From a virus: DNA of 64,000 bases. This document shows, piece after piece, positions 1 to 64,000 of this stretch. The stretch covers positions 186,001-250,000 of the IMG/VR virus record IMGVR_UViG_3300020473_000011; one strand, given 5' to 3'. Every line of letters begins with the position of its first letter. The stretch's first letter is position 1. The notes below the pieces were generated by a model that had not been told where the DNA came from, did no database searches, and saw only the letters and a program-made list of their open reading frames with translations. Made by a program: the position numbers and the translations under genes.

Positions 1-2220
1 TAGCTCACGTAAGTGTGGAAGCTCTTCTGTGCGCTCTACCAAGTTCTGTTTAGTGTTAGAACCTGTAAGACGCGTCAGTGTCGACGCACTTGTATTAAAC
101 ATACGGCTAAACGTCGAAGAACGAACCCTTTCAGTACGCGTACGTGTTTGTGTGATCGTACGACGTAAGTTCTGCGATACCGTCCAGTTATCCAGCGCAG
201 GCGATAACTTAATCGCTGGCGGGATTGGGTCGAACGCTGAGTACGGGTTCACTTTCATCGACGATGACGAAAGATTCTGCGATAGAACTGTACGTAGCGT
301 GTAAGGCAGCATTGCTAGACCGTTAGGTGCATCGTTTTTACTGATGTCTTTCGTGTCCATCGTATGCACGTCAGAAGAAAGCGTAAGCTCGCCTGCTGCT
401 GAGTTAACCATCGCTGTTTGAATAGCGCCACCATCACGTTGACTGTCGTCGACAAACGCATCGACAAAGATACCACGCTTCGTACGTGGGTCGTCGCCTG
501 CTGCCATGCGAGCAATACGCTCTTCGGCCATCATATCGAATAAGTTCGTGATGTTCTGCTTCATAGCCGTCAGCTCATCAGCACGGATAGCAACTACGCC
601 TGTGTTCTGCACAGCTGGGTTAATGCCCGATGTCCAGTGATGGCCAAGCTCAGCAATCGCGAGTGTGCCCGCTGGTGCTTTCGGAGCCGATAATGCGCGA
701 GTGTCGCCTTTACCACGAATACGGTTAATCGCACCATTACGCTCAAGGACAATAAGGTCTTTACGCGGTAGTAGTGTTTCGTACTCAATGTGGAAGTTAG
801 ACCCAACAATGGCACCCTCAAAGGTAAAGCCTGACTCAAGTACATCACTTTCTGGGATTGTGCGCTCAACGATGTGCTCACAGTCAATTGTGAATAGTGA
901 CCCCGTTGGCGGCTCGGCACCTAGTGGTGACCAATCAATTAGGCTTCCCTTAATTAGGAAGTCTCGACCTTCTAAAAATGATGATGTACCGTAGCGAATG
1001 CTGTGTACCGTCAGTAAGTTTTCAACGATAAAGTCGCTAGTGCCTGACACTTGGCCACGCTCTATACCCAGCGTCGAACGCTTCGTATACGTCACCTTCA
1101 CAGGTTCGTGCGTTGCAATTGGCATATTATCAACGACAACACCCATCTGGCCTTTTTCATCTGGTTGGAACTGGTGAAGCTCTGCAACTACGCGCTCAGT
1201 ATCAGGGTCAAAGTTGTAAGTGCGCTCAACGATACGTGGCTGGTCTATCTCAGTACCATCAATGTGTGCTTTACCTTCACCGATCTGAACCACATAGTGG
1301 CTATCACCAGTCTCTGTAATGCGCACATCCATACCGTGTACGACGTAGCTACCGTTTGCATCGCGGTCATAACGCGCAACGCTCGTATGCACAGGCTCTT
1401 CTTTGATTGTCCCATCAGTTAGGGTCATCAAGAAGCCATCTTGGATAATGTGAACTTCATGATAGGCGTCGCCTGCTGCTGAGTAGCGTGTACCCCATGA
1501 CAGCGTCTCTTCGCCTTTCTCATCAACACCTGTCCAGATACCTAACGATACCGTGCCACTTAGCGGAATCGCGAAGCTTGCGGCTGGTACGCGTTTAAGG
1601 ATGCCCTTATGGTAGAACTTAGCGTCGTCCACTTGTGCTGTGCCACTTTTGCGGTCGATATAAACGGCACCGCCGCTTGATACTTGATTTTCCACAAGAA
1701 TAGCGTCACCCAGTGACTTGATCTGATCCGACAACGCACCGAATAGCTCTTGGTGAGCATCGCTGTTTTGGTTGTGGTCTTCAATGCTACGATGGCCTGC
1801 ATACTTAATTTCAAATACTTGTGAAGCCTGTACGTTCGCGAGTGTTACGTGCATACGCAACGTGATCGTACCGTCTTTAAAGTAAGTGATAGTGTCGGTT
1901 GGCTGGCCTACTGCAAGTAGAAATTCAGACTGGTCTTCTGAGTTCTCACCAAATAGGTAGATTTCATTGATGCGCTCGTCCGTCTCAATTACCTGTGGCG
2001 GTATTGTACAAACGAACTGAATTGTGTTTTCTGACACGACCGTTTGATCACTAATCGGTGCTTCATACCAAATTAACTTAGTGTCTTCTCGGGTCGGTCG
2101 TAGCTCACCGCTATCGGCTGAAACACCAAATCGAGTAGGGTGTATAGCCCAGCCTTTATTGCTGGATGCTTTAACCGATTCAGTCAAGCCTTTATTAGTG
2201 ACAACGCCTACAATTGCCAT
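1..2220 (-). CDS. Tail fibre/structural protein, DUF3751-like N-terminus with DUF4815-like body (3' end off window)
   Basis: From an ATG at 2220 (GGGGTAA about 11 nt upstream) the frame stays open for 740 codons and runs off the left edge, so the C-terminus is unseen. Residues 1-170 resemble the phage collar-fibre N-terminal family DUF3751. From about residue 320 the motif ERTYNFDPDTERVV and, near 658-680, NPYSAFDPIPPAIKLSP match what I know of DUF4815 phage structural proteins. It follows the baseplate genes PAAR, W, J and I in the same direction but is separated from them by a leader with two TTGTACAA sites and a hairpin. Placement at the baseplate periphery or in a tail fibre is inference. 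The family match is from memory and would need a profile search. Confidence 0.85.
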   Translation of the reverse strand, partial: MAIVGVVTNKGLTESVKASSNKGWAIHPTRFGVSADSGELRPTREDTKLIWYEAPISDQTVVSENTIQFVCTIPPQVIETDERINEIYLFGENSEDQSEFLLAVGQPTDTITYFKDGTITLRMHVTLANVQASQVFEIKYAGHRSIEDHNQNSDAHQELFGALSDQIKSLGDAILVENQVSSGGAVYIDRKSGTAQVDDAKFYHKGILKRVPAASFAIPLSGTVSLGIWTGVDEKGEETLSWGTRYSAAGDAYHEVHIIQDGFLMTLTDGTIKEEPVHTSVARYDRDANGSYVVHGMDVRITETGDSHYVVQIGEGKAHIDGTEIDQPRIVERTYNFDPDTERVVAELHQFQPDEKGQMGVVVDNMPIATHEPVKVTYTKRSTLGIERGQVSGTSDFIVENLLTVHSIRYGTSSFLEGRDFLIKGSLIDWSPLGAEPPTGSLFTIDCEHIVERTIPESDVLESGFTFEGAIVGSNFHIEYETLLPRKDLIVLERNGAINRIRGKGDTRALSAPKAPAGTLAIAELGHHWTSGINPAVQNTGVVAIRADELTAMKQNITNLFDMMAEERIARMAAGDDPRTKRGIFVDAFVDDSQRDGGAIQTAMVNSAAGELTLSSDVHTMDTKDISKNDAPNGLAMLPYTLRTVLSQNLSSSSMKVNPYSAFDPIPPAIKLSPALDNWTVSQNLRRTITQTRTRTERVRSSTFSRMFNTSASTLTRLTGSNTKQNLVERTEELPHLREL

Positions 2221-2251
2221 ATAGTAGTTACCCCTCTATCTCAAAGCGTAC

Positions 2252-2270
2252 ATGGTGGCAGGCGTGCCAC
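2252..2270 (-). promoter_or_regulatory. Leader hairpin upstream of the DUF4815 fibre gene
   Basis: GGTGGCA and TGCCACC form a 7-bp perfect stem around a 4-nt loop, about 35 nt upstream of the start codon. No T-run follows, so it is not a terminator. It could protect the mRNA 5' end or modulate translation. Confidence 0.45.
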
Positions 2271-2324
2271 CGTCAAATCTCGTCATAAAAAATTATGAAT
2301 GTCTCAATGTATTAGTTTAAATCA

Positions 2325-2375
2325 TTGTACAAAGCTAAACCAGCTTTAATGGTGCAGACTGCTTGCGTTGTACAA
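2325..2375 (-). promoter_or_regulatory. Pair of TTGTACAA palindromes before the fibre gene
   Basis: Exact TTGTACAA occurs at 2325-2332 and 2368-2375, 43 bp apart, in the only gap of this operon. On the coding strand the downstream copy is followed 17 nt later by TTGAGAC, the recurring leader motif. The site probably controls the fibre gene independently of the upstream baseplate genes. Confidence 0.6.
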
Positions 2376-2381
2376 TGATTT

Positions 2382-4010
2382 CTAAGGTGCGTCGTTTATA
2401 TCCGCTATGATAGCCCCGTCATACGCTTGGTCTAGCATCCCACGAAGCATTAGCATCATAGGCGACTGGCCTTGTGCTGGTATCGAGCGCTTAACAAAGC
2501 CTTTTGTACCGTTAGCGACATGAAGAGAAAAGTCGATGGCTTGCTCAGTGGCCGTCTGCTTAAATTCCATGAAGACTTCGCGGTCGACTAAACCGCTGGT
2601 CTCAACTACGATAGGGCTGTCTGCGTGTCCGTGATAGCGCGCTATGCTGACACCCGCGATGCCTAGAAGAACCTGTGTTGTCGTTGAGCCTGTCACTTCC
2701 ATACGAGGAAGCACGTTAAAGCCCGTATTCAGTGTCTCGTTAACCATTTCGTAGGTAACGTCGGACTGCACGCTGTTCATTTCGACTTTGTATTCACGCT
2801 CGGTCAAACCGCTTATGCCCGCTACGACGGGTGATGAACTTGCAGCGGGGACTGTTTGATAGGGTCTAATAAGCGACGACAGTACTAGCGGTGACGATAC
2901 GTTACCATTGATAGTCTGGTGCGTTAGTACGTTATAGCCCGTCTTTAGGCGCTCATCGACGAAATTCATGATCAGCGCAAAGTCAGTCATAAGCGGGTAA
3001 ACGTACTGGCGCAAGAAGAGTCTCAGCGCCTGTAGACTGTTACCATCAAACTTCGTATTATCGCGTAGGTCAACCTCAGTGCGGTACGTCATTTCTTGCA
3101 CGGTTTCGCCTGTTGGGTCATCTTCCCACCACTCGATCAACTGAACGTAGTCACGTAACTTCAACAAGTCGAGCATCAGGTCTACGCCTTTGCGGGAACC
3201 TTTAAGCTGGTGGATAACCGTTATAAACGAGCGTATTAGTGCCACATCTAAGGCCGACATGCCCAGTGCATCAATAAGATACTGATAGCCGAACTCACTA
3301 ACAACCTGTGAGTTGCGCTCACGACTTAGGTCAAGCTCTACGGGATCATGGCGCTTACCATTTATACCCCAGTCGAAGCCATCTGCCGTCGCGTACACGT
3401 GATACGTGAAATCAGGCTCCATCGCGTAAAGGTCTGAGTCCCTTAGATTCTGGCTATCGTAGGTCAGGCCAAACATTGGCTCAATAATCTTATCTATCGG
3501 TGCCTGAGTGCCATGGCGTAGCCCTTTAAACTCAAAGTTAATAGGGTACTCGCATTCAATCTCGTAGAAACAGTTTTCCTCAAAGTAACCTTCTTTCATG
3601 TTACCAAATAACGGGGTCAGCTGCGTTATCGTAGCGCCACGTACGTTGTGAGCCTCAAAGATTTCCTCAATACTCTCTAGTGAAAGTACAGGTGAAGAAA
3701 ACTGGTGCTTGCCCGTCGCAAAGCTAAACTCAGCCACTTCGCGAACGATAAGGGGTTCAGCCATGTATATCGTTGGCGTGACCTCAGTCATGGCTGGGGC
3801 ACTTTTTATTTGAAAAGACTCTTTAGCATCTGTCTTGGCCAAAACAAGGTACGTCGTGTACTTGTCTTTAATCGCCTCAAGCTGCTGAGCAACGTTTTCG
3901 TCGCGTTCGTAGAACACGTGCTCAAGCGACTCTATACAGTCCTTCAATAACGGCTCATCGCGCAGACGCTCTGGGATGAGGTTGGGTATATCAATAAAAC
4001 GTTCTGTCAT
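2382..4010 (-). CDS. Baseplate wedge protein, tail protein I (gpI)-like
   Basis: The protein has 542 residues. The central segment IRSFITVIHQLKGSRKGVD followed by an EWWEDD sequence is the hallmark of P2/Mu tail protein I: a kGT-like helix followed by an acidic tryptophan motif. The family is usually around 200 residues, so about 200 N-terminal and 200 C-terminal residues are extra. These include two repeated ISGL(T)(E/D)RE-type segments near residues 400 and 480 that may be small beta domains. It lies 18 nt after the J-like gene and completes the W-J-I wedge order of P2-type baseplates. CTGAGAC directly abuts the ATG. In the virion it should link the wedge to the fibre-bearing periphery (inference). 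Confidence 0.75.
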   Translation of the reverse strand: MTERFIDIPNLIPERLRDEPLLKDCIESLEHVFYERDENVAQQLEAIKDKYTTYLVLAKTDAKESFQIKSAPAMTEVTPTIYMAEPLIVREVAEFSFATGKHQFSSPVLSLESIEEIFEAHNVRGATITQLTPLFGNMKEGYFEENCFYEIECEYPINFEFKGLRHGTQAPIDKIIEPMFGLTYDSQNLRDSDLYAMEPDFTYHVYATADGFDWGINGKRHDPVELDLSRERNSQVVSEFGYQYLIDALGMSALDVALIRSFITVIHQLKGSRKGVDLMLDLLKLRDYVQLIEWWEDDPTGETVQEMTYRTEVDLRDNTKFDGNSLQALRLFLRQYVYPLMTDFALIMNFVDERLKTGYNVLTHQTINGNVSSPLVLSSLIRPYQTVPAASSSPVVAGISGLTEREYKVEMNSVQSDVTYEMVNETLNTGFNVLPRMEVTGSTTTQVLLGIAGVSIARYHGHADSPIVVETSGLVDREVFMEFKQTATEQAIDFSLHVANGTKGFVKRSIPAQGQSPMMLMLRGMLDQAYDGAIIADINDAP

Positions 4011-4028
4011 GTCTCAGTCCCAAAGTAA

Positions 4029-5474
4029 TTAACTGGCCTGTACTGGCGCGCTGGTTTCTGTATAGAAGTCACTAGCTGTATCAAGCAGCTTCACGCGTGG
4101 CTGAAACTCAAAGTAATCATCCCAGCTAATGGCCAAGGGGTTCCAATCTTCTAGCTCTTCGTCACTGAGGTCAGGGTCAGCCGTTAGTGACACACGCACG
4201 GCCTTAGCGTAATCAAGACCGTCCCTGATGGCATCTTCAATGTCATAGAGGTCGACGCGCTTACCAAGCTTTTTCTCGTAGGGTTGCAGTGAGATCATCA
4301 CATCATCGACAACCGAGGCCGTTGTGATAAGCGAGTTACGTAGCACGACTTGAACGTCAAGCTTTACCTGCTTGCGGTTACCTGACGATAACGACGGCGG
4401 ACTAACACCCATTGGACGGTTAGCCGCATTAGAAATGTTGTTACGCACGGTGGCCAGCTCTACATCGGTTAAGTCTTTATCGCCTTCGATAATATAGGCT
4501 AATGCAAGGTTGGCTGAATCTAAGTCACGCGCATTAACATCAATTGCGTTGGGCAGCTCCTGTTTTAGGCGCTTCATGTAATCATCACGCCCACGGATAA
4601 CGCGGCCTGTTTCGTGGCGAAGAGGTGCCTTAACTTGGATCTCTTCGACCGTGTCAGGCTCTTGGTAGCGTAGACCAACTTGAACGTTCTCTAGTGACCC
4701 AATAGATAGATTCGTATTTGCTAAAAGCGGTTTTGCTATCTCTTTAAGTGGCACATAAATAACTTCGAGTTCATAGCCAGCTTGATACTTGTGCTCGTCG
4801 TCTAAGTAATCGTTCATTGCCATGATGTCTAGCGAGCCATGCGCGTTGGTCAGACATACGTACTTACCATTGATCAAGTCAATGACGTCCTCGCTGTGGG
4901 GCACGACTTTACCATTCAGTTTAAGGTAGAAGTGGTCGCTAATATGTTCTTGTGTATAGCGCAGGATCTGTGGCTTATGGCTCGGGAATACTTGGCTTGT
5001 TGAGGCCAGATTACCGATAACGGCGTTAACCGTCGACGGCATCGAGTTCGCGCTTGTCGGTGGGTCAAGTGTATAGTCATCAAGTGCTAGGATGTCATAG
5101 ACGCCCGAGTCATCTTCGTAATATCCGATTTTGTCTAAGCGTGAAATACTCGTTAGGCTGCTAACATGAATCGACATATCCAAACTTGTGTTATTACCAC
5201 GGTAGGCTGAGTAGCCCAATGGTGCCGCAATCGCACGAGCTGAGCTTGGTAGTACCGTCTGTGTAAGGTAGGCTTCTCGGCGGTTCGCTACCGCTGAGTA
5301 AGTTGTAAATGAACCAATACCTGCTAATAGCTCAAGAATGATTTGGCCTGTACCAAACGCATAAAAATCTTGCCACGCCGCATCAGTTTCGGAGTAACGT
5401 TCCTCAAGAACAGCCTTTAGCTCCTTTAGGATTTCTTCGTAACTAAAGCTAGCCTTGCTAATCATATCTGCCAT
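4029..5474 (-). CDS. Baseplate wedge protein, gpJ/gp6-like
   Basis: The protein has 481 residues and lies between the gp25/W-like and I-like genes. The N-terminus, with IILELLAGIGSFTTYSAVANRREAYL, resembles the wedge-forming part of baseplate J proteins. The C-terminal half has a domain with VNARDLDSANLALAYI and VQVVLRNSLIT of the kind seen in Baseplate_J/gp6 members. J-like proteins dimerise to form the ring that surrounds the hub and triggers sheath contraction; this is family knowledge. The start ATG at 5474 has GAGG 9 nt upstream. No truncation is apparent. Confidence 0.75.
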   Translation of the reverse strand: MADMISKASFSYEEILKELKAVLEERYSETDAAWQDFYAFGTGQIILELLAGIGSFTTYSAVANRREAYLTQTVLPSSARAIAAPLGYSAYRGNNTSLDMSIHVSSLTSISRLDKIGYYEDDSGVYDILALDDYTLDPPTSANSMPSTVNAVIGNLASTSQVFPSHKPQILRYTQEHISDHFYLKLNGKVVPHSEDVIDLINGKYVCLTNAHGSLDIMAMNDYLDDEHKYQAGYELEVIYVPLKEIAKPLLANTNLSIGSLENVQVGLRYQEPDTVEEIQVKAPLRHETGRVIRGRDDYMKRLKQELPNAIDVNARDLDSANLALAYIIEGDKDLTDVELATVRNNISNAANRPMGVSPPSLSSGNRKQVKLDVQVVLRNSLITTASVVDDVMISLQPYEKKLGKRVDLYDIEDAIRDGLDYAKAVRVSLTADPDLSDEELEDWNPLAISWDDYFEFQPRVKLLDTASDFYTETSAPVQAS

Positions 5475-5487
5475 TGTCTTTTACCTC

Positions 5488-5865
5488 TTAACCTACGCCT
5501 GCGCCTGCGCTCAATGTATCGTTGAATTGGAATTGCCTGTCACCCAAGCCTGTGATGCGGTAGTACATACTCAACTCGTATGTGTAATTGTCTGGGTCGG
5601 GTGTTACTACTATCTTTAAGATCTTGACGCGTGGCTCCCATTTCGTAATGGCTTGCTTTATACGCACTTCAAGCTCTAAGGCCACATCGTCAGTGACTAG
5701 CTCAAATAATAGGTACTCAATATCCAACCCGTACTCTGGGTGGTACACGCGTTCGCCTTTGCGGGTACGTAAAAGGTTGTATAGCGCCTGTTGTACACTA
5801 TCCTCGTCTGTTACGCGTTCTTTCGCAAAAGGGTTTGTTTGATTAACATCACTGTACAATGGCAT
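5488..5865 (-). CDS. Baseplate wedge subunit, gp25/GpW-like
   Basis: The 125-residue protein carries the gp25 signature: QALYNLLRTRKGERVYHPEYG followed by a conserved L..LLFE segment and an EPRVKI motif. T4 gp25 homologues act as the first wedge subunit and as the sheath-initiating fold that plugs into the sheath network. Length is normal for the family. The first codons overlap an imperfect copy of the palindrome (CATTGTACAG), so the start region may double as a regulatory site. It is 13 nt upstream of the J-like gene. Confidence 0.88.
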   Translation of the reverse strand: MPLYSDVNQTNPFAKERVTDEDSVQQALYNLLRTRKGERVYHPEYGLDIEYLLFELVTDDVALELEVRIKQAITKWEPRVKILKIVVTPDPDNYTYELSMYYRITGLGDRQFQFNDTLSAGAGVG

Positions 5866-5888
5866 TAATAAAAACCTTCCTCGTTCGA

Positions 5889-6182
5889 TTAGGTTGTTGT
5901 GATAGTGCCAGCGGAACTGATAATCGACCCGACCATGGCACCTGCTACAGCATCACCAAGGCGTGCAGCGCCTGACCCTTCGGCTATCGTCAGGTCTGAG
6001 CTACTTACGACGACACCTGCATGACCACAGCCACCTATGACGACATCGCCAAATCGTGCTTTGCTTGATGCCTCGCCCTGTACGGTTCCTGCGCCTGTTA
6101 CAATTACGCCGACCATGGGCTTAGGCGTCTTATGAGCAAAACAAACGCCTGCCCAAACATCGAATATACGTGCTGCGCTCAT
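5889..6182 (-). CDS. PAAR-repeat spike tip protein
   Basis: The 97-residue protein has the glycine-rich PAAR layout, with repeated VGVIVTGAGTVQGEASSKAR, GDVVIGGCGHAGVV and RLGDAVAGA segments that pack into a conical beta tip. PAAR proteins sharpen the end of contractile-tail spikes, usually coordinating a metal with His/Cys; a GCGH segment offers such ligands. It is the first gene of the wedge operon and would cap the needle encoded at 8653-10653. A TTGTACAA site and TTGAGAC precede it. Confidence 0.85.
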   Translation of the reverse strand: MSAARIFDVWAGVCFAHKTPKPMVGVIVTGAGTVQGEASSKARFGDVVIGGCGHAGVVVSSSDLTIAEGSGAARLGDAVAGAMVGSIISSAGTITTT

Positions 6183-6217
6183 CGCTTAACCTAAAGTCTC
6201 AATTAGTATTGGATTAA

Positions 6218-6225
6218 TTGTACAA
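6218..6225 (-). promoter_or_regulatory. TTGTACAA palindrome before the baseplate operon
   Basis: The exact palindrome lies 35 nt upstream of the PAAR start. On the minus strand it is followed after 15 nt by TTGAGAC and then the ribosome binding region. It is the likely control site for the PAAR-W-J-I operon. Confidence 0.6.
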
Positions 6226-6262
6226 CACTTCACCGCAGCACAGCACGTACTAAAAGAGAGCG

Positions 6263-6348
6263 TTGTACTACGATTTTCTAAAAGCATTGCGCCGCAGAGT
6301 ATTTACTGAATCCAAGATGTTGTGGTATAAAGGGGCAGAATTGTACAA
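6263..6348 (+). promoter_or_regulatory. Sigma70-like promoter with palindromes before gene 6376
   Basis: TTTACT at 6302-6307 and TATAAA at 6326-6331 are 18 nt apart. An exact TTGTACAA at 6341-6348 sits at the expected transcription start, and an imperfect copy (TTGTACTA) lies at 6263-6270. A protein bound over the start point would repress. Confidence 0.5.
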
Positions 6349-6375
6349 AATAGCCAAATTAGGACTGCGTAGCTA

Positions 6376-6816
6376 ATGACACTGGATGATATTGAAAAGG
6401 CTGAGTTACCCGTGAAGGTAATGGTCACTGATGAACAACGCTTAATTAGCTACGATGGGACTGATTTTAACTTCTTGCTCGTCACGGAACTTTACGAGGA
6501 CGATGACTGGGTTCAACGCGCAATAACCGACAATGACCGTATTGTACACATCGTTGATACTTTCGTTGTTGCTAATAAGGCAACGCTGGCCTATAAAGAA
6601 CTTGCACACAAGGCAGGGTGCTTTGCGTTGGCCTTGAGACTTAATGAAGTTATCGCTAATGAGCTTAGCCGTCGTGAGAAAGAAAAGCGGGGCACTAAGC
6701 GTTGGCTAGACCGCGTACAAAGCGAAGTCAGGCAGCTCTTTATCTATGACTTTGATCTTTTAGATGAAGTGCTCGCAGACCCTGACTGGTTCATTAAAAA
6801 CAATATACTTGCCTGA
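6376..6816 (+). CDS. Hypothetical protein, 146 aa
   Basis: I do not recognise it. It is acidic at the N-terminus, with a helical, charged C-terminal half (RREKEKRGTKRWLDRVQSE) and no membrane segment or signal peptide. It forms a two-gene plus-strand unit with the gene at 6850, wedged between two minus-strand tail operons and served by its own promoter. That position is typical of accessory or early genes inserted between structural modules. The AAATTAG leader has no clear Shine-Dalgarno sequence, so the start is the first in-frame ATG. Confidence 0.7.
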   Translation: MTLDDIEKAELPVKVMVTDEQRLISYDGTDFNFLLVTELYEDDDWVQRAITDNDRIVHIVDTFVVANKATLAYKELAHKAGCFALALRLNEVIANELSRREKEKRGTKRWLDRVQSEVRQLFIYDFDLLDEVLADPDWFIKNNILA

Positions 6817-6849
6817 AACTAGGCACCTACTAAAGAAATAGGAATACCA

Positions 6850-7176
6850 ATGGCCGAGCATAAGCCGTTAGTTGGCCAATTAGAGCCACACGTTGATAAA
6901 ATTATCCCAGTAAGTAAGGCCGAAAATGCCGAACAAGCTTTTGCGCAGCACTCTTACTCAGTCGGTGAGTTTTACTTTGTGATTGACCGTGCGTATGCCG
7001 ACGCATGTAAAACACGGACTAAATACTTTTATGTTGATAGTCGTTTTACGGATGAGATTTTCAATATTGACAGTGATAAGGGGTTCACGACACCCGAAGG
7101 TGCCGCGCGTTACATCGACAAACAAGTTCTTCAAGCGACTAAGCGTATGGCCAAAGTCGCCGCACTCTTTAATTAG
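6850..7176 (+). CDS. Hypothetical protein, 108 aa
   Basis: I do not recognise it. It is soluble and mixed alpha/beta in appearance, with a YYFVIDRAYAD-like central strand (FYFVIDRAYAD) and a C-terminal helix rich in Lys and Ala. AGGA lies 9 nt before the ATG. The stop codon overlaps the last codons of the convergent 475-residue gene by 8 bp, with no terminator between them, so transcripts from both strands must run into each other here. Confidence 0.7.
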   Translation: MAEHKPLVGQLEPHVDKIIPVSKAENAEQAFAQHSYSVGEFYFVIDRAYADACKTRTKYFYVDSRFTDEIFNIDSDKGFTTPEGAARYIDKQVLQATKRMAKVAALFN

Positions 7177-8596
7177 TGTTGTCCGTGCGCTCAACAATGT
7201 GGAACGCAATACCTTGGCCTAGTGCTATAAAGCCTACGTTCTGTGTTGTGAGGGTTGCACGGGGAACTTGAAGCATATCAAACTTGTTCGTGTCAGCTGT
7301 ATCGTCTATATCGGCAGCATAAACTGTAAAGTACGTATCATCTGCCACGAGCCTCATTGCTACCGCTTTCGTATCAGCCCACGTCTCAAATACCTGTTCA
7401 CTACCATGGTCTGTCTCTGGCTCGTATGTGATCGGGGTATTCAATGTATTAGGCTCAAACTCAAATAACGCCAGCCCTGTCGTACCACGTTTAACAATAC
7501 CCACATAGTTACCGTTTGCTAGCGTACCCAGCACAAGACCCGCAGCATAACGGTGAGTGGCTTGTGAGGCGATGTTGAAATTAAGATGCCCCTGCCATGT
7601 AGTACGGCTAAGGTCTTCGTACTCTAAGATGCCCTTTTGCATGCGACTGCGAAGGCTTATGGCCACCGAGTTATTATCGTTCCATTGCCACTCGGCTAAG
7701 CGTGGCGTCCACTTATCAGACTCATAGTCATGCTCTACCACTGGGTCTACGATAGGGTCAGGTGTTTCAGTTCCCACGTTACCTAGACCACCGTCAGCAT
7801 TCTTGTCGTCTTCTTCTTTCTGCTGTACTTCGTAAGCTGCCATGTAGTCCTCTAAGGTGTCACGACTGCGCCCTATAGGCATCTGGTCTTGGGCTGCGAT
7901 AACACGTTCACTAAACAAGTTCTGCTTACGTGTGTTCTCACGGATCTTCAAAGGTAGCCGCGCTTTCGGAACAGTACCAGACCTTAGATCCGCAGCGAGG
8001 TCTGTAGCGATGTTATACGACTCACCGACACTCGGGCTGTGAACAGCGGCAACTTCAAAGCAATCTGAAAACGGTGTGAAGCCTTCGAGCGCTCCCCCTA
8101 TCATCATCATTATTTTGCTGACCTTTTCCATGATGTCCTTACCTAATTGTGAGAGGCCATCATTAACACGACTCGTACCGTCTACAAGCTCATCGAAAAA
8201 GTCTAAGGCTGACCGTGCTGCACTGATAAGTCCACTTAGTAGGGCACACTGACCATTACGTACAGCGCCTTCTATACTGTCGATACTGTCTAACAGCTCC
8301 TGTGAAAACTTACCGCTTGTAATGTCTTTGAGTAGGCGACCTACGCCGCCAATAGTGCGCTTTGCCTCGGCGTCTTCTTCCATACCCGAAGCAGCTGAGT
8401 AAAGTTTCATATCGCTGAACTGGTCGGCAAAGGTAGTCATTTTTAGTGAGTTGGCCTGCTCACTCGCGGCAACCATGTTGCGAAGGCTTGATAAGCTTAC
8501 GCCGCAGGTTGACACCGATAGGTTATTAATTGAATCAAGCTTAGCTTTCGCTGTTGCATAGCTTTGCGCCATGCCGTTTGGTATTGATGGTAGCAT
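7169..8596 (-). CDS. Putative baseplate/tail-tip protein with C-terminal jelly-roll-like domain, 475 aa
   Basis: It is the last gene of the hub-spike-needle operon. The N-terminal 220 residues are helical with Ala/Ser-rich amphipathic stretches, followed by an acidic linker near residue 265-295 (EEDDKNADGG). The C-terminal 180 residues have the strand-rich, LamG/jelly-roll-like pattern of carbohydrate-binding domains, with NYVGIVKRG and FTVYAADID segments. A structural role at the tail tip is inferred from its neighbours; the exact function is unknown. The start ATG at 8596 is preceded by GAGAG and the ATTGAGAC motif. Confidence 0.7.
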   Translation of the reverse strand: MLPSIPNGMAQSYATAKAKLDSINNLSVSTCGVSLSSLRNMVAASEQANSLKMTTFADQFSDMKLYSAASGMEEDAEAKRTIGGVGRLLKDITSGKFSQELLDSIDSIEGAVRNGQCALLSGLISAARSALDFFDELVDGTSRVNDGLSQLGKDIMEKVSKIMMMIGGALEGFTPFSDCFEVAAVHSPSVGESYNIATDLAADLRSGTVPKARLPLKIRENTRKQNLFSERVIAAQDQMPIGRSRDTLEDYMAAYEVQQKEEDDKNADGGLGNVGTETPDPIVDPVVEHDYESDKWTPRLAEWQWNDNNSVAISLRSRMQKGILEYEDLSRTTWQGHLNFNIASQATHRYAAGLVLGTLANGNYVGIVKRGTTGLALFEFEPNTLNTPITYEPETDHGSEQVFETWADTKAVAMRLVADDTYFTVYAADIDDTADTNKFDMLQVPRATLTTQNVGFIALGQGIAFHIVERTDNTN

Positions 8597-8625
8597 CGTC
8601 GTTTATCTCTCAGTCTCAATCATAA

Positions 8626-8655
8626 ATAAAGGGGTGGCCAAGCGAGGCCACCCTA
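8626..8655 (-). terminator. Hairpin after the needle gene
   Basis: GGGTGGCC at 8632-8639 pairs perfectly with GGCCACCC at 8646-8653 around a 6-nt loop. The minus-strand tail is CTTTATTTATG, a weak U-run, so partial termination or an RNA stabiliser between two operon genes is likely. Confidence 0.5.
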
Positions 8656-10653
8656 GTTTTCCGCGATTGTCGGTGCCGTGATAACAACCATTGAGCCTCC
8701 CTCAACAGTATTAACAGCGCCTGCTTTCGTAGTCATATTTGCGCCAGCCTCAACCGTTGCGTTCGCGCCTGCTTTCGTATCTACATTTGCGCCTGCTTCT
8801 TGGCTCAAGTTCTGGCCAACGTCATACGACGCGTTTTGACCTATCGTGTACGACATATTTATGCCGACGTCACTCGTTAAGTTCTTGCCTATGACCCAGT
8901 CGGTATTCTCACCAACATTGATCCACAAGTTCTTGTCGATAACCCAGTCCATAGACTCTGTTACGTGCCAGCCTCTATTTGTCTTCGTTAGGTGACTTGA
9001 ACCGCTACCGCCTTCGAGTAGCATAAAGCCTGTATTCTTGACGTCGGAAGCGTTAACGTTACCAACTAGCACAATCCCTTTAACTGTTAGCACGCCACCA
9101 AAGGTATCACCGCCTAACGTCCCGAAACCAACATCTATATTCCCCGTACCATCAAACGTGTTACCGCCACTTTGGTAGTGTCCACCTGTTGCATCAAGCT
9201 TTCCGTTGGTCTGGGTTCCATAAATTTCCATAGCGGCCACGTTGCCTAATGAAATGTCACCGCCCACTGATACGTCACTTAGTCTCACATGACCACAGCC
9301 ATTACCTTGTAATGATTGTGCAAGAGAACCACCTTCCACCGTCAAGGAACCACCCTGTGCGAGCACGTCAGCGCCGTCTGAGGCGATGTCGAGTAGTTTT
9401 AGCGTCGTACTACAGTCTGTTAGTTTAAGCCCGCCCAGATTGCCCTGACAGGCTCCCTTGTCGAATGAAACGACTGTATCAGCCGCATCAAGGCAAATAC
9501 CTTCGCCTTTCATTGCGGTACTTGTACTTTCAAAGTGCGAGTCTTCCAGCGTGAAGGCAGGATCAGCCGCATCACAAACCAGCTCGGACTCCTTTAAGTT
9601 AACGCGTGCATTCTTCGCGTTGCCTAGTAAAACTGATGTCTTAACGTTTGCGTTGATCATCGACAGGCGGCTATCAGCATCCATGATTAAGTACCCCGCC
9701 TCCACAGTCGTCTTATTACCAAGGTAGATGCGACTCTGTGTTGGGGCGTTAAGCAAGCCTCCTGTGCCCGTCGTCGTTTTAATATGACAACCCGTTGCAG
9801 ACAGGACTGGCCGCTCTACCGTATCAAACATCCAATCTCGGAACGTCACCACGCTACTGTGTGATATTAAGGCAAGTCGGTTACACTTCTTGGCTATTGC
9901 TACGGCGGCTGTAATGTTGCTGTTGTGGTGCTGGGTAAGCACTTCGTGGCACTCATCAAACACAAGTGCTGACGGTAAGTTCATTACTAGTGCTGTGTGA
10001 TGCCACTGGAAGCGAAGTCGTTCGCTTCTTTGAGCTAAATAGTTACCGACACACACGACTTTTGCGCCATTTGTAAGTGCAATACTAAACCTAAGATTTC
10101 GGCAGTTTCGTATGTTATTTTCAGCGACCCAATCCTTGCTCTGTAGTAGGCGTATATTACCTTCTTTACAATTAAACAGCCCGCCGTTCCATGTGGTACG
10201 CCCGTGTAGGCTTAGGTAGAAATTATCGAAGTTCTCAACGCGCTCTAGCGTTGAGTCTACTAAAATTATCTTTGCTTGGCCTGTGGTGTTCTCGGATTCA
10301 TCCTGTAGCGCGTCGCCAGTAATGTGACGCACACTACTATTAACTAAAATGATAGTACAAACACTTTCAATCGTAAGACTACTGATCGAGCAGCCCACAA
10401 AGCGATAGGTACCATCACGGTCAGCCGTAAAGTTACCGTTCTTACCGTGTATCGAGTACGTCGGAAATTTAAGCGTACGCTCTTCGGCGTAAACTTCGCC
10501 ACCATCAAGCTCGTTAAGCACTGGCTTTGTCATCATATCGAGTGACTTGGAGATCTCTAAGTCCTCGGGAGCCAAGTCTGCTGGGTGCGGGTTGTTGTCT
10601 ATAACGCCTGCACTAACGTCGCGTCTGTGTAGCTTTCGGTTCTCATGTGCCAT
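8653..10653 (-). CDS. Spike needle/beta-helix protein
   Basis: I place the start at ATG 10653 (MAHENRKLHRRDV) because AGGAGG lies 11 nt upstream. An upstream ATG at 10695 would overlap the spike gene and lacks a ribosome site. The 666-residue product is repetitive and strand-rich throughout, as in right-handed beta-helices. Its last ~80 residues are short repeats (DVGINMSYTIGQN, EAGANVDTKAGAN) like the triple-stranded needle of T4 gp5 and VgrG. The OB-fold part is a separate gene just upstream, so the spike is split in two. The PAAR protein would cap it. No lysozyme domain is seen. Confidence 0.75.
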   Translation of the reverse strand: MAHENRKLHRRDVSAGVIDNNPHPADLAPEDLEISKSLDMMTKPVLNELDGGEVYAEERTLKFPTYSIHGKNGNFTADRDGTYRFVGCSISSLTIESVCTIILVNSSVRHITGDALQDESENTTGQAKIILVDSTLERVENFDNFYLSLHGRTTWNGGLFNCKEGNIRLLQSKDWVAENNIRNCRNLRFSIALTNGAKVVCVGNYLAQRSERLRFQWHHTALVMNLPSALVFDECHEVLTQHHNSNITAAVAIAKKCNRLALISHSSVVTFRDWMFDTVERPVLSATGCHIKTTTGTGGLLNAPTQSRIYLGNKTTVEAGYLIMDADSRLSMINANVKTSVLLGNAKNARVNLKESELVCDAADPAFTLEDSHFESTSTAMKGEGICLDAADTVVSFDKGACQGNLGGLKLTDCSTTLKLLDIASDGADVLAQGGSLTVEGGSLAQSLQGNGCGHVRLSDVSVGGDISLGNVAAMEIYGTQTNGKLDATGGHYQSGGNTFDGTGNIDVGFGTLGGDTFGGVLTVKGIVLVGNVNASDVKNTGFMLLEGGSGSSHLTKTNRGWHVTESMDWVIDKNLWINVGENTDWVIGKNLTSDVGINMSYTIGQNASYDVGQNLSQEAGANVDTKAGANATVEAGANMTTKAGAVNTVEGGSMVVITAPTIAEN

Positions 10654-10660
10654 TGGTGCG

Positions 10661-11398
10661 TTAGCCTCCTGTACTCTCTTCAATGGCCTTGGCAATGCTC
10701 TCTATGTAAGAGCCGATACCATGACCATCAACCAAGCTACTCATGTCCATACCAGACCCAGAAAGCATGCTTAGCGCGTCTTCTGCATTAATCGTAAGCG
10801 ACGGTGTGTTTATGCTTACACCTTCTGGGCTTACTGTAATTTCTAGTCCACCAAACTTTGCAAAAAGGCGCTGGTTCGGCCTATCAATTTCGATCACAGT
10901 GCCATAGGGATCCGTGATTAACTGTGTACCCGTCACTGTATTATGGTAGTTTAAGCTACCGTCTTGCAGTCGTTCCTCTTTGCTGGAATGCCCCTCGCGC
11001 TTATTAATAACAAGCTTGTTTCCTTGACGGTCTTGACGCCCATAACGGTCAGGGTACTCTGAGTTAAAGTCCTTGGGGCGGGTCTTTCTGTTGACAGCGC
11101 GCCAGCGGTAGATAGGGTGATAGATGTCCTCAGTTGGGAACTCTACAAGAATAGTAGACCCAACCTCTGGCACGACTATCGAACTACCGTCGTGAAGGTT
11201 GCCGTGCTCTGTCGGGTACTGAGGCGAGATCCATGGTAGATTATCTATGCCGATAAACTTTATGTCTAGCAGACCCTCAATTGAGCACTTAACACGACCC
11301 ATCATACGCGGGTCGTCATTCTTAACGACCTCGGCTTCATATTGTCTGCGAAGCTCATGTCGTGGTCTTAGCCAATCCGCTTGTTTTAATAAACCCAT
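10661..11398 (-). CDS. Baseplate spike OB-fold protein, gp5/V-like
   Basis: The 245-residue protein has residues 15-110 typical of the gp5/Vgr OB fold: AEVVKNDDPRMMGRVKCSIEG, an LPWISPQYP turn, GSSIVVPEVGSTILVEF, and PIYRW. The remainder is beta-rich, with QLITDPYGTVIEI and ITVSPEGVSINTP, like the start of a spike stem. It lacks the lysozyme domain of T4 gp5. Its start overlaps the hub gene's stop (TAATG), which indicates translational coupling. The needle is a separate downstream gene. It should form the trimeric base of the cell-puncturing device. Confidence 0.82.
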   Translation of the reverse strand: MGLLKQADWLRPRHELRRQYEAEVVKNDDPRMMGRVKCSIEGLLDIKFIGIDNLPWISPQYPTEHGNLHDGSSIVVPEVGSTILVEFPTEDIYHPIYRWRAVNRKTRPKDFNSEYPDRYGRQDRQGNKLVINKREGHSSKEERLQDGSLNYHNTVTGTQLITDPYGTVIEIDRPNQRLFAKFGGLEITVSPEGVSINTPSLTINAEDALSMLSGSGMDMSSLVDGHGIGSYIESIAKAIEESTGG

Positions 11399-12570
11399 TA
11401 GCGTACGTCTCCGTCGATGTCGGTTAAGGTCTCACGACTAAGCTCGACCGTGGTAACAACCTTGTTCTTATTAAATTTGCGGCTTAACTTTGAAATGATG
11501 TACAAGCCTGTGTACGGGTTATCGTATTGCGCAGAGGTGCTATCCACCTCTGCGAAGTACACAAGGTCGAGTACTCGCATATTCTTATGCAAGATACTGT
11601 CATAGTTGAACTTAACCGTCACAGCACTGTACAAGCCTAATTGAGTCGTGTTCTGTTGGTAAGCATGCCAATAGCGCGGGTACATGTTGTCATTAACGTA
11701 GCGTGGTGTTCCTTTTCGGCCATGAACCTCTGAGTGCCTTGGGAACGAGCTGGCCTTGGCGAGTTGCGGCTCTGAGTGCTCTAACACGGCCTCGTACTCA
11801 CCGAGGTCTTGGTCTCGCATGTCGAGTTCGTTACCATAACCTAACCAGTGATTCATGAAGCCCGAGTTATTATCAATCACATAATCACCGTGGTACCAGA
11901 TCTTGTTATCCGAACCTTTATCGGTTTCATCGGCACGCTGGTAAAACTCCCATGTCGGCTTGCGGCCTTCTTCTTTCACCATTGTCTTGAGGTCACGCAG
12001 ACGGAATCGCCCGTCAGTCGTTACGGCTATCATTGGAAATGAGTCGGGGAGATCTGCGTGCATCCACGTATTGGCTATAAACTTCTTGTCAGTTACTGAC
12101 GCCTGCAACCACGTCATGCGGTCTTCTGAGCGTGAGATATTTGAGTCAATGTAGTCGGAACCAAAATGGTCTTTGGCCGCACCAAGGATGGCCTCTACTG
12201 CTGACATGTTAGCGAAGGCGCGCTGTTTGTGTGTTACAAGATAAGCTGGTGCATCGTATAGACCTGTGAACGTCACATTGTACTGGTGGTTCGTACGCGT
12301 CGCAGTCACACGGCTGAGCATAAAGCGCGTGTCGATAGTGTCGTCGCGGTCATCGTTGCCAATACCGTAACTTACTGTGATCTTATTACCTTCGTGGAAC
12401 TTTGCCCGTACGTGTGGCTCATTGATGATAATGTGACCCTGTACCATAGGCAAGCCTACGCCAGCCACCTCAATTAATTCGAGGTGTACAAGGTTTAGGG
12501 CATTCGTTTCTAAGTCATCCAACCCATCAAGGGTCAAGTTGATCTGGAATAGACCTTCTACTTTCAACAT
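11398..12570 (-). CDS. Baseplate hub protein, gpD/gp27-like
   Basis: The 390-residue protein is first in the hub-spike-needle operon. The pattern of a beta-rich N-terminus, a central LPDSFPMIAVTTDGRFRLRDL segment and a C-terminal LDLVYF...YIISKLSRKF domain resembles phage late control D/gp27 hub proteins. In this family the hub trimer links the six-fold tube to the three-fold spike. Its direct overlap with the OB-fold spike gene supports the call. AATGAGAC precedes the ATG by 9 nt. The similarity is by layout and motifs, not alignment. Confidence 0.7.
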   Translation of the reverse strand: MLKVEGLFQINLTLDGLDDLETNALNLVHLELIEVAGVGLPMVQGHIIINEPHVRAKFHEGNKITVSYGIGNDDRDDTIDTRFMLSRVTATRTNHQYNVTFTGLYDAPAYLVTHKQRAFANMSAVEAILGAAKDHFGSDYIDSNISRSEDRMTWLQASVTDKKFIANTWMHADLPDSFPMIAVTTDGRFRLRDLKTMVKEEGRKPTWEFYQRADETDKGSDNKIWYHGDYVIDNNSGFMNHWLGYGNELDMRDQDLGEYEAVLEHSEPQLAKASSFPRHSEVHGRKGTPRYVNDNMYPRYWHAYQQNTTQLGLYSAVTVKFNYDSILHKNMRVLDLVYFAEVDSTSAQYDNPYTGLYIISKLSRKFNKNKVVTTVELSRETLTDIDGDVR

Positions 12571-12639
12571 ACTTCAAGTCTCATTTAGCTCATACCGCCA
12601 CAAAATGGCAGCCATTAGCCGTATTCTAACATTAAAGCA

Positions 12640-12647
12640 TTGTACAA
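12640..12647 (-). promoter_or_regulatory. TTGTACAA palindrome before the hub operon
   Basis: The exact palindrome lies 70 nt upstream of the hub start. On the minus strand TAGAAT follows 15 nt downstream and could be the -10 box of the hub-spike-needle promoter. Confidence 0.55.
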
Positions 12648-12662
12648 GGGAGTGGGGTGCTC

Positions 12663-12706
12663 GAAAAAAGAAACCCGAGACAGGGGTCAAGCTGTACTCG
12701 GGTTCG
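12663..12706 (-). terminator. Rho-independent terminator of the Leu/Ser tRNA unit
   Basis: AACCCGAG and CTCGGGTT (12672-12679 and 12697-12704) form the stem. On the minus strand it is followed by TCTTTTTTC. It ends the tRNA transcript before the hub operon promoter. Confidence 0.75.
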
Positions 12707-12755
12707 TTCTTTAAATTTGCTAGGTACAAATCAGCGGAGCACCTAACAAACTATG

Positions 12756-12847
12756 TGGTAGTGAGCTAGGGATTCGAACCCTAGGTACGCTATTAACGTA
12801 CGACGGTTTTCAAGACCGTTGCCTTAAACCAGCTCAGCCAGCTCACT
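12756..12847 (-). tRNA. tRNA-Ser(UGA)
   Basis: The acceptor stem AGTGAGC/GCTCACT, discriminator A and an encoded CCA are all present. The anticodon loop CTTGAAA between ACGGT and ACCGT gives anticodon UGA. The long variable arm (CGTACGTTAATAGCGTAC) is characteristic of serine tRNAs, and the T loop GGTTCGAATCC is intact. It reads UCA codons. Confidence 0.95.
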
Positions 12848-12879
12848 AAAAGTCTATAGAAATCAATTAAAAACTATGT

Positions 12880-12966
12880 TGGTACAGACGGAGAGACTTG
12901 AACTCTCACACCCTCACGGGTATCGGAACCTAAATCCGACGCGTCTACCAATTCCGCCACGTCTGC
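12880..12966 (-). tRNA. tRNA-Leu(UAG)
   Basis: GCAGACG/CGTCTGT acceptor stem with an encoded CCA. Anticodon loop TTTAGGT between TCGGA and TCCGA gives UAG. The long variable arm ACCCGTGAGGGT fits leucine tRNAs. It lies 32 nt upstream of tRNA-Ser(UGA) in the same transcript and reads CUA/CUG. Confidence 0.95.
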
Positions 12967-13062
12967 ATCATAGTTCTAACAAGGTTACTAACGTCACCGT
13001 ATCTGGGTAAGTCTTCTGCCTTGTCTCAATCAGGACGCCTATAGTAGTTTAGCGGGGCTACG

Positions 13063-13122
13063 TTGTACAGCACTTTTTGAAAATATTTATAAAAAACTTT
13101 AAGCAGCCCGATGATTGTACAA
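13063..13122 (-). promoter_or_regulatory. Palindromes upstream of the Leu/Ser tRNA unit
   Basis: An exact TTGTACAA lies at 13115-13122 and a one-mismatch copy (TTGTACAG) at 13063-13070, 52 bp apart. On the minus strand TAAACT and TACTAT follow the second copy, and GATTGAGAC lies further on at about 13023. This is the probable promoter region for the two tRNAs, divergent from the gene at 13219. Confidence 0.5.
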
Positions 13123-13144
13123 TAAATTTAATGAGTTCGCACAT

Positions 13145-13188
13145 GTGCACTTTTTTTAGTTGACTTGTGCACGGGTGTGCACTAAGCT
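13145..13188 (+). promoter_or_regulatory. Sigma70 promoter with three GTGCAC operators
   Basis: TTGACT (13160-13165) and TAAGCT (13183-13188) are exactly 17 nt apart. The palindrome GTGCAC occurs at 13145-13150, 13167-13172 and 13177-13182, with the last two filling the spacer. The steps of 22 and 10 bp place all three on one DNA face, as expected for cooperative repressor binding. It drives the HTH gene at 13219. Confidence 0.75.
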
Positions 13189-13218
13189 GACGCTAATTAC
13201 TATTACAAGGAAAAATTC

Positions 13219-13902
13219 ATGATCATCGACCCAAACAGTCAACTAGCTGCTGATATGCGTAAAGCCCTAAAAGGCCATGACCTTGAGTCTGTCATTAGTA
13301 CGCTAGAAGGTCTTACAGTCGACTCTACGACCGAGCTATCAGGTCGAGAACTGGCAGCCCTTCGCATGCACCTTCAAATATCAGTGCCACAGGCCATTGA
13401 GTACATTGACGAAGTTAAGTCTAAGCGTGCGTGGTATTACTATGAGGAAGGCCGTAACCCTGTCCCAAAAGAGATTGCGAGCAAGATGCTCTTCCTTCTT
13501 AACATGCGACAAGCAACCTTCACCTCTTTTGTTAAGGGTGATTACGAGGTTGGCCAGTTCTCAAACTTTGATCAGTTTAAGAATGAGATCGAGTCCGCAA
13601 CTGAAATTCGATGGGCGCTCCATCAATCGGCAGAGGCTGAGTTCGTTGCAAAATCACTTAATAACGAAGTTGTTGCGACTGTCTCTGCGCCATGCTGTGC
13701 GACAGCGCTTTACCATGACGGACGTAACAACTTCCAGACAAATTATACGGGTGGTTCAGTAGGCAAGCTTAAAGCACGCTTTGTTGAGGAAATGAAACAG
13801 CGTAAGGCCGTTTGGGGCACACTGCACCGCGAGTCAGACGGGGCATTGATTGACACATACAAGCGTGAGGATGATGCCTGCGAGGTTAGTGGCAATGAGT
13901 AG
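13219..13902 (+). CDS. Aca2/DUF1870-like HTH regulator with extra C-terminal domain
   Basis: The protein has 227 residues; AAGGA lies 9 nt before the ATG. Residues ~38-100 carry SGRELAALRMHLQISVPQAI, then RAWYYYEEGRNPVPKEIASKM. This is the order of the HTH of Aca2/DUF1870-type repressors: ELK.LR, a cryptic helix, W.YWE.G, then a VP.E helix. A following IRWALHQSAEAEF segment resembles the C-terminal part of Aca2 as I recall it, and about 90 further residues are unassigned. Its promoter contains three GTGCAC palindromes, suggesting autorepression. The stop overlaps the start of the next gene. Aca repressors usually control anti-CRISPR genes; whether that holds here is inference. Confidence 0.7.
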   Translation: MIIDPNSQLAADMRKALKGHDLESVISTLEGLTVDSTTELSGRELAALRMHLQISVPQAIEYIDEVKSKRAWYYYEEGRNPVPKEIASKMLFLLNMRQATFTSFVKGDYEVGQFSNFDQFKNEIESATEIRWALHQSAEAEFVAKSLNNEVVATVSAPCCATALYHDGRNNFQTNYTGGSVGKLKARFVEEMKQRKAVWGTLHRESDGALIDTYKREDDACEVSGNE

Positions 13903-14194
13903 TAAGGGTTGGCTTTACGGTGAGCCTATGAATGGTCGAGCTTTCCAACACAGCGCTAATGGTTTCGACTTCTTTAGCGAGCGATGTGACTTTAAGGACG
14001 GGCTTTACGTCGTCAAACCCGATACCTACGAGACCAGTGAGTCTGACCTCATCGCAGCAACCGCGCACGTTGTTGGGTACCATGCCTGCAACGTGCGACC
14101 TGAGCTTAACGGCTTTGCAGGCTATGATGCGATTACCTTTAAGGTTGTCTCAGCCGCAGAAGCTGGGGCGTTGAAGGCGAGCTTTGGTTTGTGA
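13895..14194 (+). CDS. Small unknown protein, 99 aa, co-operonic with the Aca2-like regulator
   Basis: I start it at ATG 13895 (MSSKGWLYGEPMNG), which overlaps the upstream stop (ATGAGTAG) with GAGG 10 nt ahead; upstream in-frame ATGs lie inside the regulator. I recognise no family. It is soluble and slightly acidic, with a single-domain size. Coupling to an Aca2-like repressor makes it a candidate anti-CRISPR or other counter-defence protein by association only. A strong terminator follows at 14219-14253. Confidence 0.7.
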   Translation: MSSKGWLYGEPMNGRAFQHSANGFDFFSERCDFKDGLYVVKPDTYETSESDLIAATAHVVGYHACNVRPELNGFAGYDAITFKVVSAAEAGALKASFGL

Positions 14195-14218
14195 ATGTAG
14201 CAGACTATCCCACTTAAC

Positions 14219-14253
14219 AAAAAGCCCTGTCATTTGACGGGGCTTTCTTTTTT
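14219..14253 (+). terminator. Rho-independent terminator after the Aca2-like operon
   Basis: AAAGCCCTGTCA (14221-14232) pairs with TGACGGGGCTTT (14235-14246) with one T-G wobble. CTTTTTT follows on the plus strand. Confidence 0.85.
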
Positions 14254-14617
14254 AGCGGCTTAGGCGCTTAGCTAGTGCTTGGCCAATAGGGCTGTTCTTA
14301 TCGAGGTCAGCTGCTGTGCCTTCTAGCTGTGATAAACGCAGGCGACTAACAATGTAAGAGCCTACCGTGTGCGAGTCGCGTTCATACGCGAAACGTAGAA
14401 TATCTTTGTCATTGCAACGTAAGTCACTAAACAACGTGCGAACCTTATTCGACGACTCAAAGAGAGCAGCGCGGAAACGTTTCTTATCGTCGTTCGCAAC
14501 CGCTTGGCAAAGTCTTTGCCCTAATGCTTCGGTTGTTACGGCCTTGGCGGGGTTCACGATTGATGACATCGCAAAAAGAATAGTTATTGCAGCGATTGCA
14601 GCTATCAGGTACTTCAA
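14252..14617 (-). CDS. Secreted DUF3718-like protein
   Basis: The start is a TTG at 14617 with AAGGAG 5 nt upstream. Residues 1-26 form a classical signal peptide (MKYLIAAIAAITILFAMSS... ending PAKA), so the mature protein is periplasmic. The mature part, with LCQAVANDDKKRFRAAL and a later RCNDKDILRFAYERD, matches the spacing of DUF3718, a small family of gammaproteobacterial secreted proteins with two conserved Cys. Its role is unknown. It sits 50 nt downstream of tRNA-Ser(GCU) and was probably captured from a host. The family match is from memory. Confidence 0.75.
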   Translation of the reverse strand: MKYLIAAIAAITILFAMSSIVNPAKAVTTEALGQRLCQAVANDDKKRFRAALFESSNKVRTLFSDLRCNDKDILRFAYERDSHTVGSYIVSRLRLSQLEGTAADLDKNSPIGQALAKRLSR

Positions 14618-14666
14618 AGTAGCTCCTTGTGTCAGTTGTGTAAGTAATCAGCACAGCTAAAGGGAG

Positions 14667-14756
14667 TGGTAGCGAGCTTGGGATTCGAACCCAAGAAGGA
14701 CTTTCGCCCTTACACCCTTAGCAGGGGTGCGCCTTCGACCACTCGGCCAGCTCGCT
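14667..14756 (-). tRNA. tRNA-Ser(GCU)
   Basis: AGCGAGC/GCTCGCT acceptor with discriminator A and encoded CCA. Anticodon loop CTGCTAA in a CACCC/GGGTG stem gives GCU. Long variable arm AGGGCGAAAGTCCT. It reads AGC/AGU. Confidence 0.95.
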
Positions 14757-14875
14757 ATAATGGGGTTTTCGATAGAAAAGAAGGCTATAGCGTAAAAAGT
14801 GTTCCCACTCAACAGAGGCTATAGCGCTGTTATTTTAGTTTCGCACTTACGGTAGCGACTCTCCGTTTTTTTGTA

Positions 14876-14950
14876 TGGTACTCCCTAGGGGATTCGAACC
14901 CCTGTTTCCGCCGTGAAAGGGCGGGATCCTGACCGCTAGATGAAGGGAGC
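14876..14950 (-). tRNA. tRNA-Glu(UUC)
   Basis: GCTCCCT/AGGGAGT acceptor with encoded CCA. Anticodon loop CTTTCAC in a CCGCC/GGCGG stem gives UUC. Normal D and T arms. Confidence 0.95.
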
Positions 14951-14958
14951 GTCAATAC

Positions 14959-15034
<76 letters not shown>

Positions 15035-15042
15035 ATACAATA

Positions 15043-15119
15043 TGGTTGCGAGAGACGGATTTGAACCATCGACCTTGTGGTTATGAGCCACACGAGCTGC
15101 CAGACTGCTCTATCTCGCA
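15043..15119 (-). tRNA. tRNA-Met(CAU), initiator-like body
   Basis: Anticodon loop CTCATAA gives CAU. The D-arm (AGAGCAGTCTGGCAGCTCG) and the AAGGTCG variable region resemble bacterial initiator tRNA. However, position 1 is a T paired with A72, where initiators have an unpaired C1-A72, and the anticodon stem is TGTGG/CCACA rather than three consecutive G-C pairs. It is probably an elongator, or an initiator-derived hybrid. Confidence 0.88.
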
Positions 15120-15150
15120 TAAATTCTTTTCGTTACTACTTTGAAAGTAG

Positions 15151-15226
15151 TGGTGGAGCTAGGCGGGTTCGAACCGCCGACCTCTTGCGTGCAAGGCAAG
15201 CGCTCTCCCAACTGAGCTACAGCCCC
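15151..15226 (-). tRNA. tRNA-Ala(UGC)
   Basis: GGGGCTG/TAGCTCC acceptor (two G-T wobbles) with encoded CCA. Anticodon loop CTTGCAC in a CTTGC/GCAAG stem gives UGC. It is the first tRNA of the five-gene Ala-Met-Thr-Glu-Ser cluster. Confidence 0.95.
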
Positions 15227-15292
15227 AAGCTTAACCCTTGGTGTCTGACAAGTGTACGGTTCAATACGTTACACTGCCACCTAGAGATAAGT

Positions 15293-15316
15293 AAGCCAAG
15301 CTGAGAGGCTTGGCTT
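15293..15316 (-). terminator. Hairpin between gene 15403 and the tRNA cluster
   Basis: AAGCCAAGC and GCTTGGCTT form a 9-bp perfect stem with a 6-nt loop. There is no strong T-run on the minus strand. It may serve tRNA transcript processing rather than termination. Confidence 0.45.
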
Positions 15317-15340
15317 AAACAGTACGGGAGATTATATAGA

Positions 15341-15371
15341 AAAGGGAAAGCGTTGTACAACCCTTTCCCTT
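15341..15371 (-). terminator. Terminator hairpin with TTGTACAA in its loop
   Basis: AAGGGAAAG (15342-15350) pairs with CTTTCCCTT (15363-15371). The enclosed GTTGTACAAC is itself palindromic, with an exact TTGTACAA at 15353-15360. The minus-strand tail is TTTTC. It follows gene 15403 by about 30 nt and may terminate that operon or regulate entry into the tRNA cluster. Confidence 0.6.
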
Positions 15372-15402
15372 AAAAATATTTAAACTTTTTCAAAAAGTTC
15401 AG

Positions 15403-15759
15403 TTATGTTTTTGGGGTAACCCAAACGAACGCGTTCTTTTTATCGCGCTGGTTCTTCTTTCGGTCAAGCACATCTTGGTAGAAGATTGATTGACGCCACT
15501 TGTTCGCTGAGCGCGTGATCCACATAATGATGTCATGAACTTTGACATTACCACGCGGGGCACGTAGTCCTGTTACCTTAGTCAGGTCTTTTACTGACAA
15601 GTTCCAGAACTCTGCTTCGCGGGGTAGCTGCCCCGCGACTAGACGTTGTGTAAGCTCATCGCGCTCGTTAACATCTTGCGTTGACTCAACTAACTGCTCT
15701 ACAGTCTGGCTAGTGTCGTATTCTTCAAAGCGTGCAAGGATTTGGTCTGCGCGTGTCAT
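15403..15759 (-). CDS. Hypothetical protein with the shared MTRA..IL.R.E N-terminus, 118 aa
   Basis: I start at ATG 15759, which has AAGGTGA 8 nt upstream and lies 10 nt after the previous stop, rather than at a longer in-frame start at 15780. The product begins MTRADQILARFEEYD, a motif shared with several other genes here. The rest is basic and helical, ending in a Lys-rich region (DRKKNQRDKKNAF). No family is recognised. It is co-transcribed with the 277-residue gene upstream. Confidence 0.75.
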   Translation of the reverse strand: MTRADQILARFEEYDTSQTVEQLVESTQDVNERDELTQRLVAGQLPREAEFWNLSVKDLTKVTGLRAPRGNVKVHDIIMWITRSANKWRQSIFYQDVLDRKKNQRDKKNAFVWVTPKT

Positions 15760-15769
15760 ACGAGTCACC

Positions 15770-16603
15770 TTAAAATTCAAATTTCCAGTTAGCTACTAGG
15801 TTCTTGCGGTCTTTAGCTGGGATTGCATTAACGACCTTCGCTAAGTCAGCATCTAGTGCGACAGGCTCAATGTCAGTAACCATTTTCTTTGTGATTGCAT
15901 CGGTAGCATTTACAGCAACACGAAGGCGCGTAAAGGCTTCGGTGACGCCATCAGAGTTAGCCTGAATCTTCTCTAGTTCCATTAAGGCCACAAGCACCCA
16001 GTCTGGACGTCTACGCTTAATAGCTGTTGCAACACCTGCCACGTTGTGGTCGTTCGCGCCTTCGAAGTAGTCGACTAGTTCGTCAATCGCGACGGGTTCA
16101 TGCTTTCCGATGTCCATTGTATCGGCTAGCGCTTTCGCACCCTTTTTGTAACCGTTGGCTTTGGCCATTGTATGGAGTAAAAGCAGTGCTGCCTCATAGC
16201 TGTCGTCGGCGTCGTGGTCTAGTGCGCCTTCCGCAACATCAACACGAGATTCTACAACATCAATAGCATCACCCGACTGCTTTTCATCGGCGGCTTCGTC
16301 TAAGCCATCCTGTAGGTCTGCGATTTGAGCTTCAATGCCACGTAGGCTCTTAACTGCTTTTTCGAGGTCTTCTAGACTGTCGAAGAATCGGATCTGACCC
16401 ATGGTAGCCATGTTCTTACGCTTAGACCAAACTTCCCAGTCACCCTGTTTATTTTGGTGAATAGTGTATTGGGTCTGACGCACTGATGTCTGGTAGTAGG
16501 TGTGGTTACCTTCGGTAGATACTTCGATTTTAAGAAGTGCTGCTTCGTTTGAAGCTACAAGGGATTCGTCATGACGTGTGATTAATTGTCCAGCTCGGCT
16601 CAT
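15770..16603 (-). CDS. Hypothetical protein with N-terminal MSRAGQLITRHDE motif, 277 aa
   Basis: I do not recognise it. The first residues match the short N-terminal motif seen on other genes of this phage. Residues ~30-110 have a WGYF-like compact beta region (YTIHQNKQGDWEVWSKR), followed by an acidic coiled segment (IADLQDGLDEAADEKQ) and a helical C-terminal half. CTGAGAC lies 4 nt before the ATG. It lies between tRNA-Asp and the five-tRNA cluster, all on the minus strand. Confidence 0.75.
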   Translation of the reverse strand: MSRAGQLITRHDESLVASNEAALLKIEVSTEGNHTYYQTSVRQTQYTIHQNKQGDWEVWSKRKNMATMGQIRFFDSLEDLEKAVKSLRGIEAQIADLQDGLDEAADEKQSGDAIDVVESRVDVAEGALDHDADDSYEAALLLLHTMAKANGYKKGAKALADTMDIGKHEPVAIDELVDYFEGANDHNVAGVATAIKRRRPDWVLVALMELEKIQANSDGVTEAFTRLRVAVNATDAITKKMVTDIEPVALDADLAKVVNAIPAKDRKNLVANWKFEF

Positions 16604-16622
16604 CTTTGTCTCAGTCTTGGTT

Positions 16623-16653
16623 ATTTTAGAAGCTCACTAGCCTAGCTTCTAAA
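16623..16653 (-). other. Inverted repeat in the leader of gene 16603
   Basis: TTTTAGAAGC and GCTTCTAAAA are perfect 10-bp arms around an 11-nt loop, between tRNA-Asp and gene 16603. No T-run follows on the minus strand, so mRNA processing or translation control is more likely than termination. Confidence 0.45.
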
Positions 16654-16691
16654 AGACTAAGCCAGTCCTTTTAATCTTTTTATGCTTATAG

Positions 16692-16768
16692 TGGCGAGGA
16701 TGATGGGACTCGAACCCACGACCTCTTGCGTGACAGGCAAGTATTCTAACCAACTGAACTACATCCCC
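16692..16768 (-). tRNA. tRNA-Asp(GUC)
   Basis: GGGGATG/CATCCTC acceptor with discriminator G and encoded CCA. Anticodon loop CTGTCAC in a CTTGC/GCAAG stem gives GUC. It is the first gene after the double-palindrome promoter at 16808-16861. Confidence 0.95.
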
Positions 16769-16807
16769 AGCTAATAAGCACAATGGTTAGCACCATTGAG
16801 TAGACTT

Positions 16808-16861
16808 AGTTTACCGTATCGTTGTACAACTGGTCAACACTATAATTCAATCGTTGTACAA
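16808..16861 (-). promoter_or_regulatory. Promoter and paired palindromes for the tRNA-Asp unit
   Basis: On the minus strand TTGACC (16832-16837) and TAAACT (16808-16813) are 18 nt apart. An exact TTGTACAA (16822-16829) lies in the spacer, and a second (16854-16861) lies 32 bp upstream. The geometry fits a repressor operator occluding RNA polymerase. Confidence 0.6.
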
Positions 16862-16991
16862 CTTGTTTCTTGTGATTGGTCAGGACTTAATCGTTTACAG
16901 TGTAATTACACTCTGTATAATCCGTGGTACTGAGACCTGCACACGAATATACCTAGAGCACAGCTGTATTCGGTTACTTTGGAGAAACTTC

Positions 16992-17342
16992 ATGCTAGAC
17001 GCACTCTATTACTGGACGGGGGTTGTCGTCGTATATGCTTTAATCGGCGCTGTACTGCTTATCCCCCTGACGTTGTTGTACATCCATCTTTCTATTGGAT
17101 TCACGTATGTTTACCACATTACGAAAGCACAAACGCTCCACCCCTCGGAGCCAATCGTCGCCGATGAGTTTAAGGGTAAGCGCTTTTGGCGACTGCGGTT
17201 ATATTTTCATGTGATGTTCTCGCCTAAAATCTCATTTGGTCTGCTTGGGACAAAGCGAAGTTGCCAGTGGTACAGCATCGACTGCATGGGCTGGGTACCA
17301 CGTGGACGAGCTTACAAGAGTAATCCTTACTTTACATCCTGA
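16992..17342 (+). CDS. Small membrane protein, 116 aa
   Basis: I start it at ATG 16992, 8 nt after GGAG; the frame is open further upstream but without a ribosome site. Residues ~8-50 contain one or two hydrophobic segments (VVVVYALIGAVLLIPLTLLY and a shorter following stretch). The C-terminal half is basic and soluble, with a WVPRGRAYKSNPY tail. No family is recognised. It is an isolated plus-strand gene between tRNA and tail operons with its own terminator, as expected for an early host-interaction gene (inference). Confidence 0.7.
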   Translation: MLDALYYWTGVVVVYALIGAVLLIPLTLLYIHLSIGFTYVYHITKAQTLHPSEPIVADEFKGKRFWRLRLYFHVMFSPKISFGLLGTKRSCQWYSIDCMGWVPRGRAYKSNPYFTS

Positions 17343-17346
17343 CAAA

Positions 17347-17373
17347 GAAAAGGGAAGCTCTGCTTCCCTTTTT
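17347..17373. terminator. Bidirectional terminator between converging genes
   Basis: AAGGGAAGC (17350-17358) pairs with GCTTCCCTT (17362-17370). TTT follows on the plus strand and a matching A-run lies on the other side. It separates the plus gene 16992 from the end of the tail shaft operon. Confidence 0.8.
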
Positions 17374-17379
17374 CATTCT

Positions 17380-18075
17380 TTAGCCTTCACCGTAGAAAAG
17401 GTTTGTAACATCATCGGCGTATAGCATTCGGTATGGGATGAACGTCGCTGTTACGTTGGCATATAAAGGGTTTCCTTGTGGTGTGACCTCTTTACTGAAC
17501 TCGGCCACGACGTCTTCAATAAGTAAGCCGTCTGCGCGGAACCAGCGCCCAATTTTGAGAGTAGCCGTGTTCTCAGCTGTATCGTCTTCACCCGCCTTCG
17601 CAATGTAACCCATCGGTGCTCGCATACCTACGCCGACGCCAAAACCCTCGCCAGCATTCCCTAGTGGGTACACGCAGCGTAGCAGCTTACTAACATCACG
17701 TCGAACGTCAATATCGTCTTTATAGGCGACCAACACAAAGTTTATAGGGAACTGTGCAGGTTCGCTCGACGTCCAGCGCCTCACCGTTGAAGCTCGCGAC
17801 GTCGTTGATACCTGACCAACGTTAGTAAGACCCACTGAGTTACCTGCCATGCCTAGTGTGTTCGCAACGCCATCAAGCATGCTGTTCTCACCAATTGCCT
17901 TACCTTCCCAAGAGGCTGATCCTTGAATAGAGAAGTTCTCTATTGTAAAGCCCGTGATGGTTCCTGTTTGACCAGCGGGCAGGGCTGTTTGAGGTATTAC
18001 GATAGAGACCTTTGCGTGTTCAAACTGACCTGACGCTAGTGCCTCTATATCCATTACTGCATTTTCTGTAGCCAT
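17380..18075 (-). CDS. Putative baseplate tube initiator/cap protein, 231 aa
   Basis: It is the last gene of the tail shaft operon, directly after the tape measure. It contains QFPINFVLVAYKDDIDVRRD, then LLRCVYPLG, and ends with strands leading to FIPYRMLYADDVTNLF. This tube-fold-like pattern resembles proteins that cap the baseplate and seed tube polymerisation (gp48/gp54-type) in myophages. Position after the tape measure fits. The assignment is by motif and synteny only; another baseplate role is possible. AGGA lies 9 nt before the ATG. Confidence 0.55.
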   Translation of the reverse strand: MATENAVMDIEALASGQFEHAKVSIVIPQTALPAGQTGTITGFTIENFSIQGSASWEGKAIGENSMLDGVANTLGMAGNSVGLTNVGQVSTTSRASTVRRWTSSEPAQFPINFVLVAYKDDIDVRRDVSKLLRCVYPLGNAGEGFGVGVGMRAPMGYIAKAGEDDTAENTATLKIGRWFRADGLLIEDVVAEFSKEVTPQGNPLYANVTATFIPYRMLYADDVTNLFYGEG

Positions 18076-18083
18076 AGGTATTC

Positions 18084-21000
18084 CTAATCAAAAAGAATTG
18101 AGTTCATGATTGCAATACCCGTGTCGTCCACATTGAACGAACCAGCATGCCCCGAACTAGATGGACGTGGCGAACTTACTGTTGTGCGGCGCTGGGCTTT
18201 TGGCCTTGACGCCGACACCACATTCGGGTTATTACGATCAGGTCGCTTACCTTGTCCACCTGTAGCTGCACCCGATAGCTGTGCTTGTACAGTTGGCGAC
18301 ATAAGCGTGTCATTCATCAATTTCTCATCGCGCAGTGTTGGTGGCATTTCAACGTGGGCATTAAGCTGGCCACCTGCCGTAGCAACTGTGGCTGCTCCTG
18401 CAAGTGTCCCGCCCATTGCGGTATTACCTTGGCTAAGCAGTGAGCCTATCGCACCTGTACTAAACGCACGGCTTGAAACATTGCTCTTGGACGATGTTGA
18501 CCCACCGATGTTAGTAAGGTTGCTATAACTCGCAAGGTTAGACACCTTCGACACACTTGACCCATCATTACTCAAGCCAAACGTTTTATTTATCACATTC
18601 CGTGCGTTTTGAAGATGTGCATCTAGTTGACTATCACCTGTACTTCTATTCGACAAGTCAGGCGCTCGCCCAACGATAGTTGCTGCCGAAGACAAGCCGC
18701 CTTTTGCAGTGTAACCATCACCCATAAATAGCTGGTCGGCACTACCGCCTTCGGCTAACGATGGGTTAAAGAACGTGCCATCTTTTGATGCGATACTTGA
18801 TGAGCTTGGTTTGCTCTCTGAGCCGAACATGCTCGACCACGCATTATATGCCAGACCCATTGGCGTATAAGACGCTGCCGTACCAATCGCACCACCTACA
18901 CGGCTTAGCAGTGAAGGGGAGTCAGCTGTCTTACCATGTAGGTTAATAGACCCTGTGTTGCCATCGCTAACAAGACTGCTAACGCCTTTGTAAGCTAAGC
19001 CCATCGGCGTGTAAGACACCGCTGTGCTTGCCGCATCTTTTAAGCGGTCAAACATGGATGGTGACTCGCTGACTTTGCCTGACGGTGTTGCAGCTGCTCC
19101 CGTATTACCGTCGCTTACTAGGCTGCTAACGCCTTTGTAAGCTAAGCCCATCGGTGTGTAAGACACAGCGGTGCTTGCCGCGTCTTTTAAGCGGTCGAAC
19201 ATTGATGATGGTTCGCTTGCTTTGCCTGACGGTGTTGCAGCCGCTCCCGTGCTGCCGTCGCTTACAAGGCTACTAACGCCTTTGTAAGCTAAGCCCATCG
19301 GTGTGTACGACACAGCGGTGCTTGCCGCATCTTTTAAGCGGTCAAACATTGATGGCGTCTTTTCTTCCTTGGCACTTAAAGGCACTGACCCCGACGCATC
19401 GCTACTGAATAGACTAGAAGCGCCTGTCGCTGCCATACCAATAGGTGTATACGACATAGCAGTACTTGCTGCGTCAGACATTCTGCTAAGTAATGACGGC
19501 TTTTCATCGTCATCGCTAGCACTCCCTAAGCCCAATAGACTTGAGACTCCTGATGCGGCTAACCCCAAGGGTGTATACGACGCTGCGGTTGATGCGATAC
19601 TCGATGCTTTGCTTAATAATGAACTAGACTCATTGTTTGAGCTTTTGCCAACGCTCGTCGCCAAGCTTTTCGCAGCTTGGCTCGCAATCGCACTAGATGA
19701 ACCTGTTTGTTTATTAACACGGTCTCGTGGCTTAAATAGGTCAAGTTCCTTACTATCGTCTTTCGCAAGACTAAGACCTGTCATTGCCGCAGTACCCGCC
19801 AGTGCACCTGATGTTGCTAAGCTTGGCAAGGCATCGTCTACTAACTCGTCAGCATTTGGCGCTAGTGCATCACTGCTAGTGCCTGCAATCTTGGCAGCGG
19901 CACTCTTAGCCTCTTCCTCATCGTCGTCGCCACCCCATAGACCAAAGGTCATACGGTTCATGAGCGAATTACCGACATCACCAAGCATACTGCCCGCCGA
20001 GTGTATTCCGCGAGAGACTGAGCCTTCATCTAACAAACCAAAAGAAAGCCCAGATACGATGCCACCTAATGCCGACGACATTTTCTGACCTGTTGTGGCC
20101 TCTTGACCTTCTTCTAATCCGAAGTTGCTGCCCGCATTGTTCCATCCATTGAAACCATCGTAAGCCGCCATCAGTGGGGCTAGTAATGGAACCTTACCAA
20201 GCACGCCTTTCGCTAGACTACCAGCGCCTTTTAGTAAACCACTCGCGCCACCTGCGACACTAGCAATGCCACCACCTACACCACCTAATAAGCCGCCAGC
20301 ACCTCCCAGTAGCCCAGCGCCTTTAGACGCAATATTACCTAGGAAGCCTTTACCTTTCGAAAGGGCACCGCCTACGCCGCCAGCACCTCCCAGTAACCCA
20401 GCGCCTTTAGACGCGATATTACCTAGGAAACCTTTCCCTTTCGAAAAGGCACCGCTAACAGCACCGCCTATTCGAGATCCTAGGCCACCTTTACGTCGGC
20501 CAGACCCTCGGCTACGGTCTCTATCTGACCCACCAAAGTCAAGGAAGTCACCCGCCATGTCAAGCAGACCACCGCCTTCACCGCCTGTCGCTAGGTTAAC
20601 CATGCCTGTAGCTGCACCACTAATCGCAGCCTTCGCTGTCGAAGCCATATTACCAAGGGCACTGCGTACGCGACCCCCACGTGTACCTCCACGGCGTCCA
20701 CGGCGACCGCTTTCTATGTCTTGATTGCCTACACGGTCACGTCGTCTGTTCTTTCGACCACCTAGGAAGTCATCAAACAGGTCACCCGCACCAAGTAGGT
20801 CACCGATACCACCGCCGCCACCGAGCAAGCCTCCAAGAAGGCTTTCATCGGGGAGTGCGCCCTCTACACGCTTCAAAGTCTTACGCATATCTTTGATCAG
20901 AATCATTTCCTGATCGATGACATCCATTTCCTCTTTGTTGAGCTTCAAGGTTGAGCCAACTAGCGCCTCGCCATCTTTACCAGCTAAAGGGTTTGTAGCC

Positions 21001-22988
21001 ACCTGCATCATAGGTGATAGCGTTTCAGCTTTCTTTGAGACGGCTGAGTTTCCATCACGCTTTGCTTGGCGCTGCTGTTTCTTACTTTGCTGTGGCGTAG
21101 GGTGTGCCATCAAGTCGTTTTTACGGTCTGTCTTACCGACTGCAATTGATGCCGTCGTTGAGCTTAGCTGACCTTTTACCTTACGCTGACTACCGATGCT
21201 CGTTCTACGCGTTTCTGCGGGGGCAGGTAATGCTAGTACGGGCGAAGTATTTCTACGAGACGTACGTGGCTGATCAGGCAGCGCCAGAGTACTTCCTGTA
21301 TTGTTGTAGTTAGCAATACTTTTAGAACCCGACACCGAACGACGGTTATCAGTGTTCGTGATATTCGTTACGTTGCTGTTGTTCGTTACGCTTTTCGCAG
21401 CGTTTGCAGCATCCTGTGCCGACTTTGCAGAATTGACTGCTATGGTCTCTAGAGCGTCTAGCGTCTTTTCTTGCGTACGGTCTTTCGGCGCAAACAAGTC
21501 TAATTCTGTTGTTTTCGATTGCCCTGCATTCAAGCCATCAATATGCGCTGTGGAAGTTACCTTACTTCCTGCACTTGGCAATCGTGGGACTTCGGTCTCG
21601 ACATCAGCGCTGTTTTGCTTGAAAGCGCCTAGAAGTCGGTCTTTTAATGGTGCGCGCTTTGGAGCAGGTAAGGCCAGTACTTCCTGTTTCTCTTCTTTCT
21701 GCTCAGCATGGCGCTGCTTTTTATCTTCAAGGTACTTGTCGACCTCTTCGGCTGCACCTTCAAAGCCAATTGACCCTAGTGCGGCAGAAACCACCTCACT
21801 GCGGATATGAGAAAATGCGCGTGAACCAAAATCGCGAAGCATCCCCTTTTCTTTTTCGTTAGGCTCATCCTCGAAGTCGGCATCAGGGCGCTGATCCCCC
21901 TTGCCATCTTTAGACGACGCCTTATTCGACGTGCCTAGCCGTGCGGCTTCTTCCTGCTTTTCTGCACGGCGCTCACCGCGCTCTTCTATAAAACTTGAGA
22001 CCTCTGCGGCAGCACCTTCAAATCCGACGGTACCTAGGACAGCACCTAGCGCTTCTTCACGAAGACCAGCAATGTCGCCTGTCATGATCTTAGTTAGGAA
22101 GCTTGTACCACCTTTTTCTGGGTCGTCTTTACCGAACTGCCCCTTAGAGTTCCGTTTTTGTTTAGAATTTGCCTTCTTCTCTTCGTTTTCCTTAGCTTTC
22201 TTTTCGCGGTCTTCTTTTGACTTTTCTTTTTCAGCCTCACGCAGATCAAAGTCACGCTGCTTGTTCTGCTCATCGTGTACTAAACGGTTATGTGTTAGCT
22301 GGTCTTGATTGACTGATAGAACCTCGTGAACACCTCGGCTTAGCGTACCATTCTCTGAGGCTGAACTGCGTAAAAGCTCTACGATGTTACCTAGCTGTTT
22401 TGTCTGGTGAACATTGATACGGGCTTCTTGCTCGGCGAGCTTACGAATAACCGCCATATCATCAGCATCGGCGGCCGTATGGTCACCCAGTGATGCAAGT
22501 TGCTTTAACAGGACTGCTTGTTGCTTTGTGCTGGTGGCATTTTCAATAGCTTGAAGATAACCGTCAGTTAAGTCACCAACCGTGATCGGTTTAGCTGCCT
22601 GTATGTCGGACAGCTGGCCAGCTAGTGTATTTAAGGCATTAGCGCTATCAGCCATTTCCTCTTTTGTTAGTGAGAGGCCATCGGCTAGCTTAGTAAGAGC
22701 AGGTGTTTGATTAAAAGCATTATCAGCAACGTCACCAACATCGTTACGTGCAAACGACATTGCGCGCAACTGTGCAACTAACTCGGCTAAGTCATCTGCA
22801 ATGCTATCACTTGCCATATTAGTCGTATTATTGGTAGCCGCTGTAGGTTGAGCCAAAGCAGCCAGCTGAGCTTCTAGGGTAGACGCCAGCGTGTCTGAAC
22901 TTGGAAGAGTTGATGACGGCTCTAGGTGGTCTCTGACCTTACCGTAGTCAGATAAGCGGTCAGCTGTTTTAGTAAAGCCAAGTGGCAT
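18084..22988 (-). CDS. Tail tape measure protein, 1634 aa
   Basis: This is the longest gene of the tail shaft operon, placed after tube and chaperone genes as tape measures are. It has a helical N-terminus, a charged coiled stretch (~240-290), two related segments containing VGFEGAAAEV and IGFEGAAEEV, and a Gly/Arg-rich then Gly/Ala hydrophobic region (~720-925) like the membrane-active part of other tape measures. Six tandem ~45-50 residue repeats lie at ~1115-1395 with the core STAVSYTPMGLAYKGVSSL. Using the usual ~0.15 nm per residue, a tail of roughly 245 nm is expected. GAGG lies 8 nt before the ATG. Confidence 0.88.
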   Translation of the reverse strand: MPLGFTKTADRLSDYGKVRDHLEPSSTLPSSDTLASTLEAQLAALAQPTAATNNTTNMASDSIADDLAELVAQLRAMSFARNDVGDVADNAFNQTPALTKLADGLSLTKEEMADSANALNTLAGQLSDIQAAKPITVGDLTDGYLQAIENATSTKQQAVLLKQLASLGDHTAADADDMAVIRKLAEQEARINVHQTKQLGNIVELLRSSASENGTLSRGVHEVLSVNQDQLTHNRLVHDEQNKQRDFDLREAEKEKSKEDREKKAKENEEKKANSKQKRNSKGQFGKDDPEKGGTSFLTKIMTGDIAGLREEALGAVLGTVGFEGAAAEVSSFIEERGERRAEKQEEAARLGTSNKASSKDGKGDQRPDADFEDEPNEKEKGMLRDFGSRAFSHIRSEVVSAALGSIGFEGAAEEVDKYLEDKKQRHAEQKEEKQEVLALPAPKRAPLKDRLLGAFKQNSADVETEVPRLPSAGSKVTSTAHIDGLNAGQSKTTELDLFAPKDRTQEKTLDALETIAVNSAKSAQDAANAAKSVTNNSNVTNITNTDNRRSVSGSKSIANYNNTGSTLALPDQPRTSRRNTSPVLALPAPAETRRTSIGSQRKVKGQLSSTTASIAVGKTDRKNDLMAHPTPQQSKKQQRQAKRDGNSAVSKKAETLSPMMQVATNPLAGKDGEALVGSTLKLNKEEMDVIDQEMILIKDMRKTLKRVEGALPDESLLGGLLGGGGGIGDLLGAGDLFDDFLGGRKNRRRDRVGNQDIESGRRGRRGGTRGGRVRSALGNMASTAKAAISGAATGMVNLATGGEGGGLLDMAGDFLDFGGSDRDRSRGSGRRKGGLGSRIGGAVSGAFSKGKGFLGNIASKGAGLLGGAGGVGGALSKGKGFLGNIASKGAGLLGGAGGLLGGVGGGIASVAGGASGLLKGAGSLAKGVLGKVPLLAPLMAAYDGFNGWNNAGSNFGLEEGQEATTGQKMSSALGGIVSGLSFGLLDEGSVSRGIHSAGSMLGDVGNSLMNRMTFGLWGGDDDEEEAKSAAAKIAGTSSDALAPNADELVDDALPSLATSGALAGTAAMTGLSLAKDDSKELDLFKPRDRVNKQTGSSSAIASQAAKSLATSVGKSSNNESSSLLSKASSIASTAASYTPLGLAASGVSSLLGLGSASDDDEKPSLLSRMSDAASTAMSYTPIGMAATGASSLFSSDASGSVPLSAKEEKTPSMFDRLKDAASTAVSYTPMGLAYKGVSSLVSDGSTGAAATPSGKASEPSSMFDRLKDAASTAVSYTPMGLAYKGVSSLVSDGNTGAAATPSGKVSESPSMFDRLKDAASTAVSYTPMGLAYKGVSSLVSDGNTGSINLHGKTADSPSLLSRVGGAIGTAASYTPMGLAYNAWSSMFGSESKPSSSSIASKDGTFFNPSLAEGGSADQLFMGDGYTAKGGLSSAATIVGRAPDLSNRSTGDSQLDAHLQNARNVINKTFGLSNDGSSVSKVSNLASYSNLTNIGGSTSSKSNVSSRAFSTGAIGSLLSQGNTAMGGTLAGAATVATAGGQLNAHVEMPPTLRDEKLMNDTLMSPTVQAQLSGAATGGQGKRPDRNNPNVVSASRPKAQRRTTVSSPRPSSSGHAGSFNVDDTGIAIMNSILFD
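18800..19640 (-). repeat. Six tandem repeats inside the tape measure gene
   Basis: Units centred near 18860, 19005, 19155, 19305, 19445 and 19570 each encode a SYTPxGxA core. The three central units are about 150 bp each and almost identical in DNA (CTTTGTAAGCTAAGCCCATC recurs), so they are recent duplications. Confidence 0.85.
20285..20462 (-). repeat. Two 84-bp Gly-rich repeats in the tape measure gene
   Basis: Two near-identical copies, 84 bp apart, encode KGKGFLGNIASKGAGLLGGA. They form the hydrophobic glycine-rich core that could insert in membranes. Confidence 0.8.
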
Positions 22989-23027
22989 AGTCTATTCCTC
23001 GTTTTAAAGAAAAATAGATCCGAGCCG

Positions 23028-23201
23028 TTATTGACCCGAATCTAAATATTTCGCCAAGCGTTGCTGCAAGAGAATAGCTGTACCGTAATCAAAGCCAGCT
23101 AACTCGGCTGGCGACATGACTCCCTTAATCGCCAAACCGAACTCGACTTCCAGTAGCTGACTCAGATTTGCGAAAGGGTGTAATAAGGCTGGCCTCGTCA
23201 T
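23028..23201 (-). CDS. Short chaperone extension ORF, possibly made by +1 frameshift
   Basis: This 57-codon frame overlaps the end of the gp26-like gene in the +1 frame and ends just before the tape measure. Its ATG at 23201 has no ribosome site. A +1 slip at CCC-TTT (23178-23173) would join ...LITPF to ANLSQLLEVEFGLAIKG and on to the C-terminus GFDYGTAILLQQRLAKYL. Overlapping frameshifted pairs between tube and tape measure are the rule for tail assembly chaperones (gpG/GT of lambda, E/E' of P2). Alternatively, an internal ATG at 23117, 7 nt after GGGAG, could give a 29-residue peptide. Confidence 0.6.
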   Translation of the reverse strand: MTRPALLHPFANLSQLLEVEFGLAIKGVMSPAELAGFDYGTAILLQQRLAKYLDSGQ

Positions 23202-23898
23202 CCAGCGCAGCTAAAAATTGTGTCTCACACGCCTTACAAGTCGCCTTGGCAGGCTTCAAGTCGTGGAATAATAATTTGTCGATTTCACCCAGTAGGGCAG
23301 CATCATCACCAAGTGCGTCGTAGAACAATTCACGTGCTGCTTTAAAATCAAGAGACGATGTCATTGCTGCAATAGCGACTTCATCTTCTGCGATACCTAA
23401 GCGTGCAAGCTCCTTGTACTGACCAACTGTCAGAGGCATAAATTTCACGTCTTGATGACCACAAATATCCACAACAACAGGAAGCTTCGGAGCTGGCATA
23501 TCATCGAAGACCAAGCCTTCCCAACTGAATTGGTGCTTAACTGGCGCGCCACAGTTAGGGCAACCTACTGACAGCGTGAACTCAATCGCGTTCATAGTCG
23601 TTAGGCGGCGTAGTAGTGAGATATACACAAAGTCAAAGAAGGTAAGATCCTCTTTTGACATGCCCGTGATTTCCACACCGCTAAGGATCTGGTCGATGCG
23701 CTTAGCCATCGTCATCTTGCCTTGCGACTGTGAAAAACTTTTCACTTCACCGAATGTGTATGGCTTGTAATGGATTTCAACGCCATCAGGGTACGCCTTA
23801 CCCATCGACGGTAGCGTCGTTAACTTAACAGACGTCGAAGGTAAGTTTTTGTTTTCCGTTGACGCAGTATCGTGCGTCGAAGTGTTGTCAATAGACAT
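23125..23898 (-). CDS. Tail assembly chaperone/hub assembly protein, gp26-like with zinc-binding motifs
   Basis: I start at ATG 23898 (MSIDNTSTHD) after GAGTGAG; a GTG at 23907 is the alternative. After an acidic N-terminus comes LPSMGKAYPDGVEIHYKPYT, the opening motif of the T4 gp26-like baseplate hub assembly family. A CPNCGAPVKHQF motif and a C-terminal CKACETQF motif are two CxxC pairs that could bind zinc. The gene ends in the slippery region described for 23028-23201. Position immediately before the tape measure supports a chaperone role that loads it. Confidence 0.7.
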   Translation of the reverse strand: MSIDNTSTHDTASTENKNLPSTSVKLTTLPSMGKAYPDGVEIHYKPYTFGEVKSFSQSQGKMTMAKRIDQILSGVEITGMSKEDLTFFDFVYISLLRRLTTMNAIEFTLSVGCPNCGAPVKHQFSWEGLVFDDMPAPKLPVVVDICGHQDVKFMPLTVGQYKELARLGIAEDEVAIAAMTSSLDFKAARELFYDALGDDAALLGEIDKLLFHDLKPAKATCKACETQFLAALDDEASLITPFRKSESATGSRVRFGD

Positions 23899-23930
23899 AG
23901 GACTCACTCTCAGTTAGTTATAGCTTTGGA

Positions 23931-24215
23931 TTACTCATCACCATCAATAGCATCAACAGGCTTTACAGCCTCTTCGCGCTTACGAGGGATTGTTTTTAAA
24001 ACGTGCTCAGTTGTTTCGAAGATACCTAATGTTTGGAAGCCTAGGCTCTTCATTCGCTTTTCTTGCTGCTCTGCTGAGGTTTTAGAACGAACCCATGCAG
24101 GCTGTACTTTCGCAGAAGGGATGCGGTTACGGTAAAGTAGTACAAAGTTTGAATTTTCTGCGTCTGTACCGAAGCTACCGTGCTTAGTATTCACTGTAAA
24201 ACGTTGTTGTGCCAT
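23931..24215 (-). CDS. Hypothetical tail operon protein, 94 aa
   Basis: The start is ATG 24215 (MAQQRFTVNTKHG) with GGAG 9 nt upstream. It is basic, with a short beta-rich N-terminus and a helical C-terminus ending in DAIDGDE. I recognise no family. It lies between the tube-like and chaperone genes and is preceded by two TTGTACAA sites, so it heads a chaperone-tape measure transcription unit. Confidence 0.7.
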   Translation of the reverse strand: MAQQRFTVNTKHGSFGTDAENSNFVLLYRNRIPSAKVQPAWVRSKTSAEQQEKRMKSLGFQTLGIFETTEHVLKTIPRKREEAVKPVDAIDGDE

Positions 24216-24280
24216 TTCAATAATCTCCAAAGCAACTCACTGGTGCCAGCCCGAATGGCCGACAGTCTCTATTACATAAA

Positions 24281-24333
24281 TTGTACAATTAAGTGCCCGT
24301 CAGCGTAAATCTTAATCTCATTTAATTGTACAA
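24281..24333 (-). promoter_or_regulatory. Paired TTGTACAA sites before the chaperone-tape measure unit
   Basis: Exact palindromes at 24281-24288 and 24326-24333, 45 bp apart. On the minus strand the proximal copy is followed 9 nt later by TAGAGAC, and TAAGAT lies 13 nt after the TTGTAC of the distal copy. Confidence 0.6.
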
Positions 24334-24350
24334 CGATTTTTCGTTAACTC

Positions 24351-24869
24351 TTAATGGCCTTTACTGAATTGAATCCCAAGTACTTTGAATGACATGCTGT
24401 ATTCGTGGCTACCTGCCTCGCTGTGCCCCTCAAAGTCCAGATTCCCCTCTGGTATAACCCAATAAATTGTATCGGACAGTAGCTCGTGCTGTGCATTGAA
24501 CTTACGTATTTGCAAAAGTCGTCGTGCTGATTGTGCTGTCGATATGCAACGGCCGCCATTCAGTATGCCGTTGTTAATCCAGTCTGTTAGCCAGTACGTA
24601 ATAGAATGCTCAATGTCGTCGTAAAACGATAAATCAATTGTGAACTCGCTGCTATTCAACGGCACTGAGTATGATGACAAAAAGCCTTCAAACTCGTGGT
24701 TGTTGATGGTTGCTAAGTTCTCCACTACTGACGTTGCGGGGAACCAGTTCGTAAACTGGCCAATCGGGTTCTTATTGCTGTCCATTAGGCGCGCGTCCCA
24801 CAAATGGTCTTGCGCGAAATCGACGCTACGCATTTGCTCGATGGTTAGTACATCTGTTAGCTGTGCCAT
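24351..24869 (-). CDS. Tail-tube-like protein, paralogue of the tube, 172 aa
   Basis: The N-terminus (MRSVDFAQDHLWDARL) lines up with that of the neighbouring tube protein (IRKLDDFAVLYKWDVQF), and both end in strands with a hydrophobic-aromatic pattern. Myophages often carry a second tube-fold protein that initiates or terminates the tube (gp54- or gp3-type), which is my preferred reading. It is separated from the tube gene by a strong hairpin, which should lower its expression relative to the abundant tube. Confidence 0.65.
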   Translation of the reverse strand: MAQLTDVLTIEQMRSVDFAQDHLWDARLMDSNKNPIGQFTNWFPATSVVENLATINNHEFEGFLSSYSVPLNSSEFTIDLSFYDDIEHSITYWLTDWINNGILNGGRCISTAQSARRLLQIRKFNAQHELLSDTIYWVIPEGNLDFEGHSEAGSHEYSMSFKVLGIQFSKGH

Positions 24870-24904
24870 GAAACATGCCCATTAAAAGTTAAACTCTACT
24901 ACCC

Positions 24905-24934
24905 AAAAAGGGGCGTACCTCTCGGCACTCCCCT
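24905..24934 (-). terminator. Attenuating terminator between tube and tube-like genes
   Basis: AGGGG/CCCCT plus an inner GTGCC/GGTAC stem with a GAGA-type loop, followed on the minus strand by TTTTTGGG. Confidence 0.75.
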
Positions 24935-24958
24935 GTAGATTTGATTGCTCAGACGGGA

Positions 24959-25489
24959 TTAACCGCCTGCGCCTGCACCCATGGTGAAGTAGTCGTAACT
25001 AAGCGTCATTACTGGGCGCATGATGTCTGACGTGTCACCGCCAAGTTCACCACCCCAGTCGATACCCTCTAGGTACGCACCGATAACCTTGTAGTGCCAG
25101 ATTACTTCGTCTTGTTGGTTAAGGCGCTGTAGTAAGAAGTCCGTTTGGTACTCCGAACGTTTAACCTGACGACCTACACCTGACTCCCAGATAGCTTCAC
25201 GCCAGTTGTGCAACATAGTGTGAACTACGTTATCAACCGTTTCGGCCATGGTTAGTGTGATTGTGTGCTCGTCGTCACTGATACCAGCTTGCTTGATGTG
25301 GTGACCACGAATTTGAATGTCGATACTTTGTACTGCCGACGTTGGTAGTGCACTCGACAAACAGCGTACGTTGATGTCTTCTGACGACGGGAACTCTACA
25401 CCCGACGGCGCAGCGAACTGTACGTCCCACTTGTACAAGACTGCAAAGTCATCTAACTTACGGATGTCTTCAATATTTAGACCTGCCAT
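24959..25489 (-). CDS. Major tail tube protein, gp19-like
   Basis: The 176-residue protein lies directly after the sheath gene, the conserved sheath-tube order. The segments CLSSALPTSAVQSIDIQIRG, ITLTMAETVDNVVHTMLHNW and a final MTLSYDYFTMG fit T4 gp19/P2 FII-type tube proteins, which stack as hexamers. Length is typical (160-175). It is flanked by hairpin terminators on both sides, consistent with separate tuning of its level. An exact TTGTACAA lies within its coding region near residue 18 (25431-25438). Confidence 0.8.
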   Translation of the reverse strand: MAGLNIEDIRKLDDFAVLYKWDVQFAAPSGVEFPSSEDINVRCLSSALPTSAVQSIDIQIRGHHIKQAGISDDEHTITLTMAETVDNVVHTMLHNWREAIWESGVGRQVKRSEYQTDFLLQRLNQQDEVIWHYKVIGAYLEGIDWGGELGGDTSDIMRPVMTLSYDYFTMGAGAGG

Positions 25490-25506
25490 TTCAGGATTCT
25501 CCTATC

Positions 25507-25532
25507 AAAAATTAAGTACGAGAACTACTTAA
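25507..25532 (-). terminator. Terminator-like hairpin between sheath and tube genes
   Basis: TTAAGTA and TACTTAA arms around a 7-nt loop, followed on the minus strand by TTTTTG. Confidence 0.65.
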
Positions 25533-25542
25533 AGGGGAGCGC

Positions 25543-27420
25543 TTACGCGCCACCCAGTAGTTGTTCAGCTAGGCCGAAATCAAGACCCGTCGGCAAGATC
25601 GCTGTCGTGAACGGGATGTACTCAACCGAACGCGTCGGCTTAACGAATAACCACAAGTTCATACGACCTGCGTCGATGTCTGTCGCAGAGTTGTTCGTCT
25701 CGTCACAAACAACCTTAAAGTCAGAAACACCACGGCGCGCCTTGATGTTGTTCATGTACGACGTAACCATCATTGACGCGATAGAACGCGTTGACTCGTC
25801 GTTCAAGTCGAATAGGAAGCCTTCTAGGGCATCACGGATTGCAGGCTCGATAGTGATCAACATCATACGAACGTTGATGCGGTCTAACGCGCTTGGCACC
25901 GATGCAAGAGTCTTCTGACCCCAGATAAGAACACCCTTACCAGCCGCGAAACGAATAGGGTTGATACCCGCATCGTACAGTAAGTCCATTTCACCCTTAT
26001 CGAAGCGACGACGTGCATCAAGTACCTTGATAACACCACGGTTTAGACCAGCGGCTGGGTACCATACTTCTGAGTTCATCGCAGTCTTGCTCAGTGCTAA
26101 AGCGGCGTACGCTTCTGGTGAGACAAACACACTACGATTGTTGAACTTGTCGTAGATCTTACAGTGAGGGCTATAGATAGCGCCGTACGAGCTGTTCGCG
26201 TTAAGAACAAGGTTGCGGTAGTCCTTGATCTCGTTAAGGTACGAGCTTGAAGACTCGGCGCTGTAAGGCGTCGATAGCATCGCAAAACAGTCCTTACGTT
26301 TCTCAGCTAACGCTAAAAGCGCTTTCTGGTACGACGGTAGCGTGTAGCCGCCATCCATCAGGATTGTGATCGGGAAGCTGTCTTCGTTTTCCAGCTCTTT
26401 CAGTGCAGCTTGCATGTGGCCTGCCATTACGGCACCACCTAAGTCACCGCCTGCTAGGAACTGGCCTTCGAATACGTCGGCTGGCGCACCCGAATAGAAC
26501 GGGTTAACGAACGCACGAATGTATTCCGATTGTTCAAGCTGGTTCTCGATAAAGATGTTACGGTTGAAGCCGTCAACAGCACCTTCATCTAATGAACACG
26601 TGAAAGTCTCGCGAGGGTCGCGCTCGTTGTCCAAGTACACTTGAACTTCAAACGTGTTCGGCGTCTTCGCAACCTGACGGTATAGACCCATCATGATCTT
26701 GCCGTCGCCTTGGTCAGTCAGCGCCAAGAACTCACCGTCTTTCATTTTGTCTTCCGACTCAGATAGCCACAGCTTGCCGTCGACGTCACGAGTAACCCAA
26801 TAGGCTGTATCGGCTTTAATACCCGTAGGTAGTGCGCCAATGGTGCCATCTTCTTTGATCACACTGAAACGTACGACACTGCCTGTGCTGAACTCTTGAG
26901 TCGCACTTAGGCTGCCATCTGGGATCATTACGCCACTGCCGTCGTCGACTTCGTTAAAGCTCACAGCTTCAACTTGACGATAGTTATGAACTTGGATGTT
27001 CACGCGATTAGCCCAATCACCTTGGTCTACGGCTGTAACGATGAACGCTTCATCGTCGTCTGCTTCAACTGACGCTAGGTCATCGAAACCGTCGGCAATC
27101 GCAGCTGTTGCTGCTTCTTTACCAAGCTGACCGATAGCTGCTGCGGCGAACTTTGCGTCGTCTGCTAGGACACGCTTAACCCATAGCTTATCGGCACCGC
27201 CAAGGTACGTAAGCGCTGAGAAGTATGCGTTATCAAAACCAATTTTGATTTTGTTGTCGATTGTGTAACGAGATAAGAACATGTTCTCGTTGGTGTTAAG
27301 CTGCGCTTCCACTGAACCGCGCTCTGCACGAGGGATTAATACGCATGCGTAAATACCTTCACTACCGCCCACGCGCTGTGAAAGATTCACTTCTTTCAAG
27401 ATAACTTGTGCTGATGACAT
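25543..27420 (-). CDS. Tail sheath protein
   Basis: The protein has 625 residues, close to T4 gp18. The N-terminus (VILKEVNLSQRVGG) and a central domain fit contractile sheath proteins. So does the C-terminal domain with GVLIWGQKTLASVPSALDRI, NVRMMLITIEPAIRD and the final tube-facing strands. The conserved SALDRINVRR-type motif is the sheath core handshake region. It is followed by the tube gene. An inserted variable domain at about residues 110-290 (with DEAFIVTAVDQGDWANRVNI) projects from the particle surface in relatives. Confidence 0.93.
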   Translation of the reverse strand: MSSAQVILKEVNLSQRVGGSEGIYACVLIPRAERGSVEAQLNTNENMFLSRYTIDNKIKIGFDNAYFSALTYLGGADKLWVKRVLADDAKFAAAAIGQLGKEAATAAIADGFDDLASVEADDDEAFIVTAVDQGDWANRVNIQVHNYRQVEAVSFNEVDDGSGVMIPDGSLSATQEFSTGSVVRFSVIKEDGTIGALPTGIKADTAYWVTRDVDGKLWLSESEDKMKDGEFLALTDQGDGKIMMGLYRQVAKTPNTFEVQVYLDNERDPRETFTCSLDEGAVDGFNRNIFIENQLEQSEYIRAFVNPFYSGAPADVFEGQFLAGGDLGGAVMAGHMQAALKELENEDSFPITILMDGGYTLPSYQKALLALAEKRKDCFAMLSTPYSAESSSSYLNEIKDYRNLVLNANSSYGAIYSPHCKIYDKFNNRSVFVSPEAYAALALSKTAMNSEVWYPAAGLNRGVIKVLDARRRFDKGEMDLLYDAGINPIRFAAGKGVLIWGQKTLASVPSALDRINVRMMLITIEPAIRDALEGFLFDLNDESTRSIASMMVTSYMNNIKARRGVSDFKVVCDETNNSATDIDAGRMNLWLFVKPTRSVEYIPFTTAILPTGLDFGLAEQLLGGA

Positions 27421-27461
27421 CAGTTAGTCTCCACTTTGATTAAGTCAGATAAGTAAAATCG

Positions 27462-27469
27462 TTGTACAA
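27462..27469 (-). promoter_or_regulatory. TTGTACAA palindrome before the sheath gene
   Basis: This is the best example of the extended site, a perfect 16-bp palindrome ATCGTTGTACAACGAT. It lies 42 nt upstream of the sheath start and is followed on the minus strand by TTATCT. Confidence 0.65.
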
Positions 27470-27475
27470 CGATAT

Positions 27476-27646
27476 TTATTTCGCGCGAACGCCTTTAGGA
27501 AGGGCACCAAGCTTTGAAGGCTCAATGTTTTTAACCTTACCGCGAGGTGCAAGCATTAAAGCTTCGCCGTCGTACGAAATAGTTACTGGGTGATCAAGGG
27601 TGGACGCTAGCGTCACCAACTGAGGTGTAGCTGATTTTTTAGCCAT
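27476..27646 (-). CDS. Small conserved-looking tail operon protein, 56 aa
   Basis: I start it at ATG 27646 (MAKKSATPQL) with GGAG 11 nt upstream; a longer frame exists but has no ribosome site. The sequence LDHPVTISYDGEALMLAPRG followed by LPKGVRAK is a compact beta domain with a basic tail. I do not recognise a family. It lies between a neck candidate and the sheath, so it may be a minor virion component. Confidence 0.7.
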   Translation of the reverse strand: MAKKSATPQLVTLASTLDHPVTISYDGEALMLAPRGKVKNIEPSKLGALPKGVRAK

Positions 27647-27772
27647 AATGCTATGCTCCAAATATAAAGTAAAATAAGTCGCCTTGGACGCGACGACGCA
27701 GCGTGATAGCTGCTTACTCAACTCACATAGCTCAGGTCTCGGCTGATTGCAGAGGGTGCAACCAGTAAACTA

Positions 27773-27813
27773 ATAGTACAAAGATGTGCTACCAGTTCCA
27801 AACAATTGTACAA
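27773..27813 (-). promoter_or_regulatory. Sigma70-like promoter and palindrome before gene 27646
   Basis: TTGGAA (27796-27801) and TACTAT (27773-27778) are 17 nt apart on the minus strand. An exact TTGTACAA lies just upstream of the -35 box at 27806-27813, as expected for an activator or an upstream operator. Confidence 0.55.
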
Positions 27814-27859
27814 CAAATTTTAAGCGTGTTGCTAGCTCGTATTTTAAACTAATTGAAAA

Positions 27860-27902
27860 TAAACAAGGTGACCCTTGTACAATGAATGTAGTCGGGGTCA
27901 CC
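27860..27902 (-). terminator. Terminator carrying TTGTACAA in its loop
   Basis: GGTGACCC (27867-27874) and GGGTCACC (27895-27902) form the stem, with an exact palindrome in the loop at 27875-27882. The minus-strand tail is TTGTTTATTTT. It ends the neck gene 27913. Confidence 0.7.
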
Positions 27903-27912
27903 TAATCCAGTG

Positions 27913-28554
27913 TTAGGCAGGCTCTTTTATGTGAATTTGCACAGCACCACCCGTGAAGATGTTTTTTATGCGAGCAAGACTTTCACCCGTTGAAACGATA
28001 AAGGCACCCCTGACTTTGGCTTGGGCACCGATTGTCTTGTAGTAGCCCTCGTCAATAGAAAGCTGAAAGTCCTCTAGCGACTCCCACTCAACCTTGTACT
28101 CAAGGTAATCGTCGAGTGCAGGTATGTGCAGTTTGAAGCGTTTCTCGTTCTTCACGGCCGAACTGGTTGAATAGAGCATTTCAAACCGTTCTAGCTCTTC
28201 CATCTGTGTTGTCACGTACAAGAAGCGGAAATCAAACTCACCCATGAGTACCTTTAGCTGAGTGTGATCCGTGCCGCTATCATCTTTAGGATGGATGATT
28301 TTTTGACGTGATCGCTTACCAAAGACCTCATTACTTCGCAGTGTACTGCGGTTGAAAAGAAGTAAGGGCAGGGCTGTTGTATCGAAAACCTGCTTTTTAT
28401 CATTCTGTGCACGCAGCGCCTCAAGCCCGTCACGGTAGCTCAGGTTCGGCTGGAATAAAGCCGTTGCATTAGGTAAGTGCTGACCCAATTCTTGTAGCAG
28501 TTGCCAAACAACCATAGAGGGCGTTGAGTAAACGTCTATCTTATCGGCGGCCAT
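27913..28554 (-). CDS. Putative neck/tail terminator protein, 213 aa
   Basis: The start is ATG 28554 ([11 protein letters not shown]), with GGAGA 8 nt upstream, overlapping the preceding stop. The middle, with [20 protein letters not shown] and [18 protein letters not shown], looks like a phage neck/tail completion fold. Location between a neck-region gene and the sheath is where tail terminator (gp15-type) genes occur. No certain family match; a small structural protein of the head-tail junction is the best guess. Confidence 0.6.
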
Positions 28555-29236
28555 GACTGTCTTCTCCTTCAATCGGCGTTAAGTACGTTTTAGTTAACAG
28601 CTCTTCTGTAATGCCCAGTGTCTTCTCATGTAGAACACGGTAATGGAACAGGGCACCGTCTGAGCGCTTAAATGTGATCTTGTCATCTGGTAGCAGGTCA
28701 TTATTGGCAAACACTTCTACGGCCTCAAAACCACCGATGTTTCGTGTACCCGCCGTGACCCAATCTCGACGTGGTGGAATGATCACCGTTTCGAAGGTTT
28801 CCTCACGGTACTTAGGATTTTCGTCCTGTATCGTAATATCGCCCGCCATTGAGCCATAAACTTCTTCGACGGCTTCTTGGACAGTGACCTCTTGGACTGG
28901 CTCAGGCTCTGGCTCAGGTTCTGGCTCAGGTTCTGGCTCAGGTTGTGGGTTACTCAACGAGATAGCACCCCCGTAGAGGCCACCCATAAAGCCCGCTGGT
29001 GCCGTCGGTGCAGGTGGTACGTATTCTTCCTCTTCTTCTACTGGTTCAGGCTCTACTACAGGCTCAGGGGTTGGTTCTGGGACTGGCGCAGGTTCGACTA
29101 CGGTACTATCATCGTCGGTGTCTTCGATGGCCACCTGACGTATCACTGTGACTGGGACACCAAATAGCTTAATGAGTACAGGTAGGCTATTACGGCTCCA
29201 ACCTGCAACAGCGCCTTCAATAGCGTTGTACAACAT
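28541..29236 (-). CDS. Putative neck protein with Pro-Glu repeats, 231 aa
   Basis: It begins with [13 protein letters not shown], and the ATG-TTG-TAC-AAC start is itself the TTGTACAA palindrome (29226-29233). Between a short N-terminal domain and a C-terminal domain ([19 protein letters not shown]) lie two Pro/Glu-rich linkers: roughly residues 45-70 and a run of seven to eight PE dipeptides near 94-115. Such stiff acidic linkers act as spacers. Position upstream of the terminator candidate suggests a neck role. GGAG lies 10 nt before the start. Confidence 0.65.
28893..28955 (-). repeat. Pro-Glu codon repeats
   Basis: GGCTCAGGTTCT-type 12-bp units, each coding PEPE, recur about five times. 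Slippage could change the linker length. Confidence 0.8.
29226..29233 (-). promoter_or_regulatory. TTGTACAA overlapping a start codon
   Basis: The exact palindrome forms codons 1-4 of gene 28541-29236. A protein bound here could block transcription across the start. It may also be a coincidence of coding. Confidence 0.4.
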
Positions 29237-29287
29237 AAGGAATAATCTCCAAAGTTTGGTTTATAGGTCTCAGCCTCAGTCTCACAG

Positions 29288-29755
29288 TTACGTATTTTCG
29301 TTACCCACAAATATCTTGAAAGTGAAGGGGTGACCCGTGAAGCCTCGGCGGGGCACTACAGGTCTAACAGTAAACGAGTCTTGACCTTCATAACCAATAG
29401 CAGGTATGTACACCAGCTTGTCGTACATGGGCATAAACTCAACAACCCGCAGTGTGCCGAACTCAGGTAGGCGCGTCACCTCAAATGTACAACGGAACTT
29501 TTCTGAAAAGTCTTTCTCAAGTTCCTTTTGGTCAATGAAGTGCATGTCGTAGTAAGTACGCTGATAGTCATACGTCCAATAGTCGATCTGCCTGTGCAAC
29601 CAAAGACCACCTGCACTGAAACGACTGTCTTGTGTGTGGTCTAAGAATGAGAACCACACTTCTTGGTCTTTTCTAATGGCTGTTTCGTACGGGTCAAATA
29701 TGCGTACGTAAGCAGGGCGTCTGTTTGGCTCTACAGGTGCAAACATTGTTAGCAT
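29288..29755 (-). CDS. Hypothetical tail operon protein with Ig-like C-terminus, 155 aa
   Basis: Residues ~105-150 (LVYIPAIGYEGQDSFTVRPV) match the end of bacterial Ig-like/cadherin-like modules, whose typical pattern is Y.P..G..G.DSF. Such domains decorate phage tails and capsids and bind surfaces weakly. The N-terminal 100 residues are unassigned and aromatic-rich. GAGTGAGAC lies just ahead of the ATG. It lies between the CheW-like and neck genes. Confidence 0.65.
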   Translation of the reverse strand: MLTMFAPVEPNRRPAYVRIFDPYETAIRKDQEVWFSFLDHTQDSRFSAGGLWLHRQIDYWTYDYQRTYYDMHFIDQKELEKDFSEKFRCTFEVTRLPEFGTLRVVEFMPMYDKLVYIPAIGYEGQDSFTVRPVVPRRGFTGHPFTFKIFVGNENT

Positions 29756-29764
29756 TATTTAGTC

Positions 29765-30196
29765 TCACTCATCTAATAGCTTTACGGGGTCGAGCACTAT
29801 CATTAGGCCATGTTCCTGATGTCGTACGACACCACTCACGGCAGGGTTCTTTGACCATTCGTAAGGCTCAATCATTGTGCGGTCAAGATGTAAAACATCA
29901 ATAAATTCAGTTACAGCAAGCGCGTAGGATTGGTCGGCCAAGTCAAACACAATAAAGTAGCCCTGTGTTGTCGCAAGGTCTTTCGGGTAGTCTAGCCCAA
30001 GCCTAAGTACACCGTTTACAACGCAAAGTGCCTGACCCCTGTGAAGCGTTAAGCCTTCGGTTCCGTCCGACGTTAAGTTGTCGGCTTGCACTGCTTGTCG
30101 TCGAATCAATTCACGAATATAGCTGGCATTAATCGCATAGGTTTCATAGCCAATCTTCACGGAAAGCCATTCGTCTTGTAGCGCTGTGGTGCTCAC
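29765..30196 (-). CDS. CheW-like chemotaxis coupling domain protein
   Basis: The 143-residue protein starts at GTG 30196, with GAGGTG 8 nt upstream. The whole length fits a single CheW domain. Strand one is EWLSVKIGYETYAINASYIR, then ELI, a RGQALCVVNGVLRLGLDYP middle, FIVFDLADQSYALAVTEFID, VLHLDRTMIEPYEW, and the closing GLMIVLDPVKLL. CheW couples chemoreceptors to the CheA kinase at the membrane. It is the first gene of the tail shaft operon, so it may instead be a virion protein that reuses the fold, or an inhibitor of host chemotaxis. It lacks any CheA or CheV receiver domain. Confidence 0.75.
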   Translation of the reverse strand: MSTTALQDEWLSVKIGYETYAINASYIRELIRRQAVQADNLTSDGTEGLTLHRGQALCVVNGVLRLGLDYPKDLATTQGYFIVFDLADQSYALAVTEFIDVLHLDRTMIEPYEWSKNPAVSGVVRHQEHGLMIVLDPVKLLDE

Positions 30197-30259
30197 AACA
30201 TCACCTCGTATCTGTCCTGTTTGGCCAGCGTCAGGCCAGCAAGTCTCAATTAGATAGTA

Positions 30260-30267
30260 TTGTACAA
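30260..30267 (-). promoter_or_regulatory. TTGTACAA palindrome between divergent genes 30196 and 30343
   Basis: The exact palindrome is followed on the minus strand after 10 nt by TTGAGAC. A second ATTGAGAC lies on the plus strand at about 30323, 12 nt before the ATG of gene 30343. One operator could serve both directions. Confidence 0.55.
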
Positions 30268-30342
30268 AGTATTGGCTGTATTGTCATCGAACCTTGATGG
30301 CGTTAGACTTCATTGGTGATTAATTGAGACAGGTGAACTCGT

Positions 30343-31080
30343 ATGAGTGCTGAGATAGAAACAACCGATGATAATGCTGCATCACGTGCAGATAAGATTA
30401 TTAGCCGTGCCTCGTTGGTCGGCTTGTTTAGCAGTAATGAAGCCAAGGTGGTTGCTGGTAACTTCATTAAGACACACGGTGGTGCCTACGATGGTGATTG
30501 GCACCTCGTAAAGTACGTGTACCTTGAGGGCAGTGATAACGTCGTTAACCAAAAGATGATGTCATGTATTGGTATAGGTAAGTCTTACGAGTACCCCATA
30601 TCTATGAGAAAGGCTTCTATTGTGCGTGAGCACGAGTCTGCCCTCCATAAGTTTCATGGCAACCGCACGGTAATTTGGGTGGATGACTTAGGCAACGTAT
30701 TTACGACGCGACCTGAGCTAGGATTAGAAGACGATAAGCCTATCAAGAACGTGTATGTTAAGACACGATACCTCTTGGACAATGGAAGCTTTACGGTTAA
30801 TGACCTGCCGTTCTCTCCCGTGGGCTTCGACTGGCACATCATGGGTAAGGCCGAAAAAGCATATATCATTGGCAGCCTGCCTTATAAAGGGTCGTTACTT
30901 AATGAACTCAACGCTGAGTTCGATGCTGTAATGAAGCTGCGCGAAAAGGCCATGAAAGGTTTATTTAAGCCTAATGAGGTCGAATCGTTCGAGTTTATCG
31001 CCGAGGATGAGTGTGACACGAGTCTTGTAGGTGAGGAACGCTACTTCTTCGAGCTGAATACTTTGCTATTCAGTCAGTAG
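30343..31080 (+). CDS. Hypothetical protein, 245 aa
   Basis: I do not recognise it. Near residue 14 it carries SRADKIISRASLVGLF, close to the N-terminal motif seen on other genes here. The remainder is a soluble alpha/beta protein with aromatic-rich strands (YDGDWHLVKYVYLE, DWHIMGKAEKAYIIG) and an acidic C-terminus. It is an isolated plus-strand gene with its own leader (ATTGAGAC) and a strong terminator at 31082. Confidence 0.7.
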   Translation: MSAEIETTDDNAASRADKIISRASLVGLFSSNEAKVVAGNFIKTHGGAYDGDWHLVKYVYLEGSDNVVNQKMMSCIGIGKSYEYPISMRKASIVREHESALHKFHGNRTVIWVDDLGNVFTTRPELGLEDDKPIKNVYVKTRYLLDNGSFTVNDLPFSPVGFDWHIMGKAEKAYIIGSLPYKGSLLNELNAEFDAVMKLREKAMKGLFKPNEVESFEFIAEDECDTSLVGEERYFFELNTLLFSQ

Positions 31081-31081
31081 C

Positions 31082-31108
31082 AAAAAGCCCGCATTACGCG
31101 GGCTTTTT
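31082..31108. terminator. Bidirectional terminator
   Basis: AAAAAGCCCGC and GCGGGCTTTTT with a 5-nt loop separate the converging genes 30343 and 31115. Confidence 0.9.
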
Positions 31109-31114
31109 AATGGA

Positions 31115-31855
31115 TTAACCAAGCGCTAGATTTACTTCGCACGTACGGTGGTCGCCCGTACTGATACCGTAAACTATCGTGGCTTCGGTTGCGCTGCGTC
31201 GGTCATAGCTTATGATCGTAGGGTTACCGCCCAAGAGGTGGGCTACCTCGTTCAACACATCTGTAATACGTGCACGGTTATCCTTCGCTGACAAATGACT
31301 ATACTGGCCATTCACCAAAATGTTACGCAATTCTTTTACCGACATATCGTTCACTGACGGCAATTTACGAAGCCGTGGTAGTTCCGCCGCTACATGCGGG
31401 CTAAATACATTGGCGGCACGTACCGTACGAACCACAATGTCGACTTCGCCCACTGTTTCAACACCGTTCCCCTCTCTAGTCATGGCCTTCATAAAGGCTT
31501 CAATACTTGGGTATTTGCTATCGTTTTCTTTGAGGTAATCAAAGACCGCTTCTTCATTACGACCGTTGACGTTTTCAAGTGTGACACGGTCTAGTTTTTT
31601 CCCTTTTTCCATAGCGCCATCAAGCGCTGTAATCGTGACCTCATCGTACATAAAATCCCACTCAAGTAGGAATTTACCGTCGGCCGTGTAAACATCTTCC
31701 GTCGCGGTTCGCTCACCATTTTTAAGCTCAGCCACTTCGCTAAGCTTAGTATAGGGCTTGATTAGAATTGTTGTGCTCTTCATCGGGTCGCGACGTGCTT
31801 CTGTTAACGCGTCATAATTACCCTGACATTCATGAAGTCTCTTAAATGCACTCAT
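31115..31855 (-). CDS. Tandem paralogue family A, member 5 (246 aa)
   Basis: It is the last of five related tandem genes (31115-34996). It shares the late core VFSPHVAAELPRLRKLP, a following NGQYSHL and the C-terminal TCEVNLALG with its neighbours. The N-terminus MSAFKRLHECQGNYDAL is most like member 4. The family is unrecognised; no enzyme motif, signal or membrane segment is visible. Repeated copies in a row with leader hairpins suggest abundant structural or injected proteins (inference). AAGGA lies 9 nt before the ATG. Confidence 0.75.
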   Translation of the reverse strand: MSAFKRLHECQGNYDALTEARRDPMKSTTILIKPYTKLSEVAELKNGERTATEDVYTADGKFLLEWDFMYDEVTITALDGAMEKGKKLDRVTLENVNGRNEEAVFDYLKENDSKYPSIEAFMKAMTREGNGVETVGEVDIVVRTVRAANVFSPHVAAELPRLRKLPSVNDMSVKELRNILVNGQYSHLSAKDNRARITDVLNEVAHLLGGNPTIISYDRRSATEATIVYGISTGDHRTCEVNLALG

Positions 31856-31871
31856 TGATTTGTTCCTTCTG

Positions 31872-32570
31872 TTATCTTAGGCCGAGGTCTACTTGCAGGC
31901 GGCGTGTGGTGTAGCGTAATAATCCCGCTGTGCGGCTAGACGCCTCAAACTTCATGCGGTCGATAAAACGGCCTTTTTCAAACAGGCTCTCTAACTCACT
32001 TAACACATCGGAGATACGATCCTTTCTGAGATTTGCAAAGTAGCTGAACTGGCCATTGGCAAGTATGCGCATGACGTCTCGATGGCTCCAAGTAGTCGGG
32101 ATCTTTGTTAATCGTGGTAGATTGGCCATGGCCATAGGGCTGAACGTTTTTGATGCCTCGACCTCGTAGACTCTGATTTCAAAGTCATCAAAGTTCTCGT
32201 CTTTCACGCGTTCAATAAAGTCATCGAGTGTTCCAAATTCTGCATCGAGGTCAGCGATAGCCGCTGCCATGTCGTCACCCTCATACTCCACTAAGATGTC
32301 CCGTAGCCTCTTATCAGCGTCAGGGTCATCGTACAGCTCTGTCACATAGAGTGATTCTGAATGCCAGTTTACGCGGTAATTACCATCTTCGGAGTAGATG
32401 TCGACACCGTCGTCGTAGTCTTTAAGTGCCATAAGGTCAGTTAAGGTCTCGAATTTCTCGAAACGTAGTGCCGTTGGCTGTTTTAGTAGGTCGAAGCGCT
32501 CATCTAGGCTTCTGTGTGCCATGGCTTCATAGCGCGCGTGGCATTCGTGTAATTCATTAAATGCTGTCAT
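31872..32570 (-). CDS. Tandem paralogue family A, member 4 (232 aa)
   Basis: It begins MTAFNELHECHARYEAM and continues SLDERFDLLKQ, corresponding to the NERRFDLLK segment of members 1-3. It keeps FSPMAMANLPRLTKIPTTW and ANGQFSYF of the family core, but has the most acidic middle (DDPDADKRLRD, DDMAAAIADLDAE). Function unknown. It ends 16 nt before member 5, so the two are co-transcribed. Confidence 0.75.
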   Translation of the reverse strand: MTAFNELHECHARYEAMAHRSLDERFDLLKQPTALRFEKFETLTDLMALKDYDDGVDIYSEDGNYRVNWHSESLYVTELYDDPDADKRLRDILVEYEGDDMAAAIADLDAEFGTLDDFIERVKDENFDDFEIRVYEVEASKTFSPMAMANLPRLTKIPTTWSHRDVMRILANGQFSYFANLRKDRISDVLSELESLFEKGRFIDRMKFEASSRTAGLLRYTTRRLQVDLGLR

Positions 32571-32578
32571 GACTACCC

Positions 32579-33310
32579 CTAACCTAGCCCTAGGTTTACT
32601 TCACAGATACGGCGTCTATTGTGCTGGTTATAGTACTCAACCATCGCGCGTGTGGTGTCTTTGTTGTCTGCCATGATGATAGAGCCATCACCTTGCACAA
32701 GACCCTGTACCTCTGCTAAGAAGTCGGTAACGCGCTTTTGATTGCCTGTCGCCAGTGACTTAAATTGGCCGTTTGCAATCACGCGAGCAAGTATATCGAC
32801 GCTCCAACGGTTAGGGAGCCGCGCCACGCGCTTTAGCTTTGAAGCAGTGACAGGGTTGAAGATGTTCTTACCTTTTTGGATGCGTACAGCAAGGTCAAAA
32901 TCGTCAATACGCGCGTCATCCGTAAGCGAGTTCATGAACGCTTCAATAGTTCCATGTTCCTCGGCCATACGACCCAAATAGATGATAATAGAGTCAAGGC
33001 TCTCGTAGCCGTTTTGGTCAAGCTCAACGTACTTAACCGATTTACCTGCCTGCATTGCATCTGTAATGTCTGTGATTGCGAGACCCCATGGATCCCACTT
33101 CACCATGTACTTACCATCAGCACTGTAGACATTAAAGTTGTAATTTTTGAATTTAAGTAGGTCTTCAACACGCTTGAAGTCTTCAATGTGGATGTTTGTT
33201 TTGCTCTTCATTAAAGCGAGGCGACGTTCGTTAAGCTCTGCGCTTTCATCAAAGTCCAAGCCCGTGATGAAGTCTTCTGTGCTCTCTAGTAGGGTAGCAA
33301 TTACGGTCAT
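32579..33310 (-). CDS. Tandem paralogue family A, member 3 (243 aa)
   Basis: The N-terminus reads ...DFDESAELNERRLALMKS. ESAELNERR is nearly identical in members 1-3 and could be a processing site. The family core is FNPVTASKLKRVARLPNRW, then VIANGQFKSL, and the end is ICEVNLGLG. No known domain. It follows a terminator-like hairpin (33340-33360), so part of its message may start locally. Confidence 0.75.
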   Translation of the reverse strand: MTVIATLLESTEDFITGLDFDESAELNERRLALMKSKTNIHIEDFKRVEDLLKFKNYNFNVYSADGKYMVKWDPWGLAITDITDAMQAGKSVKYVELDQNGYESLDSIIIYLGRMAEEHGTIEAFMNSLTDDARIDDFDLAVRIQKGKNIFNPVTASKLKRVARLPNRWSVDILARVIANGQFKSLATGNQKRVTDFLAEVQGLVQGDGSIIMADNKDTTRAMVEYYNQHNRRRICEVNLGLG

Positions 33311-33339
33311 TGTATTCTCACGCTCAAAAGGAAAGATTA

Positions 33340-33360
33340 GGGCTGCCTTATTTGCAGCCC
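33340..33360 (-). terminator. Hairpin between paralogues 2 and 3
   Basis: GGGCTGC/GCAGCCC stem with a 7-nt loop; a weak T-run (TAATCTTTCC) follows on the minus strand. It probably attenuates. Confidence 0.5.
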
Positions 33361-33377
33361 TATACGGTTACTTGGTC

Positions 33378-34157
33378 TTAATTTTGTAGGTTAACGATAC
33401 ACGTGCGTGAGTCGTTTGAGTGTGCACGGTAACGTACACGAACTTCATGCGAGTCTTCGATTTCTTCGTGATAGCGGCTAACTTCAACATCTTTATTCAC
33501 GATGTCTTTAAGCTCGCCTAGCGGGCTAAGACGCGCATTTCGAAGGTCTTCACGGTCTGTCGGCTCGTCGTAGCCCATGTAGAAGTTCTGCTTTAGAACC
33601 GAGAACTGGCCATTAGCGATGACCTTAGCTAACGCGTCTAACGTCCACTTATTAGGAAGCTTTGTAAGGCGCTTTAACTTAGCAGCTGCAAATGGGCTAA
33701 ATGTACTTTTCGCCTTGTCTTCAACTACTGTAATAGTTACTTGGTCAACGTCAGCACGCTCTGTTGTTGCGTCCATGAACTTCTCAATGGTGCCATGCTC
33801 TTCTTCGATGGCCACCAAGAAATTATGGATAGCTGCTGCACCACCTTGCCATGAGTCAAGCGTCACGGTCTTGCACGTCTTGCCTACGCGCATTGCGTTT
33901 TTAATTTCAGTGATGCTGATCTGCATACCTGAACCACGGTAAATTTTAATGCTGAACTTCTCGTCTTTTGTGAAGTAGTCATAGCCCGATGTTTGGTTGA
34001 TGAAATCCGTTGGCTTAGTCCAGTTTTCGAACTTCATGCTGTGCGGTAGGTTCTCTTTCAGTAGATTGAATCGACGCTCGTAAAGCTCTGCTGATTCGCA
34101 GAAATCGTCTGTCATTACTGTGTCTAGTGCTTCTAAAGCATTATTAATACGTGTCAT
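33378..34157 (-). CDS. Tandem paralogue family A, member 2 (259 aa)
   Basis: It is closest to member 1: MTRINNALEALDTVM, then FCESAELYERRFNLLKE, FSPFAAAKLKRLTKLPNKW, and the shared insertion FSVLKQNFYMGYDEPTDRED, absent from members 3-5. It ends ...HSNDSRTCIVNLQN. The N-terminal motif MTR(I/A) recurs in unrelated genes here. Function unknown; a virion or injected protein is inferred from copy number and context. Confidence 0.75.
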   Translation of the reverse strand: MTRINNALEALDTVMTDDFCESAELYERRFNLLKENLPHSMKFENWTKPTDFINQTSGYDYFTKDEKFSIKIYRGSGMQISITEIKNAMRVGKTCKTVTLDSWQGGAAAIHNFLVAIEEEHGTIEKFMDATTERADVDQVTITVVEDKAKSTFSPFAAAKLKRLTKLPNKWTLDALAKVIANGQFSVLKQNFYMGYDEPTDREDLRNARLSPLGELKDIVNKDVEVSRYHEEIEDSHEVRVRYRAHSNDSRTCIVNLQN

Positions 34158-34179
34158 TGCAATACCCTTAAAATGGAAA

Positions 34180-34198
34180 AGAGGGTTAGCCCCTCTTA
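34180..34198 (-). terminator. Hairpin between paralogues 1 and 2
   Basis: AAGAGGG/CCCTCTT stem with a 5-nt loop followed by TTCC on the minus strand. It is a weak, attenuator-like structure. Confidence 0.45.
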
Positions 34199-34216
34199 TA
34201 ATTTTGAAAAAATGGA

Positions 34217-34996
34217 TTAACGGCCACCAGCCATGTTAAACACCATGCTACGTGAATCGTTTGAGTGCGCGCCGTAGTTGATCACAACACGGCCATCATC
34301 AAGCTCTTTGGTGTAGTCGACTTTCAGGCGCTTCTCTGCAAACCCTTTGATTTCTTCCATCGGGTCAAGGCGCATGTCCGTCTTGTTCGGATCGTTCGTC
34401 GGCTCGTCGTAGCCCATGTAGTAATCTTGCTTTAGAACAGAGAACTGGCCGTTAGCAATAGCCTTCATCATTGCATCTGCATTCCAACGCTTAGGAAGCT
34501 TAACAAGACGCTTTAGTTTTGCTGCGTTAAATGGGTTAAAGACTTCTTTAGACTTCTGCTCGTAGACATGAATATCAACGCGGCCGCTCTCGGTCTCGAC
34601 GCTGCTTGTTTCAATGTGGTTTACGAAGTCTTCTAATGAACGGTATTCACCACTTGTCGCCAGCTTGTGAAGGTATTCTGATGTAGGCTCATAGCTGCGA
34701 GGAACCGCTGATAGTGAGATTTTCTTACAGGTTTTACCTGCTTTCATACCGTGTTCGATGTCCATGATTTCGATTGAACCCATGTACGCGTGAATACGAT
34801 GCTTACCGTCTTTTGTGTAGATAGTTTGACCGACGCTGATGTCATCAATCTCAGTCAATTCTACGTCTTTGATAATAAGCTTTGAGCTTTGCTTTAGAAG
34901 GTCAAAACGGCGTTCATTTAGTTCTGCTGATTCGCAGAAATCATGAGCTTCTAACTGTTCGGTGACAGCTAGAACCTGTGCGATTCTTGTGGTCAT
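34217..34996 (-). CDS. Tandem paralogue family A, member 1 (259 aa)
   Basis: It is the first of five tandem paralogues. Key segments: MTTRIAQVLAVTEQLEAHDF, ESAELNERRFDLLKQ, FNPFNAAKLKRLVKLPKRW, AIANGQFSVLKQDYYMGYDE. Members 1 and 2 are the same length and share the MGYDEP insertion, so they are the most recent duplicates. It is divergent from arfA, with a TTGTACAA site between them. CTGAGA lies just before the ATG. No family recognised. Confidence 0.75.
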   Translation of the reverse strand: MTTRIAQVLAVTEQLEAHDFCESAELNERRFDLLKQSSKLIIKDVELTEIDDISVGQTIYTKDGKHRIHAYMGSIEIMDIEHGMKAGKTCKKISLSAVPRSYEPTSEYLHKLATSGEYRSLEDFVNHIETSSVETESGRVDIHVYEQKSKEVFNPFNAAKLKRLVKLPKRWNADAMMKAIANGQFSVLKQDYYMGYDEPTNDPNKTDMRLDPMEEIKGFAEKRLKVDYTKELDDGRVVINYGAHSNDSRSMVFNMAGGR

Positions 34997-35057
34997 ATCT
35001 CAGTCCCAATTGTTTAAGTTTATGACGGTAGGAGTCCCAGCCCGTCGGCTAAACTCA

Positions 35058-35103
35058 TTGTACAACGATGCACCTGTGACAGCAACGACCAATGGAGTAT
35101 AAT
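35058..35103 (+). promoter_or_regulatory. arfA promoter and upstream TTGTACAA
   Basis: A perfect TATAAT at 35098-35103 has TGTGAC 17 nt upstream (35075-35080). The palindrome at 35058-35065 lies about 10 bp further up and also faces the divergent paralogue gene. Confidence 0.6.
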
Positions 35104-35138
35104 GGTGCATTATGTAACGAAAAATTGGAGTAATACAC

Positions 35139-35369
35139 ATGTCGAAAAGTAAGAAAATGTCGGTCGATGCTGGCCGTGGGACTATTAATGACTGCGCCTT
35201 GGCAGCCCTTGTAACCAGTAAGGTTTTCCGTACTCAAGTTGTAAAAGCGAAGAAAGGGAAAGGCTCGTACAAGCGTAACGGAAAGCATAAGCTAAAAGCT
35301 TATCCAGTAGCTTCTTTAATTAAGAAGTTAGCGGATAGCCTTTTAGCGCGTATTTCATTACTGCGATAA
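35139..35369 (+). CDS. arfA: ArfA-like alternative ribosome rescue factor
   Basis: The protein has 76 residues; TTGGAG lies 8 nt before the ATG. The segment GRGTINDCALAALVTSKVFR followed by KAKKGKGSYKRNGKH aligns with the functional part of E. coli ArfA (IKDNAIEALLHDPLFR, then KNKKGKGSYMRKGKH). ArfA enters the empty A site of stalled ribosomes and recruits RF2 to release the peptide. In bacteria its mRNA is cut by RNase III in a 3' coding hairpin, so that tmRNA controls it. Two inverted repeats (35287-35303 and 35309-35329) lie at the corresponding place here. It has its own TATAAT promoter. A phage copy could keep ribosomes free while mRNAs are degraded. Confidence 0.88.
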   Translation: MSKSKKMSVDAGRGTINDCALAALVTSKVFRTQVVKAKKGKGSYKRNGKHKLKAYPVASLIKKLADSLLARISLLR

Positions 35370-35372
35370 CTG

Positions 35373-35380
35373 TTGTACAA
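35373..35380 (+). promoter_or_regulatory. TTGTACAA palindrome before gene 35419
   Basis: The exact palindrome directly follows arfA. It is followed after 14 nt by TTGAGAC and, 17 nt later, by the ATG of gene 35419, so this gene can be controlled separately from arfA. Confidence 0.6.
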
Positions 35381-35418
35381 TGATTTTCGATTAATTGAGA
35401 CACTTTTGAGGAAAACTA

Positions 35419-35955
35419 ATGACGACCCCTTCTCGCGCAAGCGCCGTACTAGCAAAGTACGAAGGCATGAAAGCCCCTAAGAAAATTGAAACAATCACGA
35501 ACAAAAACGGCGACGAGGTTATTCTCGTTAAAGCGGGTGAGTGGGATTACCACCGCAAAGCTCCAAATGCTGACAACTCTCCAATTAAGCTTGTTTCTAT
35601 GGTTGGTGGCCGTAACGGTGCAGACTATGAAATCGTTTACCGTGACCATTCGTCTCAGCTGTTCAAGTTTGAGGAAGGTCTTACCGTGGACGAAGCACTG
35701 TCAGACCGCGACTTTGCTATCCGTGAGGTGGCTATCGAGACACCGTCTAAGAGTTTCATGGATATTCCTAACGGTGATGATGTTGCCGATGAGTTGCTTA
35801 AAATTGATGGCGTGAGCGACGTTCAGCACTATGCGTCGTTTGTTGTGACATGCAGCCCTGACGGTGTTAGTGACCGTAACGTTATTCGTGACTTGCAACG
35901 CATCCGCGCTGAAATCTTCCATGTACTAAAAGCACATGACGCGCTTGAGTCGTAA
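35419..35955 (+). CDS. Hypothetical protein with shared N-terminal motif, 178 aa
   Basis: It begins MTTPSRASAVLAKYEGMKA, a version of the N-terminal motif found on other genes here. The body is a soluble alpha/beta protein (DEVILVKAGEWDYH, YEIVYRDHSSQLFKF) with an acidic middle and a helical C-terminus (DLQRIRAEIFHVLKAHDAL). No family recognised. GAGG lies 9 nt before the ATG and a strong terminator follows. Confidence 0.75.
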   Translation: MTTPSRASAVLAKYEGMKAPKKIETITNKNGDEVILVKAGEWDYHRKAPNADNSPIKLVSMVGGRNGADYEIVYRDHSSQLFKFEEGLTVDEALSDRDFAIREVAIETPSKSFMDIPNGDDVADELLKIDGVSDVQHYASFVVTCSPDGVSDRNVIRDLQRIRAEIFHVLKAHDALES

Positions 35956-35972
35956 GACCAACGCAGCTAAAG

Positions 35973-35998
35973 AAAAGGCGTCGTATGACGCCTTTTTT
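35973..35998. terminator. Bidirectional terminator
   Basis: AAAAGGCGTC/GACGCCTTTT with a GTAT loop and TTTTTT on the plus strand, between converging genes 35419 and 36019. Confidence 0.88.
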
Positions 35999-36018
35999 GT
36001 TGAGTCCAGTTTAGAGTG

Positions 36019-36585
36019 CTACTCGAAAAGCAGTGCGTTGTACCAACGCACAGTTATCTTCTCTACGTAATCAATCGTCTCTTTGCTATGACGGCCTGTT
36101 ACATCAGGTAAACACTTTATGATCTCGTCGTATAAGACGGCCATACCACACTTTTTCTGTGCTTTAGTGATATTGCCTGCGCCTGCATTATAGCTCGCGA
36201 GTGCAAGCTTGTAGCGGTCTTCTTGTGGCCTTTCCGACAACCAGTAGTTGTTAAGCTGGCGCATATAAAGCGCTCCCGCGTTAATCGACACGGCTGGTAA
36301 CCAGAAGTCATCAAGATGGTCGTACTTGCTTTGCATATCCTTCGCTGTTGCAGGCATGAACTGCATAACACCTCGTGCACCTACGGGAGACACTGCAAAC
36401 GGGTCAAATCTTGACTCTTGCCATGCCTGAGCTTTCAAGTAGCGCCAGTCCGTGCCGAACGGCAGTAGCAGGGCGTACTCTTTAAACTCTTTGTCGTAAG
36501 TGCTTGGGATAATGCTAGCCGAGTGCGCAACCGATAATGACAGAAATTGCCAAAAAACGACCAGCATAATAAATAGCCTTTGCAT
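36019..36585 (-). CDS. Secreted SLT-type lytic transglycosylase (endolysin candidate)
   Basis: I start at ATG 36585 (MQRLFIMLVVFWQFLSLSVA), giving a signal peptide of about 20-23 residues; a longer frame to 36636 would spoil it. The mature 165 residues are a goose-lysozyme-like SLT domain: AWQESRFDP with catalytic Glu57, GARGVMQFMPATA, a following INAGALYMRQL, and LASYNAGAGN. These enzymes cleave peptidoglycan glycan chains. It overlaps the holin-like gene by 71 nt. It could act as a secreted endolysin or a virion-associated lysin; the context next to a holin favours lysis. Confidence 0.85.
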   Translation of the reverse strand: MQRLFIMLVVFWQFLSLSVAHSASIIPSTYDKEFKEYALLLPFGTDWRYLKAQAWQESRFDPFAVSPVGARGVMQFMPATAKDMQSKYDHLDDFWLPAVSINAGALYMRQLNNYWLSERPQEDRYKLALASYNAGAGNITKAQKKCGMAVLYDEIIKCLPDVTGRHSKETIDYVEKITVRWYNALLFE

Positions 36586-36736
36586 TGTCACCCGCCTGTT
36601 TAATCCAGTTTGAAAAAGTGGTTTCTCGCTTCTCAATCAGGTTGTCCATCCAAAACAGTGCCAGTCGGCCAAAGCCAATGCCAACGAGTGCCAGACAGAT
36701 TTTAAACAGCCCTTGGGCAATTGCAGTCTCTAACAT
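36515..36736 (-). CDS. Holin-like small membrane protein, 73 aa
   Basis: The start is ATG 36736 with AAGAGGC 7 nt upstream. It has two hydrophobic segments, residues ~8-30 (LFKICLALVGIGFGRLALFW) and ~54-71 (YAGRFLAISVIIGCAL), separated by a charged loop (DNLIEKRETTFSNW). This is the topology of two-TM holins. Its 3' end overlaps the transglycosylase signal region. A TTGCTA-18-TATAAT promoter precedes it. Function is inferred from size, topology and partner. Confidence 0.65.
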   Translation of the reverse strand: MLETAIAQGLFKICLALVGIGFGRLALFWMDNLIEKRETTFSNWIKQAGDNAKAIYYAGRFLAISVIIGCALG

Positions 36737-36791
36737 AATAAAGCCTCTTAGATTCGTGTTAACGTATCGCGGCTCAAGTCTCAACGATTGG

Positions 36792-36821
36792 ATTATATCA
36801 CTAGAAGTATTCGGGTAGCAA
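36792..36821 (-). promoter_or_regulatory. Sigma70-like promoter of the lysis genes
   Basis: TTGCTA (36816-36821) and TATAAT (36792-36797) are 18 nt apart on the minus strand, immediately after the terminator of gene 36864. GTTGAGAC lies 6 nt after the -10 box. Confidence 0.65.
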
Positions 36822-36844
36822 AAAGGCGTCACATGGACGCCTTT
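36820..36844 (-). terminator. Terminator upstream of the lysis promoter
   Basis: AAAGGCGTC/GACGCCTTT stem with a 5-nt loop and TTTTT on the minus strand. It isolates the lysis genes from gene 36864. Confidence 0.8.
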
Positions 36845-36863
36845 GGCAGGATAGGGCACAAGC

Positions 36864-37172
36864 CTAAATAAGGTTGCCCAAGTCGTCGACCATGTCGACA
36901 AAAGCTTCTAGCGGCTCTTCTGAGCGGTCTACAAAGGCTTTAAGATAAGCGTGATGCTTCTCTAGGCGCTCAACCTCATCTTTCGTCAGTTCTTGCTGGT
37001 TGTTTAGGTGATTACCTACACGGTCAAGCTCAGCTTTTACATCACGCATTAGGTTCGACACCTCACGGTAATGCTTAAAGTGTTTGCGTTGGATGTCTTT
37101 TAGCTCATCCTTGCCAATGTTTGTTTGTACTGTGATTTTTGCTTCGTTTAATAGGCCAGCTGCGCGTGACAT
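36864..37172 (-). CDS. Coiled-coil protein, 102 aa
   Basis: I start at ATG 37172 (MSRAAGLLNEAKITV) with GAGG 8 nt upstream; the frame extends to 37220 without a ribosome site. After the shared MSRA motif comes a long charged helix (DIQRKHFKHYREVSNLMRDV, then NHLNNQQELTKDEVERLEKH) that should form a coiled coil. No signal peptide or lipobox, so it is not an obvious spanin. Function unknown. Confidence 0.75.
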   Translation of the reverse strand: MSRAAGLLNEAKITVQTNIGKDELKDIQRKHFKHYREVSNLMRDVKAELDRVGNHLNNQQELTKDEVERLEKHHAYLKAFVDRSEEPLEAFVDMVDDLGNLI

Positions 37173-37222
37173 GACGTTTTCCTCAATAGTTCGATTAGTT
37201 AACAGCCTAAAGAATAGCATCG

Positions 37223-37230
37223 TTGTACAA
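37223..37230 (-). promoter_or_regulatory. TTGTACAA palindrome before gene 36864
   Basis: ATCGTTGTACAATGAT, 51 nt upstream of the chosen start. TATTCT follows 8 nt after the TTGTAC on the minus strand. Confidence 0.55.
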
Positions 37231-37235
37231 TGATG

Positions 37236-37430
37236 TTAAGGCACAAAAGCAACGTCGGCAGTTTTATCTTCATCGTCGACCAGTGGGACATCGTCTTTCA
37301 GGCAAAAACCGTAGTTGCCGTGATTCATAGTCAGGTGATAATCACCTTTCCCCTCAGCGCTTATTTCCTGCAACATCGCGATAGCTTCGTCCACCGTCAT
37401 TATTTCTTCGTTTTTGTGAAGATAGGGCAT
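37236..37430 (-). CDS. Hypothetical acidic protein, 64 aa
   Basis: The start at 37430 is supported by AAAGGA 9 nt upstream; an internal ATG at 37400 (MTVDEAIAMLQEI) is possible. The pattern of a short amphipathic helix, GKGDYHLTM, a CLKDDVPL strand and an acidic tail is that of small single-domain proteins; I recognise no family. A promoter (TTGCCT, 17 nt, TAAACT) precedes it. Confidence 0.6.
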   Translation of the reverse strand: MPYLHKNEEIMTVDEAIAMLQEISAEGKGDYHLTMNHGNYGFCLKDDVPLVDDEDKTADVAFVP

Positions 37431-37480
37431 TTGTTGTTTCCTTTAGGGTCTCGTCATTATCACCGTTAGTGTTGCCCGCC

Positions 37481-37526
37481 AGTTTAGTTGGGATAAACCA
37501 GCTAGGCAACACTAATCGTTGTACAA
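37481..37526 (-). promoter_or_regulatory. Promoter and TTGTACAA site before gene 37236
   Basis: TTGCCT (37504-37509) and TAAACT (37481-37486) are 17 nt apart. The palindrome at 37519-37526 lies 9 nt above the -35 box, an activator-like position. Confidence 0.55.
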
Positions 37527-37559
37527 TGACTAGAGCGCGCCCCATCAGTGTTGACAGTT

Positions 37560-37669
37560 TTCTATGGGAATAAATATGGAAACCCTATTGTAATGGGCTT
37601 TATCGGGCGTTTTAGGCGTTTTCCATAGGTTTCCATAGAAATGTGTGGTTTTCGTCAGGATTTTCCATA
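37560..37669. repeat. Left-end TATGGAAA repeat array of the recombinase element
   Basis: TTTCCATA (minus-strand TATGGAAA) occurs at 37620-37627, 37630-37637 and 37662-37669. The opposite orientation TATGGAAA occurs at 37575-37582, with a variant TATGGGAA near 37563. The 37630 copy is within TTTCCATAGAA, which is repeated directly at 44598-44608. These are candidate recombinase binding sites at the element end. Confidence 0.65.
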
Positions 37670-37694
37670 AAAAAGCCAGTCGTTGTGACTGGCT
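37668..37694 (-). terminator. Terminator of the recombinase operon
   Basis: AGCCAGTC/GACTGGCT stem with a 5-nt loop followed by TTTTTTAT on the minus strand, just after the 57-residue gene. Confidence 0.85.
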
Positions 37695-37700
37695 CGTTTA

Positions 37701-37874
37701 CTATTGCTTTTTGGGCTGAGCTAACTTAACGGCTCGTTGTACAATCAAATCGGCTCTCGATGGGGTCACACCATTGGCTTCCTTTGGCTCTACGCCTTTT
37801 ATGTGTGAATGACTATCTACCTCCAAGCTGATACCTGTTAGACTGTCTGTCACGTCGTAAATGCCCTTACTCAT
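37701..37874 (-). CDS. Small protein of the recombinase element, 57 aa
   Basis: ATG 37874 with GAGG 8 nt upstream. The sequence opens MSKGIYDVTDSLTGISLEVD and ends RAVKLAQPKKQ. It starts 5 nt after the stop of the TnpC-like gene, in the same operon, and is followed at once by the terminator. Codons 44-46 contain an exact TTGTACAA (37737-37744), one of only a few copies inside a gene. No family recognised; a directionality factor or regulator is possible but unproven. Confidence 0.6.
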   Translation of the reverse strand: MSKGIYDVTDSLTGISLEVDSHSHIKGVEPKEANGVTPSRADLIVQRAVKLAQPKKQ

Positions 37875-37879
37875 ACTCT

Positions 37880-38311
37880 CTACCTCAAGGCTACTACATT
37901 AGCATGTCTCATCTGTGACTCTAGGTCTGACACCTGACGGCGGCTTACCCATAGCTGATAGACTAGGTTAGCCTCGCGTGTCACTGACTTATCCAGTTCG
38001 GCTTTGTACTCGTCGCGCTCTTCGCGGTAGCGTTCCTTAGCGCCTTCCTGTTCCTTAATATTACTACGATACTTCTCCTTTTGGGTAGGTGTGGCTTGCC
38101 CTGCTTTTTGTTTCGCAGCGTTCTTCAAGTCTTTTATACGCTGAATGACGCTAGGGTAGTGGTAAGCTGTACTTAGGCCAACGCCTGCTTCCTCTTCCAC
38201 TGCCTTAGCCGATAGCTTCCGTTTAGCTTCCACGCGAATAGGCGTACCGCTCTGTATGCGCGTAATCGCGTCAAATAGTTCTCTTTCAGTAGATTCACTC
38301 ATCTTTACCAC
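37880..38311 (-). CDS. TnpC/DUF6262- or GmtX-like accessory protein, 143 aa
   Basis: Residues ~28-60 (LSAKAVEEEAGVGLSTAYHY followed by PSVIQRI) form an HTH of the kind seen in Tn554 TnpC/DUF6262 proteins: an A.EAGVS.S..Y..P..I pattern. The rest is a long charged coiled coil (KERYREERDEYKAELDKS, VYQLWVSRRQ). Such small partners modulate the frequency and orientation of recombination by the two larger recombinases. It starts 4 nt after the third recombinase. GMT elements carry a similar-sized GmtX; which family it is closer to cannot be told here. Confidence 0.65.
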   Translation of the reverse strand: MVKMSESTERELFDAITRIQSGTPIRVEAKRKLSAKAVEEEAGVGLSTAYHYPSVIQRIKDLKNAAKQKAGQATPTQKEKYRSNIKEQEGAKERYREERDEYKAELDKSVTREANLVYQLWVSRRQVSDLESQMRHANVVALR

Positions 38312-38315
38312 CTAA

Positions 38316-40391
38316 TTAGTTCGTGAAAGGTTCAAAAGCTACGTTGGCTTTCTGTAGCATGTGTTCAATCATTTTGATCTGCATCGTGCCTGAGTACATG
38401 ATCAAGTTACCGCCTGCAAAGTCTTCGGCATTCTTTTGGTCGTCACATAGCTCTTTATGAAGGTCTAGTAACAGTTCGAAGCTTTCGTCAGTATAAATCT
38501 GGCTGTCGCAATCCATACAAAGAGCAGGGTTGCTCTCATTGTCCATGTTGCACTTGTAGCCGCTTGAGCAGTAGCCTGCACCTGCCGCATGAATGCTTAT
38601 CTCGCCTTTCTTGATAAGCTTTTTCAGACCTTCCACTGACTGGTACATTTTGGGCATTTTATCACGTGAAGCTACGATGGACTCGCCTTTTTTGCCGTAC
38701 AAGGGCTTGTCTGTATTATACAAGTTGTCTGCAATTTTAGCCTGCATGTTCAAGCGTTCATCTAGGATTTGACTAATAAGCTCTAACTGCGACTTACTAT
38801 CCTTATTCGCGTCAAAGAAACCCGCGAAGGCTGCGTGGTTTGCATAGTGACGCGACATGTCTGCACAAAGATGTTTGAACTGTTGCTTTATGGCAGACAC
38901 CGACGCTAAGTCATGGCGAACTGCAAATACAGCTAAGCTACGGCGCAGTTGATGTAGCGATAATTGCCATACACTACCAACGAGAATTGGGTCTGATGCC
39001 AAAGTTGGATTCAAACGCTTGTACTCTTCTACGTCATCAGCTGTAACGCGGTAGCCGCACGCGTCGCTCACTGCTTGTGTATACTGGCTATTGTGCGCAG
39101 GCAACTCTGTAGGCGGCACACCTGCCCGTTGATTCGCTACCCATAAATGGTCGCGTAGCGTTTCAATCTCCGCAGCTTTAGGGTGACCTTCATCAATGAA
39201 TTTTTGGCAACGGCCTTGAATGGGCTTTGCTAAGATAGCCGCAGTTTCTATGGCCTTTTTAGTGATAGGCGCTGTCACCCAAACATCAGGCGTACCCTGA
39301 TGTGAGTTAGACATCTTATGTGTTACCGACTTAATCAAAGGGACGTTTGTGTTGTTGTAATTTGCGATGTAGTAGCTGTCTGGTTTAATCTCATAGGCGT
39401 CACTACTGCGCATACCCGTATACGCCACACAGGCCACAAAACAAGTTACTTGCGCTCTGTTGTAAAGTACTGTGTAAGCACGGAATAACGCATTAGGTGC
39501 ATTTATCGGTGCTGCAATAGCTTTTAGCTCTTCGTAAAGCTTTGTGCCTTTTAGACCGTCCTCAATGATAGCGCGTGATTCACGGGGTGTACGACTGTTA
39601 ATTGCACGCGCCTTAACCTCGACCCCTTTTTCAATACAAGCAGTTACGCCCGCATCATAATTCTGGTACAGTTCCGCTTGAACACGTGCTAGCACTGAGG
39701 CTTCTGCCCAGTAGCGTTCGATTGAATCGTCTAAGTGATTCAAAAGACTTGCGTAAACGTTCGTAGGCAAGGCAGGGTACTGCCTAATTAGCTGCTTATC
39801 GTCTGCGCCAATTGCCTTGGCGCTCAACGGGTTTACACCTAGTGTTGGAACGCGAAACGGTAATAAGCTCTCTAGGTTCTCTAGGTGCGATAACAGTGCG
39901 TTATAGCCACTTATTGATTGGGCTGATAAGTTCTTACTGGCCAAGTGTACTGCTAGGTTATCAAACACCTGCGTATTGCAAAGGGCTGCAAACGACGAGT
40001 GCTGTTCCTTGTCTAAGAAGGATGCCATGCTTTTAGCGTTAGAAAGCAGCCCTGAGATAGAACCCGCTTTAAGCAGGCGCGTCGATCCCGCTGGTGCTCG
40101 AAGAAACGTGTAGATGATTGACTTAACTTCGGCTCTAAGTGCTGGGTTCTTAATCTTCTCAAAGCGAAAGATCAGCTTATTTCCATTTTTCAGCGATTTC
40201 TGCTGATTCAAGTCCCATATATCATCTGCAAACGTAACTACTTCGCCATTGGGGAAAGCGGCTACGGTGATGCTCTTTTGCTTGTCGTCACTCAGTGGGC
40301 TTTTTAGCTCACCAAGGTTGATAAAATCAACCTTGCCCTCAAAGACTACATTTGCGTCATCTGTGACGTGAAGCTGTGTGGCTGCACCCAT
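38316..40391 (-). CDS. Tyrosine recombinase 3, 691 aa (TnpB/GmtZ-like)
   Basis: All catalytic boxes are visible: TGMR with Arg328, a beta-hairpin THK with Lys359, HQLR with His480 and Arg483, FKHL with His507, and SRHY with nucleophile Tyr516. The N-terminal ~300 residues should be the arm- and core-binding domains. The C-terminal 170 include a Cys cluster (GYCSSGYKCNMDN, then CMDCD) likely to bind zinc. It is much longer than phage integrases (~350-400) and fits the large recombinases of trio elements. It is separated from gene 40393 by one base. Confidence 0.8.
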   Translation of the reverse strand: MGAATQLHVTDDANVVFEGKVDFINLGELKSPLSDDKQKSITVAAFPNGEVVTFADDIWDLNQQKSLKNGNKLIFRFEKIKNPALRAEVKSIIYTFLRAPAGSTRLLKAGSISGLLSNAKSMASFLDKEQHSSFAALCNTQVFDNLAVHLASKNLSAQSISGYNALLSHLENLESLLPFRVPTLGVNPLSAKAIGADDKQLIRQYPALPTNVYASLLNHLDDSIERYWAEASVLARVQAELYQNYDAGVTACIEKGVEVKARAINSRTPRESRAIIEDGLKGTKLYEELKAIAAPINAPNALFRAYTVLYNRAQVTCFVACVAYTGMRSSDAYEIKPDSYYIANYNNTNVPLIKSVTHKMSNSHQGTPDVWVTAPITKKAIETAAILAKPIQGRCQKFIDEGHPKAAEIETLRDHLWVANQRAGVPPTELPAHNSQYTQAVSDACGYRVTADDVEEYKRLNPTLASDPILVGSVWQLSLHQLRRSLAVFAVRHDLASVSAIKQQFKHLCADMSRHYANHAAFAGFFDANKDSKSQLELISQILDERLNMQAKIADNLYNTDKPLYGKKGESIVASRDKMPKMYQSVEGLKKLIKKGEISIHAAGAGYCSSGYKCNMDNESNPALCMDCDSQIYTDESFELLLDLHKELCDDQKNAEDFAGGNLIMYSGTMQIKMIEHMLQKANVAFEPFTN

Positions 40392-40392
40392 C

Positions 40393-42141
40393 CTATACCT
40401 CCAAACTTAGTGTAGATTTCGCGTAGGAACGCCAAAATTTGTGGATTCCTTCGCTGAACAGCTTAGATTCTGCGGCTTTTACGTTATCTTTAACGAACAA
40501 AGCAAGCAGGCTCTCAATTCTTGCCAACAACTTACCCTTTGATTTCTCGAAGTGGTCGGCATCCTTGTACTTACTTGAAGACGCAAGAACGACTTCTTTG
40601 TAAGACAACAATTGGTAGGCATCGTCGATAGTGTCAACTAGCGCATAGTTGCTGCACGTTAGGCAGCTATCAAACATCGTACACGGCATTTCCTCAGCAC
40701 TGGCTAGACCAAGCTTCTCAAGGATAGGCGCATGTTTGCGTTGTGATTTAGTTGGGTTTGCACCCTCATACGGGTTAGAACAACGACCGCCCGATGGTAC
40801 AGCCTCATTCTTTTTGTACTTCTGGTTTATGGCATCCAGCGGTAGTAGCTCAATACCAAGCTCGTCAGCAAGTTCTTGCTTGGCCTCGTCGACCGTCAAA
40901 CCCTTACCGAGTTTACTTAATACTGTGATGGCTGCGTGTGACTGCTCGTAGTTCTCCGCTTCGTTACCACTGCCGAGGTAGTGCTCAACTGCGACGCCTG
41001 TTGAGTGCCCAGCGTCTTTTGCAGCGGCTACGATACCTGCTGCTCTGGTAGCTGTTTGGAAACGGTTTTTACGGAAGCGCTCGGCACTAAGCATTAGCTT
41101 GGAACCATCGTCAGCCTGTACCTTAAAATGTCTGAATAACATATCAGACACAGCGGTGATGAAGTTCATCACAGGCTGAACAATCTTGCCGTTGACTTGT
41201 AAGAAACTAAATAACTTCCCATCAGCTGCGGGATTATGCTTTGTATTCTCTAACAGTAGCTCTACCAGTGCTATCTCACGAGGTGTAGACATTAAGCGCG
41301 AAACATCATGGTTCGCACGTGCTTTATGCGCATTGATCTCATAGACTGTGCTCGACTTAGATTTTTTGCGCGTGATACAGTCAATTGTTAGGCTCTGCAA
41401 TACAGCCGTATTTAGACCTGTGTATAGCGATAAGCGGAACATGCCTAGGGTACTTAATAGCCACCAAGCTGTCCCTTTAGCCTCTGGTACGTTATAAGAA
41501 AAATTGCGGTCATTAGCCCTCAAACTAAACGTGCTACCGTTAGGGTTGGCTTTCAATTGCTTAGACAGCTGGTCGTGCAAGTCACAAACCGCTTTCTTTA
41601 GGCAGCGTTGCTCGGTCTGAGAGTAAGCGCGGCGTACCTCACGACCACCACGTTTAACAAAAGGCGGCGTGGCTCCTATGATCGGCTTAGGGTCAATACC
41701 CGCGACCACCAGTAGCTTCTTGTAAGCTGACCAGTCCCCCCATGCGGTTGATTGCTTGTAGCGTACCCGAGGGTCACGTACTTTTTGAGTCCAGTACTCA
41801 ATGACCGCGTTACCACCTTCTGGTGAATCTAGGCTTACTTCTAATTCGTCACTTAGGGCTGTGAGTTTGCACCAGCGCTTATACGTTGACTTAATAGTGC
41901 TTGCGCTATTTGTCGCTGTCGTAACCCATTCCCATAATGCGTTAACGATGTGCTGGCGTGCTGGCACAAGCTCAGCATGCACGTCGCAATTTAGATGGTA
42001 AAGATGTGATACAGCCACTTCGTAATTTTCCCCGCTTGGAAGCGTTACCTTACGCGATTGTGCGTGCATTGGTAAAGCCAGCGCTGTAGGCTTACTCGGG
42101 GCTTTTAAACTTGATGCACGTGATCGACTAATTCTTCGCAT
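40393..42141 (-). CDS. Tyrosine recombinase 2, 582 aa, with altered box I
   Basis: Recognisable boxes: TGLN at 241-244 where active enzymes have TGxR, a THK-like NAHK with Lys273, RFRKNR around 355-360 in place of HxxR, GHS with His379, and EHY with Tyr388. The first catalytic Arg is therefore replaced by Asn, so it may be a non-catalytic partner or use a shifted residue. A C-terminal Cys group (MPCTMFDSCLTCSNY) suggests a zinc site. It starts 14 nt inside the 3' end of gene 42128, indicating translational coupling. Confidence 0.75.
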   Translation of the reverse strand: MRRISRSRASSLKAPSKPTALALPMHAQSRKVTLPSGENYEVAVSHLYHLNCDVHAELVPARQHIVNALWEWVTTATNSASTIKSTYKRWCKLTALSDELEVSLDSPEGGNAVIEYWTQKVRDPRVRYKQSTAWGDWSAYKKLLVVAGIDPKPIIGATPPFVKRGGREVRRAYSQTEQRCLKKAVCDLHDQLSKQLKANPNGSTFSLRANDRNFSYNVPEAKGTAWWLLSTLGMFRLSLYTGLNTAVLQSLTIDCITRKKSKSSTVYEINAHKARANHDVSRLMSTPREIALVELLLENTKHNPAADGKLFSFLQVNGKIVQPVMNFITAVSDMLFRHFKVQADDGSKLMLSAERFRKNRFQTATRAAGIVAAAKDAGHSTGVAVEHYLGSGNEAENYEQSHAAITVLSKLGKGLTVDEAKQELADELGIELLPLDAINQKYKKNEAVPSGGRCSNPYEGANPTKSQRKHAPILEKLGLASAEEMPCTMFDSCLTCSNYALVDTIDDAYQLLSYKEVVLASSSKYKDADHFEKSKGKLLARIESLLALFVKDNVKAAESKLFSEGIHKFWRSYAKSTLSLEV

Positions 42142-43399
42142 GACCTTCCCCTAGTAAAGCTATTTCAAGTTCACGGTCACGAGCCTCAGCGATGTATCGT
42201 GCTGCGTCGTTACCATTTACGAAGTCTAGGTAGTCCATTAAGGTTTTAACGTCCTCGTGACCCATCCAGCGCTGTAGAACACTAAGCGCACTGCCACTGT
42301 TCATTGTTTCCAATAGCTCAGATAGGCGGTGTGTTGCATACGTCGAGCGTAAATCGTGGAATGAATACTCGAATGGGTTTGAGGTTTCGGCGCGTATCAG
42401 GTCAACCACGCGACGAAAGCCTTTGTACGCAGCTGACTGACCGAAGCCTAGACCTTTCTGAGTAATGAATAATGGTATGTTACCGCCGTCAAACGCGTCG
42501 CTTGCTTCAAATAGCGCACGGCGCTTCTTGTGTTTCTCTGATGAGCGGTAATCTAAAAGTTTGTTGTTTAACCAGTCAGGCATTTCGATTGGGCGGTCTT
42601 TGTTGCCCTTAGTTTCGTTACCACCTGTACTTAAACCAATCCAGACTTCGTTACCACCTGATAGCTTAGCGTCGACTAATTTCTCTGTGTACGTAGCAAC
42701 TTCGGTAATACGCATGCCTGTAAACAACGACAGCTGAACCATCAATTGAGTTTCTTCGTTTGCACGTACTAGGTAATCCCCCAATAAGCGTAGGTCTGAC
42801 AAGGTTAAAGGACGTAGCACACGACCCCCTTGTTTCTTACCACCGACAATACGTAGGTCAGTACTATCAACCACAATTTTCTTAGTGGCCATCGTATCGC
42901 TTTTAAGGTTGTGGGTGAGTGATTCACAGCGGAATGGGGCGCGGCGTTGGTCATATTCGAATACGCCCTCATACAGCGCCCATTTGTAAAAACTCACGAC
43001 AACATTCATGTAGCTTTTAGCTGTAGACGCAGCTAACGTACCGCCATCAACGGCAGCTTGCAGCGTATCTCTGAAAACGTAAGTAGGGCGCGTAGACGGC
43101 GTCGTACCAAACGTAAACCAATCAAAGTTGTTAATCTCTAAGAATCGGCAGTAGAAGAGTAAAGCTGTAGCTGTACTAGATAAACTCTTTAGGTTCTTAC
43201 GCAGCTTACGGTCGAAGAAGTACATCACCGCCTCTTGAACGATTTCACCTTCTCCATTGAATAAAACTGGGAACCTATCAATCGTACGTGATACCTCATC
43301 GCTGAACACGGCCAACAGTTCGCCAGCGTCTTCTGTGATCTCAACCGATTTATGCAACGGCATATCGGTAATCCAATGTAGGTAAGCTTCTTGTGTCAT
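42128..43399 (-). CDS. Tyrosine recombinase 1, 423 aa (TnpA/GmtY-like)
   Basis: A complete tyrosine recombinase: Arg230 in TGMRITE, Lys264 in ETKGNKDRP, His348 and Arg351 in FHDLRSTYATH, His381 in WMGHED, and Tyr390 in LMDYL. An N-terminal SAM-like domain (ATALLFYCRFLEINNFDWF, MNVVVSFYKWAL) precedes the catalytic part. The size is that of ordinary phage integrases. Start and stop overlap with both neighbours (ATGA with gene 43396). It is the most likely strand-exchange enzyme of the element. Confidence 0.9.
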   Translation of the reverse strand: MTQEAYLHWITDMPLHKSVEITEDAGELLAVFSDEVSRTIDRFPVLFNGEGEIVQEAVMYFFDRKLRKNLKSLSSTATALLFYCRFLEINNFDWFTFGTTPSTRPTYVFRDTLQAAVDGGTLAASTAKSYMNVVVSFYKWALYEGVFEYDQRRAPFRCESLTHNLKSDTMATKKIVVDSTDLRIVGGKKQGGRVLRPLTLSDLRLLGDYLVRANEETQLMVQLSLFTGMRITEVATYTEKLVDAKLSGGNEVWIGLSTGGNETKGNKDRPIEMPDWLNNKLLDYRSSEKHKKRRALFEASDAFDGGNIPLFITQKGLGFGQSAAYKGFRRVVDLIRAETSNPFEYSFHDLRSTYATHRLSELLETMNSGSALSVLQRWMGHEDVKTLMDYLDFVNGNDAARYIAEARDRELEIALLGEGHAKN

Positions 43400-44523
43400 A
43401 CTACTGCTGCCTTTTTAAAGTCGTCTAGTGTCCAAGTATCAAAGTAGCCTTCGTTACCGTCACCCTCACAGGCCGCATAGGCCATCTGGCCGTAGCCATA
43501 ACAGTTGAACTCACAATTAACGAGGTCGGCACTATCGGCAAGGTCAGTGTGTGTTTTACGGTCGTATTCTTCCATGCCCATTGCTTGGATGGGGCACTCT
43601 TCGTCACAGCCTTCTGGCGTTATTAAATGGTTATCTTTTACGTAGGTTTCCATGACGCGTTGCGTGGCGTCGCCGAAGACTCCCGCTACGAACTCTTCGC
43701 GCGTTTCAGTACGCATACCGCTGCCTGATTCAAAGGTTGGAACGTCTAAGCCTGTGTTAGATTCGAAGAACTCAAGGTACGTCGTTATGTTGTCTTTTAG
43801 CGGCTCACCTGTACGCTTGGCGTAAGTCGATTTGTCGTAACCTGTGTCACGAAAGTCGCTCTCTACGTACTCAGCGCCTGACCATTCTTTAATAACGGCG
43901 AGTATAAATTTTTGACGGAAGCCGTCTTTGTTTTCGGGATCGACGTACTTAGTAAGGATTGCGTGCAGCTCGTCGAAATGGTCTGCCGTGACTTCAATAG
44001 GCTGCTCACTTGCTGCTTGAAAGTCGTTGAATGTCCAGTCTTGAAAGTCAGCATTCTCAACAAAGCTATCCCGTAGGGCAGTGCCTAGTTGCGTGTAGCC
44101 CACAAAAATTGACTCTAACGCTAATTCTTCGGCATCTGTTTCAGCTTCGGCTCCCATAATGTACTTGTGAGCTTCTTCGTGATTTAAAGGACGCTTTTTG
44201 TCGTATGACATGCCCAAAAAGTTTTTACGCACATAGTGCTGAACAAAGCTACTCGTTAGTGAATGTAGGAACTGGTAGACCGCCTCGTCGTAGCGTAGGT
44301 ACTGACGGCATAGGTCTGTGAGATATACGTCGGGACGTACGTCACTTTCCATTAAGCATAGTTCTTTGAATGTCGTAGCATCGTCGGCATCTGGCCATAC
44401 TTCTGTAACGTAGCTAACAAACTTTTGGAATGCGAAGCCTTTCTTACCTGTTTCGTAAAACTTAGCTAGTCCAGCTTCTATCTTTTCTAAATCTTCTAAC
44501 GTAACGACTCTTAACGTGGTCAT
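43396..44523 (-). CDS. First gene of the recombinase element, unknown, 375 aa
   Basis: No recombinase boxes are seen. It is acidic and helical, and contains two related blocks: an early VYLTDLCRQYLRYDEAVYQF and a later YLEFFESNTGL region. At the C-terminus are spaced cysteines (CDEECPIQ, then NCEFNCYGYG, then AACEGD) resembling the Cys clusters at the ends of two of the recombinases. It leads the operon behind the TTGTAA/TATAAT promoter. It may be a DNA-binding partner or cargo; I do not know the family. Confidence 0.7.
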   Translation of the reverse strand: MTTLRVVTLEDLEKIEAGLAKFYETGKKGFAFQKFVSYVTEVWPDADDATTFKELCLMESDVRPDVYLTDLCRQYLRYDEAVYQFLHSLTSSFVQHYVRKNFLGMSYDKKRPLNHEEAHKYIMGAEAETDAEELALESIFVGYTQLGTALRDSFVENADFQDWTFNDFQAASEQPIEVTADHFDELHAILTKYVDPENKDGFRQKFILAVIKEWSGAEYVESDFRDTGYDKSTYAKRTGEPLKDNITTYLEFFESNTGLDVPTFESGSGMRTETREEFVAGVFGDATQRVMETYVKDNHLITPEGCDEECPIQAMGMEEYDRKTHTDLADSADLVNCEFNCYGYGQMAYAACEGDGNEGYFDTWTLDDFKKAAVV

Positions 44524-44554
44524 AGGAATACTCTAAAGCTACATCAATAACTTT

Positions 44555-44608
44555 ATTATATTCCATACTTTCCATAATTACAATAAGGCTACATTACTTT
44601 CCATAGAA
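44555..44608 (-). promoter_or_regulatory. Right end of the recombinase element: promoter inside the TATGGAAA array
   Basis: TTGTAA (44578-44583) and TATAAT (44555-44560) are 17 nt apart on the minus strand. The spacer is made of TATGGAAA (44569-44576) and TATGGAA (44561-44567). A third copy, TTTCCATAGAA at 44598-44608, abuts the stop codon of the giant gene. Recombinase bound to the end should therefore also repress its own operon. Confidence 0.7.
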
Positions 44609-47600
44609 TTAGGCTAGGTTACCCCATATAACGTACCCGTATTCGGTATCTCCCAGCGTATAACGGCGATATAGCCAGCTACCGTCATCAGGGTCTCTGT
44701 ACAGGATAGGCTCAACCACACCGTTTCGTATTGCCTCGATCATAGCTGCACGTGGTGAGTAAGTTCCTCGTGCTGTTCCGTTTTGCACTTTCTCGATCAA
44801 CTCTTCACGGTACTTAGTACGCAAGTCACGTAACCACTGCATCAGGTCAATCTGAACGATACCTGCCTTATAGCGTCGGAAGTCCTCACTTCGGAACTTA
44901 ATAGGCAAGTTAACATCAACCCTGTCATGGAACGGCAATGGCTTCATAAGTGAGTAGTCGATGCTATCAAGCACAGTGGCCATATCAACAGCATACTCTA
45001 CAAACAGGTCATCAGACTTAGCCACGGCCGCTTGCTTATAGCGGTCAATAATATCGAACGTTGGAAGAATATTACCGACTAGCTTCGCGTAGTCAGCCGT
45101 GTCCATCGGCTTCATCATACGGTAGTGCATGTTCGCAACAGGGTCACTGAGCAGGTACTGCTCGTAAGCTTGGCCAACGGCATTCACCATATCTTGGTAA
45201 CTCGCGTACTTAGAGTGCAGCACGCCACCTGCTTCGGCACCTGTTGCCTGTGCGTACGCTTCATCAATACGCGCGTCACTCAAGCCCATTGCCTTCAATG
45301 AACTGTAGAGCGAAGCAAGACCTTGCTCGTACTGCTCGTACAGACGGTCTAAGCGTTTTGCACTCACAGACTCTTGGTCATACTCGTCGTACAACGCAGT
45401 GTCACCTAGGTTAGACTGATCGAACTTATTGTAGCTCTCCGTGTCGCCTAGCCCTGCTTGTGCTACATCGGCGAATAGCTCGCCTTGCCCTAGCTGATAC
45501 TGTTTCAGGCGCATGTAGTGTGCCTTTGACACCTCTTTTGCTTGTGCAAAGAACATATCAGCTTGTGTAACGCTTAACCCAGCTTGCAGTAGTGCATTGT
45601 AGATTTCAGGCGCAACCAAGTCAGACTGTACTAGCTTGTTGTAAATAGCGCTGTCGCTTTCCAGTGATTGCTTGTAGCTCTGGTATGAGTCTGTTGTCTC
45701 TGCCAGCGCTTGACGCATAGCATGGTAGAACTCCGTCATACTCTCAGGCTTTTGTGCATACCACTGATTACCAAACCAGTTCTCGCGCATGACCTTAACG
45801 ACCTCGTCGTGCTCTTTCTCAGACAAGGCGACCTTTTGTTGTTTGAAGTCCCAGTGGTCGATAGCCACTTCGGTCAAGTTTGCGACCCACTTCTGGTATA
45901 GCTGACTTTCGCTCGGCGCAGCAAGTCTCTCAAAATCAAGACTATCAGCCAGCTTTGTGATCGTCTTGCGTAGCACAATCTCAATCTTCTTCGCGATACT
46001 CGACACATTCTGTGGATTAATACGCTTCATATCTGTAATGCGTATATCCGACGATGATACCTTGTCCCGCAACCCGATTGGTCGGTCGTTCAACAGACTG
46101 TAGCCACGGCCATCACGTCGCATCGCTATCCAAAAGTCGGTCGACACTATATCGCGTATTGGTACATACGCCTTGTTGGCTGCATGACCCAGTGGCACAC
46201 CCACTGGGAGTGATAAGCTATAGGCCGTTGACGTTGGACGTACATGCGGTGTAAAGCGCTTTTTAATGTCCGTCTTTGTCGCCATTTCTGACGTCAGTGT
46301 TTGATAGAACTTAGTGTGTGTTGCGTAACGGCTTTCACTTAGCTGGTGGTAGCCCGTACCACTAAATACTTCGCTGTAGTTGTCCAGCTGTTCAAAATGG
46401 ATCGCGTTAGAGAATACGTCGAACGGTGACCACTTCGTGTAGGTCACATCAGCATTAACATACTCTGACTCTATGCGGATAAAATCTTTATTCACGTAGT
46501 CATGCGCTTGTGCATTACGCAAGCGTATTACATCGGTAATTTTCACGTCTGGACGCGTCCGTACATCTTGGTCATACCGACGGTTCACGTCGACAGCTGA
46601 GACCTCAAGCTGCACCGAGTGGATAATACGACTTAACGTATGTTGGTCGTAGCGCTGTGTCCATTTTGGTAAACGGTAGTTCTCCACAAATGTTCGGGTA
46701 GGGATGACCCAGCGGTCAGTCTCAACCGTAACAGGTATACGTTGACCCATCGCACTTTGTTTGTACAGTACGGATGAACCCACGCCTTTTATTTGGTCGA
46801 GCATCTTAACCCACGCACTACCTACAATGCTGATTGATGGCGCTGTCGGCATCATAACTTGATGGTAGCGTGCGCCCTGCATCATTGGTGCCGCATGCTG
46901 CTGAGGTTTGACCCATTGCTCACCCGTCATACGCACAGCTGTGCTGGTGGTCGGATTAACCTGCTTAGTCAGAATATCTTGTGACAAACTCAATGAGTCC
47001 GTTTTCTTCTTGATAAGCTCAAGCTCTTGGGTTCCCATTATCTGGTCTGTACTTGCACGGTACGGCGACTGTATATGACTGCGCCCTAAGCTCTGCGAGA
47101 TATGACCGTAGTCTTGCAACCAGTTCGGCAGCCCATAAGGGAACGTATGGCGGAATTTAGGGAACCAGTACTCAGCCTTTTGAGACAGCGTACTTCTAAA
47201 GCCCGTCAGTGAATCGAACTTAACTTCTTGTAGGTTAAGACTCGCCTTAGCAACTTTCATTTCAATACTTTTCAGACGCATAGAGTCTGCTTGCGACCAC
47301 GGGGTCAGCTCTATTCGCTGAGTTACATAGCGCGTCAGTGCCTTTCGGCCATTGATGAGCTGTAGTGACCCCGATACATGGAAATCACTCTTAGTCATCG
47401 TCAGTGCAAACGGCTGGAACTTCGACATGTATGTCGTGCTCATGAATTTACCGTCACGTGGCTTATAACCCTTCACGGTCTTAACGCGCATGTGTCGCCC
47501 AAGTGCATCAGTCACACTCGGGATCTTCATGTGCTTGTAATGCTCCGTCGTTGCTTTCTCCATCTGAGCACCTGCCATCGCTAAGTGGAAGTCCGTTGCT

Positions 47601-50600
47601 TTTGCAAGGTCAACCGCTGCAAACTTTGGATTAAACCCACGCAGTACTTCAAGTGCTACATCAGTCAGGACAGGATTCTCGGCATAGCCTTCCTTCACGG
47701 CCATCGTTTCGTGCAAGTTGATCAGGGGCTGCATTACTTTTGAGTGTGCGTCGGCTAAGCGTATCGTCGTTCCAAACACTTCACTTGTCGTGTCAATTTT
47801 TGGCACGTTGTCCATCGTGATCTTAATCAATTCGACGGCAGTCTCCATCGTGTTGATTTGCAGCTTAGTGCCCGTAACATCAGCTAAATACTTAGCCCAG
47901 CGCATAACAACCGACTCGACATGCTTCATTGCAAGGCTGTGCGGTTCCATCACAAGCATAGCAACGTCGTTCATGATGGCATTGTATGAGGTTTCCGATT
48001 GCATTAGCACATCATTCATCGCCTTGATTTGACTACCTGCAATATTAAAGTTAGCCACTTCTGGTAACTGCTCTACAAAGTTGTCCATCAGCCTCATGTG
48101 AGTTGTTTGAAGTCCTGCTATCTCCATTGAAGACTCTTTACTCAGCGTCACCTTATTTTGCAGCGCACGTTGTGCAAGTCTATTTAGTAATACAGCCTGT
48201 TCAAGTATAGTAAGAGCATCTTGGTTTTGGTAGTTAACGCCAATTTCTTTCGTGAGCTGACGGTCGCGAACAAGCAGCAAGCGCTCGCCTAAGTGTGCTG
48301 CATAGCTCGTTAGGCTCGCCAGCGACACATTGTTTAGCTCTGTACGAATGTGACCACCACGCGTTAGTTTTGCACTGCCCTGTAGCTCAGTTGTTTTGAC
48401 TGTGCTTAACGGCAAACCATCCTCATAATGCGTCTGGCCACCTGCAACGCGTGTGTACAACAAGCCATCGGCCGTCGTGTCTTGTGACATTACGACGGTA
48501 GACGCGACGCCGTGCTCAATCGCTTGTCGTAGCGTCTGGTACTCGACAGTTGTCTCGACTAAATTTGACGCATAGTCAGTGCCTGCCACGACTGAGGCAT
48601 CGCTACTTAGGCGCGACGTACGCTGAACGGCCGAAGTTTCAATACGGTCTACCCAATAGCGCACCGATGGCTCTGACGTTAGTGTGACCGCCTTAACGTG
48701 TTTACGGTTAAGGTCATGACCTTGACGGTGATAGATGTCCTGCTGTGTGCTACTAAGTTTAGACGTAACCAGCTGTGTACCAACTTGCACATTAGTCCAT
48801 GATGCTTTCGTAAATGGCAGCTCTTCGCGGTGTGCTGATATTGAATCGGCCGTAACCAGCTTAATTAGCTCATCAATCGTAATACCGACTTTATCTAGCT
48901 TGAAGTTAACTAAGTCAGAGAGCACGCGGCTATTCTTGTCGACCTTAGTGAAGACACCTTTTGGTATGGCTTTCAGTTGGCTAAACGCCCAATCGACTAG
49001 ATTAGACTTTACAGCTTTAAGCCAGTCATTCGTATTGTAGGCGACTGCCTCAGCCTCAATATTGCTAACAGCATCGCGGCCAATCAGCACCGCATTTATC
49101 TGTGTTGAGGTATTTGATTTAGTCTCAAAATCAACACCATTCAATACACGCGTAATCCCTGAGTCTATGGCTAGTTGGGCACTGTCCATTAAAGTTGTGG
49201 ATGCGTGCAGGGCAGTGTCTAGTGTCTGTGTGTTCTTTGGCGAAATTGCTTGCGAGCGTATCAGTTTCACAAGGTCTTGGTAGTACGTTGACCCCGAAAT
49301 CACGTCCATACCCACAGGTTGTGGGAACATCGGCACGCCAGCTCTTTGAACATCAAAGTTACTTGCTGTTAGTGAATAGTTCTCGACCTCTATGATACGC
49401 AGGTCTACCTTGTTCTCTACGCGGGTGAATGGCTGTAGCGTGAACGCCTGACCCTTAACAAGTTCAGCACCTGTCTTAGCGCCACGCGCCACAAGCGTTG
49501 ACGACTTACTCGTGCCTAGGAAGCCCTGCACGCGCAGTGGTACCGTGCTAAAGCGGTTAATGGAAGTCTGCGCCATGTAGTATTCTAGAACGCTCTCAGC
49601 CTCACTACGGGCTTCGGTAAGGCGCAGAGGAACCACATTAAGTGACACCTTCGTTTCACCCATAGCAAAAGGTACTGCGTCCATAAAGCCACTACGGCTC
49701 TTTTCAACAGTGAACGTTAAGCGGTCAGTCCTTGTGCTCATACCACTGACTTTATGCAGTTGCAGCGTATTCTCTTTGGTTGACGCTTTGTGCTTCCCGA
49801 ATGGGATCAGGCGTGCTTCACTTGAGAACAGATAGCCCATCTTATTTAGGTCTATCGTTGTGGCGAACTTCTTAATCGTGTGGTTAACGTAACCTAGCCC
49901 TTTTGCTTGCGCTAAGGTTGAGCGGTGTACACGGCTGGGTATTTTTAACCCATCGCTATAATTCCACGCCGATCCTGATTGCATTTCAAAGGGTACAACC
50001 TGTGCTTGTGCTACACGATTGCCCGTGCCCACATCAAACGCTGCGCGCTGCCACTTGTAGGCTGCATCACGGAAAAGTCGCAGGGCGACTGTCGAGATAA
50101 AACCGCTTTGACTGTTCAGTGTAAAGGTGACATCGTCGTCAGCGACTGACGACCGAGCTAACGCATTGTATAACAGCTCAATTGTGCTTGAGAATGCGTT
50201 ACTCTCGCGTGCATCATAGCTTACCGTTTCAGGTAGACTGCTTGTAAGGTACGCTGCCGTTAAAAACTTGACTAGTTCCGCCGCAGGGACATCCTGATCG
50301 TCTCTAACGAGATTGATTATGTCTGTCCCAGCGGTGCTCAAGCGTGACATTAAGTAGCTCACGTCCTCGGCACTATCAGACGACAACAATGCCCGTGTGA
50401 AGCGTACTTTATCGACCCCCGAGTCAATTGACCAATTGCTCAGTACTTCGTAAAAAAGCTCAGCTACGTCACTTGTTCCTTTTGCTTGAGAAAAGACCAG
50501 CTTTTGTGCAGCTGGCATATTGCCGCCATTATCCAGACGGGTATTAATCCCCACCACATCATTTGAGGTGCCCACAGGCTTAGGCACTAGCGGATCAGTC

Positions 50601-53600
50601 GGTGCTGATGTTCGTGGTGCATTACGGCCATTCATAGGGTCGGCCGCCGCAGAGGTCGGAAACCCTCTGTTAGCCAGTATCGCATCGGCCATCGACGCTG
50701 TTGTGCTGCCTACTAAGTTGAAATTGAAGGATAGCGGGGCTTCCATCATGATGCGGTCAAGCGCATAACGTATAGCATACTTTAGCTCTTGTAATGCGTT
50801 TTGATTCGTCACTATATAGCGTAGTGTGTCGGCTATATGCGATTTAGTAGCACTTACCTTGAAGAGCTGAACCAAGTGGTTTGACGCATGAAGCGACAAG
50901 GCACTTGTTGGCGCATAGCCAAGTGCGTCGGGTGCCGTGAAAGTATAGAGCTGCACAGGGTACGCCAGCATAGGCTCCGCGTATTGCATGCCACGACCTG
51001 TCACCGTCATGTTAACGTGCTTAGCGTCTCTCATGCGGTTAGCCGTCACTTGTAGGGCACTCATCGGCGCGCCTACCTTTGAGGTTAGGTGGCTTAGCTC
51101 TGCCATGGTCAGCTTTGTCGAGGCAAATGCGCGGTTGCTTTCTACGTACGAAGCTAACCAGCGGTCTATTTTATCTTTCCCAGACCAGACACTACGTGTG
51201 GCATACGTACTATCAAAACCAGCTAGCGGTGCTTTAACACGCCATGATTTAATAACTTGTGAAAGTCCCAGTCTGTTCGTCTTAGTGAATGCCGAGCGTA
51301 GAGCCTCTAGCACGGTTTCCCCATGCGAAGAGGCTGACGAGGTGCCCTTTGTATCACCTTGAAAGTCTGAACTACGGTGGAGTGATGCAAGCACTGTGTC
51401 ATACCCCATCGCGATATGACGGCGAGCATGCGTGTAGTACTGCTGGTCGTAACCTAATACCTCTTTTCGCTGGTATTGGCCAGCCACAAAAAGGCCATCA
51501 AAGGCTTGAAAGGGTACCTGATAGCGAATACCCCTCATATCTTCGTCAGCAATAGAGATTGCACGCTTATCGCCTGTGAATAAAGCTGCTTGAGTCATGC
51601 TCTTTCGTGACGGGTAGGCCGCGCCGTATGACGCATTAGCACCCTCGTGGATAGACCTCGATACAAACGTAAAAGTCCATGTCTTGTAGGCAAGTCTACC
51701 CGCCAGCGTATTCAGTCCAATAAAGTACTGAACATCCGAATACGTCATCACGTTATGATAAGTACGTGATGCAATTGTTCGATTGGTTTCACCGTTAGAC
51801 AGTGCGCGACTGTAGTCAATATCTTGTGAAAAGCTGGTGCCTCGTTGCATTCCCTCAGAGTTAAGTAACTGGCGCTGAGCCGAGCGACTGTAGAGCATCA
51901 TCATGCGCATGAACGGATCAGCCGTTGCTGCTTGCGTACCATGTATACCTGTTTTTGTGCTGTAACCCGAACGTGAAGTAAATTGACGCGCTAGGTAGGC
52001 GTGAGCCGTGTTTGCCCAGTTCCGAATGCTTGTCTGCTGGATCTCAAACTTAAAGTTACCCACGGACAAGTCAACGTTCGACCTTAATAGCTTGTAGGAC
52101 GCATCCATCGTGCGCACTGTTACGGTACTACCCAAGGCGTAGTTATGTTTGTTCGCATGGTGTGCTGAACTACTTTGCATTACACGTGCTGAGTTATCAT
52201 TTGTTTCATGGGATGTCTGGTAAAGGCCAACCATTGCATTTGTGTTCGTACTCGCACGCGTAGACGGGGCGGAGATACCCACACGTTGAGGCTTAGCCTT
52301 GTAGTTGTCCCAAAAACCAGTCGTTAGCCTGACGTGGCGAACTTGGTCAACAGCGAAGCTTGGGATCTCAGGCGTCTTGTTCAAATCAGACGTCGACAGG
52401 TAGCATCGTATTTGATAACCCGTAAGTGTTCCATCTGCTGGTAACTGCTGTGGCTCGTTAGAGTATTCGGTGTACTTAGTTGTTAAAGACGATTGGTCAC
52501 GATACTGTAGGCGGAACTCCGTAAGTACCGAGGTGCCCGTCGGTATGACTGAATACAACGACGGTTCAACGCTCTGAATAACACGAAGAGACTCTACCTT
52601 AATGACATCAGATTCAAAGCTACCCACCCAGAAGCCACTCGCTTCCACAGGGTCTGATAGAAATAGGCGCTTTTGGCCATCGCTATCATACTGGAAGTCT
52701 GTGCCTTTCATTTCACCGTGAATGTCATCATGTAACGCTACTTCATCAACAGGCTCGTAGACTTCGACTCGGCTCCTGAAATGAAGGCCATCCATCACGT
52801 TGTACTGACGCTCAAGTCGCAATTCTTCATCAGTTACCCATGCAACCTGCGTGCTTGACTCCGTACCTTCGCTATCGGTAACAACCAATGTGCTGCCGTC
52901 ACTAACAACCAATAATGGGTCACCGTCATGCCCTAGTGAAAAAGATTGGCTCTCGTAGTGCTCGCCCACAAGGCAATCACTAACACTCGGTAGATTAAAA
53001 TAATCCGCCTTTTCTTCAAATAATATAACGGTCTCTGGTTGCTCACTATTAACTGCACCGTTAGTCTTCTCAATAGACTGGATGACCGTTGAGACCTCTG
53101 CACCATCAGGCTCGCTGATGGCGACCATCGTCACGACATAATTACCATGCCATGTGCTGTAGTAACCTTTGCGCTGCACGACGATTGGGTCTTCGTTTAG
53201 GGTCTCTGATTCTACGCTGTATAAATCAACAAGTAGCGAGCTGGCAAGGTCTAAGCAGTAAACTTCACCCGTAACCCGTGCCGAGAAAACAACTAAAGAA
53301 TTGTGAGCGTAAGCATGACCCACCTCGAAAGGAAGGGGCACCTCTTCAACGGTAAACTCGTCAAATGAAATAAAGTAAACAGCCGTCGTTGATACCGCAA
53401 CAATGCTACGAGAATAACCAAGCCACATTACGTGGTTTATATCGGCAACACCCTCTACGTAACGAAATGGCGCAAAGACAAGGCAGCCATCAGGATCTTG
53501 CTGTACATAGAATACATCAATATGATTGCGAGTATTTCCTACCACCCACAACAGGTCTTCTGCCCACACGACATCGGTTGCAGGGTCGGAGAGGGTGATC

Positions 53601-53935
53601 GTTTGTTGATGCTCAAGGGTTGGAGAGAAGACCTCAATGGTTCCTCGGTCGGTCAGGACTAAGACAACCTCTTTGCCTTCAATTGTACCGCTTATGGCAC
53701 GCTTAGGGGCGTCGACCTCGACCACATAAACAATGTCATGGCCAAGCGGTGTTACGGCAACCACGTAGTTCTCAGCATGGTTATGCAGATACACGAGTCC
53801 TCTGTTATCGGGTATAACAGGCGCAACAAGCTGGTCTTTTTTATTAGACCACCATGACCACTTACGGTCTAAATCGTCTACAAACGCTCTTAATTGAAGC
53901 GCGTCAATGCTTTCTCTTACACTCAAACTCGTCAC
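44609..53935 (-). CDS. Giant virion-like protein, 3108 aa
   Basis: The frame starts at a GTG at 53935 next to ATTGAGAC. Residues ~35-330 are strand-rich with propeller-like repeats (NYVVAVTPLGHDIVYVVEVD; KEVVLVLTDRGTIEVFSP). The remaining ~2,600 residues are Ser/Thr/Ala-rich and contain no cysteine, whereas the first ~525 have four. Near residues 2740-2900 are ~20-residue helical repeats such as DSAIYNKLVQSDL and DTALYDEYDQES. The C-terminus is IRNGVVEPILYRDPDDGSWL and beyond. It is likely a long fibre or tail-tip component. The recombinase element lies directly at its stop codon. Confidence 0.75.
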   Translation of the reverse strand: MTSLSVRESIDALQLRAFVDDLDRKWSWWSNKKDQLVAPVIPDNRGLVYLHNHAENYVVAVTPLGHDIVYVVEVDAPKRAISGTIEGKEVVLVLTDRGTIEVFSPTLEHQQTITLSDPATDVVWAEDLLWVVGNTRNHIDVFYVQQDPDGCLVFAPFRYVEGVADINHVMWLGYSRSIVAVSTTAVYFISFDEFTVEEVPLPFEVGHAYAHNSLVVFSARVTGEVYCLDLASSLLVDLYSVESETLNEDPIVVQRKGYYSTWHGNYVVTMVAISEPDGAEVSTVIQSIEKTNGAVNSEQPETVILFEEKADYFNLPSVSDCLVGEHYESQSFSLGHDGDPLLVVSDGSTLVVTDSEGTESSTQVAWVTDEELRLERQYNVMDGLHFRSRVEVYEPVDEVALHDDIHGEMKGTDFQYDSDGQKRLFLSDPVEASGFWVGSFESDVIKVESLRVIQSVEPSLYSVIPTGTSVLTEFRLQYRDQSSLTTKYTEYSNEPQQLPADGTLTGYQIRCYLSTSDLNKTPEIPSFAVDQVRHVRLTTGFWDNYKAKPQRVGISAPSTRASTNTNAMVGLYQTSHETNDNSARVMQSSSAHHANKHNYALGSTVTVRTMDASYKLLRSNVDLSVGNFKFEIQQTSIRNWANTAHAYLARQFTSRSGYSTKTGIHGTQAATADPFMRMMMLYSRSAQRQLLNSEGMQRGTSFSQDIDYSRALSNGETNRTIASRTYHNVMTYSDVQYFIGLNTLAGRLAYKTWTFTFVSRSIHEGANASYGAAYPSRKSMTQAALFTGDKRAISIADEDMRGIRYQVPFQAFDGLFVAGQYQRKEVLGYDQQYYTHARRHIAMGYDTVLASLHRSSDFQGDTKGTSSASSHGETVLEALRSAFTKTNRLGLSQVIKSWRVKAPLAGFDSTYATRSVWSGKDKIDRWLASYVESNRAFASTKLTMAELSHLTSKVGAPMSALQVTANRMRDAKHVNMTVTGRGMQYAEPMLAYPVQLYTFTAPDALGYAPTSALSLHASNHLVQLFKVSATKSHIADTLRYIVTNQNALQELKYAIRYALDRIMMEAPLSFNFNLVGSTTASMADAILANRGFPTSAAADPMNGRNAPRTSAPTDPLVPKPVGTSNDVVGINTRLDNGGNMPAAQKLVFSQAKGTSDVAELFYEVLSNWSIDSGVDKVRFTRALLSSDSAEDVSYLMSRLSTAGTDIINLVRDDQDVPAAELVKFLTAAYLTSSLPETVSYDARESNAFSSTIELLYNALARSSVADDDVTFTLNSQSGFISTVALRLFRDAAYKWQRAAFDVGTGNRVAQAQVVPFEMQSGSAWNYSDGLKIPSRVHRSTLAQAKGLGYVNHTIKKFATTIDLNKMGYLFSSEARLIPFGKHKASTKENTLQLHKVSGMSTRTDRLTFTVEKSRSGFMDAVPFAMGETKVSLNVVPLRLTEARSEAESVLEYYMAQTSINRFSTVPLRVQGFLGTSKSSTLVARGAKTGAELVKGQAFTLQPFTRVENKVDLRIIEVENYSLTASNFDVQRAGVPMFPQPVGMDVISGSTYYQDLVKLIRSQAISPKNTQTLDTALHASTTLMDSAQLAIDSGITRVLNGVDFETKSNTSTQINAVLIGRDAVSNIEAEAVAYNTNDWLKAVKSNLVDWAFSQLKAIPKGVFTKVDKNSRVLSDLVNFKLDKVGITIDELIKLVTADSISAHREELPFTKASWTNVQVGTQLVTSKLSSTQQDIYHRQGHDLNRKHVKAVTLTSEPSVRYWVDRIETSAVQRTSRLSSDASVVAGTDYASNLVETTVEYQTLRQAIEHGVASTVVMSQDTTADGLLYTRVAGGQTHYEDGLPLSTVKTTELQGSAKLTRGGHIRTELNNVSLASLTSYAAHLGERLLLVRDRQLTKEIGVNYQNQDALTILEQAVLLNRLAQRALQNKVTLSKESSMEIAGLQTTHMRLMDNFVEQLPEVANFNIAGSQIKAMNDVLMQSETSYNAIMNDVAMLVMEPHSLAMKHVESVVMRWAKYLADVTGTKLQINTMETAVELIKITMDNVPKIDTTSEVFGTTIRLADAHSKVMQPLINLHETMAVKEGYAENPVLTDVALEVLRGFNPKFAAVDLAKATDFHLAMAGAQMEKATTEHYKHMKIPSVTDALGRHMRVKTVKGYKPRDGKFMSTTYMSKFQPFALTMTKSDFHVSGSLQLINGRKALTRYVTQRIELTPWSQADSMRLKSIEMKVAKASLNLQEVKFDSLTGFRSTLSQKAEYWFPKFRHTFPYGLPNWLQDYGHISQSLGRSHIQSPYRASTDQIMGTQELELIKKKTDSLSLSQDILTKQVNPTTSTAVRMTGEQWVKPQQHAAPMMQGARYHQVMMPTAPSISIVGSAWVKMLDQIKGVGSSVLYKQSAMGQRIPVTVETDRWVIPTRTFVENYRLPKWTQRYDQHTLSRIIHSVQLEVSAVDVNRRYDQDVRTRPDVKITDVIRLRNAQAHDYVNKDFIRIESEYVNADVTYTKWSPFDVFSNAIHFEQLDNYSEVFSGTGYHQLSESRYATHTKFYQTLTSEMATKTDIKKRFTPHVRPTSTAYSLSLPVGVPLGHAANKAYVPIRDIVSTDFWIAMRRDGRGYSLLNDRPIGLRDKVSSSDIRITDMKRINPQNVSSIAKKIEIVLRKTITKLADSLDFERLAAPSESQLYQKWVANLTEVAIDHWDFKQQKVALSEKEHDEVVKVMRENWFGNQWYAQKPESMTEFYHAMRQALAETTDSYQSYKQSLESDSAIYNKLVQSDLVAPEIYNALLQAGLSVTQADMFFAQAKEVSKAHYMRLKQYQLGQGELFADVAQAGLGDTESYNKFDQSNLGDTALYDEYDQESVSAKRLDRLYEQYEQGLASLYSSLKAMGLSDARIDEAYAQATGAEAGGVLHSKYASYQDMVNAVGQAYEQYLLSDPVANMHYRMMKPMDTADYAKLVGNILPTFDIIDRYKQAAVAKSDDLFVEYAVDMATVLDSIDYSLMKPLPFHDRVDVNLPIKFRSEDFRRYKAGIVQIDLMQWLRDLRTKYREELIEKVQNGTARGTYSPRAAMIEAIRNGVVEPILYRDPDDGSWLYRRYTLGDTEYGYVIWGNLA

Positions 53936-54005
53936 CGTCTCAATAGAACCTGCTTAGTTAGCTTGCAGGCTGTCAGCTCAAATCTTGTCTCACATATATT
54001 CACTA

Positions 54006-54044
54006 TTGTACAGTGCATCGCCAGTTGTAGCCAGTATTGTACAA
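54006..54044 (-). promoter_or_regulatory. Palindromes before the giant gene
   Basis: An exact TTGTACAA at 54037-54044 and a one-mismatch copy (TTGTACAG) at 54006-54013, 31 bp apart. TATATG and GTGAGAC follow on the minus strand before the GTG start. Confidence 0.55.
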
Positions 54045-54113
54045 TGATTTGAAGGTCTGAGGGCTTCGCAGGTAGCGTGGGGCAGGCTAGACGATGGGCA
54101 GGTAATGCTGCAC

Positions 54114-54142
54114 AAAAAAGCCCGCGCGGGGCGGGCTTTTTA
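54114..54142 (-). terminator. Terminator after gene 54154
   Basis: AAAAAGCCCGC/GCGGGCTTTTT stem with T-runs on both strands. It closes the paralogue operon before the giant gene. Confidence 0.88.
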
Positions 54143-54153
54143 ACGAGCTGCGT

Positions 54154-55374
54154 CTACTTCTTCTTTTTAACTTCTGACTCTGGAATACCAGCGTCAACAA
54201 GATGAAGCATAATCAACTGCGTGTTGTATGGACCTGTCGGTTGGATGGCCACATAACGACGGTACAGCTTCTCGCCAGAATCTGGGTCAGTCTCACCATA
54301 CACGTGTACGTTAACTGGTAAGCCTGAGCTGATCACGTCTGCTGAGGTGAACGCAACCATATCCATTTCTGATTTGAAGCGGAAACGTGCCGTGTTCAAG
54401 CGTGATGGGAATAAGATGGCGTAACGAGAACCCGCTTTTTCCACACTTGCAACACCGATGTCACGCATTTCGATACGTGCTTGTTGTTGACGTAAGTTAA
54501 CCACGGCGTTCGAGTCGCGGCTATTACGCCATGCGTCAGCTTGACGTGAAGGTGCATTTACATCCTTCTCGCGTACAACAAAGCGCTTAACACAGATCGC
54601 ACCGTTCTTAGTTGCGCCACTAATAGGCACATTATGCTGCTCAGCATACTCTTCGAAGAATTGCTGGTGGGCAGGCGTACGCTGGTTAGCCTCGTTAGAG
54701 ATACCATACAACGCAAAGATCGGGTTACGACTACCAACAGGGTCAGCATCGCGAAGAGGCTCACCTGATGACTGGTCAACAGGGCGCTGAATAACGAACC
54801 AGCTTTGTGTCGGTGGATCACGCTGCTCGTCACCTTCTAACCACATACATAAGAAGATACCGTAGTCTGTCACCGAGCCACGCCATGAAACAGGGTGTGC
54901 ACGAAGGCGGCCTTTAACCACTGACGTATCGAAAAACGCACCTTGGCCGTTTTCAGAACGCTTAGTTTCAACGGTATCAATATATGAGTACTCGTCGGCA
55001 TGGCCTAGGTTACCCGATGGAATACCACGTGCATCCTGAATTACACCACCGTTACCTAAATCGCACTGTAGTAAGGTCGTTACCTGTGTCGAAATAGTTT
55101 GGTAGTTAAAGCTTGAATCAGCATGACCAGACTGGAACTGATTATTGCTGCTCATCTTGAGTGCAATCGGCTCATCTTCAAATAGATTTGTGCTATCACC
55201 AAGCGGCATGGCTAGGAAAGAGTAATCACTGTTATCAGTGAACTTCTCAAGCGAGTTCGGGAACTCATGTTTAATTTCCCAGCCCACAGTTTCCAACCAG
55301 CGCGCGATGTCGAATAACATCACGCGTAGGTCGCTGTAGCCGTATTTTACTGTACTGTCTACAGAAATTGACAT
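54154..55374 (-). CDS. Virion-like paralogue B1, type A (406 aa)
   Basis: It is one of six related genes (54154-63007). Shared landmarks: a TDYGIFLCMWLEG strand, SWFVIQRPVDQSSGEPL, FVVREKDVNAP, DSNAVV, FPSRLNTARFRF, and a MVAFTSADVIS segment followed by YNTQLIMLHL. It is closest to gene 57494 (SWVCVQRPVD, LDMIAYTSSDVIA). No known domain is recognised; all are strand-rich, soluble and without signal peptides. They are probably repeated structural subunits of a fibre or baseplate appendage. GAGGTGAGAC directly precedes the ATG. Confidence 0.75.
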   Translation of the reverse strand: MSISVDSTVKYGYSDLRVMLFDIARWLETVGWEIKHEFPNSLEKFTDNSDYSFLAMPLGDSTNLFEDEPIALKMSSNNQFQSGHADSSFNYQTISTQVTTLLQCDLGNGGVIQDARGIPSGNLGHADEYSYIDTVETKRSENGQGAFFDTSVVKGRLRAHPVSWRGSVTDYGIFLCMWLEGDEQRDPPTQSWFVIQRPVDQSSGEPLRDADPVGSRNPIFALYGISNEANQRTPAHQQFFEEYAEQHNVPISGATKNGAICVKRFVVREKDVNAPSRQADAWRNSRDSNAVVNLRQQQARIEMRDIGVASVEKAGSRYAILFPSRLNTARFRFKSEMDMVAFTSADVISSGLPVNVHVYGETDPDSGEKLYRRYVAIQPTGPYNTQLIMLHLVDAGIPESEVKKKK

Positions 55375-55388
55375 TGTCTCACCTCAAC

Positions 55389-57305
55389 TTAAATTTGGTT
55401 ATCTTTAATGGTACCTAGACGACCACCGTACCAACGCATTAGCATACGCATGCCTGTGTTGTACTTACCCGTCGAAGGTAGACCTTTATAAAGACGCGTC
55501 GTGCTTTCCCACTCACCGCCGTTTGCTTCACACGAAGCTTGGTCGGCATGGCCTGTCACTGAACACACGCCTTCGTCGTACATAGCAAACTCAGAAAGTG
55601 CACCATTACTGATAACGTCCGCTGAGGTGTAGCCAATTAAGTCGGCTTCTTCTAGGTACAGGTAGCGCTGCGTTGTTAAGCCTGACGGTACCGTGATTAC
55701 GTACTCGTAATCTTCTGATACAGCAACTTGCTCAAACGTATTCAGCACCGCATTTGAATCTGGCGCGTCTTCACCTGCGTTCAGCTCTTCACTTGGACGG
55801 TGGATGTCCGATTCACGTACCACGAAGTACATCGACTTCTGGAATTTCTCGTGATAAACACCATACATACAGAAAAGTGGGCAGAATGACTTATTCTGGT
55901 CAACGAGTGGTGCACCTGTGTCCTTATCAACTAGACGTTGGATATTCAGCCAGCTAAAGCGGTGACCTTCATTCGTTTCGTATTGGTCAACAGCCTGATC
56001 CCATACTGCTAGAACAATACCGTGGTCAGACACAGTTAATGCGTAAGACATCGGAACGTTTAGCGCGCCTTCCCGTGGATCACGTGCTTCACCATCGGTA
56101 TCAAATGAGTTTTGCGCCATAGGGATCAACTCATAACGGCTGTTGTCATAAACTTCAACACCGATGTTAGCTGTATCATCAATCGTCGTTAGATCCGTGA
56201 TGGCGTGCTCTGTTAGCGTCCATACAGCATCACGCGCAGAGTCGTTAGCGAATTTAACGCGCCAATCGAAGCTAAAGGCTGTGCCCGCATTCTTAACATC
56301 AATGCGCCAACCTTTTAGCTCTGAGTAGCTACCCTTCACAGTGAAGGCCACCTGCTGTGCTAGACCGTTTTCGTCACGTTCAGTACCTACTATAGCATCG
56401 GCGTCGATTGACGGTGGTAGGTCGCCCACTACTTTATAAGTAATGTAGCGCTGACCATCTAGGTCTGCTAGGGTCTGGCTACCGTACTCTTTAAAGTAAA
56501 GCGTACACTTTCTTGGCTCGTATACAGGTTTCTTTAAGAGGTGGCCATAATCCGCGTCAGAAGGTGGCGTACGTTGTGAGTAACGACCTGATTCAGGGAA
56601 AGTCGCATTTAAGTCAACTTCCGATGCGTTCGTCATTTCGAACCATTCGATGTCAAGCTCGTACGTCACGCGACCCGATGTATCAAGACCCGCGACAGGT
56701 TCGATACGACGGCTGCCCCATACTTCTTGTGGTAGGCCACCACCTGATAACGGCTTTAAGTACCATTTAAGATTACCGTATGGGTCAGTTGATTGAACTT
56801 GAGTAACACGCGTATGATAAACCGCACGGTTAATAAAGCCATTTTCTTTATAGGCTTCATCAGTCATACGTAGACCGACAAAACCTAGCGTGCCCATCGT
56901 TGAGACTTGGTCAGCAAGATATTCTGTGTTCGGTGGAATATACGGAATTGCTGGTGCTTTTTTCTTGCCCCAGTCAATTTGCAGTGGTGTGGTTACGTTA
57001 ATGTGACCCATACCATGGCCAATGCTATGTTGTGTATCAAAGCGGATAACCCAAGGTTGCTTCGCTTCAACACCATCCACACAAGCGTCGATATGCGGTG
57101 TAGCCTGAATAATGATCACGTCATTCGCAGGGCTGTTTGGATTTGTAAAGTCTAAGTCACTAATATCGGTAGGATAAGTGATCTCAAATGCGTTGTTATC
57201 TGCGCCATCGTAGAACTCTGTCAGGTCTTTTACAACAGACGTGAATAGCTCTCTTGGCGTCGCAAAACCGCCACGTGTGACGGAATACGGCTCAAATGCT
57301 GCCAT
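55389..57305 (-). CDS. Virion-like paralogue B2, type B with insertion (638 aa)
   Basis: It is closest to gene 58855: EPYSVTRGGFATPRELFTSV, QPWVIRFDTQHSIGHGMGHI, MSYALTVSDHGIVLAVWDQA, FVVRESDIHRPSE, YLYLEEADLIGYTSADVIS and GKYNTGMRMLMRWY. It carries about 190 extra residues (around 190-400) absent from 58855, including VELDLNATFPESG-like strands and TYKVVGDLPPSIDADAIVG. Function unknown. Six-gene context and repetition point to a structural role. GAGG lies 11 nt before the ATG. Confidence 0.75.
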   Translation of the reverse strand: MAAFEPYSVTRGGFATPRELFTSVVKDLTEFYDGADNNAFEITYPTDISDLDFTNPNSPANDVIIIQATPHIDACVDGVEAKQPWVIRFDTQHSIGHGMGHINVTTPLQIDWGKKKAPAIPYIPPNTEYLADQVSTMGTLGFVGLRMTDEAYKENGFINRAVYHTRVTQVQSTDPYGNLKWYLKPLSGGGLPQEVWGSRRIEPVAGLDTSGRVTYELDIEWFEMTNASEVDLNATFPESGRYSQRTPPSDADYGHLLKKPVYEPRKCTLYFKEYGSQTLADLDGQRYITYKVVGDLPPSIDADAIVGTERDENGLAQQVAFTVKGSYSELKGWRIDVKNAGTAFSFDWRVKFANDSARDAVWTLTEHAITDLTTIDDTANIGVEVYDNSRYELIPMAQNSFDTDGEARDPREGALNVPMSYALTVSDHGIVLAVWDQAVDQYETNEGHRFSWLNIQRLVDKDTGAPLVDQNKSFCPLFCMYGVYHEKFQKSMYFVVRESDIHRPSEELNAGEDAPDSNAVLNTFEQVAVSEDYEYVITVPSGLTTQRYLYLEEADLIGYTSADVISNGALSEFAMYDEGVCSVTGHADQASCEANGGEWESTTRLYKGLPSTGKYNTGMRMLMRWYGGRLGTIKDNQI

Positions 57306-57377
57306 TGCTCATTTCCTCGTTACTTTAGTCTCAGCACCATTGATACGGCGATACTGCAATCTCAGGTGTAGTTATGA

Positions 57378-57407
57378 TTGTACAACGGATGTGCAGGCGT
57401 TGTACAA
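57378..57407 (-). promoter_or_regulatory. Paired TTGTACAA sites before gene 55389
   Basis: Exact copies at 57378-57385 and 57400-57407, 22 bp (two helical turns) apart. GCTGAGAC lies downstream, before the start codon. Confidence 0.6.
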
Positions 57408-57493
57408 CGGAGACTATAAAAAACTTACAAGAAGCAACCTAGGGAAAAACTGCACACTAGGCCACTTCGTCAATTAATACCTTAAAACGTTCT

Positions 57494-58840
57494 TTAGTTT
57501 TGAGGCGGTGCGTCAGCGTCGATCTCAGTCAGCATTAGAACCGTCATATTCGTGTTGTACGAGTTATTCGGTGTTAACGCTGTGTACTTACGATAGCGCG
57601 CTTGGTTCTCAAGTACCTTACCGTCGGCATCTTTCGCACCTTCGTTGTAAACATTTACACGAATAGTAAGCTGTGGCGCGATAACGTCACTACTTGTATA
57701 CGCGATCATGTCAAGGTCATGCTGATAGCGGAAGCGCTTAGTGTTTAAGCGGTTAGGGTACAAGATAACGTACTTTGCACCCGCCAAAATAAAGCTACCT
57801 TGGTTGGTGGTCTCTGAGCTAGCTCGGAACTCAACACGCGTCTGCTGTTGCACTTCGTTTAACCACGCATTCGAGTCACGCGTATTACGAGTGGCATCTT
57901 CTGGGTAAGTTGGTTTAAGTACGTCTTTTTCGCGCACAGTAAATTTCTGTACGATACCCGATAGCGGACGTAACGACACAGGTGTTGCCATACCGATTGG
58001 CACTTGGCCATTCATATCGTAGGTGTACGTCGTGCGGTCGTCAGTAAAGCCATACGTATCATAGATGTGTTTGTTGTAGATACCGTACATACAGAACACA
58101 GGGTTACGACTGCCTAGTGGATCAGGGTCTTGTAGGGCGTTACCTGTCTTTTGGTCAACAGGACGCTGCACACAAACCCAAGATTGCGTAGGTGAGTCAC
58201 CCGCTGATTGGTCGTCAGACTCAATCCAATAAGCGAACACAAAGCCACGGTTTGATACTGATAAACGGAAGCTCATTGGGTAAGCTCGTAGCATTCCGTT
58301 GAACTCACGCACGTCGATGAAGTTCAACGTTTGGATATTGAAGCCATGCGCAGGGATCGGGTCGTTCTTGATTGAGTTCACTGCTGATGACGCGCCCATC
58401 ACAACCACATCGCGGTAGTTGTGTGGTACTGTATGCGGTGATTCACCTACGTGGCCACACACATAGCCGCGAAGGTTAGGGATAGCCTCATCATAGTCAT
58501 CACCTAATTGAAGTGGGGTTGCCACTTGGATCTGACAGGTGTACTGGCTATCGGCCGTCACACGAATACGCCAAGGTTCTTCATCGTGAAGCATGTTAAC
58601 TGCATCAGTCGTTTCAAGCACGGCTTCGATGTTTTGTGGATTAGCTGGATCGAATGTGATTGGCGTACGTGTGATTAACGTAAAGCCATTCGCAATCATG
58701 AGTTGCAGCCAATCCGAGACCATTTCACGTACGTCGGTAAAACCGTCACGCGTCACAGTCGTTACAAATTGCGTATCACCACTTGTTAGTGGTGCTGCTA
58801 GGGTTGACGTGTAAACGTCACCGTTGATGTTTAGTGCCAT
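57494..58840 (-). CDS. Virion-like paralogue B3, type A (448 aa)
   Basis: It is the sister of gene 54154: SFRLSVSNRGFVFAYWIESD, SWVCVQRPVDQKTGNALQDP, GSRNPVFCMYGI, KFTVREKDVLKP, and YPNRLNTKRFRYQHDLDMIA. The N-terminus has REMVSDWLQLMIANGFTLIT, a helix conserved in all family members (compare VMLFDIARWLETVGW). No family recognised. AAGGGGC lies before the ATG, and the gene ends ~190 nt before gene 55389. Confidence 0.75.
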   Translation of the reverse strand: MALNINGDVYTSTLAAPLTSGDTQFVTTVTRDGFTDVREMVSDWLQLMIANGFTLITRTPITFDPANPQNIEAVLETTDAVNMLHDEEPWRIRVTADSQYTCQIQVATPLQLGDDYDEAIPNLRGYVCGHVGESPHTVPHNYRDVVVMGASSAVNSIKNDPIPAHGFNIQTLNFIDVREFNGMLRAYPMSFRLSVSNRGFVFAYWIESDDQSAGDSPTQSWVCVQRPVDQKTGNALQDPDPLGSRNPVFCMYGIYNKHIYDTYGFTDDRTTYTYDMNGQVPIGMATPVSLRPLSGIVQKFTVREKDVLKPTYPEDATRNTRDSNAWLNEVQQQTRVEFRASSETTNQGSFILAGAKYVILYPNRLNTKRFRYQHDLDMIAYTSSDVIAPQLTIRVNVYNEGAKDADGKVLENQARYRKYTALTPNNSYNTNMTVLMLTEIDADAPPQN

Positions 58841-58854
58841 TAGTCAGCCCCTTC

Positions 58855-60195
58855 TTAATTTCCGCCCGCAGGAATGATGCCCGACACGCCAATGTTGTCT
58901 TGCGTCATAATCGCGTTGTTATACCAGCGCATTAAGATGCGTAAGCCCGTATTGTACTCACCCGTTGCACGTAAGCCTTTGTAGCGCTTCTTCGTACCGT
59001 CTTCGTACATAGATAGCTCGGCGATGCCGTCTTGTGAAATGATGTCTGCTGAGCAGTAGCCCATCAAATCCATTTCCTCTAAGTACATGTAACGTTGCGT
59101 GTTCAAACCAGACGGGATAGTTACAACGTACTCGTAGTTCTCCGTCACGCTGATCTGTTCAAGCGGGTTGATTAGGGCAACACTATCTCGCGTGTTGATT
59201 GTCGCGTCTAAGTCTTCACTTGGACGATGCACGTCTGATTCACGCACTACGAAGTAGCGTGTCTCATTCAGTGTTTGGTTTTGAATGCCGTACATACAAA
59301 CAAGCGGCGCGTGGCTCTCTGCTTGGTTGATTAGTGGTGCACCTGAGTCTTTGTCGACTAGACGTTGTGCTGCGAACCAGCTGTGACGACAACCTGTATG
59401 GTCGTACTGGTCGGTTGCTTCTTCCCAGATAGCTAACATAATACCGTGGTCTGATACAGTTAATGCGTAAGACATTGGAATGTTAGGCGTACCCGCAACG
59501 GCAACCTGTGCTGTATCAGGGAACTTGTCTTCGAACTCACGCTTTGCATCATATAGTGGACGACGGCAGAAAAAGCCTTTGTCTTCAATTTCTAGACGTA
59601 GCTGGTCGTTAGGGTCACACCACGAAACTTGCTTGTCGATAACGGGAATACGTCGACCTAAGAAACCCAGTGTACCTTCAACAACAGGGTCGTCATTCTT
59701 GCCGCCTTTGTTCGGTGGCGTGTAGTCATAGAGCTGCCAGTCACCTTGTGCAGGTTTAAATAACTGTAACGGCGTCGATACGTTAATGTGAAGGTTACCA
59801 ATCTCTGGTGCCTTATCATTACGGTCTTCACGACGGTTATTATGACTCGGGTGACATTGCTTACCTACACCTGAATCAAAGCGAATGATCCATGGTTGCG
59901 GTACGACTGATACACCGTGAGTCGCGCGCTCAGGGTCTGCACCTGCTAGGTGGTCTACGAAGCCAGTAGCTTCGATAACGAACACCGATGAATCAAACGA
60001 CAATGGGTCGCTCAGATCAGGGTTGTCCGATGGGTATAAAAGTTTGAAAGCATTCTCTGATGCCGTAGGGTCATCAGGGTGCTCATAATAATCTGTTAAA
60101 TCACGGACAACCGACGTAACCAGCGCTTTAAGCGTAGTGAAACCACCACGTTCAATGCTGTACGGTTGGAAATCCGCTCTCATTTCAAATGCCAT
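58855..60195 (-). CDS. Virion-like paralogue B4, type B (446 aa)
   Basis: Sister of gene 55389 without the large insertion: FQPYSIERGGFTTLKALVTS, QPWIIRFDSGVGKQ, HINVSTPLQLF, MSYALTVSDHGIMLAIWEEA, FVVRESDVHRPSEDLDA, MYLEEMDLMGYCSADIIS, EYNTGLRILMRWY. It is followed 15 nt later by the type A gene 57494, so the order 58855-57494-55389-54154 is B-A-B-A. Start ATG 60195 has a weak ribosome site; an ATG at 60183 is the alternative. Confidence 0.75.
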   Translation of the reverse strand: MAFEMRADFQPYSIERGGFTTLKALVTSVVRDLTDYYEHPDDPTASENAFKLLYPSDNPDLSDPLSFDSSVFVIEATGFVDHLAGADPERATHGVSVVPQPWIIRFDSGVGKQCHPSHNNRREDRNDKAPEIGNLHINVSTPLQLFKPAQGDWQLYDYTPPNKGGKNDDPVVEGTLGFLGRRIPVIDKQVSWCDPNDQLRLEIEDKGFFCRRPLYDAKREFEDKFPDTAQVAVAGTPNIPMSYALTVSDHGIMLAIWEEATDQYDHTGCRHSWFAAQRLVDKDSGAPLINQAESHAPLVCMYGIQNQTLNETRYFVVRESDVHRPSEDLDATINTRDSVALINPLEQISVTENYEYVVTIPSGLNTQRYMYLEEMDLMGYCSADIISQDGIAELSMYEDGTKKRYKGLRATGEYNTGLRILMRWYNNAIMTQDNIGVSGIIPAGGN

Positions 60196-60279
60196 AAGTT
60201 GTTAACTCCGTCACATCGGCAGCCATTGCTGCGATTAAAAGCCCAGTTACATGTCCGCGACGAGCGCGGTCTAGCACCA

Positions 60280-60321
60280 TTGTACAATGAATGTGCAGAG
60301 TATTACAGTTTCATTGTACAA
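60280..60321 (-). promoter_or_regulatory. Paired TTGTACAA sites before gene 58855
   Basis: Exact copies at 60280-60287 and 60314-60321, 34 bp apart. On the minus strand the distal copy is followed 10 nt after TTGTAC by TAATAC. Confidence 0.55.
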
Positions 60322-60333
60322 CCATTGATGCCG

Positions 60334-61230
60334 TTATGCTGTGCGAAACATCACACTGATCCCCGCGTTGTCTGCCTCAGTACTAACCATACTGTGGTAG
60401 ATGCGCTGGGAGTTGAAAACTTCCATGTTCAAATTGGCGTTAGCCGATACGAGGTCAGTATTAGCAAAGCCAATAATGTCGAATACACCCTCGTAGCTAA
60501 AGCGCTCCGTAGAGAAATTGTTCGGAAACTGGATTATGTAATCACGGTTCTCCGCAATCTCCTTCAACTTAACAGTGTGCATGACACTGTTTCGGTTGTA
60601 GACGTAATCAATTGCGGTAGTGGCTGGGGCAGGGACGGGTATATCACTCTCCCGAACCAGCAATTGCTTTATGTCAGCTGTAAAACGGTTAAACGTACCA
60701 CTCAATGCCAGTACAGGGTTGTGTACCGTTGGGATAACAATACCTGTTTCCCAATCGACAGGTTTTTGTACGCAAAGCCAACTCAGCTGACGTTCGGGGC
60801 TATCCACCACGGCATGCTCCCATATCGCGATAGCAAACCCATGGCTGTCAGCCGTGAATAGAAGAGAGAAGGGGCGGTTATACTTGCCGTGGGTACCGAG
60901 TCGGTCTCGACGGAACCAGTACCCCAACTCATTCGGCGTGTCTGAGGTATTTAGACTTCCGACAACCCGTGCGTATAAGTCACCCGTCGTGCTTTCTACC
61001 TGCATTGGCGTCGCAATGTTCAAGCGTAAGCGCTGTTCGTCACTCGATAGCTCGAAGCGAACTACCCACTCTTGGTCGTACGAGTTTACGTCCAAGGCGA
61101 TTCGAGGCTTCATAAGCAAGACACGACCGTCTTGCTTCTCTATGATCTCAAAATGGTAGTTGGCCTTCTCTTTGAGAGCTTCAAAAACTTCCCTCAAGTC
61201 GACAAGGCCATGTCGGAAAAAGCTAAACAT
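60334..61230 (-). CDS. Virion-like paralogue B5, short form (298 aa)
   Basis: It is a shorter divergent member with the same landmarks: LFTADSHGFAIAIWEHAVVD, SWLCVQKPVDWETG, LLVRESDIPVP, FPNNFSTERFSYEGVFDIIG and a final AGISVMFRTA. The N-terminus VDLREVFEALKEKANYHFEI corresponds to the family's opening helix. It lies 9 nt after gene 61239, indicating one operon with the upstream genes. Function unknown. Confidence 0.72.
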   Translation of the reverse strand: MFSFFRHGLVDLREVFEALKEKANYHFEIIEKQDGRVLLMKPRIALDVNSYDQEWVVRFELSSDEQRLRLNIATPMQVESTTGDLYARVVGSLNTSDTPNELGYWFRRDRLGTHGKYNRPFSLLFTADSHGFAIAIWEHAVVDSPERQLSWLCVQKPVDWETGIVIPTVHNPVLALSGTFNRFTADIKQLLVRESDIPVPAPATTAIDYVYNRNSVMHTVKLKEIAENRDYIIQFPNNFSTERFSYEGVFDIIGFANTDLVSANANLNMEVFNSQRIYHSMVSTEADNAGISVMFRTA

Positions 61231-61238
61231 GCTCTGCC

Positions 61239-61895
61239 TTACACGCCTGTGAAACCGTTACCGATTGCGTTCATATCTAGGTTACTCGTGTCGTCTAACG
61301 AAAAGGTACTTGAGACTGTTTCCATGCCATCACTGACCATACCAACTGATTCACTTTCTAGGCCATCAGTGCCACTTGCTTTCTTACCTAGCGACTCAGT
61401 CTGCTTCACGGTTGTGAAACCTGCGTCTTTAAGCCCGCTAAGTTGTACTGTAGCCGTCGCGAAGTCGATGTCGCCTTCACCGTCTTCTTGTGGGAATGAC
61501 TTGCGCTCAAGCTCGGCGGTAACGCTAAAAGCATCGCTTTCGAACTCAGCGTCAACAGCTGGGATCAACGTTTCTTCTGCCCACGTTACAAACTCACCTA
61601 CGAACTCGTCACCGTTAGACTCGCTATTTACTGTCACTTCCCACTCAAGGTCGTCACTGTTTAATTGACGTAGTGACGGTGTCAGTGTTGGCCAGTCCCA
61701 CTTCATCATCGCGTTAAAGCCTTTGATAGTATCAGTTAGAAAGCCCTGAACACGCGATACGGTCTCTGTGCCTGCGTCGGTCAGTGTTAGGTTTTCGAGT
61801 TCTTCGCCAATATTCGATGAACCGCCACCAATACTTGATGAACCACCACCTACAAGGGCTTCATAACGTTCTAGGATTGTATTTGCTCGTGTCAT
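61239..61895 (-). CDS. Protein with N-terminal motif and Gly-Ser linker, 218 aa
   Basis: I start at ATG 61895 (MTRANTILERYEALV), 8 nt after GTGAGAC; a GTG at 61901 is the alternative. The motif matches that of gene 15403 (MTRADQILARFEE). It is followed by a flexible GGGSSSIGGGSSNIG linker, which supports the idea that the first ~15 residues are a separable tag. The body is acidic and strand-rich with no recognised family. It lies between two members of the virion-like family. Confidence 0.75.
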   Translation of the reverse strand: MTRANTILERYEALVGGGSSSIGGGSSNIGEELENLTLTDAGTETVSRVQGFLTDTIKGFNAMMKWDWPTLTPSLRQLNSDDLEWEVTVNSESNGDEFVGEFVTWAEETLIPAVDAEFESDAFSVTAELERKSFPQEDGEGDIDFATATVQLSGLKDAGFTTVKQTESLGKKASGTDGLESESVGMVSDGMETVSSTFSLDDTSNLDMNAIGNGFTGV

Positions 61896-61927
61896 TATCA
61901 CAGTCTCACTTTAGTTGTTGTTTAAGG

Positions 61928-63007
61928 CTACGACATCATTGCCGTTAGCCAGTTACTTGATTCGTCTTGTACACTACGAACGTGTTCGCGTATCTCTGAA
62001 CCGTTGATCATGATAAACATGATCGTCCCTGATGTTTCTTGTGCATGGTTGATAACCGATTTGTACTTACGGGCTATCTGCTCACGAAACACCTTAGAAA
62101 ATTCTATGTTTTGCATGCTGCCAAACAGACGGGCTTCACTGAATGCGACTAAGTCCATTACATGCCTGTAACGGTATCGCCGAGTGTTGAGGTTGTGCGG
62201 GAAAAAGACCTTGGCCGTGTTTTCTTCGGTGTAGTAATTCACCTCTGCATCCCAGTGCGGCATGATGGCATTTTCCATGCGCTTAAACTGCCACGCGGGT
62301 TGTGACTTAGTCGGCACCACCACGTCAGATTCACGAACAACAAACTTATTGCGCTTATGGCCAAAACCATTTTTTATCTCATAGGCTGCAAAGACAGGTG
62401 ACATTTCGCTAACTAGTGGCTCACCTGATTCGGGGTCAACTGGGCGCTGTACGCACAGCCAGCTAAACCATGAACCATCATGCCACACGCTGGCATCATC
62501 GAACGTCTCTTCATACGTAAAGAACACAAAGCCTCTGTCGGTAAGCGTTAATACGTAGCCCATCGGATAAGCAGGCGCTGCTTTGCTTAGGTACGTTCGG
62601 TCAATAAATGGAATACCCACATTACCAATGTCACTGCCAATAACACCAACATGATCCCAGCCGAGCAGCTGTTCGTATTCCCCAAGCACTTCTGTTAAGA
62701 ACCCCGTATCAGGTAGCTGTAAGTCAGGTGCGACATAGACGCGCGCCTGATCCCATTCAACCTTAAACATGATACGGTACGAGTACTGCTTACCTGCCAG
62801 CATTGCGTTACCCTCGGGCAACACTTCGAGCAGACAAGAGAAGGGGATGTCATCTTCGAGCAGCTTCGGATGTAGTAGGAAGTCGTTCTCGCCTTGTTGA
62901 ATAGTTACCGACGTAAATGAGCCAGCCTCGACCATGTCGATGACTAGTTCTTTCATCATTGTAACGTGGCTTTTAAAACCGCTACGGTGGAACGAGTAAC
63001 CTGCCAT
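61928..63007 (-). CDS. Virion-like paralogue B6 (359 aa)
   Basis: It is the most divergent member, first in the operon order: GYVLTLTDRGFVFFTYEETF, SWLCVQRPVDPESGEPLV, FVVRESDVVVPTK, FPHNLNTRRYRYRHVMDLVA and TSGTIMFIMING. The opening YSFHRSGFKSHVTMMKELVI is like the RGGF...TSVV start of type B. Function unknown. AGGAG lies 9 nt before the ATG, and it starts 6 nt after gene 63014. Confidence 0.75.
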   Translation of the reverse strand: MAGYSFHRSGFKSHVTMMKELVIDMVEAGSFTSVTIQQGENDFLLHPKLLEDDIPFSCLLEVLPEGNAMLAGKQYSYRIMFKVEWDQARVYVAPDLQLPDTGFLTEVLGEYEQLLGWDHVGVIGSDIGNVGIPFIDRTYLSKAAPAYPMGYVLTLTDRGFVFFTYEETFDDASVWHDGSWFSWLCVQRPVDPESGEPLVSEMSPVFAAYEIKNGFGHKRNKFVVRESDVVVPTKSQPAWQFKRMENAIMPHWDAEVNYYTEENTAKVFFPHNLNTRRYRYRHVMDLVAFSEARLFGSMQNIEFSKVFREQIARKYKSVINHAQETSGTIMFIMINGSEIREHVRSVQDESSNWLTAMMS

Positions 63008-63013
63008 TGGTGC

Positions 63014-63253
63014 CTACTCCTGCTCAAGACTGAGCGGGGATTCAAAGTCTATTCTGGCTGCACGTGAGTTAACCCACTTGATAGTCGTCAAACGTAGAGC
63101 TTCATGACCAATGTTACTCGCAGCCGCAAGTGCACTCATGAATAACAGTGATTGTTCGGCGGGTGTTAGCGTGCTTCGTCCATTCGTTGCGCGTGTGGCC
63201 ATGCTTTTTACATAGCGCGCAAGCGTAGAGTCAGCTGCAAATGTTAATGCCAT
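63014..63253 (-). CDS. Hypothetical protein, 79 aa
   Basis: The start ATG 63253 has GAGG 9 nt upstream. It opens MALTFAADSTLARYVKSMA, a loose version of the recurring N-terminal motif, followed by an Ala-rich helical hairpin (PAEQSLLFMSALAAASNIG). It is the first gene of the operon carrying the virion-like family. No family recognised. Confidence 0.7.
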   Translation of the reverse strand: MALTFAADSTLARYVKSMATRATNGRSTLTPAEQSLLFMSALAAASNIGHEALRLTTIKWVNSRAARIDFESPLSLEQE

Positions 63254-63300
63254 TTAATTGCCTCCCAGTCAGGCGGTCTCAACTCAGTATCAATGCTACA

Positions 63301-63319
63301 ATTATAAACCATTGTACAA
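63301..63319 (-). promoter_or_regulatory. TATAAT and TTGTACAA before gene 63014
   Basis: TATAAT (63301-63306, minus) lies 5 nt after the exact palindrome (63312-63319). No good -35 box is seen 17 nt upstream (TATGAA), so an activator at the palindrome is conceivable. GTTGAGAC lies downstream. Confidence 0.55.
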
Positions 63320-63361
63320 GAGTTTCATACTACCCGAAAGTGAGGCTAATTGGCACCTAAT

Positions 63362-63571
63362 TTAACGTTGGGGGTCTTGTTTGTTTTGTCGCTTAAAGCG
63401 CTGCATTTTGTTCCACAGGCGATACGAGTCACCGTCATTCACCTTGGCCATTCGTATACAGGCGTCATTCATCGCATCAAGGTCTTTGCTTTCCAGCGCT
63501 TTGTTAAAGTCGCGCTCTATGTAGCGTTTTAAGTCGCTCCCTTTCATAACAACGACGTCGGTTTGTCTCAT
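63362..63571 (-). CDS. Hypothetical protein, 69 aa
   Basis: AGGT lies 8 nt before ATG 63571. A small basic helical protein (GSDLKRYIERDFNKALESKD, then LWNKMQRFKRQNKQ) without signal or membrane segment. It follows the SLOG-like gene by 15 nt and is probably co-transcribed with it. No family recognised. Confidence 0.65.
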   Translation of the reverse strand: MRQTDVVVMKGSDLKRYIERDFNKALESKDLDAMNDACIRMAKVNDGDSYRLWNKMQRFKRQNKQDPQR

Positions 63572-63586
63572 AGTTCTACCTATTTT

Positions 63587-64000
63587 TTAGCGTGCAGCTA
63601 TACGACCACCCGTATAGGCGACGTATACTTCTAAGTTGTGGTGCTTGGCACGTGCAATCATGTCCCGCGTTCCAGCGGAGTGTCCGTCCCAAAGGGCGAT
63701 TAAGCCACCTCGTGACTGCGCCGCATAGCAAGCCATGTCTTCGTTTCGTAAGAAGCCCGCTTCTAAGTTCGGGTCTTCTGAGTCACCCCAGTCAGGCTCA
63801 AAGTCTTCCACATGGATGCCGTGTGCTTTGGCATATTTAACACCGAGTGCATCGCCCCCTAAAGCCGTTCCGTTTACGACCTCCGTGATGTCCCAGCCGA
63901 ACTTGGTAACAGCCTTAGCGACTGCGCGTTCAAGCAGCGGGTAGTCCCGCATCGTTAGATGACGTGAGCCTGCTATTATCAAACGAGTAGTCTTTATCTT
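63587..64000 (-). CDS. SLOG/DUF2493-like nucleotide-binding protein (5' end off window)
   Basis: The frame is open to the right edge, so the true start is outside. The visible part contains TTRLIIAGSRHLTMRDYPLL, then VVNGTALGGDALGVKYAKAH and LIALWDGHSAGTRDMIARAK. This is the order of the SLOG (YspA/DUF2493) fold: a GSR loop, a G.A.G.D...A motif and a final W.G.S.GT motif. SLOG domains bind nucleotides or nucleotide-derived ligands and occur in nucleotide-hydrolysing and defence-related proteins. The role here is unknown. Confidence 0.82.
   Translation of the reverse strand, partial: KIKTTRLIIAGSRHLTMRDYPLLERAVAKAVTKFGWDITEVVNGTALGGDALGVKYAKAHGIHVEDFEPDWGDSEDPNLEAGFLRNEDMACYAAQSRGGLIALWDGHSAGTRDMIARAKHHNLEVYVAYTGGRIAAR

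Follow-up and report, generated by a model that had tools for sequence, protein, structure and literature searches.

The recombinase operon described here very probably forms a minimal, cargo-poor SE (strand-biased circularizing integrative element) carried in the 281-kb genome of a myovirus. Judging from its genes and repeats, it is best filed as a deep-branching, divergent SE in a new kind of host. SE-type elements have so far been described only from bacterial chromosomes and plasmids, and the limited collection of literature searched contained no report of an SE integrated into a phage genome.

The window analysed is a stretch of 64 kb comprising bases 186,001–250,000 of IMG/VR record IMGVR_UViG_3300020473_000011, whose total length is 281,557 bp. 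The record is the genome of a contractile-tailed phage: besides a tail sheath gene (Table 1), the window contains baseplate/spike genes, more sheath-like paralogues and eight tRNAs. A sheath-like protein of this phage has distant relatives in phages of Pseudomonas, Erwinia and Dickeya; a search for the PF17289 terminase gave no match, and a DNA-level near search among phages found nothing. Adjacent to the operon is a gene for a 3,108-aa protein, which a previous reading of the DNA made from sequence only (hereafter the sequence-only reading) had called structural. Its placement among tail genes holds; this neighbourhood is, however, the sole basis for the label, since the protein had no family match in profile libraries.

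On the minus strand, where attL (44.6 kb) comes first and attR (37.55 kb) last, the genes of the element constitute one operon, orf375-intA-tfp-intB-srap-orf57, in which neighbours either overlap (by 4 and 14 bp) or are separated by 1–5 bp. These coordinates and junctions confirm a previous description of three recombinase genes, an HTH-coiled-coil gene and two further genes in a single operon. IntA is the sole protein of the operon reaching the Pfam cut-off, and the remaining core proteins were identified by alignment to SE proteins. Identity to the products of plasmid SEs was 31–34% for IntA (E to 6e-55), 24–27% for Tfp (E to 4e-25), 28–36% for Srap (E to 5e-17) and, with the IntB of a Shewanella plasmid SE, 30% over 611 aa for IntB (E about 4e-74 to 2e-75). 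The alignments also bear out the two complete catalytic sets and the Asn in place of a first Arg that had been read from the translations: the R..K..HxxR..H..Y set is complete in IntA (R230, H348, R351, H381, Y390) and in IntB (R328, H480, R483, H507, Y516), and the first-Arg position of Tfp is Asn in the phage protein as well as in all five bacterial homologues aligned, indicating that this residue characterises the Tfp family and does not reflect decay. No family, structure or sequence relative of orf375 was found in profile, structure and sequence searches, and its single-sequence AlphaFold model was unusable (pLDDT 38); a gene of this type was absent from the annotated bacterial SE operons inspected.

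Table 1. Features of the phage element and its surroundings (positions in the 64-kb window).
Feature	Position	Strand	Basis or remarks
Whole element (predicted), about 7,065 bp, ends ±3 bp	37553..44617	minus	bacterial SE spacing and terminal inverted repeat
attL end	44555..44617	minus	outer motif CTAGCCTAATTCTATGGAAAG; TATGGAA x3 at 44561, 44570, 44599
attR end	37553..37669		TATGGAAA x4 at 37575 (+), 37620, 37630, 37662 (-); inverted terminal motif TTCTATGGGAA at 37560
attL spacer (predicted), 6 bp, sense GGTAAC (alternative TAACCT)	44618..44623	minus	in last codons of 3,108-aa gene; by analogy with TTACYA of gor-integrated SEs
attR spacer (predicted), 6 bp, sense AACACT	37547..37552	minus	inferred from spacing
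orf375, first gene of the operon	43396..44523	minus	four-base stop/start overlap with intA
IntA, tyrosine recombinase, 423 aa	42128..43399	minus	PF00589, E=7e-11
Tfp, recombinase-fold protein, 582 aa	40393..42141	minus	Asn replaces first catalytic Arg
IntB, large tyrosine recombinase, 691 aa	38316..40391	minus	alignment to SE IntB
Srap-like protein, HTH and coiled coil, 143 aa	37880..38311	minus	alignment to SE Srap
orf57, small ORF 3′ of srap, no assigned role	37701..37874	minus	
Promoter TTGTAA-17-TATAAT, sigma-70-like	44583-44555	minus	inside attL, overlaps inner repeats
Leader with strong hairpin	44521..44580	minus	-16.7 kcal/mol, z -5.1; directly precedes orf375
Terminator-like hairpin and T run	37673..37695	minus	closes operon
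Tail sheath gene	25543-27420		matches PF04984 and phrog_23
Host phage gene, 3,108 aa	44609..53935	minus	C-terminus ...YGYVIWGNLA*

A tblastn search against plasmids showed that IntA and the 582-aa protein match the same loci, with pSEA1 of Vibrio 04Ya108, which carries SE-6283, among the matches to the 582-aa protein. The plasmid loci that were opened contained four genes in the same order as in the phage and of similar sizes, and comparison of the phage proteins with those of SE-6283 gave E values of 1e-17 (IntA), 7e-10 (Tfp), 2e-20 (IntB) and 2e-5 (Srap). Scanning 84,980 bacterial and archaeal genomes with the IntB alignment recovered 185 relatives; most of the 80 bacterial loci kept from these show the order intA-tfp-intB-srap, and they belong to Vibrio, Shewanella, Alteromonas, Aeromonas, Photobacterium, Pseudomonas, Psychrobacter and other genera. 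Like the phage element, SE-6283 and SE-6945 (Vibrio alfacsensis; PMC9345347, PMC10214605) have intA-tfp-intB-srap at one end as an operon of overlapping or near-abutting genes, coding for Srap and for two recombinases with complete catalytic sets, one of them ordinary and the other large. The phage element shares about 24–29% identity with SE-6283, from which it differs in the extra orf375, in having no recognisable cargo and in being phage-borne and known from sequence alone. SE-6283 and SE-6945 are themselves only 20–27% alike (PMC9345347), so that identities of 24–36% are normal within the SE family. Such values were obtained with the proteins of plasmid SEs from Shewanella sp. LC6, Alteromonas mediterranea UM8, V. 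parahaemolyticus pHLA and Vibrio sp. MAO6, in which gene order and sizes are near-identical to those of the phage element and TCTGGAAA/TATGGAAA repeats likewise precede intA; these four differ from it in lacking an orf375-type gene and in being on bacterial plasmids, and many related SEs bear cargo. Trees built from the concatenated proteins placed the phage lineage on its own deep, long branch, with a sister group that varied by method (support 62).

The ends of the phage element were predicted from the spacing seen in bacterial SEs. In 52 bacterial relatives, the motif [CAT]TGGAAA occurred 46 times before intA against 2.9 expected. All 11 cases from the clade whose ends carry TGTAGATC had a distance of exactly 12 bp between the element end and the first T[CA]TGGAA, and at attR the element end was situated 22–23 bp past the last TTTCCA[GT]A in three of three. 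Applying these distances to the phage (12 bp for attL, 22 bp for attR) gave the predicted ends listed in Table 1. The outermost motif pair is inverted, with TTCTATGGGAA at 37560 and TTCTATGGAAA at 44598 on the opposite strand (TTCTATGGRAA); the terminal inverted repeat that contains this pair is imperfect, spans 32–35 bp and is modest by itself, four of 2,000 shuffles being equally good.

The sequence-only reading had noted TATGGAAA arrays at the flanks and direct repeats 6,968 bp apart, and both were recovered. There are eight copies of TATGGAAA in the window, of which six are located at the element ends, and 16 in the 281 kb, the same six included; TTTCCATAGAA occurs exactly at 37630 and 44598, 6,968 bp apart, and with up to one mismatch this 11-mer is found five times in the window (0.86 expected), a number reached in none of 100 shuffles. 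It had further taken the direct repeats as the joined site of a 6,968-bp circle, but this part has to be revised. As an att core or as element ends the TTTCCATAGAA repeats were rejected, because bacterial relatives carry such repeats inside their ends. The TATGGAAA arrays correspond to the subterminal repeats of bacterial SEs, the phage attL repeats resemble those of bacterial SE attL regions, and the 37630 copy of TTTCCATAGAA is about 75 bp inside the predicted element end. By analogy, then, the direct repeats are inner recombinase-arm repeats and not the joined site, and the circle is thus predicted to measure about 7,071 bp, not 6,968 bp; its joint is predicted to read ...CCCATAGAAAACTGTC-GGTAAC-CTAGCCTAATTCTATGG...

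Bacterial SEs usually occupy the last codons of gor, or of bcp, and provide a new stop. In 30 of the 46 loci with a readable upstream gene, this gene ended in ...EEFVTM or EEFVTL followed by a stop within zero to two codons, at the element border, and was identified by NCBIfam as gor, coding for glutathione-disulfide reductase. Free gor ends in ...EEFVTMR. The SE-6283 type is inserted in bcp, a thiol peroxidase gene (NCBIfam). Extending the DNA located the far border in Shewanella waksmanii, Aeromonas cavernicola and V. aestuarianus; in these three relatives the last gor codons reappear past the 6-bp spacer, with attL/attR spacers TTACTA/TTACCA, TTACCC/TGACAC and TTACCA/ATACCA. These three members follow the rule described for SEs, a 6-bp spacer that differs between attL and attR (PMC9345347, PMC10214605).

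Transferring this arrangement to the phage, the element most likely sits at the extreme end of the 3,108-aa gene and supplies its stop codon, with ...VIWGN predicted to come from the phage and LA-stop (CTA GCC TAA) from element DNA. The predicted location at a gene end is shared with SE-6283, which sits within bcp near its end. The element ends could be shifted by about 2–3 bp, because GTAACC is similar to the GTTACC of gor as well. The ancestral phage presumably had an empty site, which is predicted to read ...TTATATGGGGTAACGATGGGGCGCGC...; with the flanks joined as a reading aid only, the frame of this hypothetical target was open for 14 more codons. In the bacterial comparison, SE insertion spares the target gene by providing the stop; we propose that the last codons and stop from the element end likewise keep the phage gene functional, which would explain why so large a phage gene could accept an insertion. 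This picture agrees with the sequence-only reading, which had envisaged a mobile recombinase trio, accompanied by a TnpC-like protein, that lies among phage tail genes where a large gene ends.

The operon is enclosed by the promoter at attL and the terminator ahead of attR. Promoter-like matches as such show no enrichment in this region. A hairpin comparable to that of the phage leader (z < -2) was found directly before intA in 29 of 57 bacterial SE leaders. The hairpin positions suggest that orf375 lies between an SE-family control region and intA, as if inserted into the operon.

If the element is active, IntA, Tfp, IntB and Srap would bind at the terminal motifs as well as at the subterminal TATGGAAA repeats, and the two ends, linked by a 6-bp spacer, would close to a double-stranded circle, probably in a copy-out mode in which the donor stays occupied. 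The circle would then insert into a short target at the very 3′ terminus of a gene, and the element's own end would provide the last codons and the stop, sparing the target. The attL promoter situated over the repeats, together with the leader hairpin, would drive and probably limit expression of the operon; binding of the recombinases or Srap at the promoter-overlapping repeats would limit transcription.

Among phages, no relative bearing or free of the element was close enough to read the empty site in INPHARED or IMG/VR. Single-protein scans with Tfp, IntA, the 3,108-aa protein and the sheath-like protein revealed no close relatives, a degenerate scan for the C-terminus YGYVIWGN gave no match, and alignment of left-flank paralogues found nothing. 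None of the phage kin reached via a widespread phrog_1735 protein matched the 3,108-aa protein, the sheath-like protein or IntB, so that they offered no readable empty site. A tblastn search against 50,697 phage genomes produced no matches for IntA and Tfp and two distant ones for IntB, and an IntB-alignment scan of 2.9 million viral contigs, from which, as from the other viral-contig scans, the window's own record may be excluded, gave a single match, to a distant Pseudomonas phage trio. The two matches from an IntA scan of viral contigs were discarded as ordinary integrases without tfp, intB or srap. This trio, in a record labelled as Pseudomonas phage vB_PaeS-D14H (BK061480), resembles the phage element in having three recombinase genes and a small HTH protein gene in one operon, but its IntB is only 22% identical and it is a very distant branch; it may be the phage's own or an inserted GInt-like set.

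The tetranucleotide composition of the element (0.143) is within the spread of the phage (0.134 ± 0.014), and base composition gives no sign of recent arrival. This argues against a very recent arrival from differently composed DNA and against a chimeric contig, in which a bacterial SE would have been misjoined into phage sequence. The record does come from a viral contig collection and contains one copy of the element, with no second copy confirming the junctions; however, both borders lie within one continuous record of 281,557 bp and even the nearest bacterial loci in the collections are only about 24–36% alike, so we regard a misassembly as extremely improbable. A phage-like composition also fits long residence or domestication. 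The operon could accordingly be a recombination system owned by the phage, captured from an SE long ago and kept, e.g., for genome recombination or resolution while no longer moving. The lack of identifiable cargo, the first gene without homologues and the deep, isolated branch would suit this explanation, as would the composition, which by itself cannot separate it from a mobile SE. Against it, the active-site residues of IntA and IntB are all intact, repeats and spacing of the family type are kept at both ends, and cargo-free SEs occur in bacteria, such as SE-AmaTe101 (6,353 bp; PMC10214605). We consider such a phage-owned system unlikely.

Membership in another family, be it Tn554, RIT, GInt or Gamma-Mobile-Trio, is less likely still. 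The sequence-only reading was right about a recombinase-trio mobile element, but homology and synteny assign it to the SEs instead of to Tn554, RIT or a generic trio. Gamma-Mobile-Trio elements have the proteins GmtY, GmtX and GmtZ, and the names SE and Gamma-Mobile-Trio may overlap. What favours these alternatives is the overall layout, in which large recombinases accompany a small HTH-coiled-coil protein. Tn554, from Firmicutes, is site-specific and resembles SEs in its two recombinases, TnpC-like helper and 6-bp footprint, but is set apart by description in having no counterpart of Tfp (PMC10214605), of which the phage element has a homologue. RIT elements consist of three recombinases of 315–410 aa, all with the catalytic Tyr, and no Srap (PMC10214605), in contrast to the 423, 582 and 691 aa plus Srap of the phage. 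GInt likewise has four core genes; its GinC and GinD are described as clustering apart from the Tfp and Srap of SEs (PMC10214605), and the phage Tfp and Srap match SE proteins directly.

SEs carry antibiotic-resistance and other cargo in Gammaproteobacteria, which are their hosts so far, and have no known transfer machinery of their own. Their known carriers were plasmids and one ICE, and an intact SE-type core in a giant phage suggests that giant phages may be one missing carrier. Giant phages have also been linked to the movement of integrase islands between cells; the transduced island I55, however, resides at tmRNA in the bacterial host and is moved inside phage particles (PMC12595487), whereas the present element is integrated into the genome of the phage itself. 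The phage SE offers a concrete second route to test for SE transfer, and its compact 7-kb system is suited to asking how three recombinase-fold proteins and Srap divide their labour. It is conceivable, though rather doubtful, that an SE lineage has adapted to giant phages, with phage genes as targets, an added orf375 and travel between bacteria in virions; if so, jumbo phages would be a natural vehicle for elements thought to be without a transfer route of their own.

The protein that is by far the most conserved among those seen in the phage is a phrog_1735 member, approximately 50% identical to proteins encoded in many of ca. 500 myovirus genomes, where the counterparts are sometimes annotated as RNA polymerase. 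Six consecutive genes of the window matched phrog_12249, in addition to a separate sheath gene recognised by Pfam, and this series of sheath-like proteins is an unusual expansion. The window also carries a cluster of tRNA genes and a tandem array of five diverged paralogues of unknown family, for which a search of viral contigs found no relatives.

Locations of features in the window and in other loci
Feature	Location	Details
tRNA genes	window 12756-16768	eight: Ser, Leu, Ser, Glu, Thr, Met, Ala, Asp
Sheath gene (Pfam)	window 25543-27420	
Tandem paralogues	window 31115-34996	232-259 aa each
phrog_12249 'tail sheath' matches	window 54154, 55389, 57494, 58855, 60334, 61928	region 54154-63007
phrog_1735 protein	L109 (same phage) 13418-15451	677 aa; phage genome 53.4-55.5 kb
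Second recombinase trio with HTH protein	L007 2187-7427; also L009	phage-labelled; L007, Pseudomonas phage vB_PaeS-D14H
gor-inserted SE-type elements (examples)	L010, L012-L016, L024-L027, L040, L055	bacterial loci

The recombinase trio of vB_PaeS-D14H, near which lie PrtN-like and nuclease genes, is very distant from that of the window's probable strand-biased circularizing integrative element (SE).

In bacterial loci such as L005, L030, and L055, intA, the first core recombinase gene, is directly preceded by a strong hairpin, often followed by a T run; this leader hairpin is possibly an attenuator common to the SE family. Thirty bacterial SE-type elements occupy the last codons of the glutathione-disulfide reductase gene, gor, with the element border providing a new stop codon, and the family appears to use gor as a major integration hotspot.
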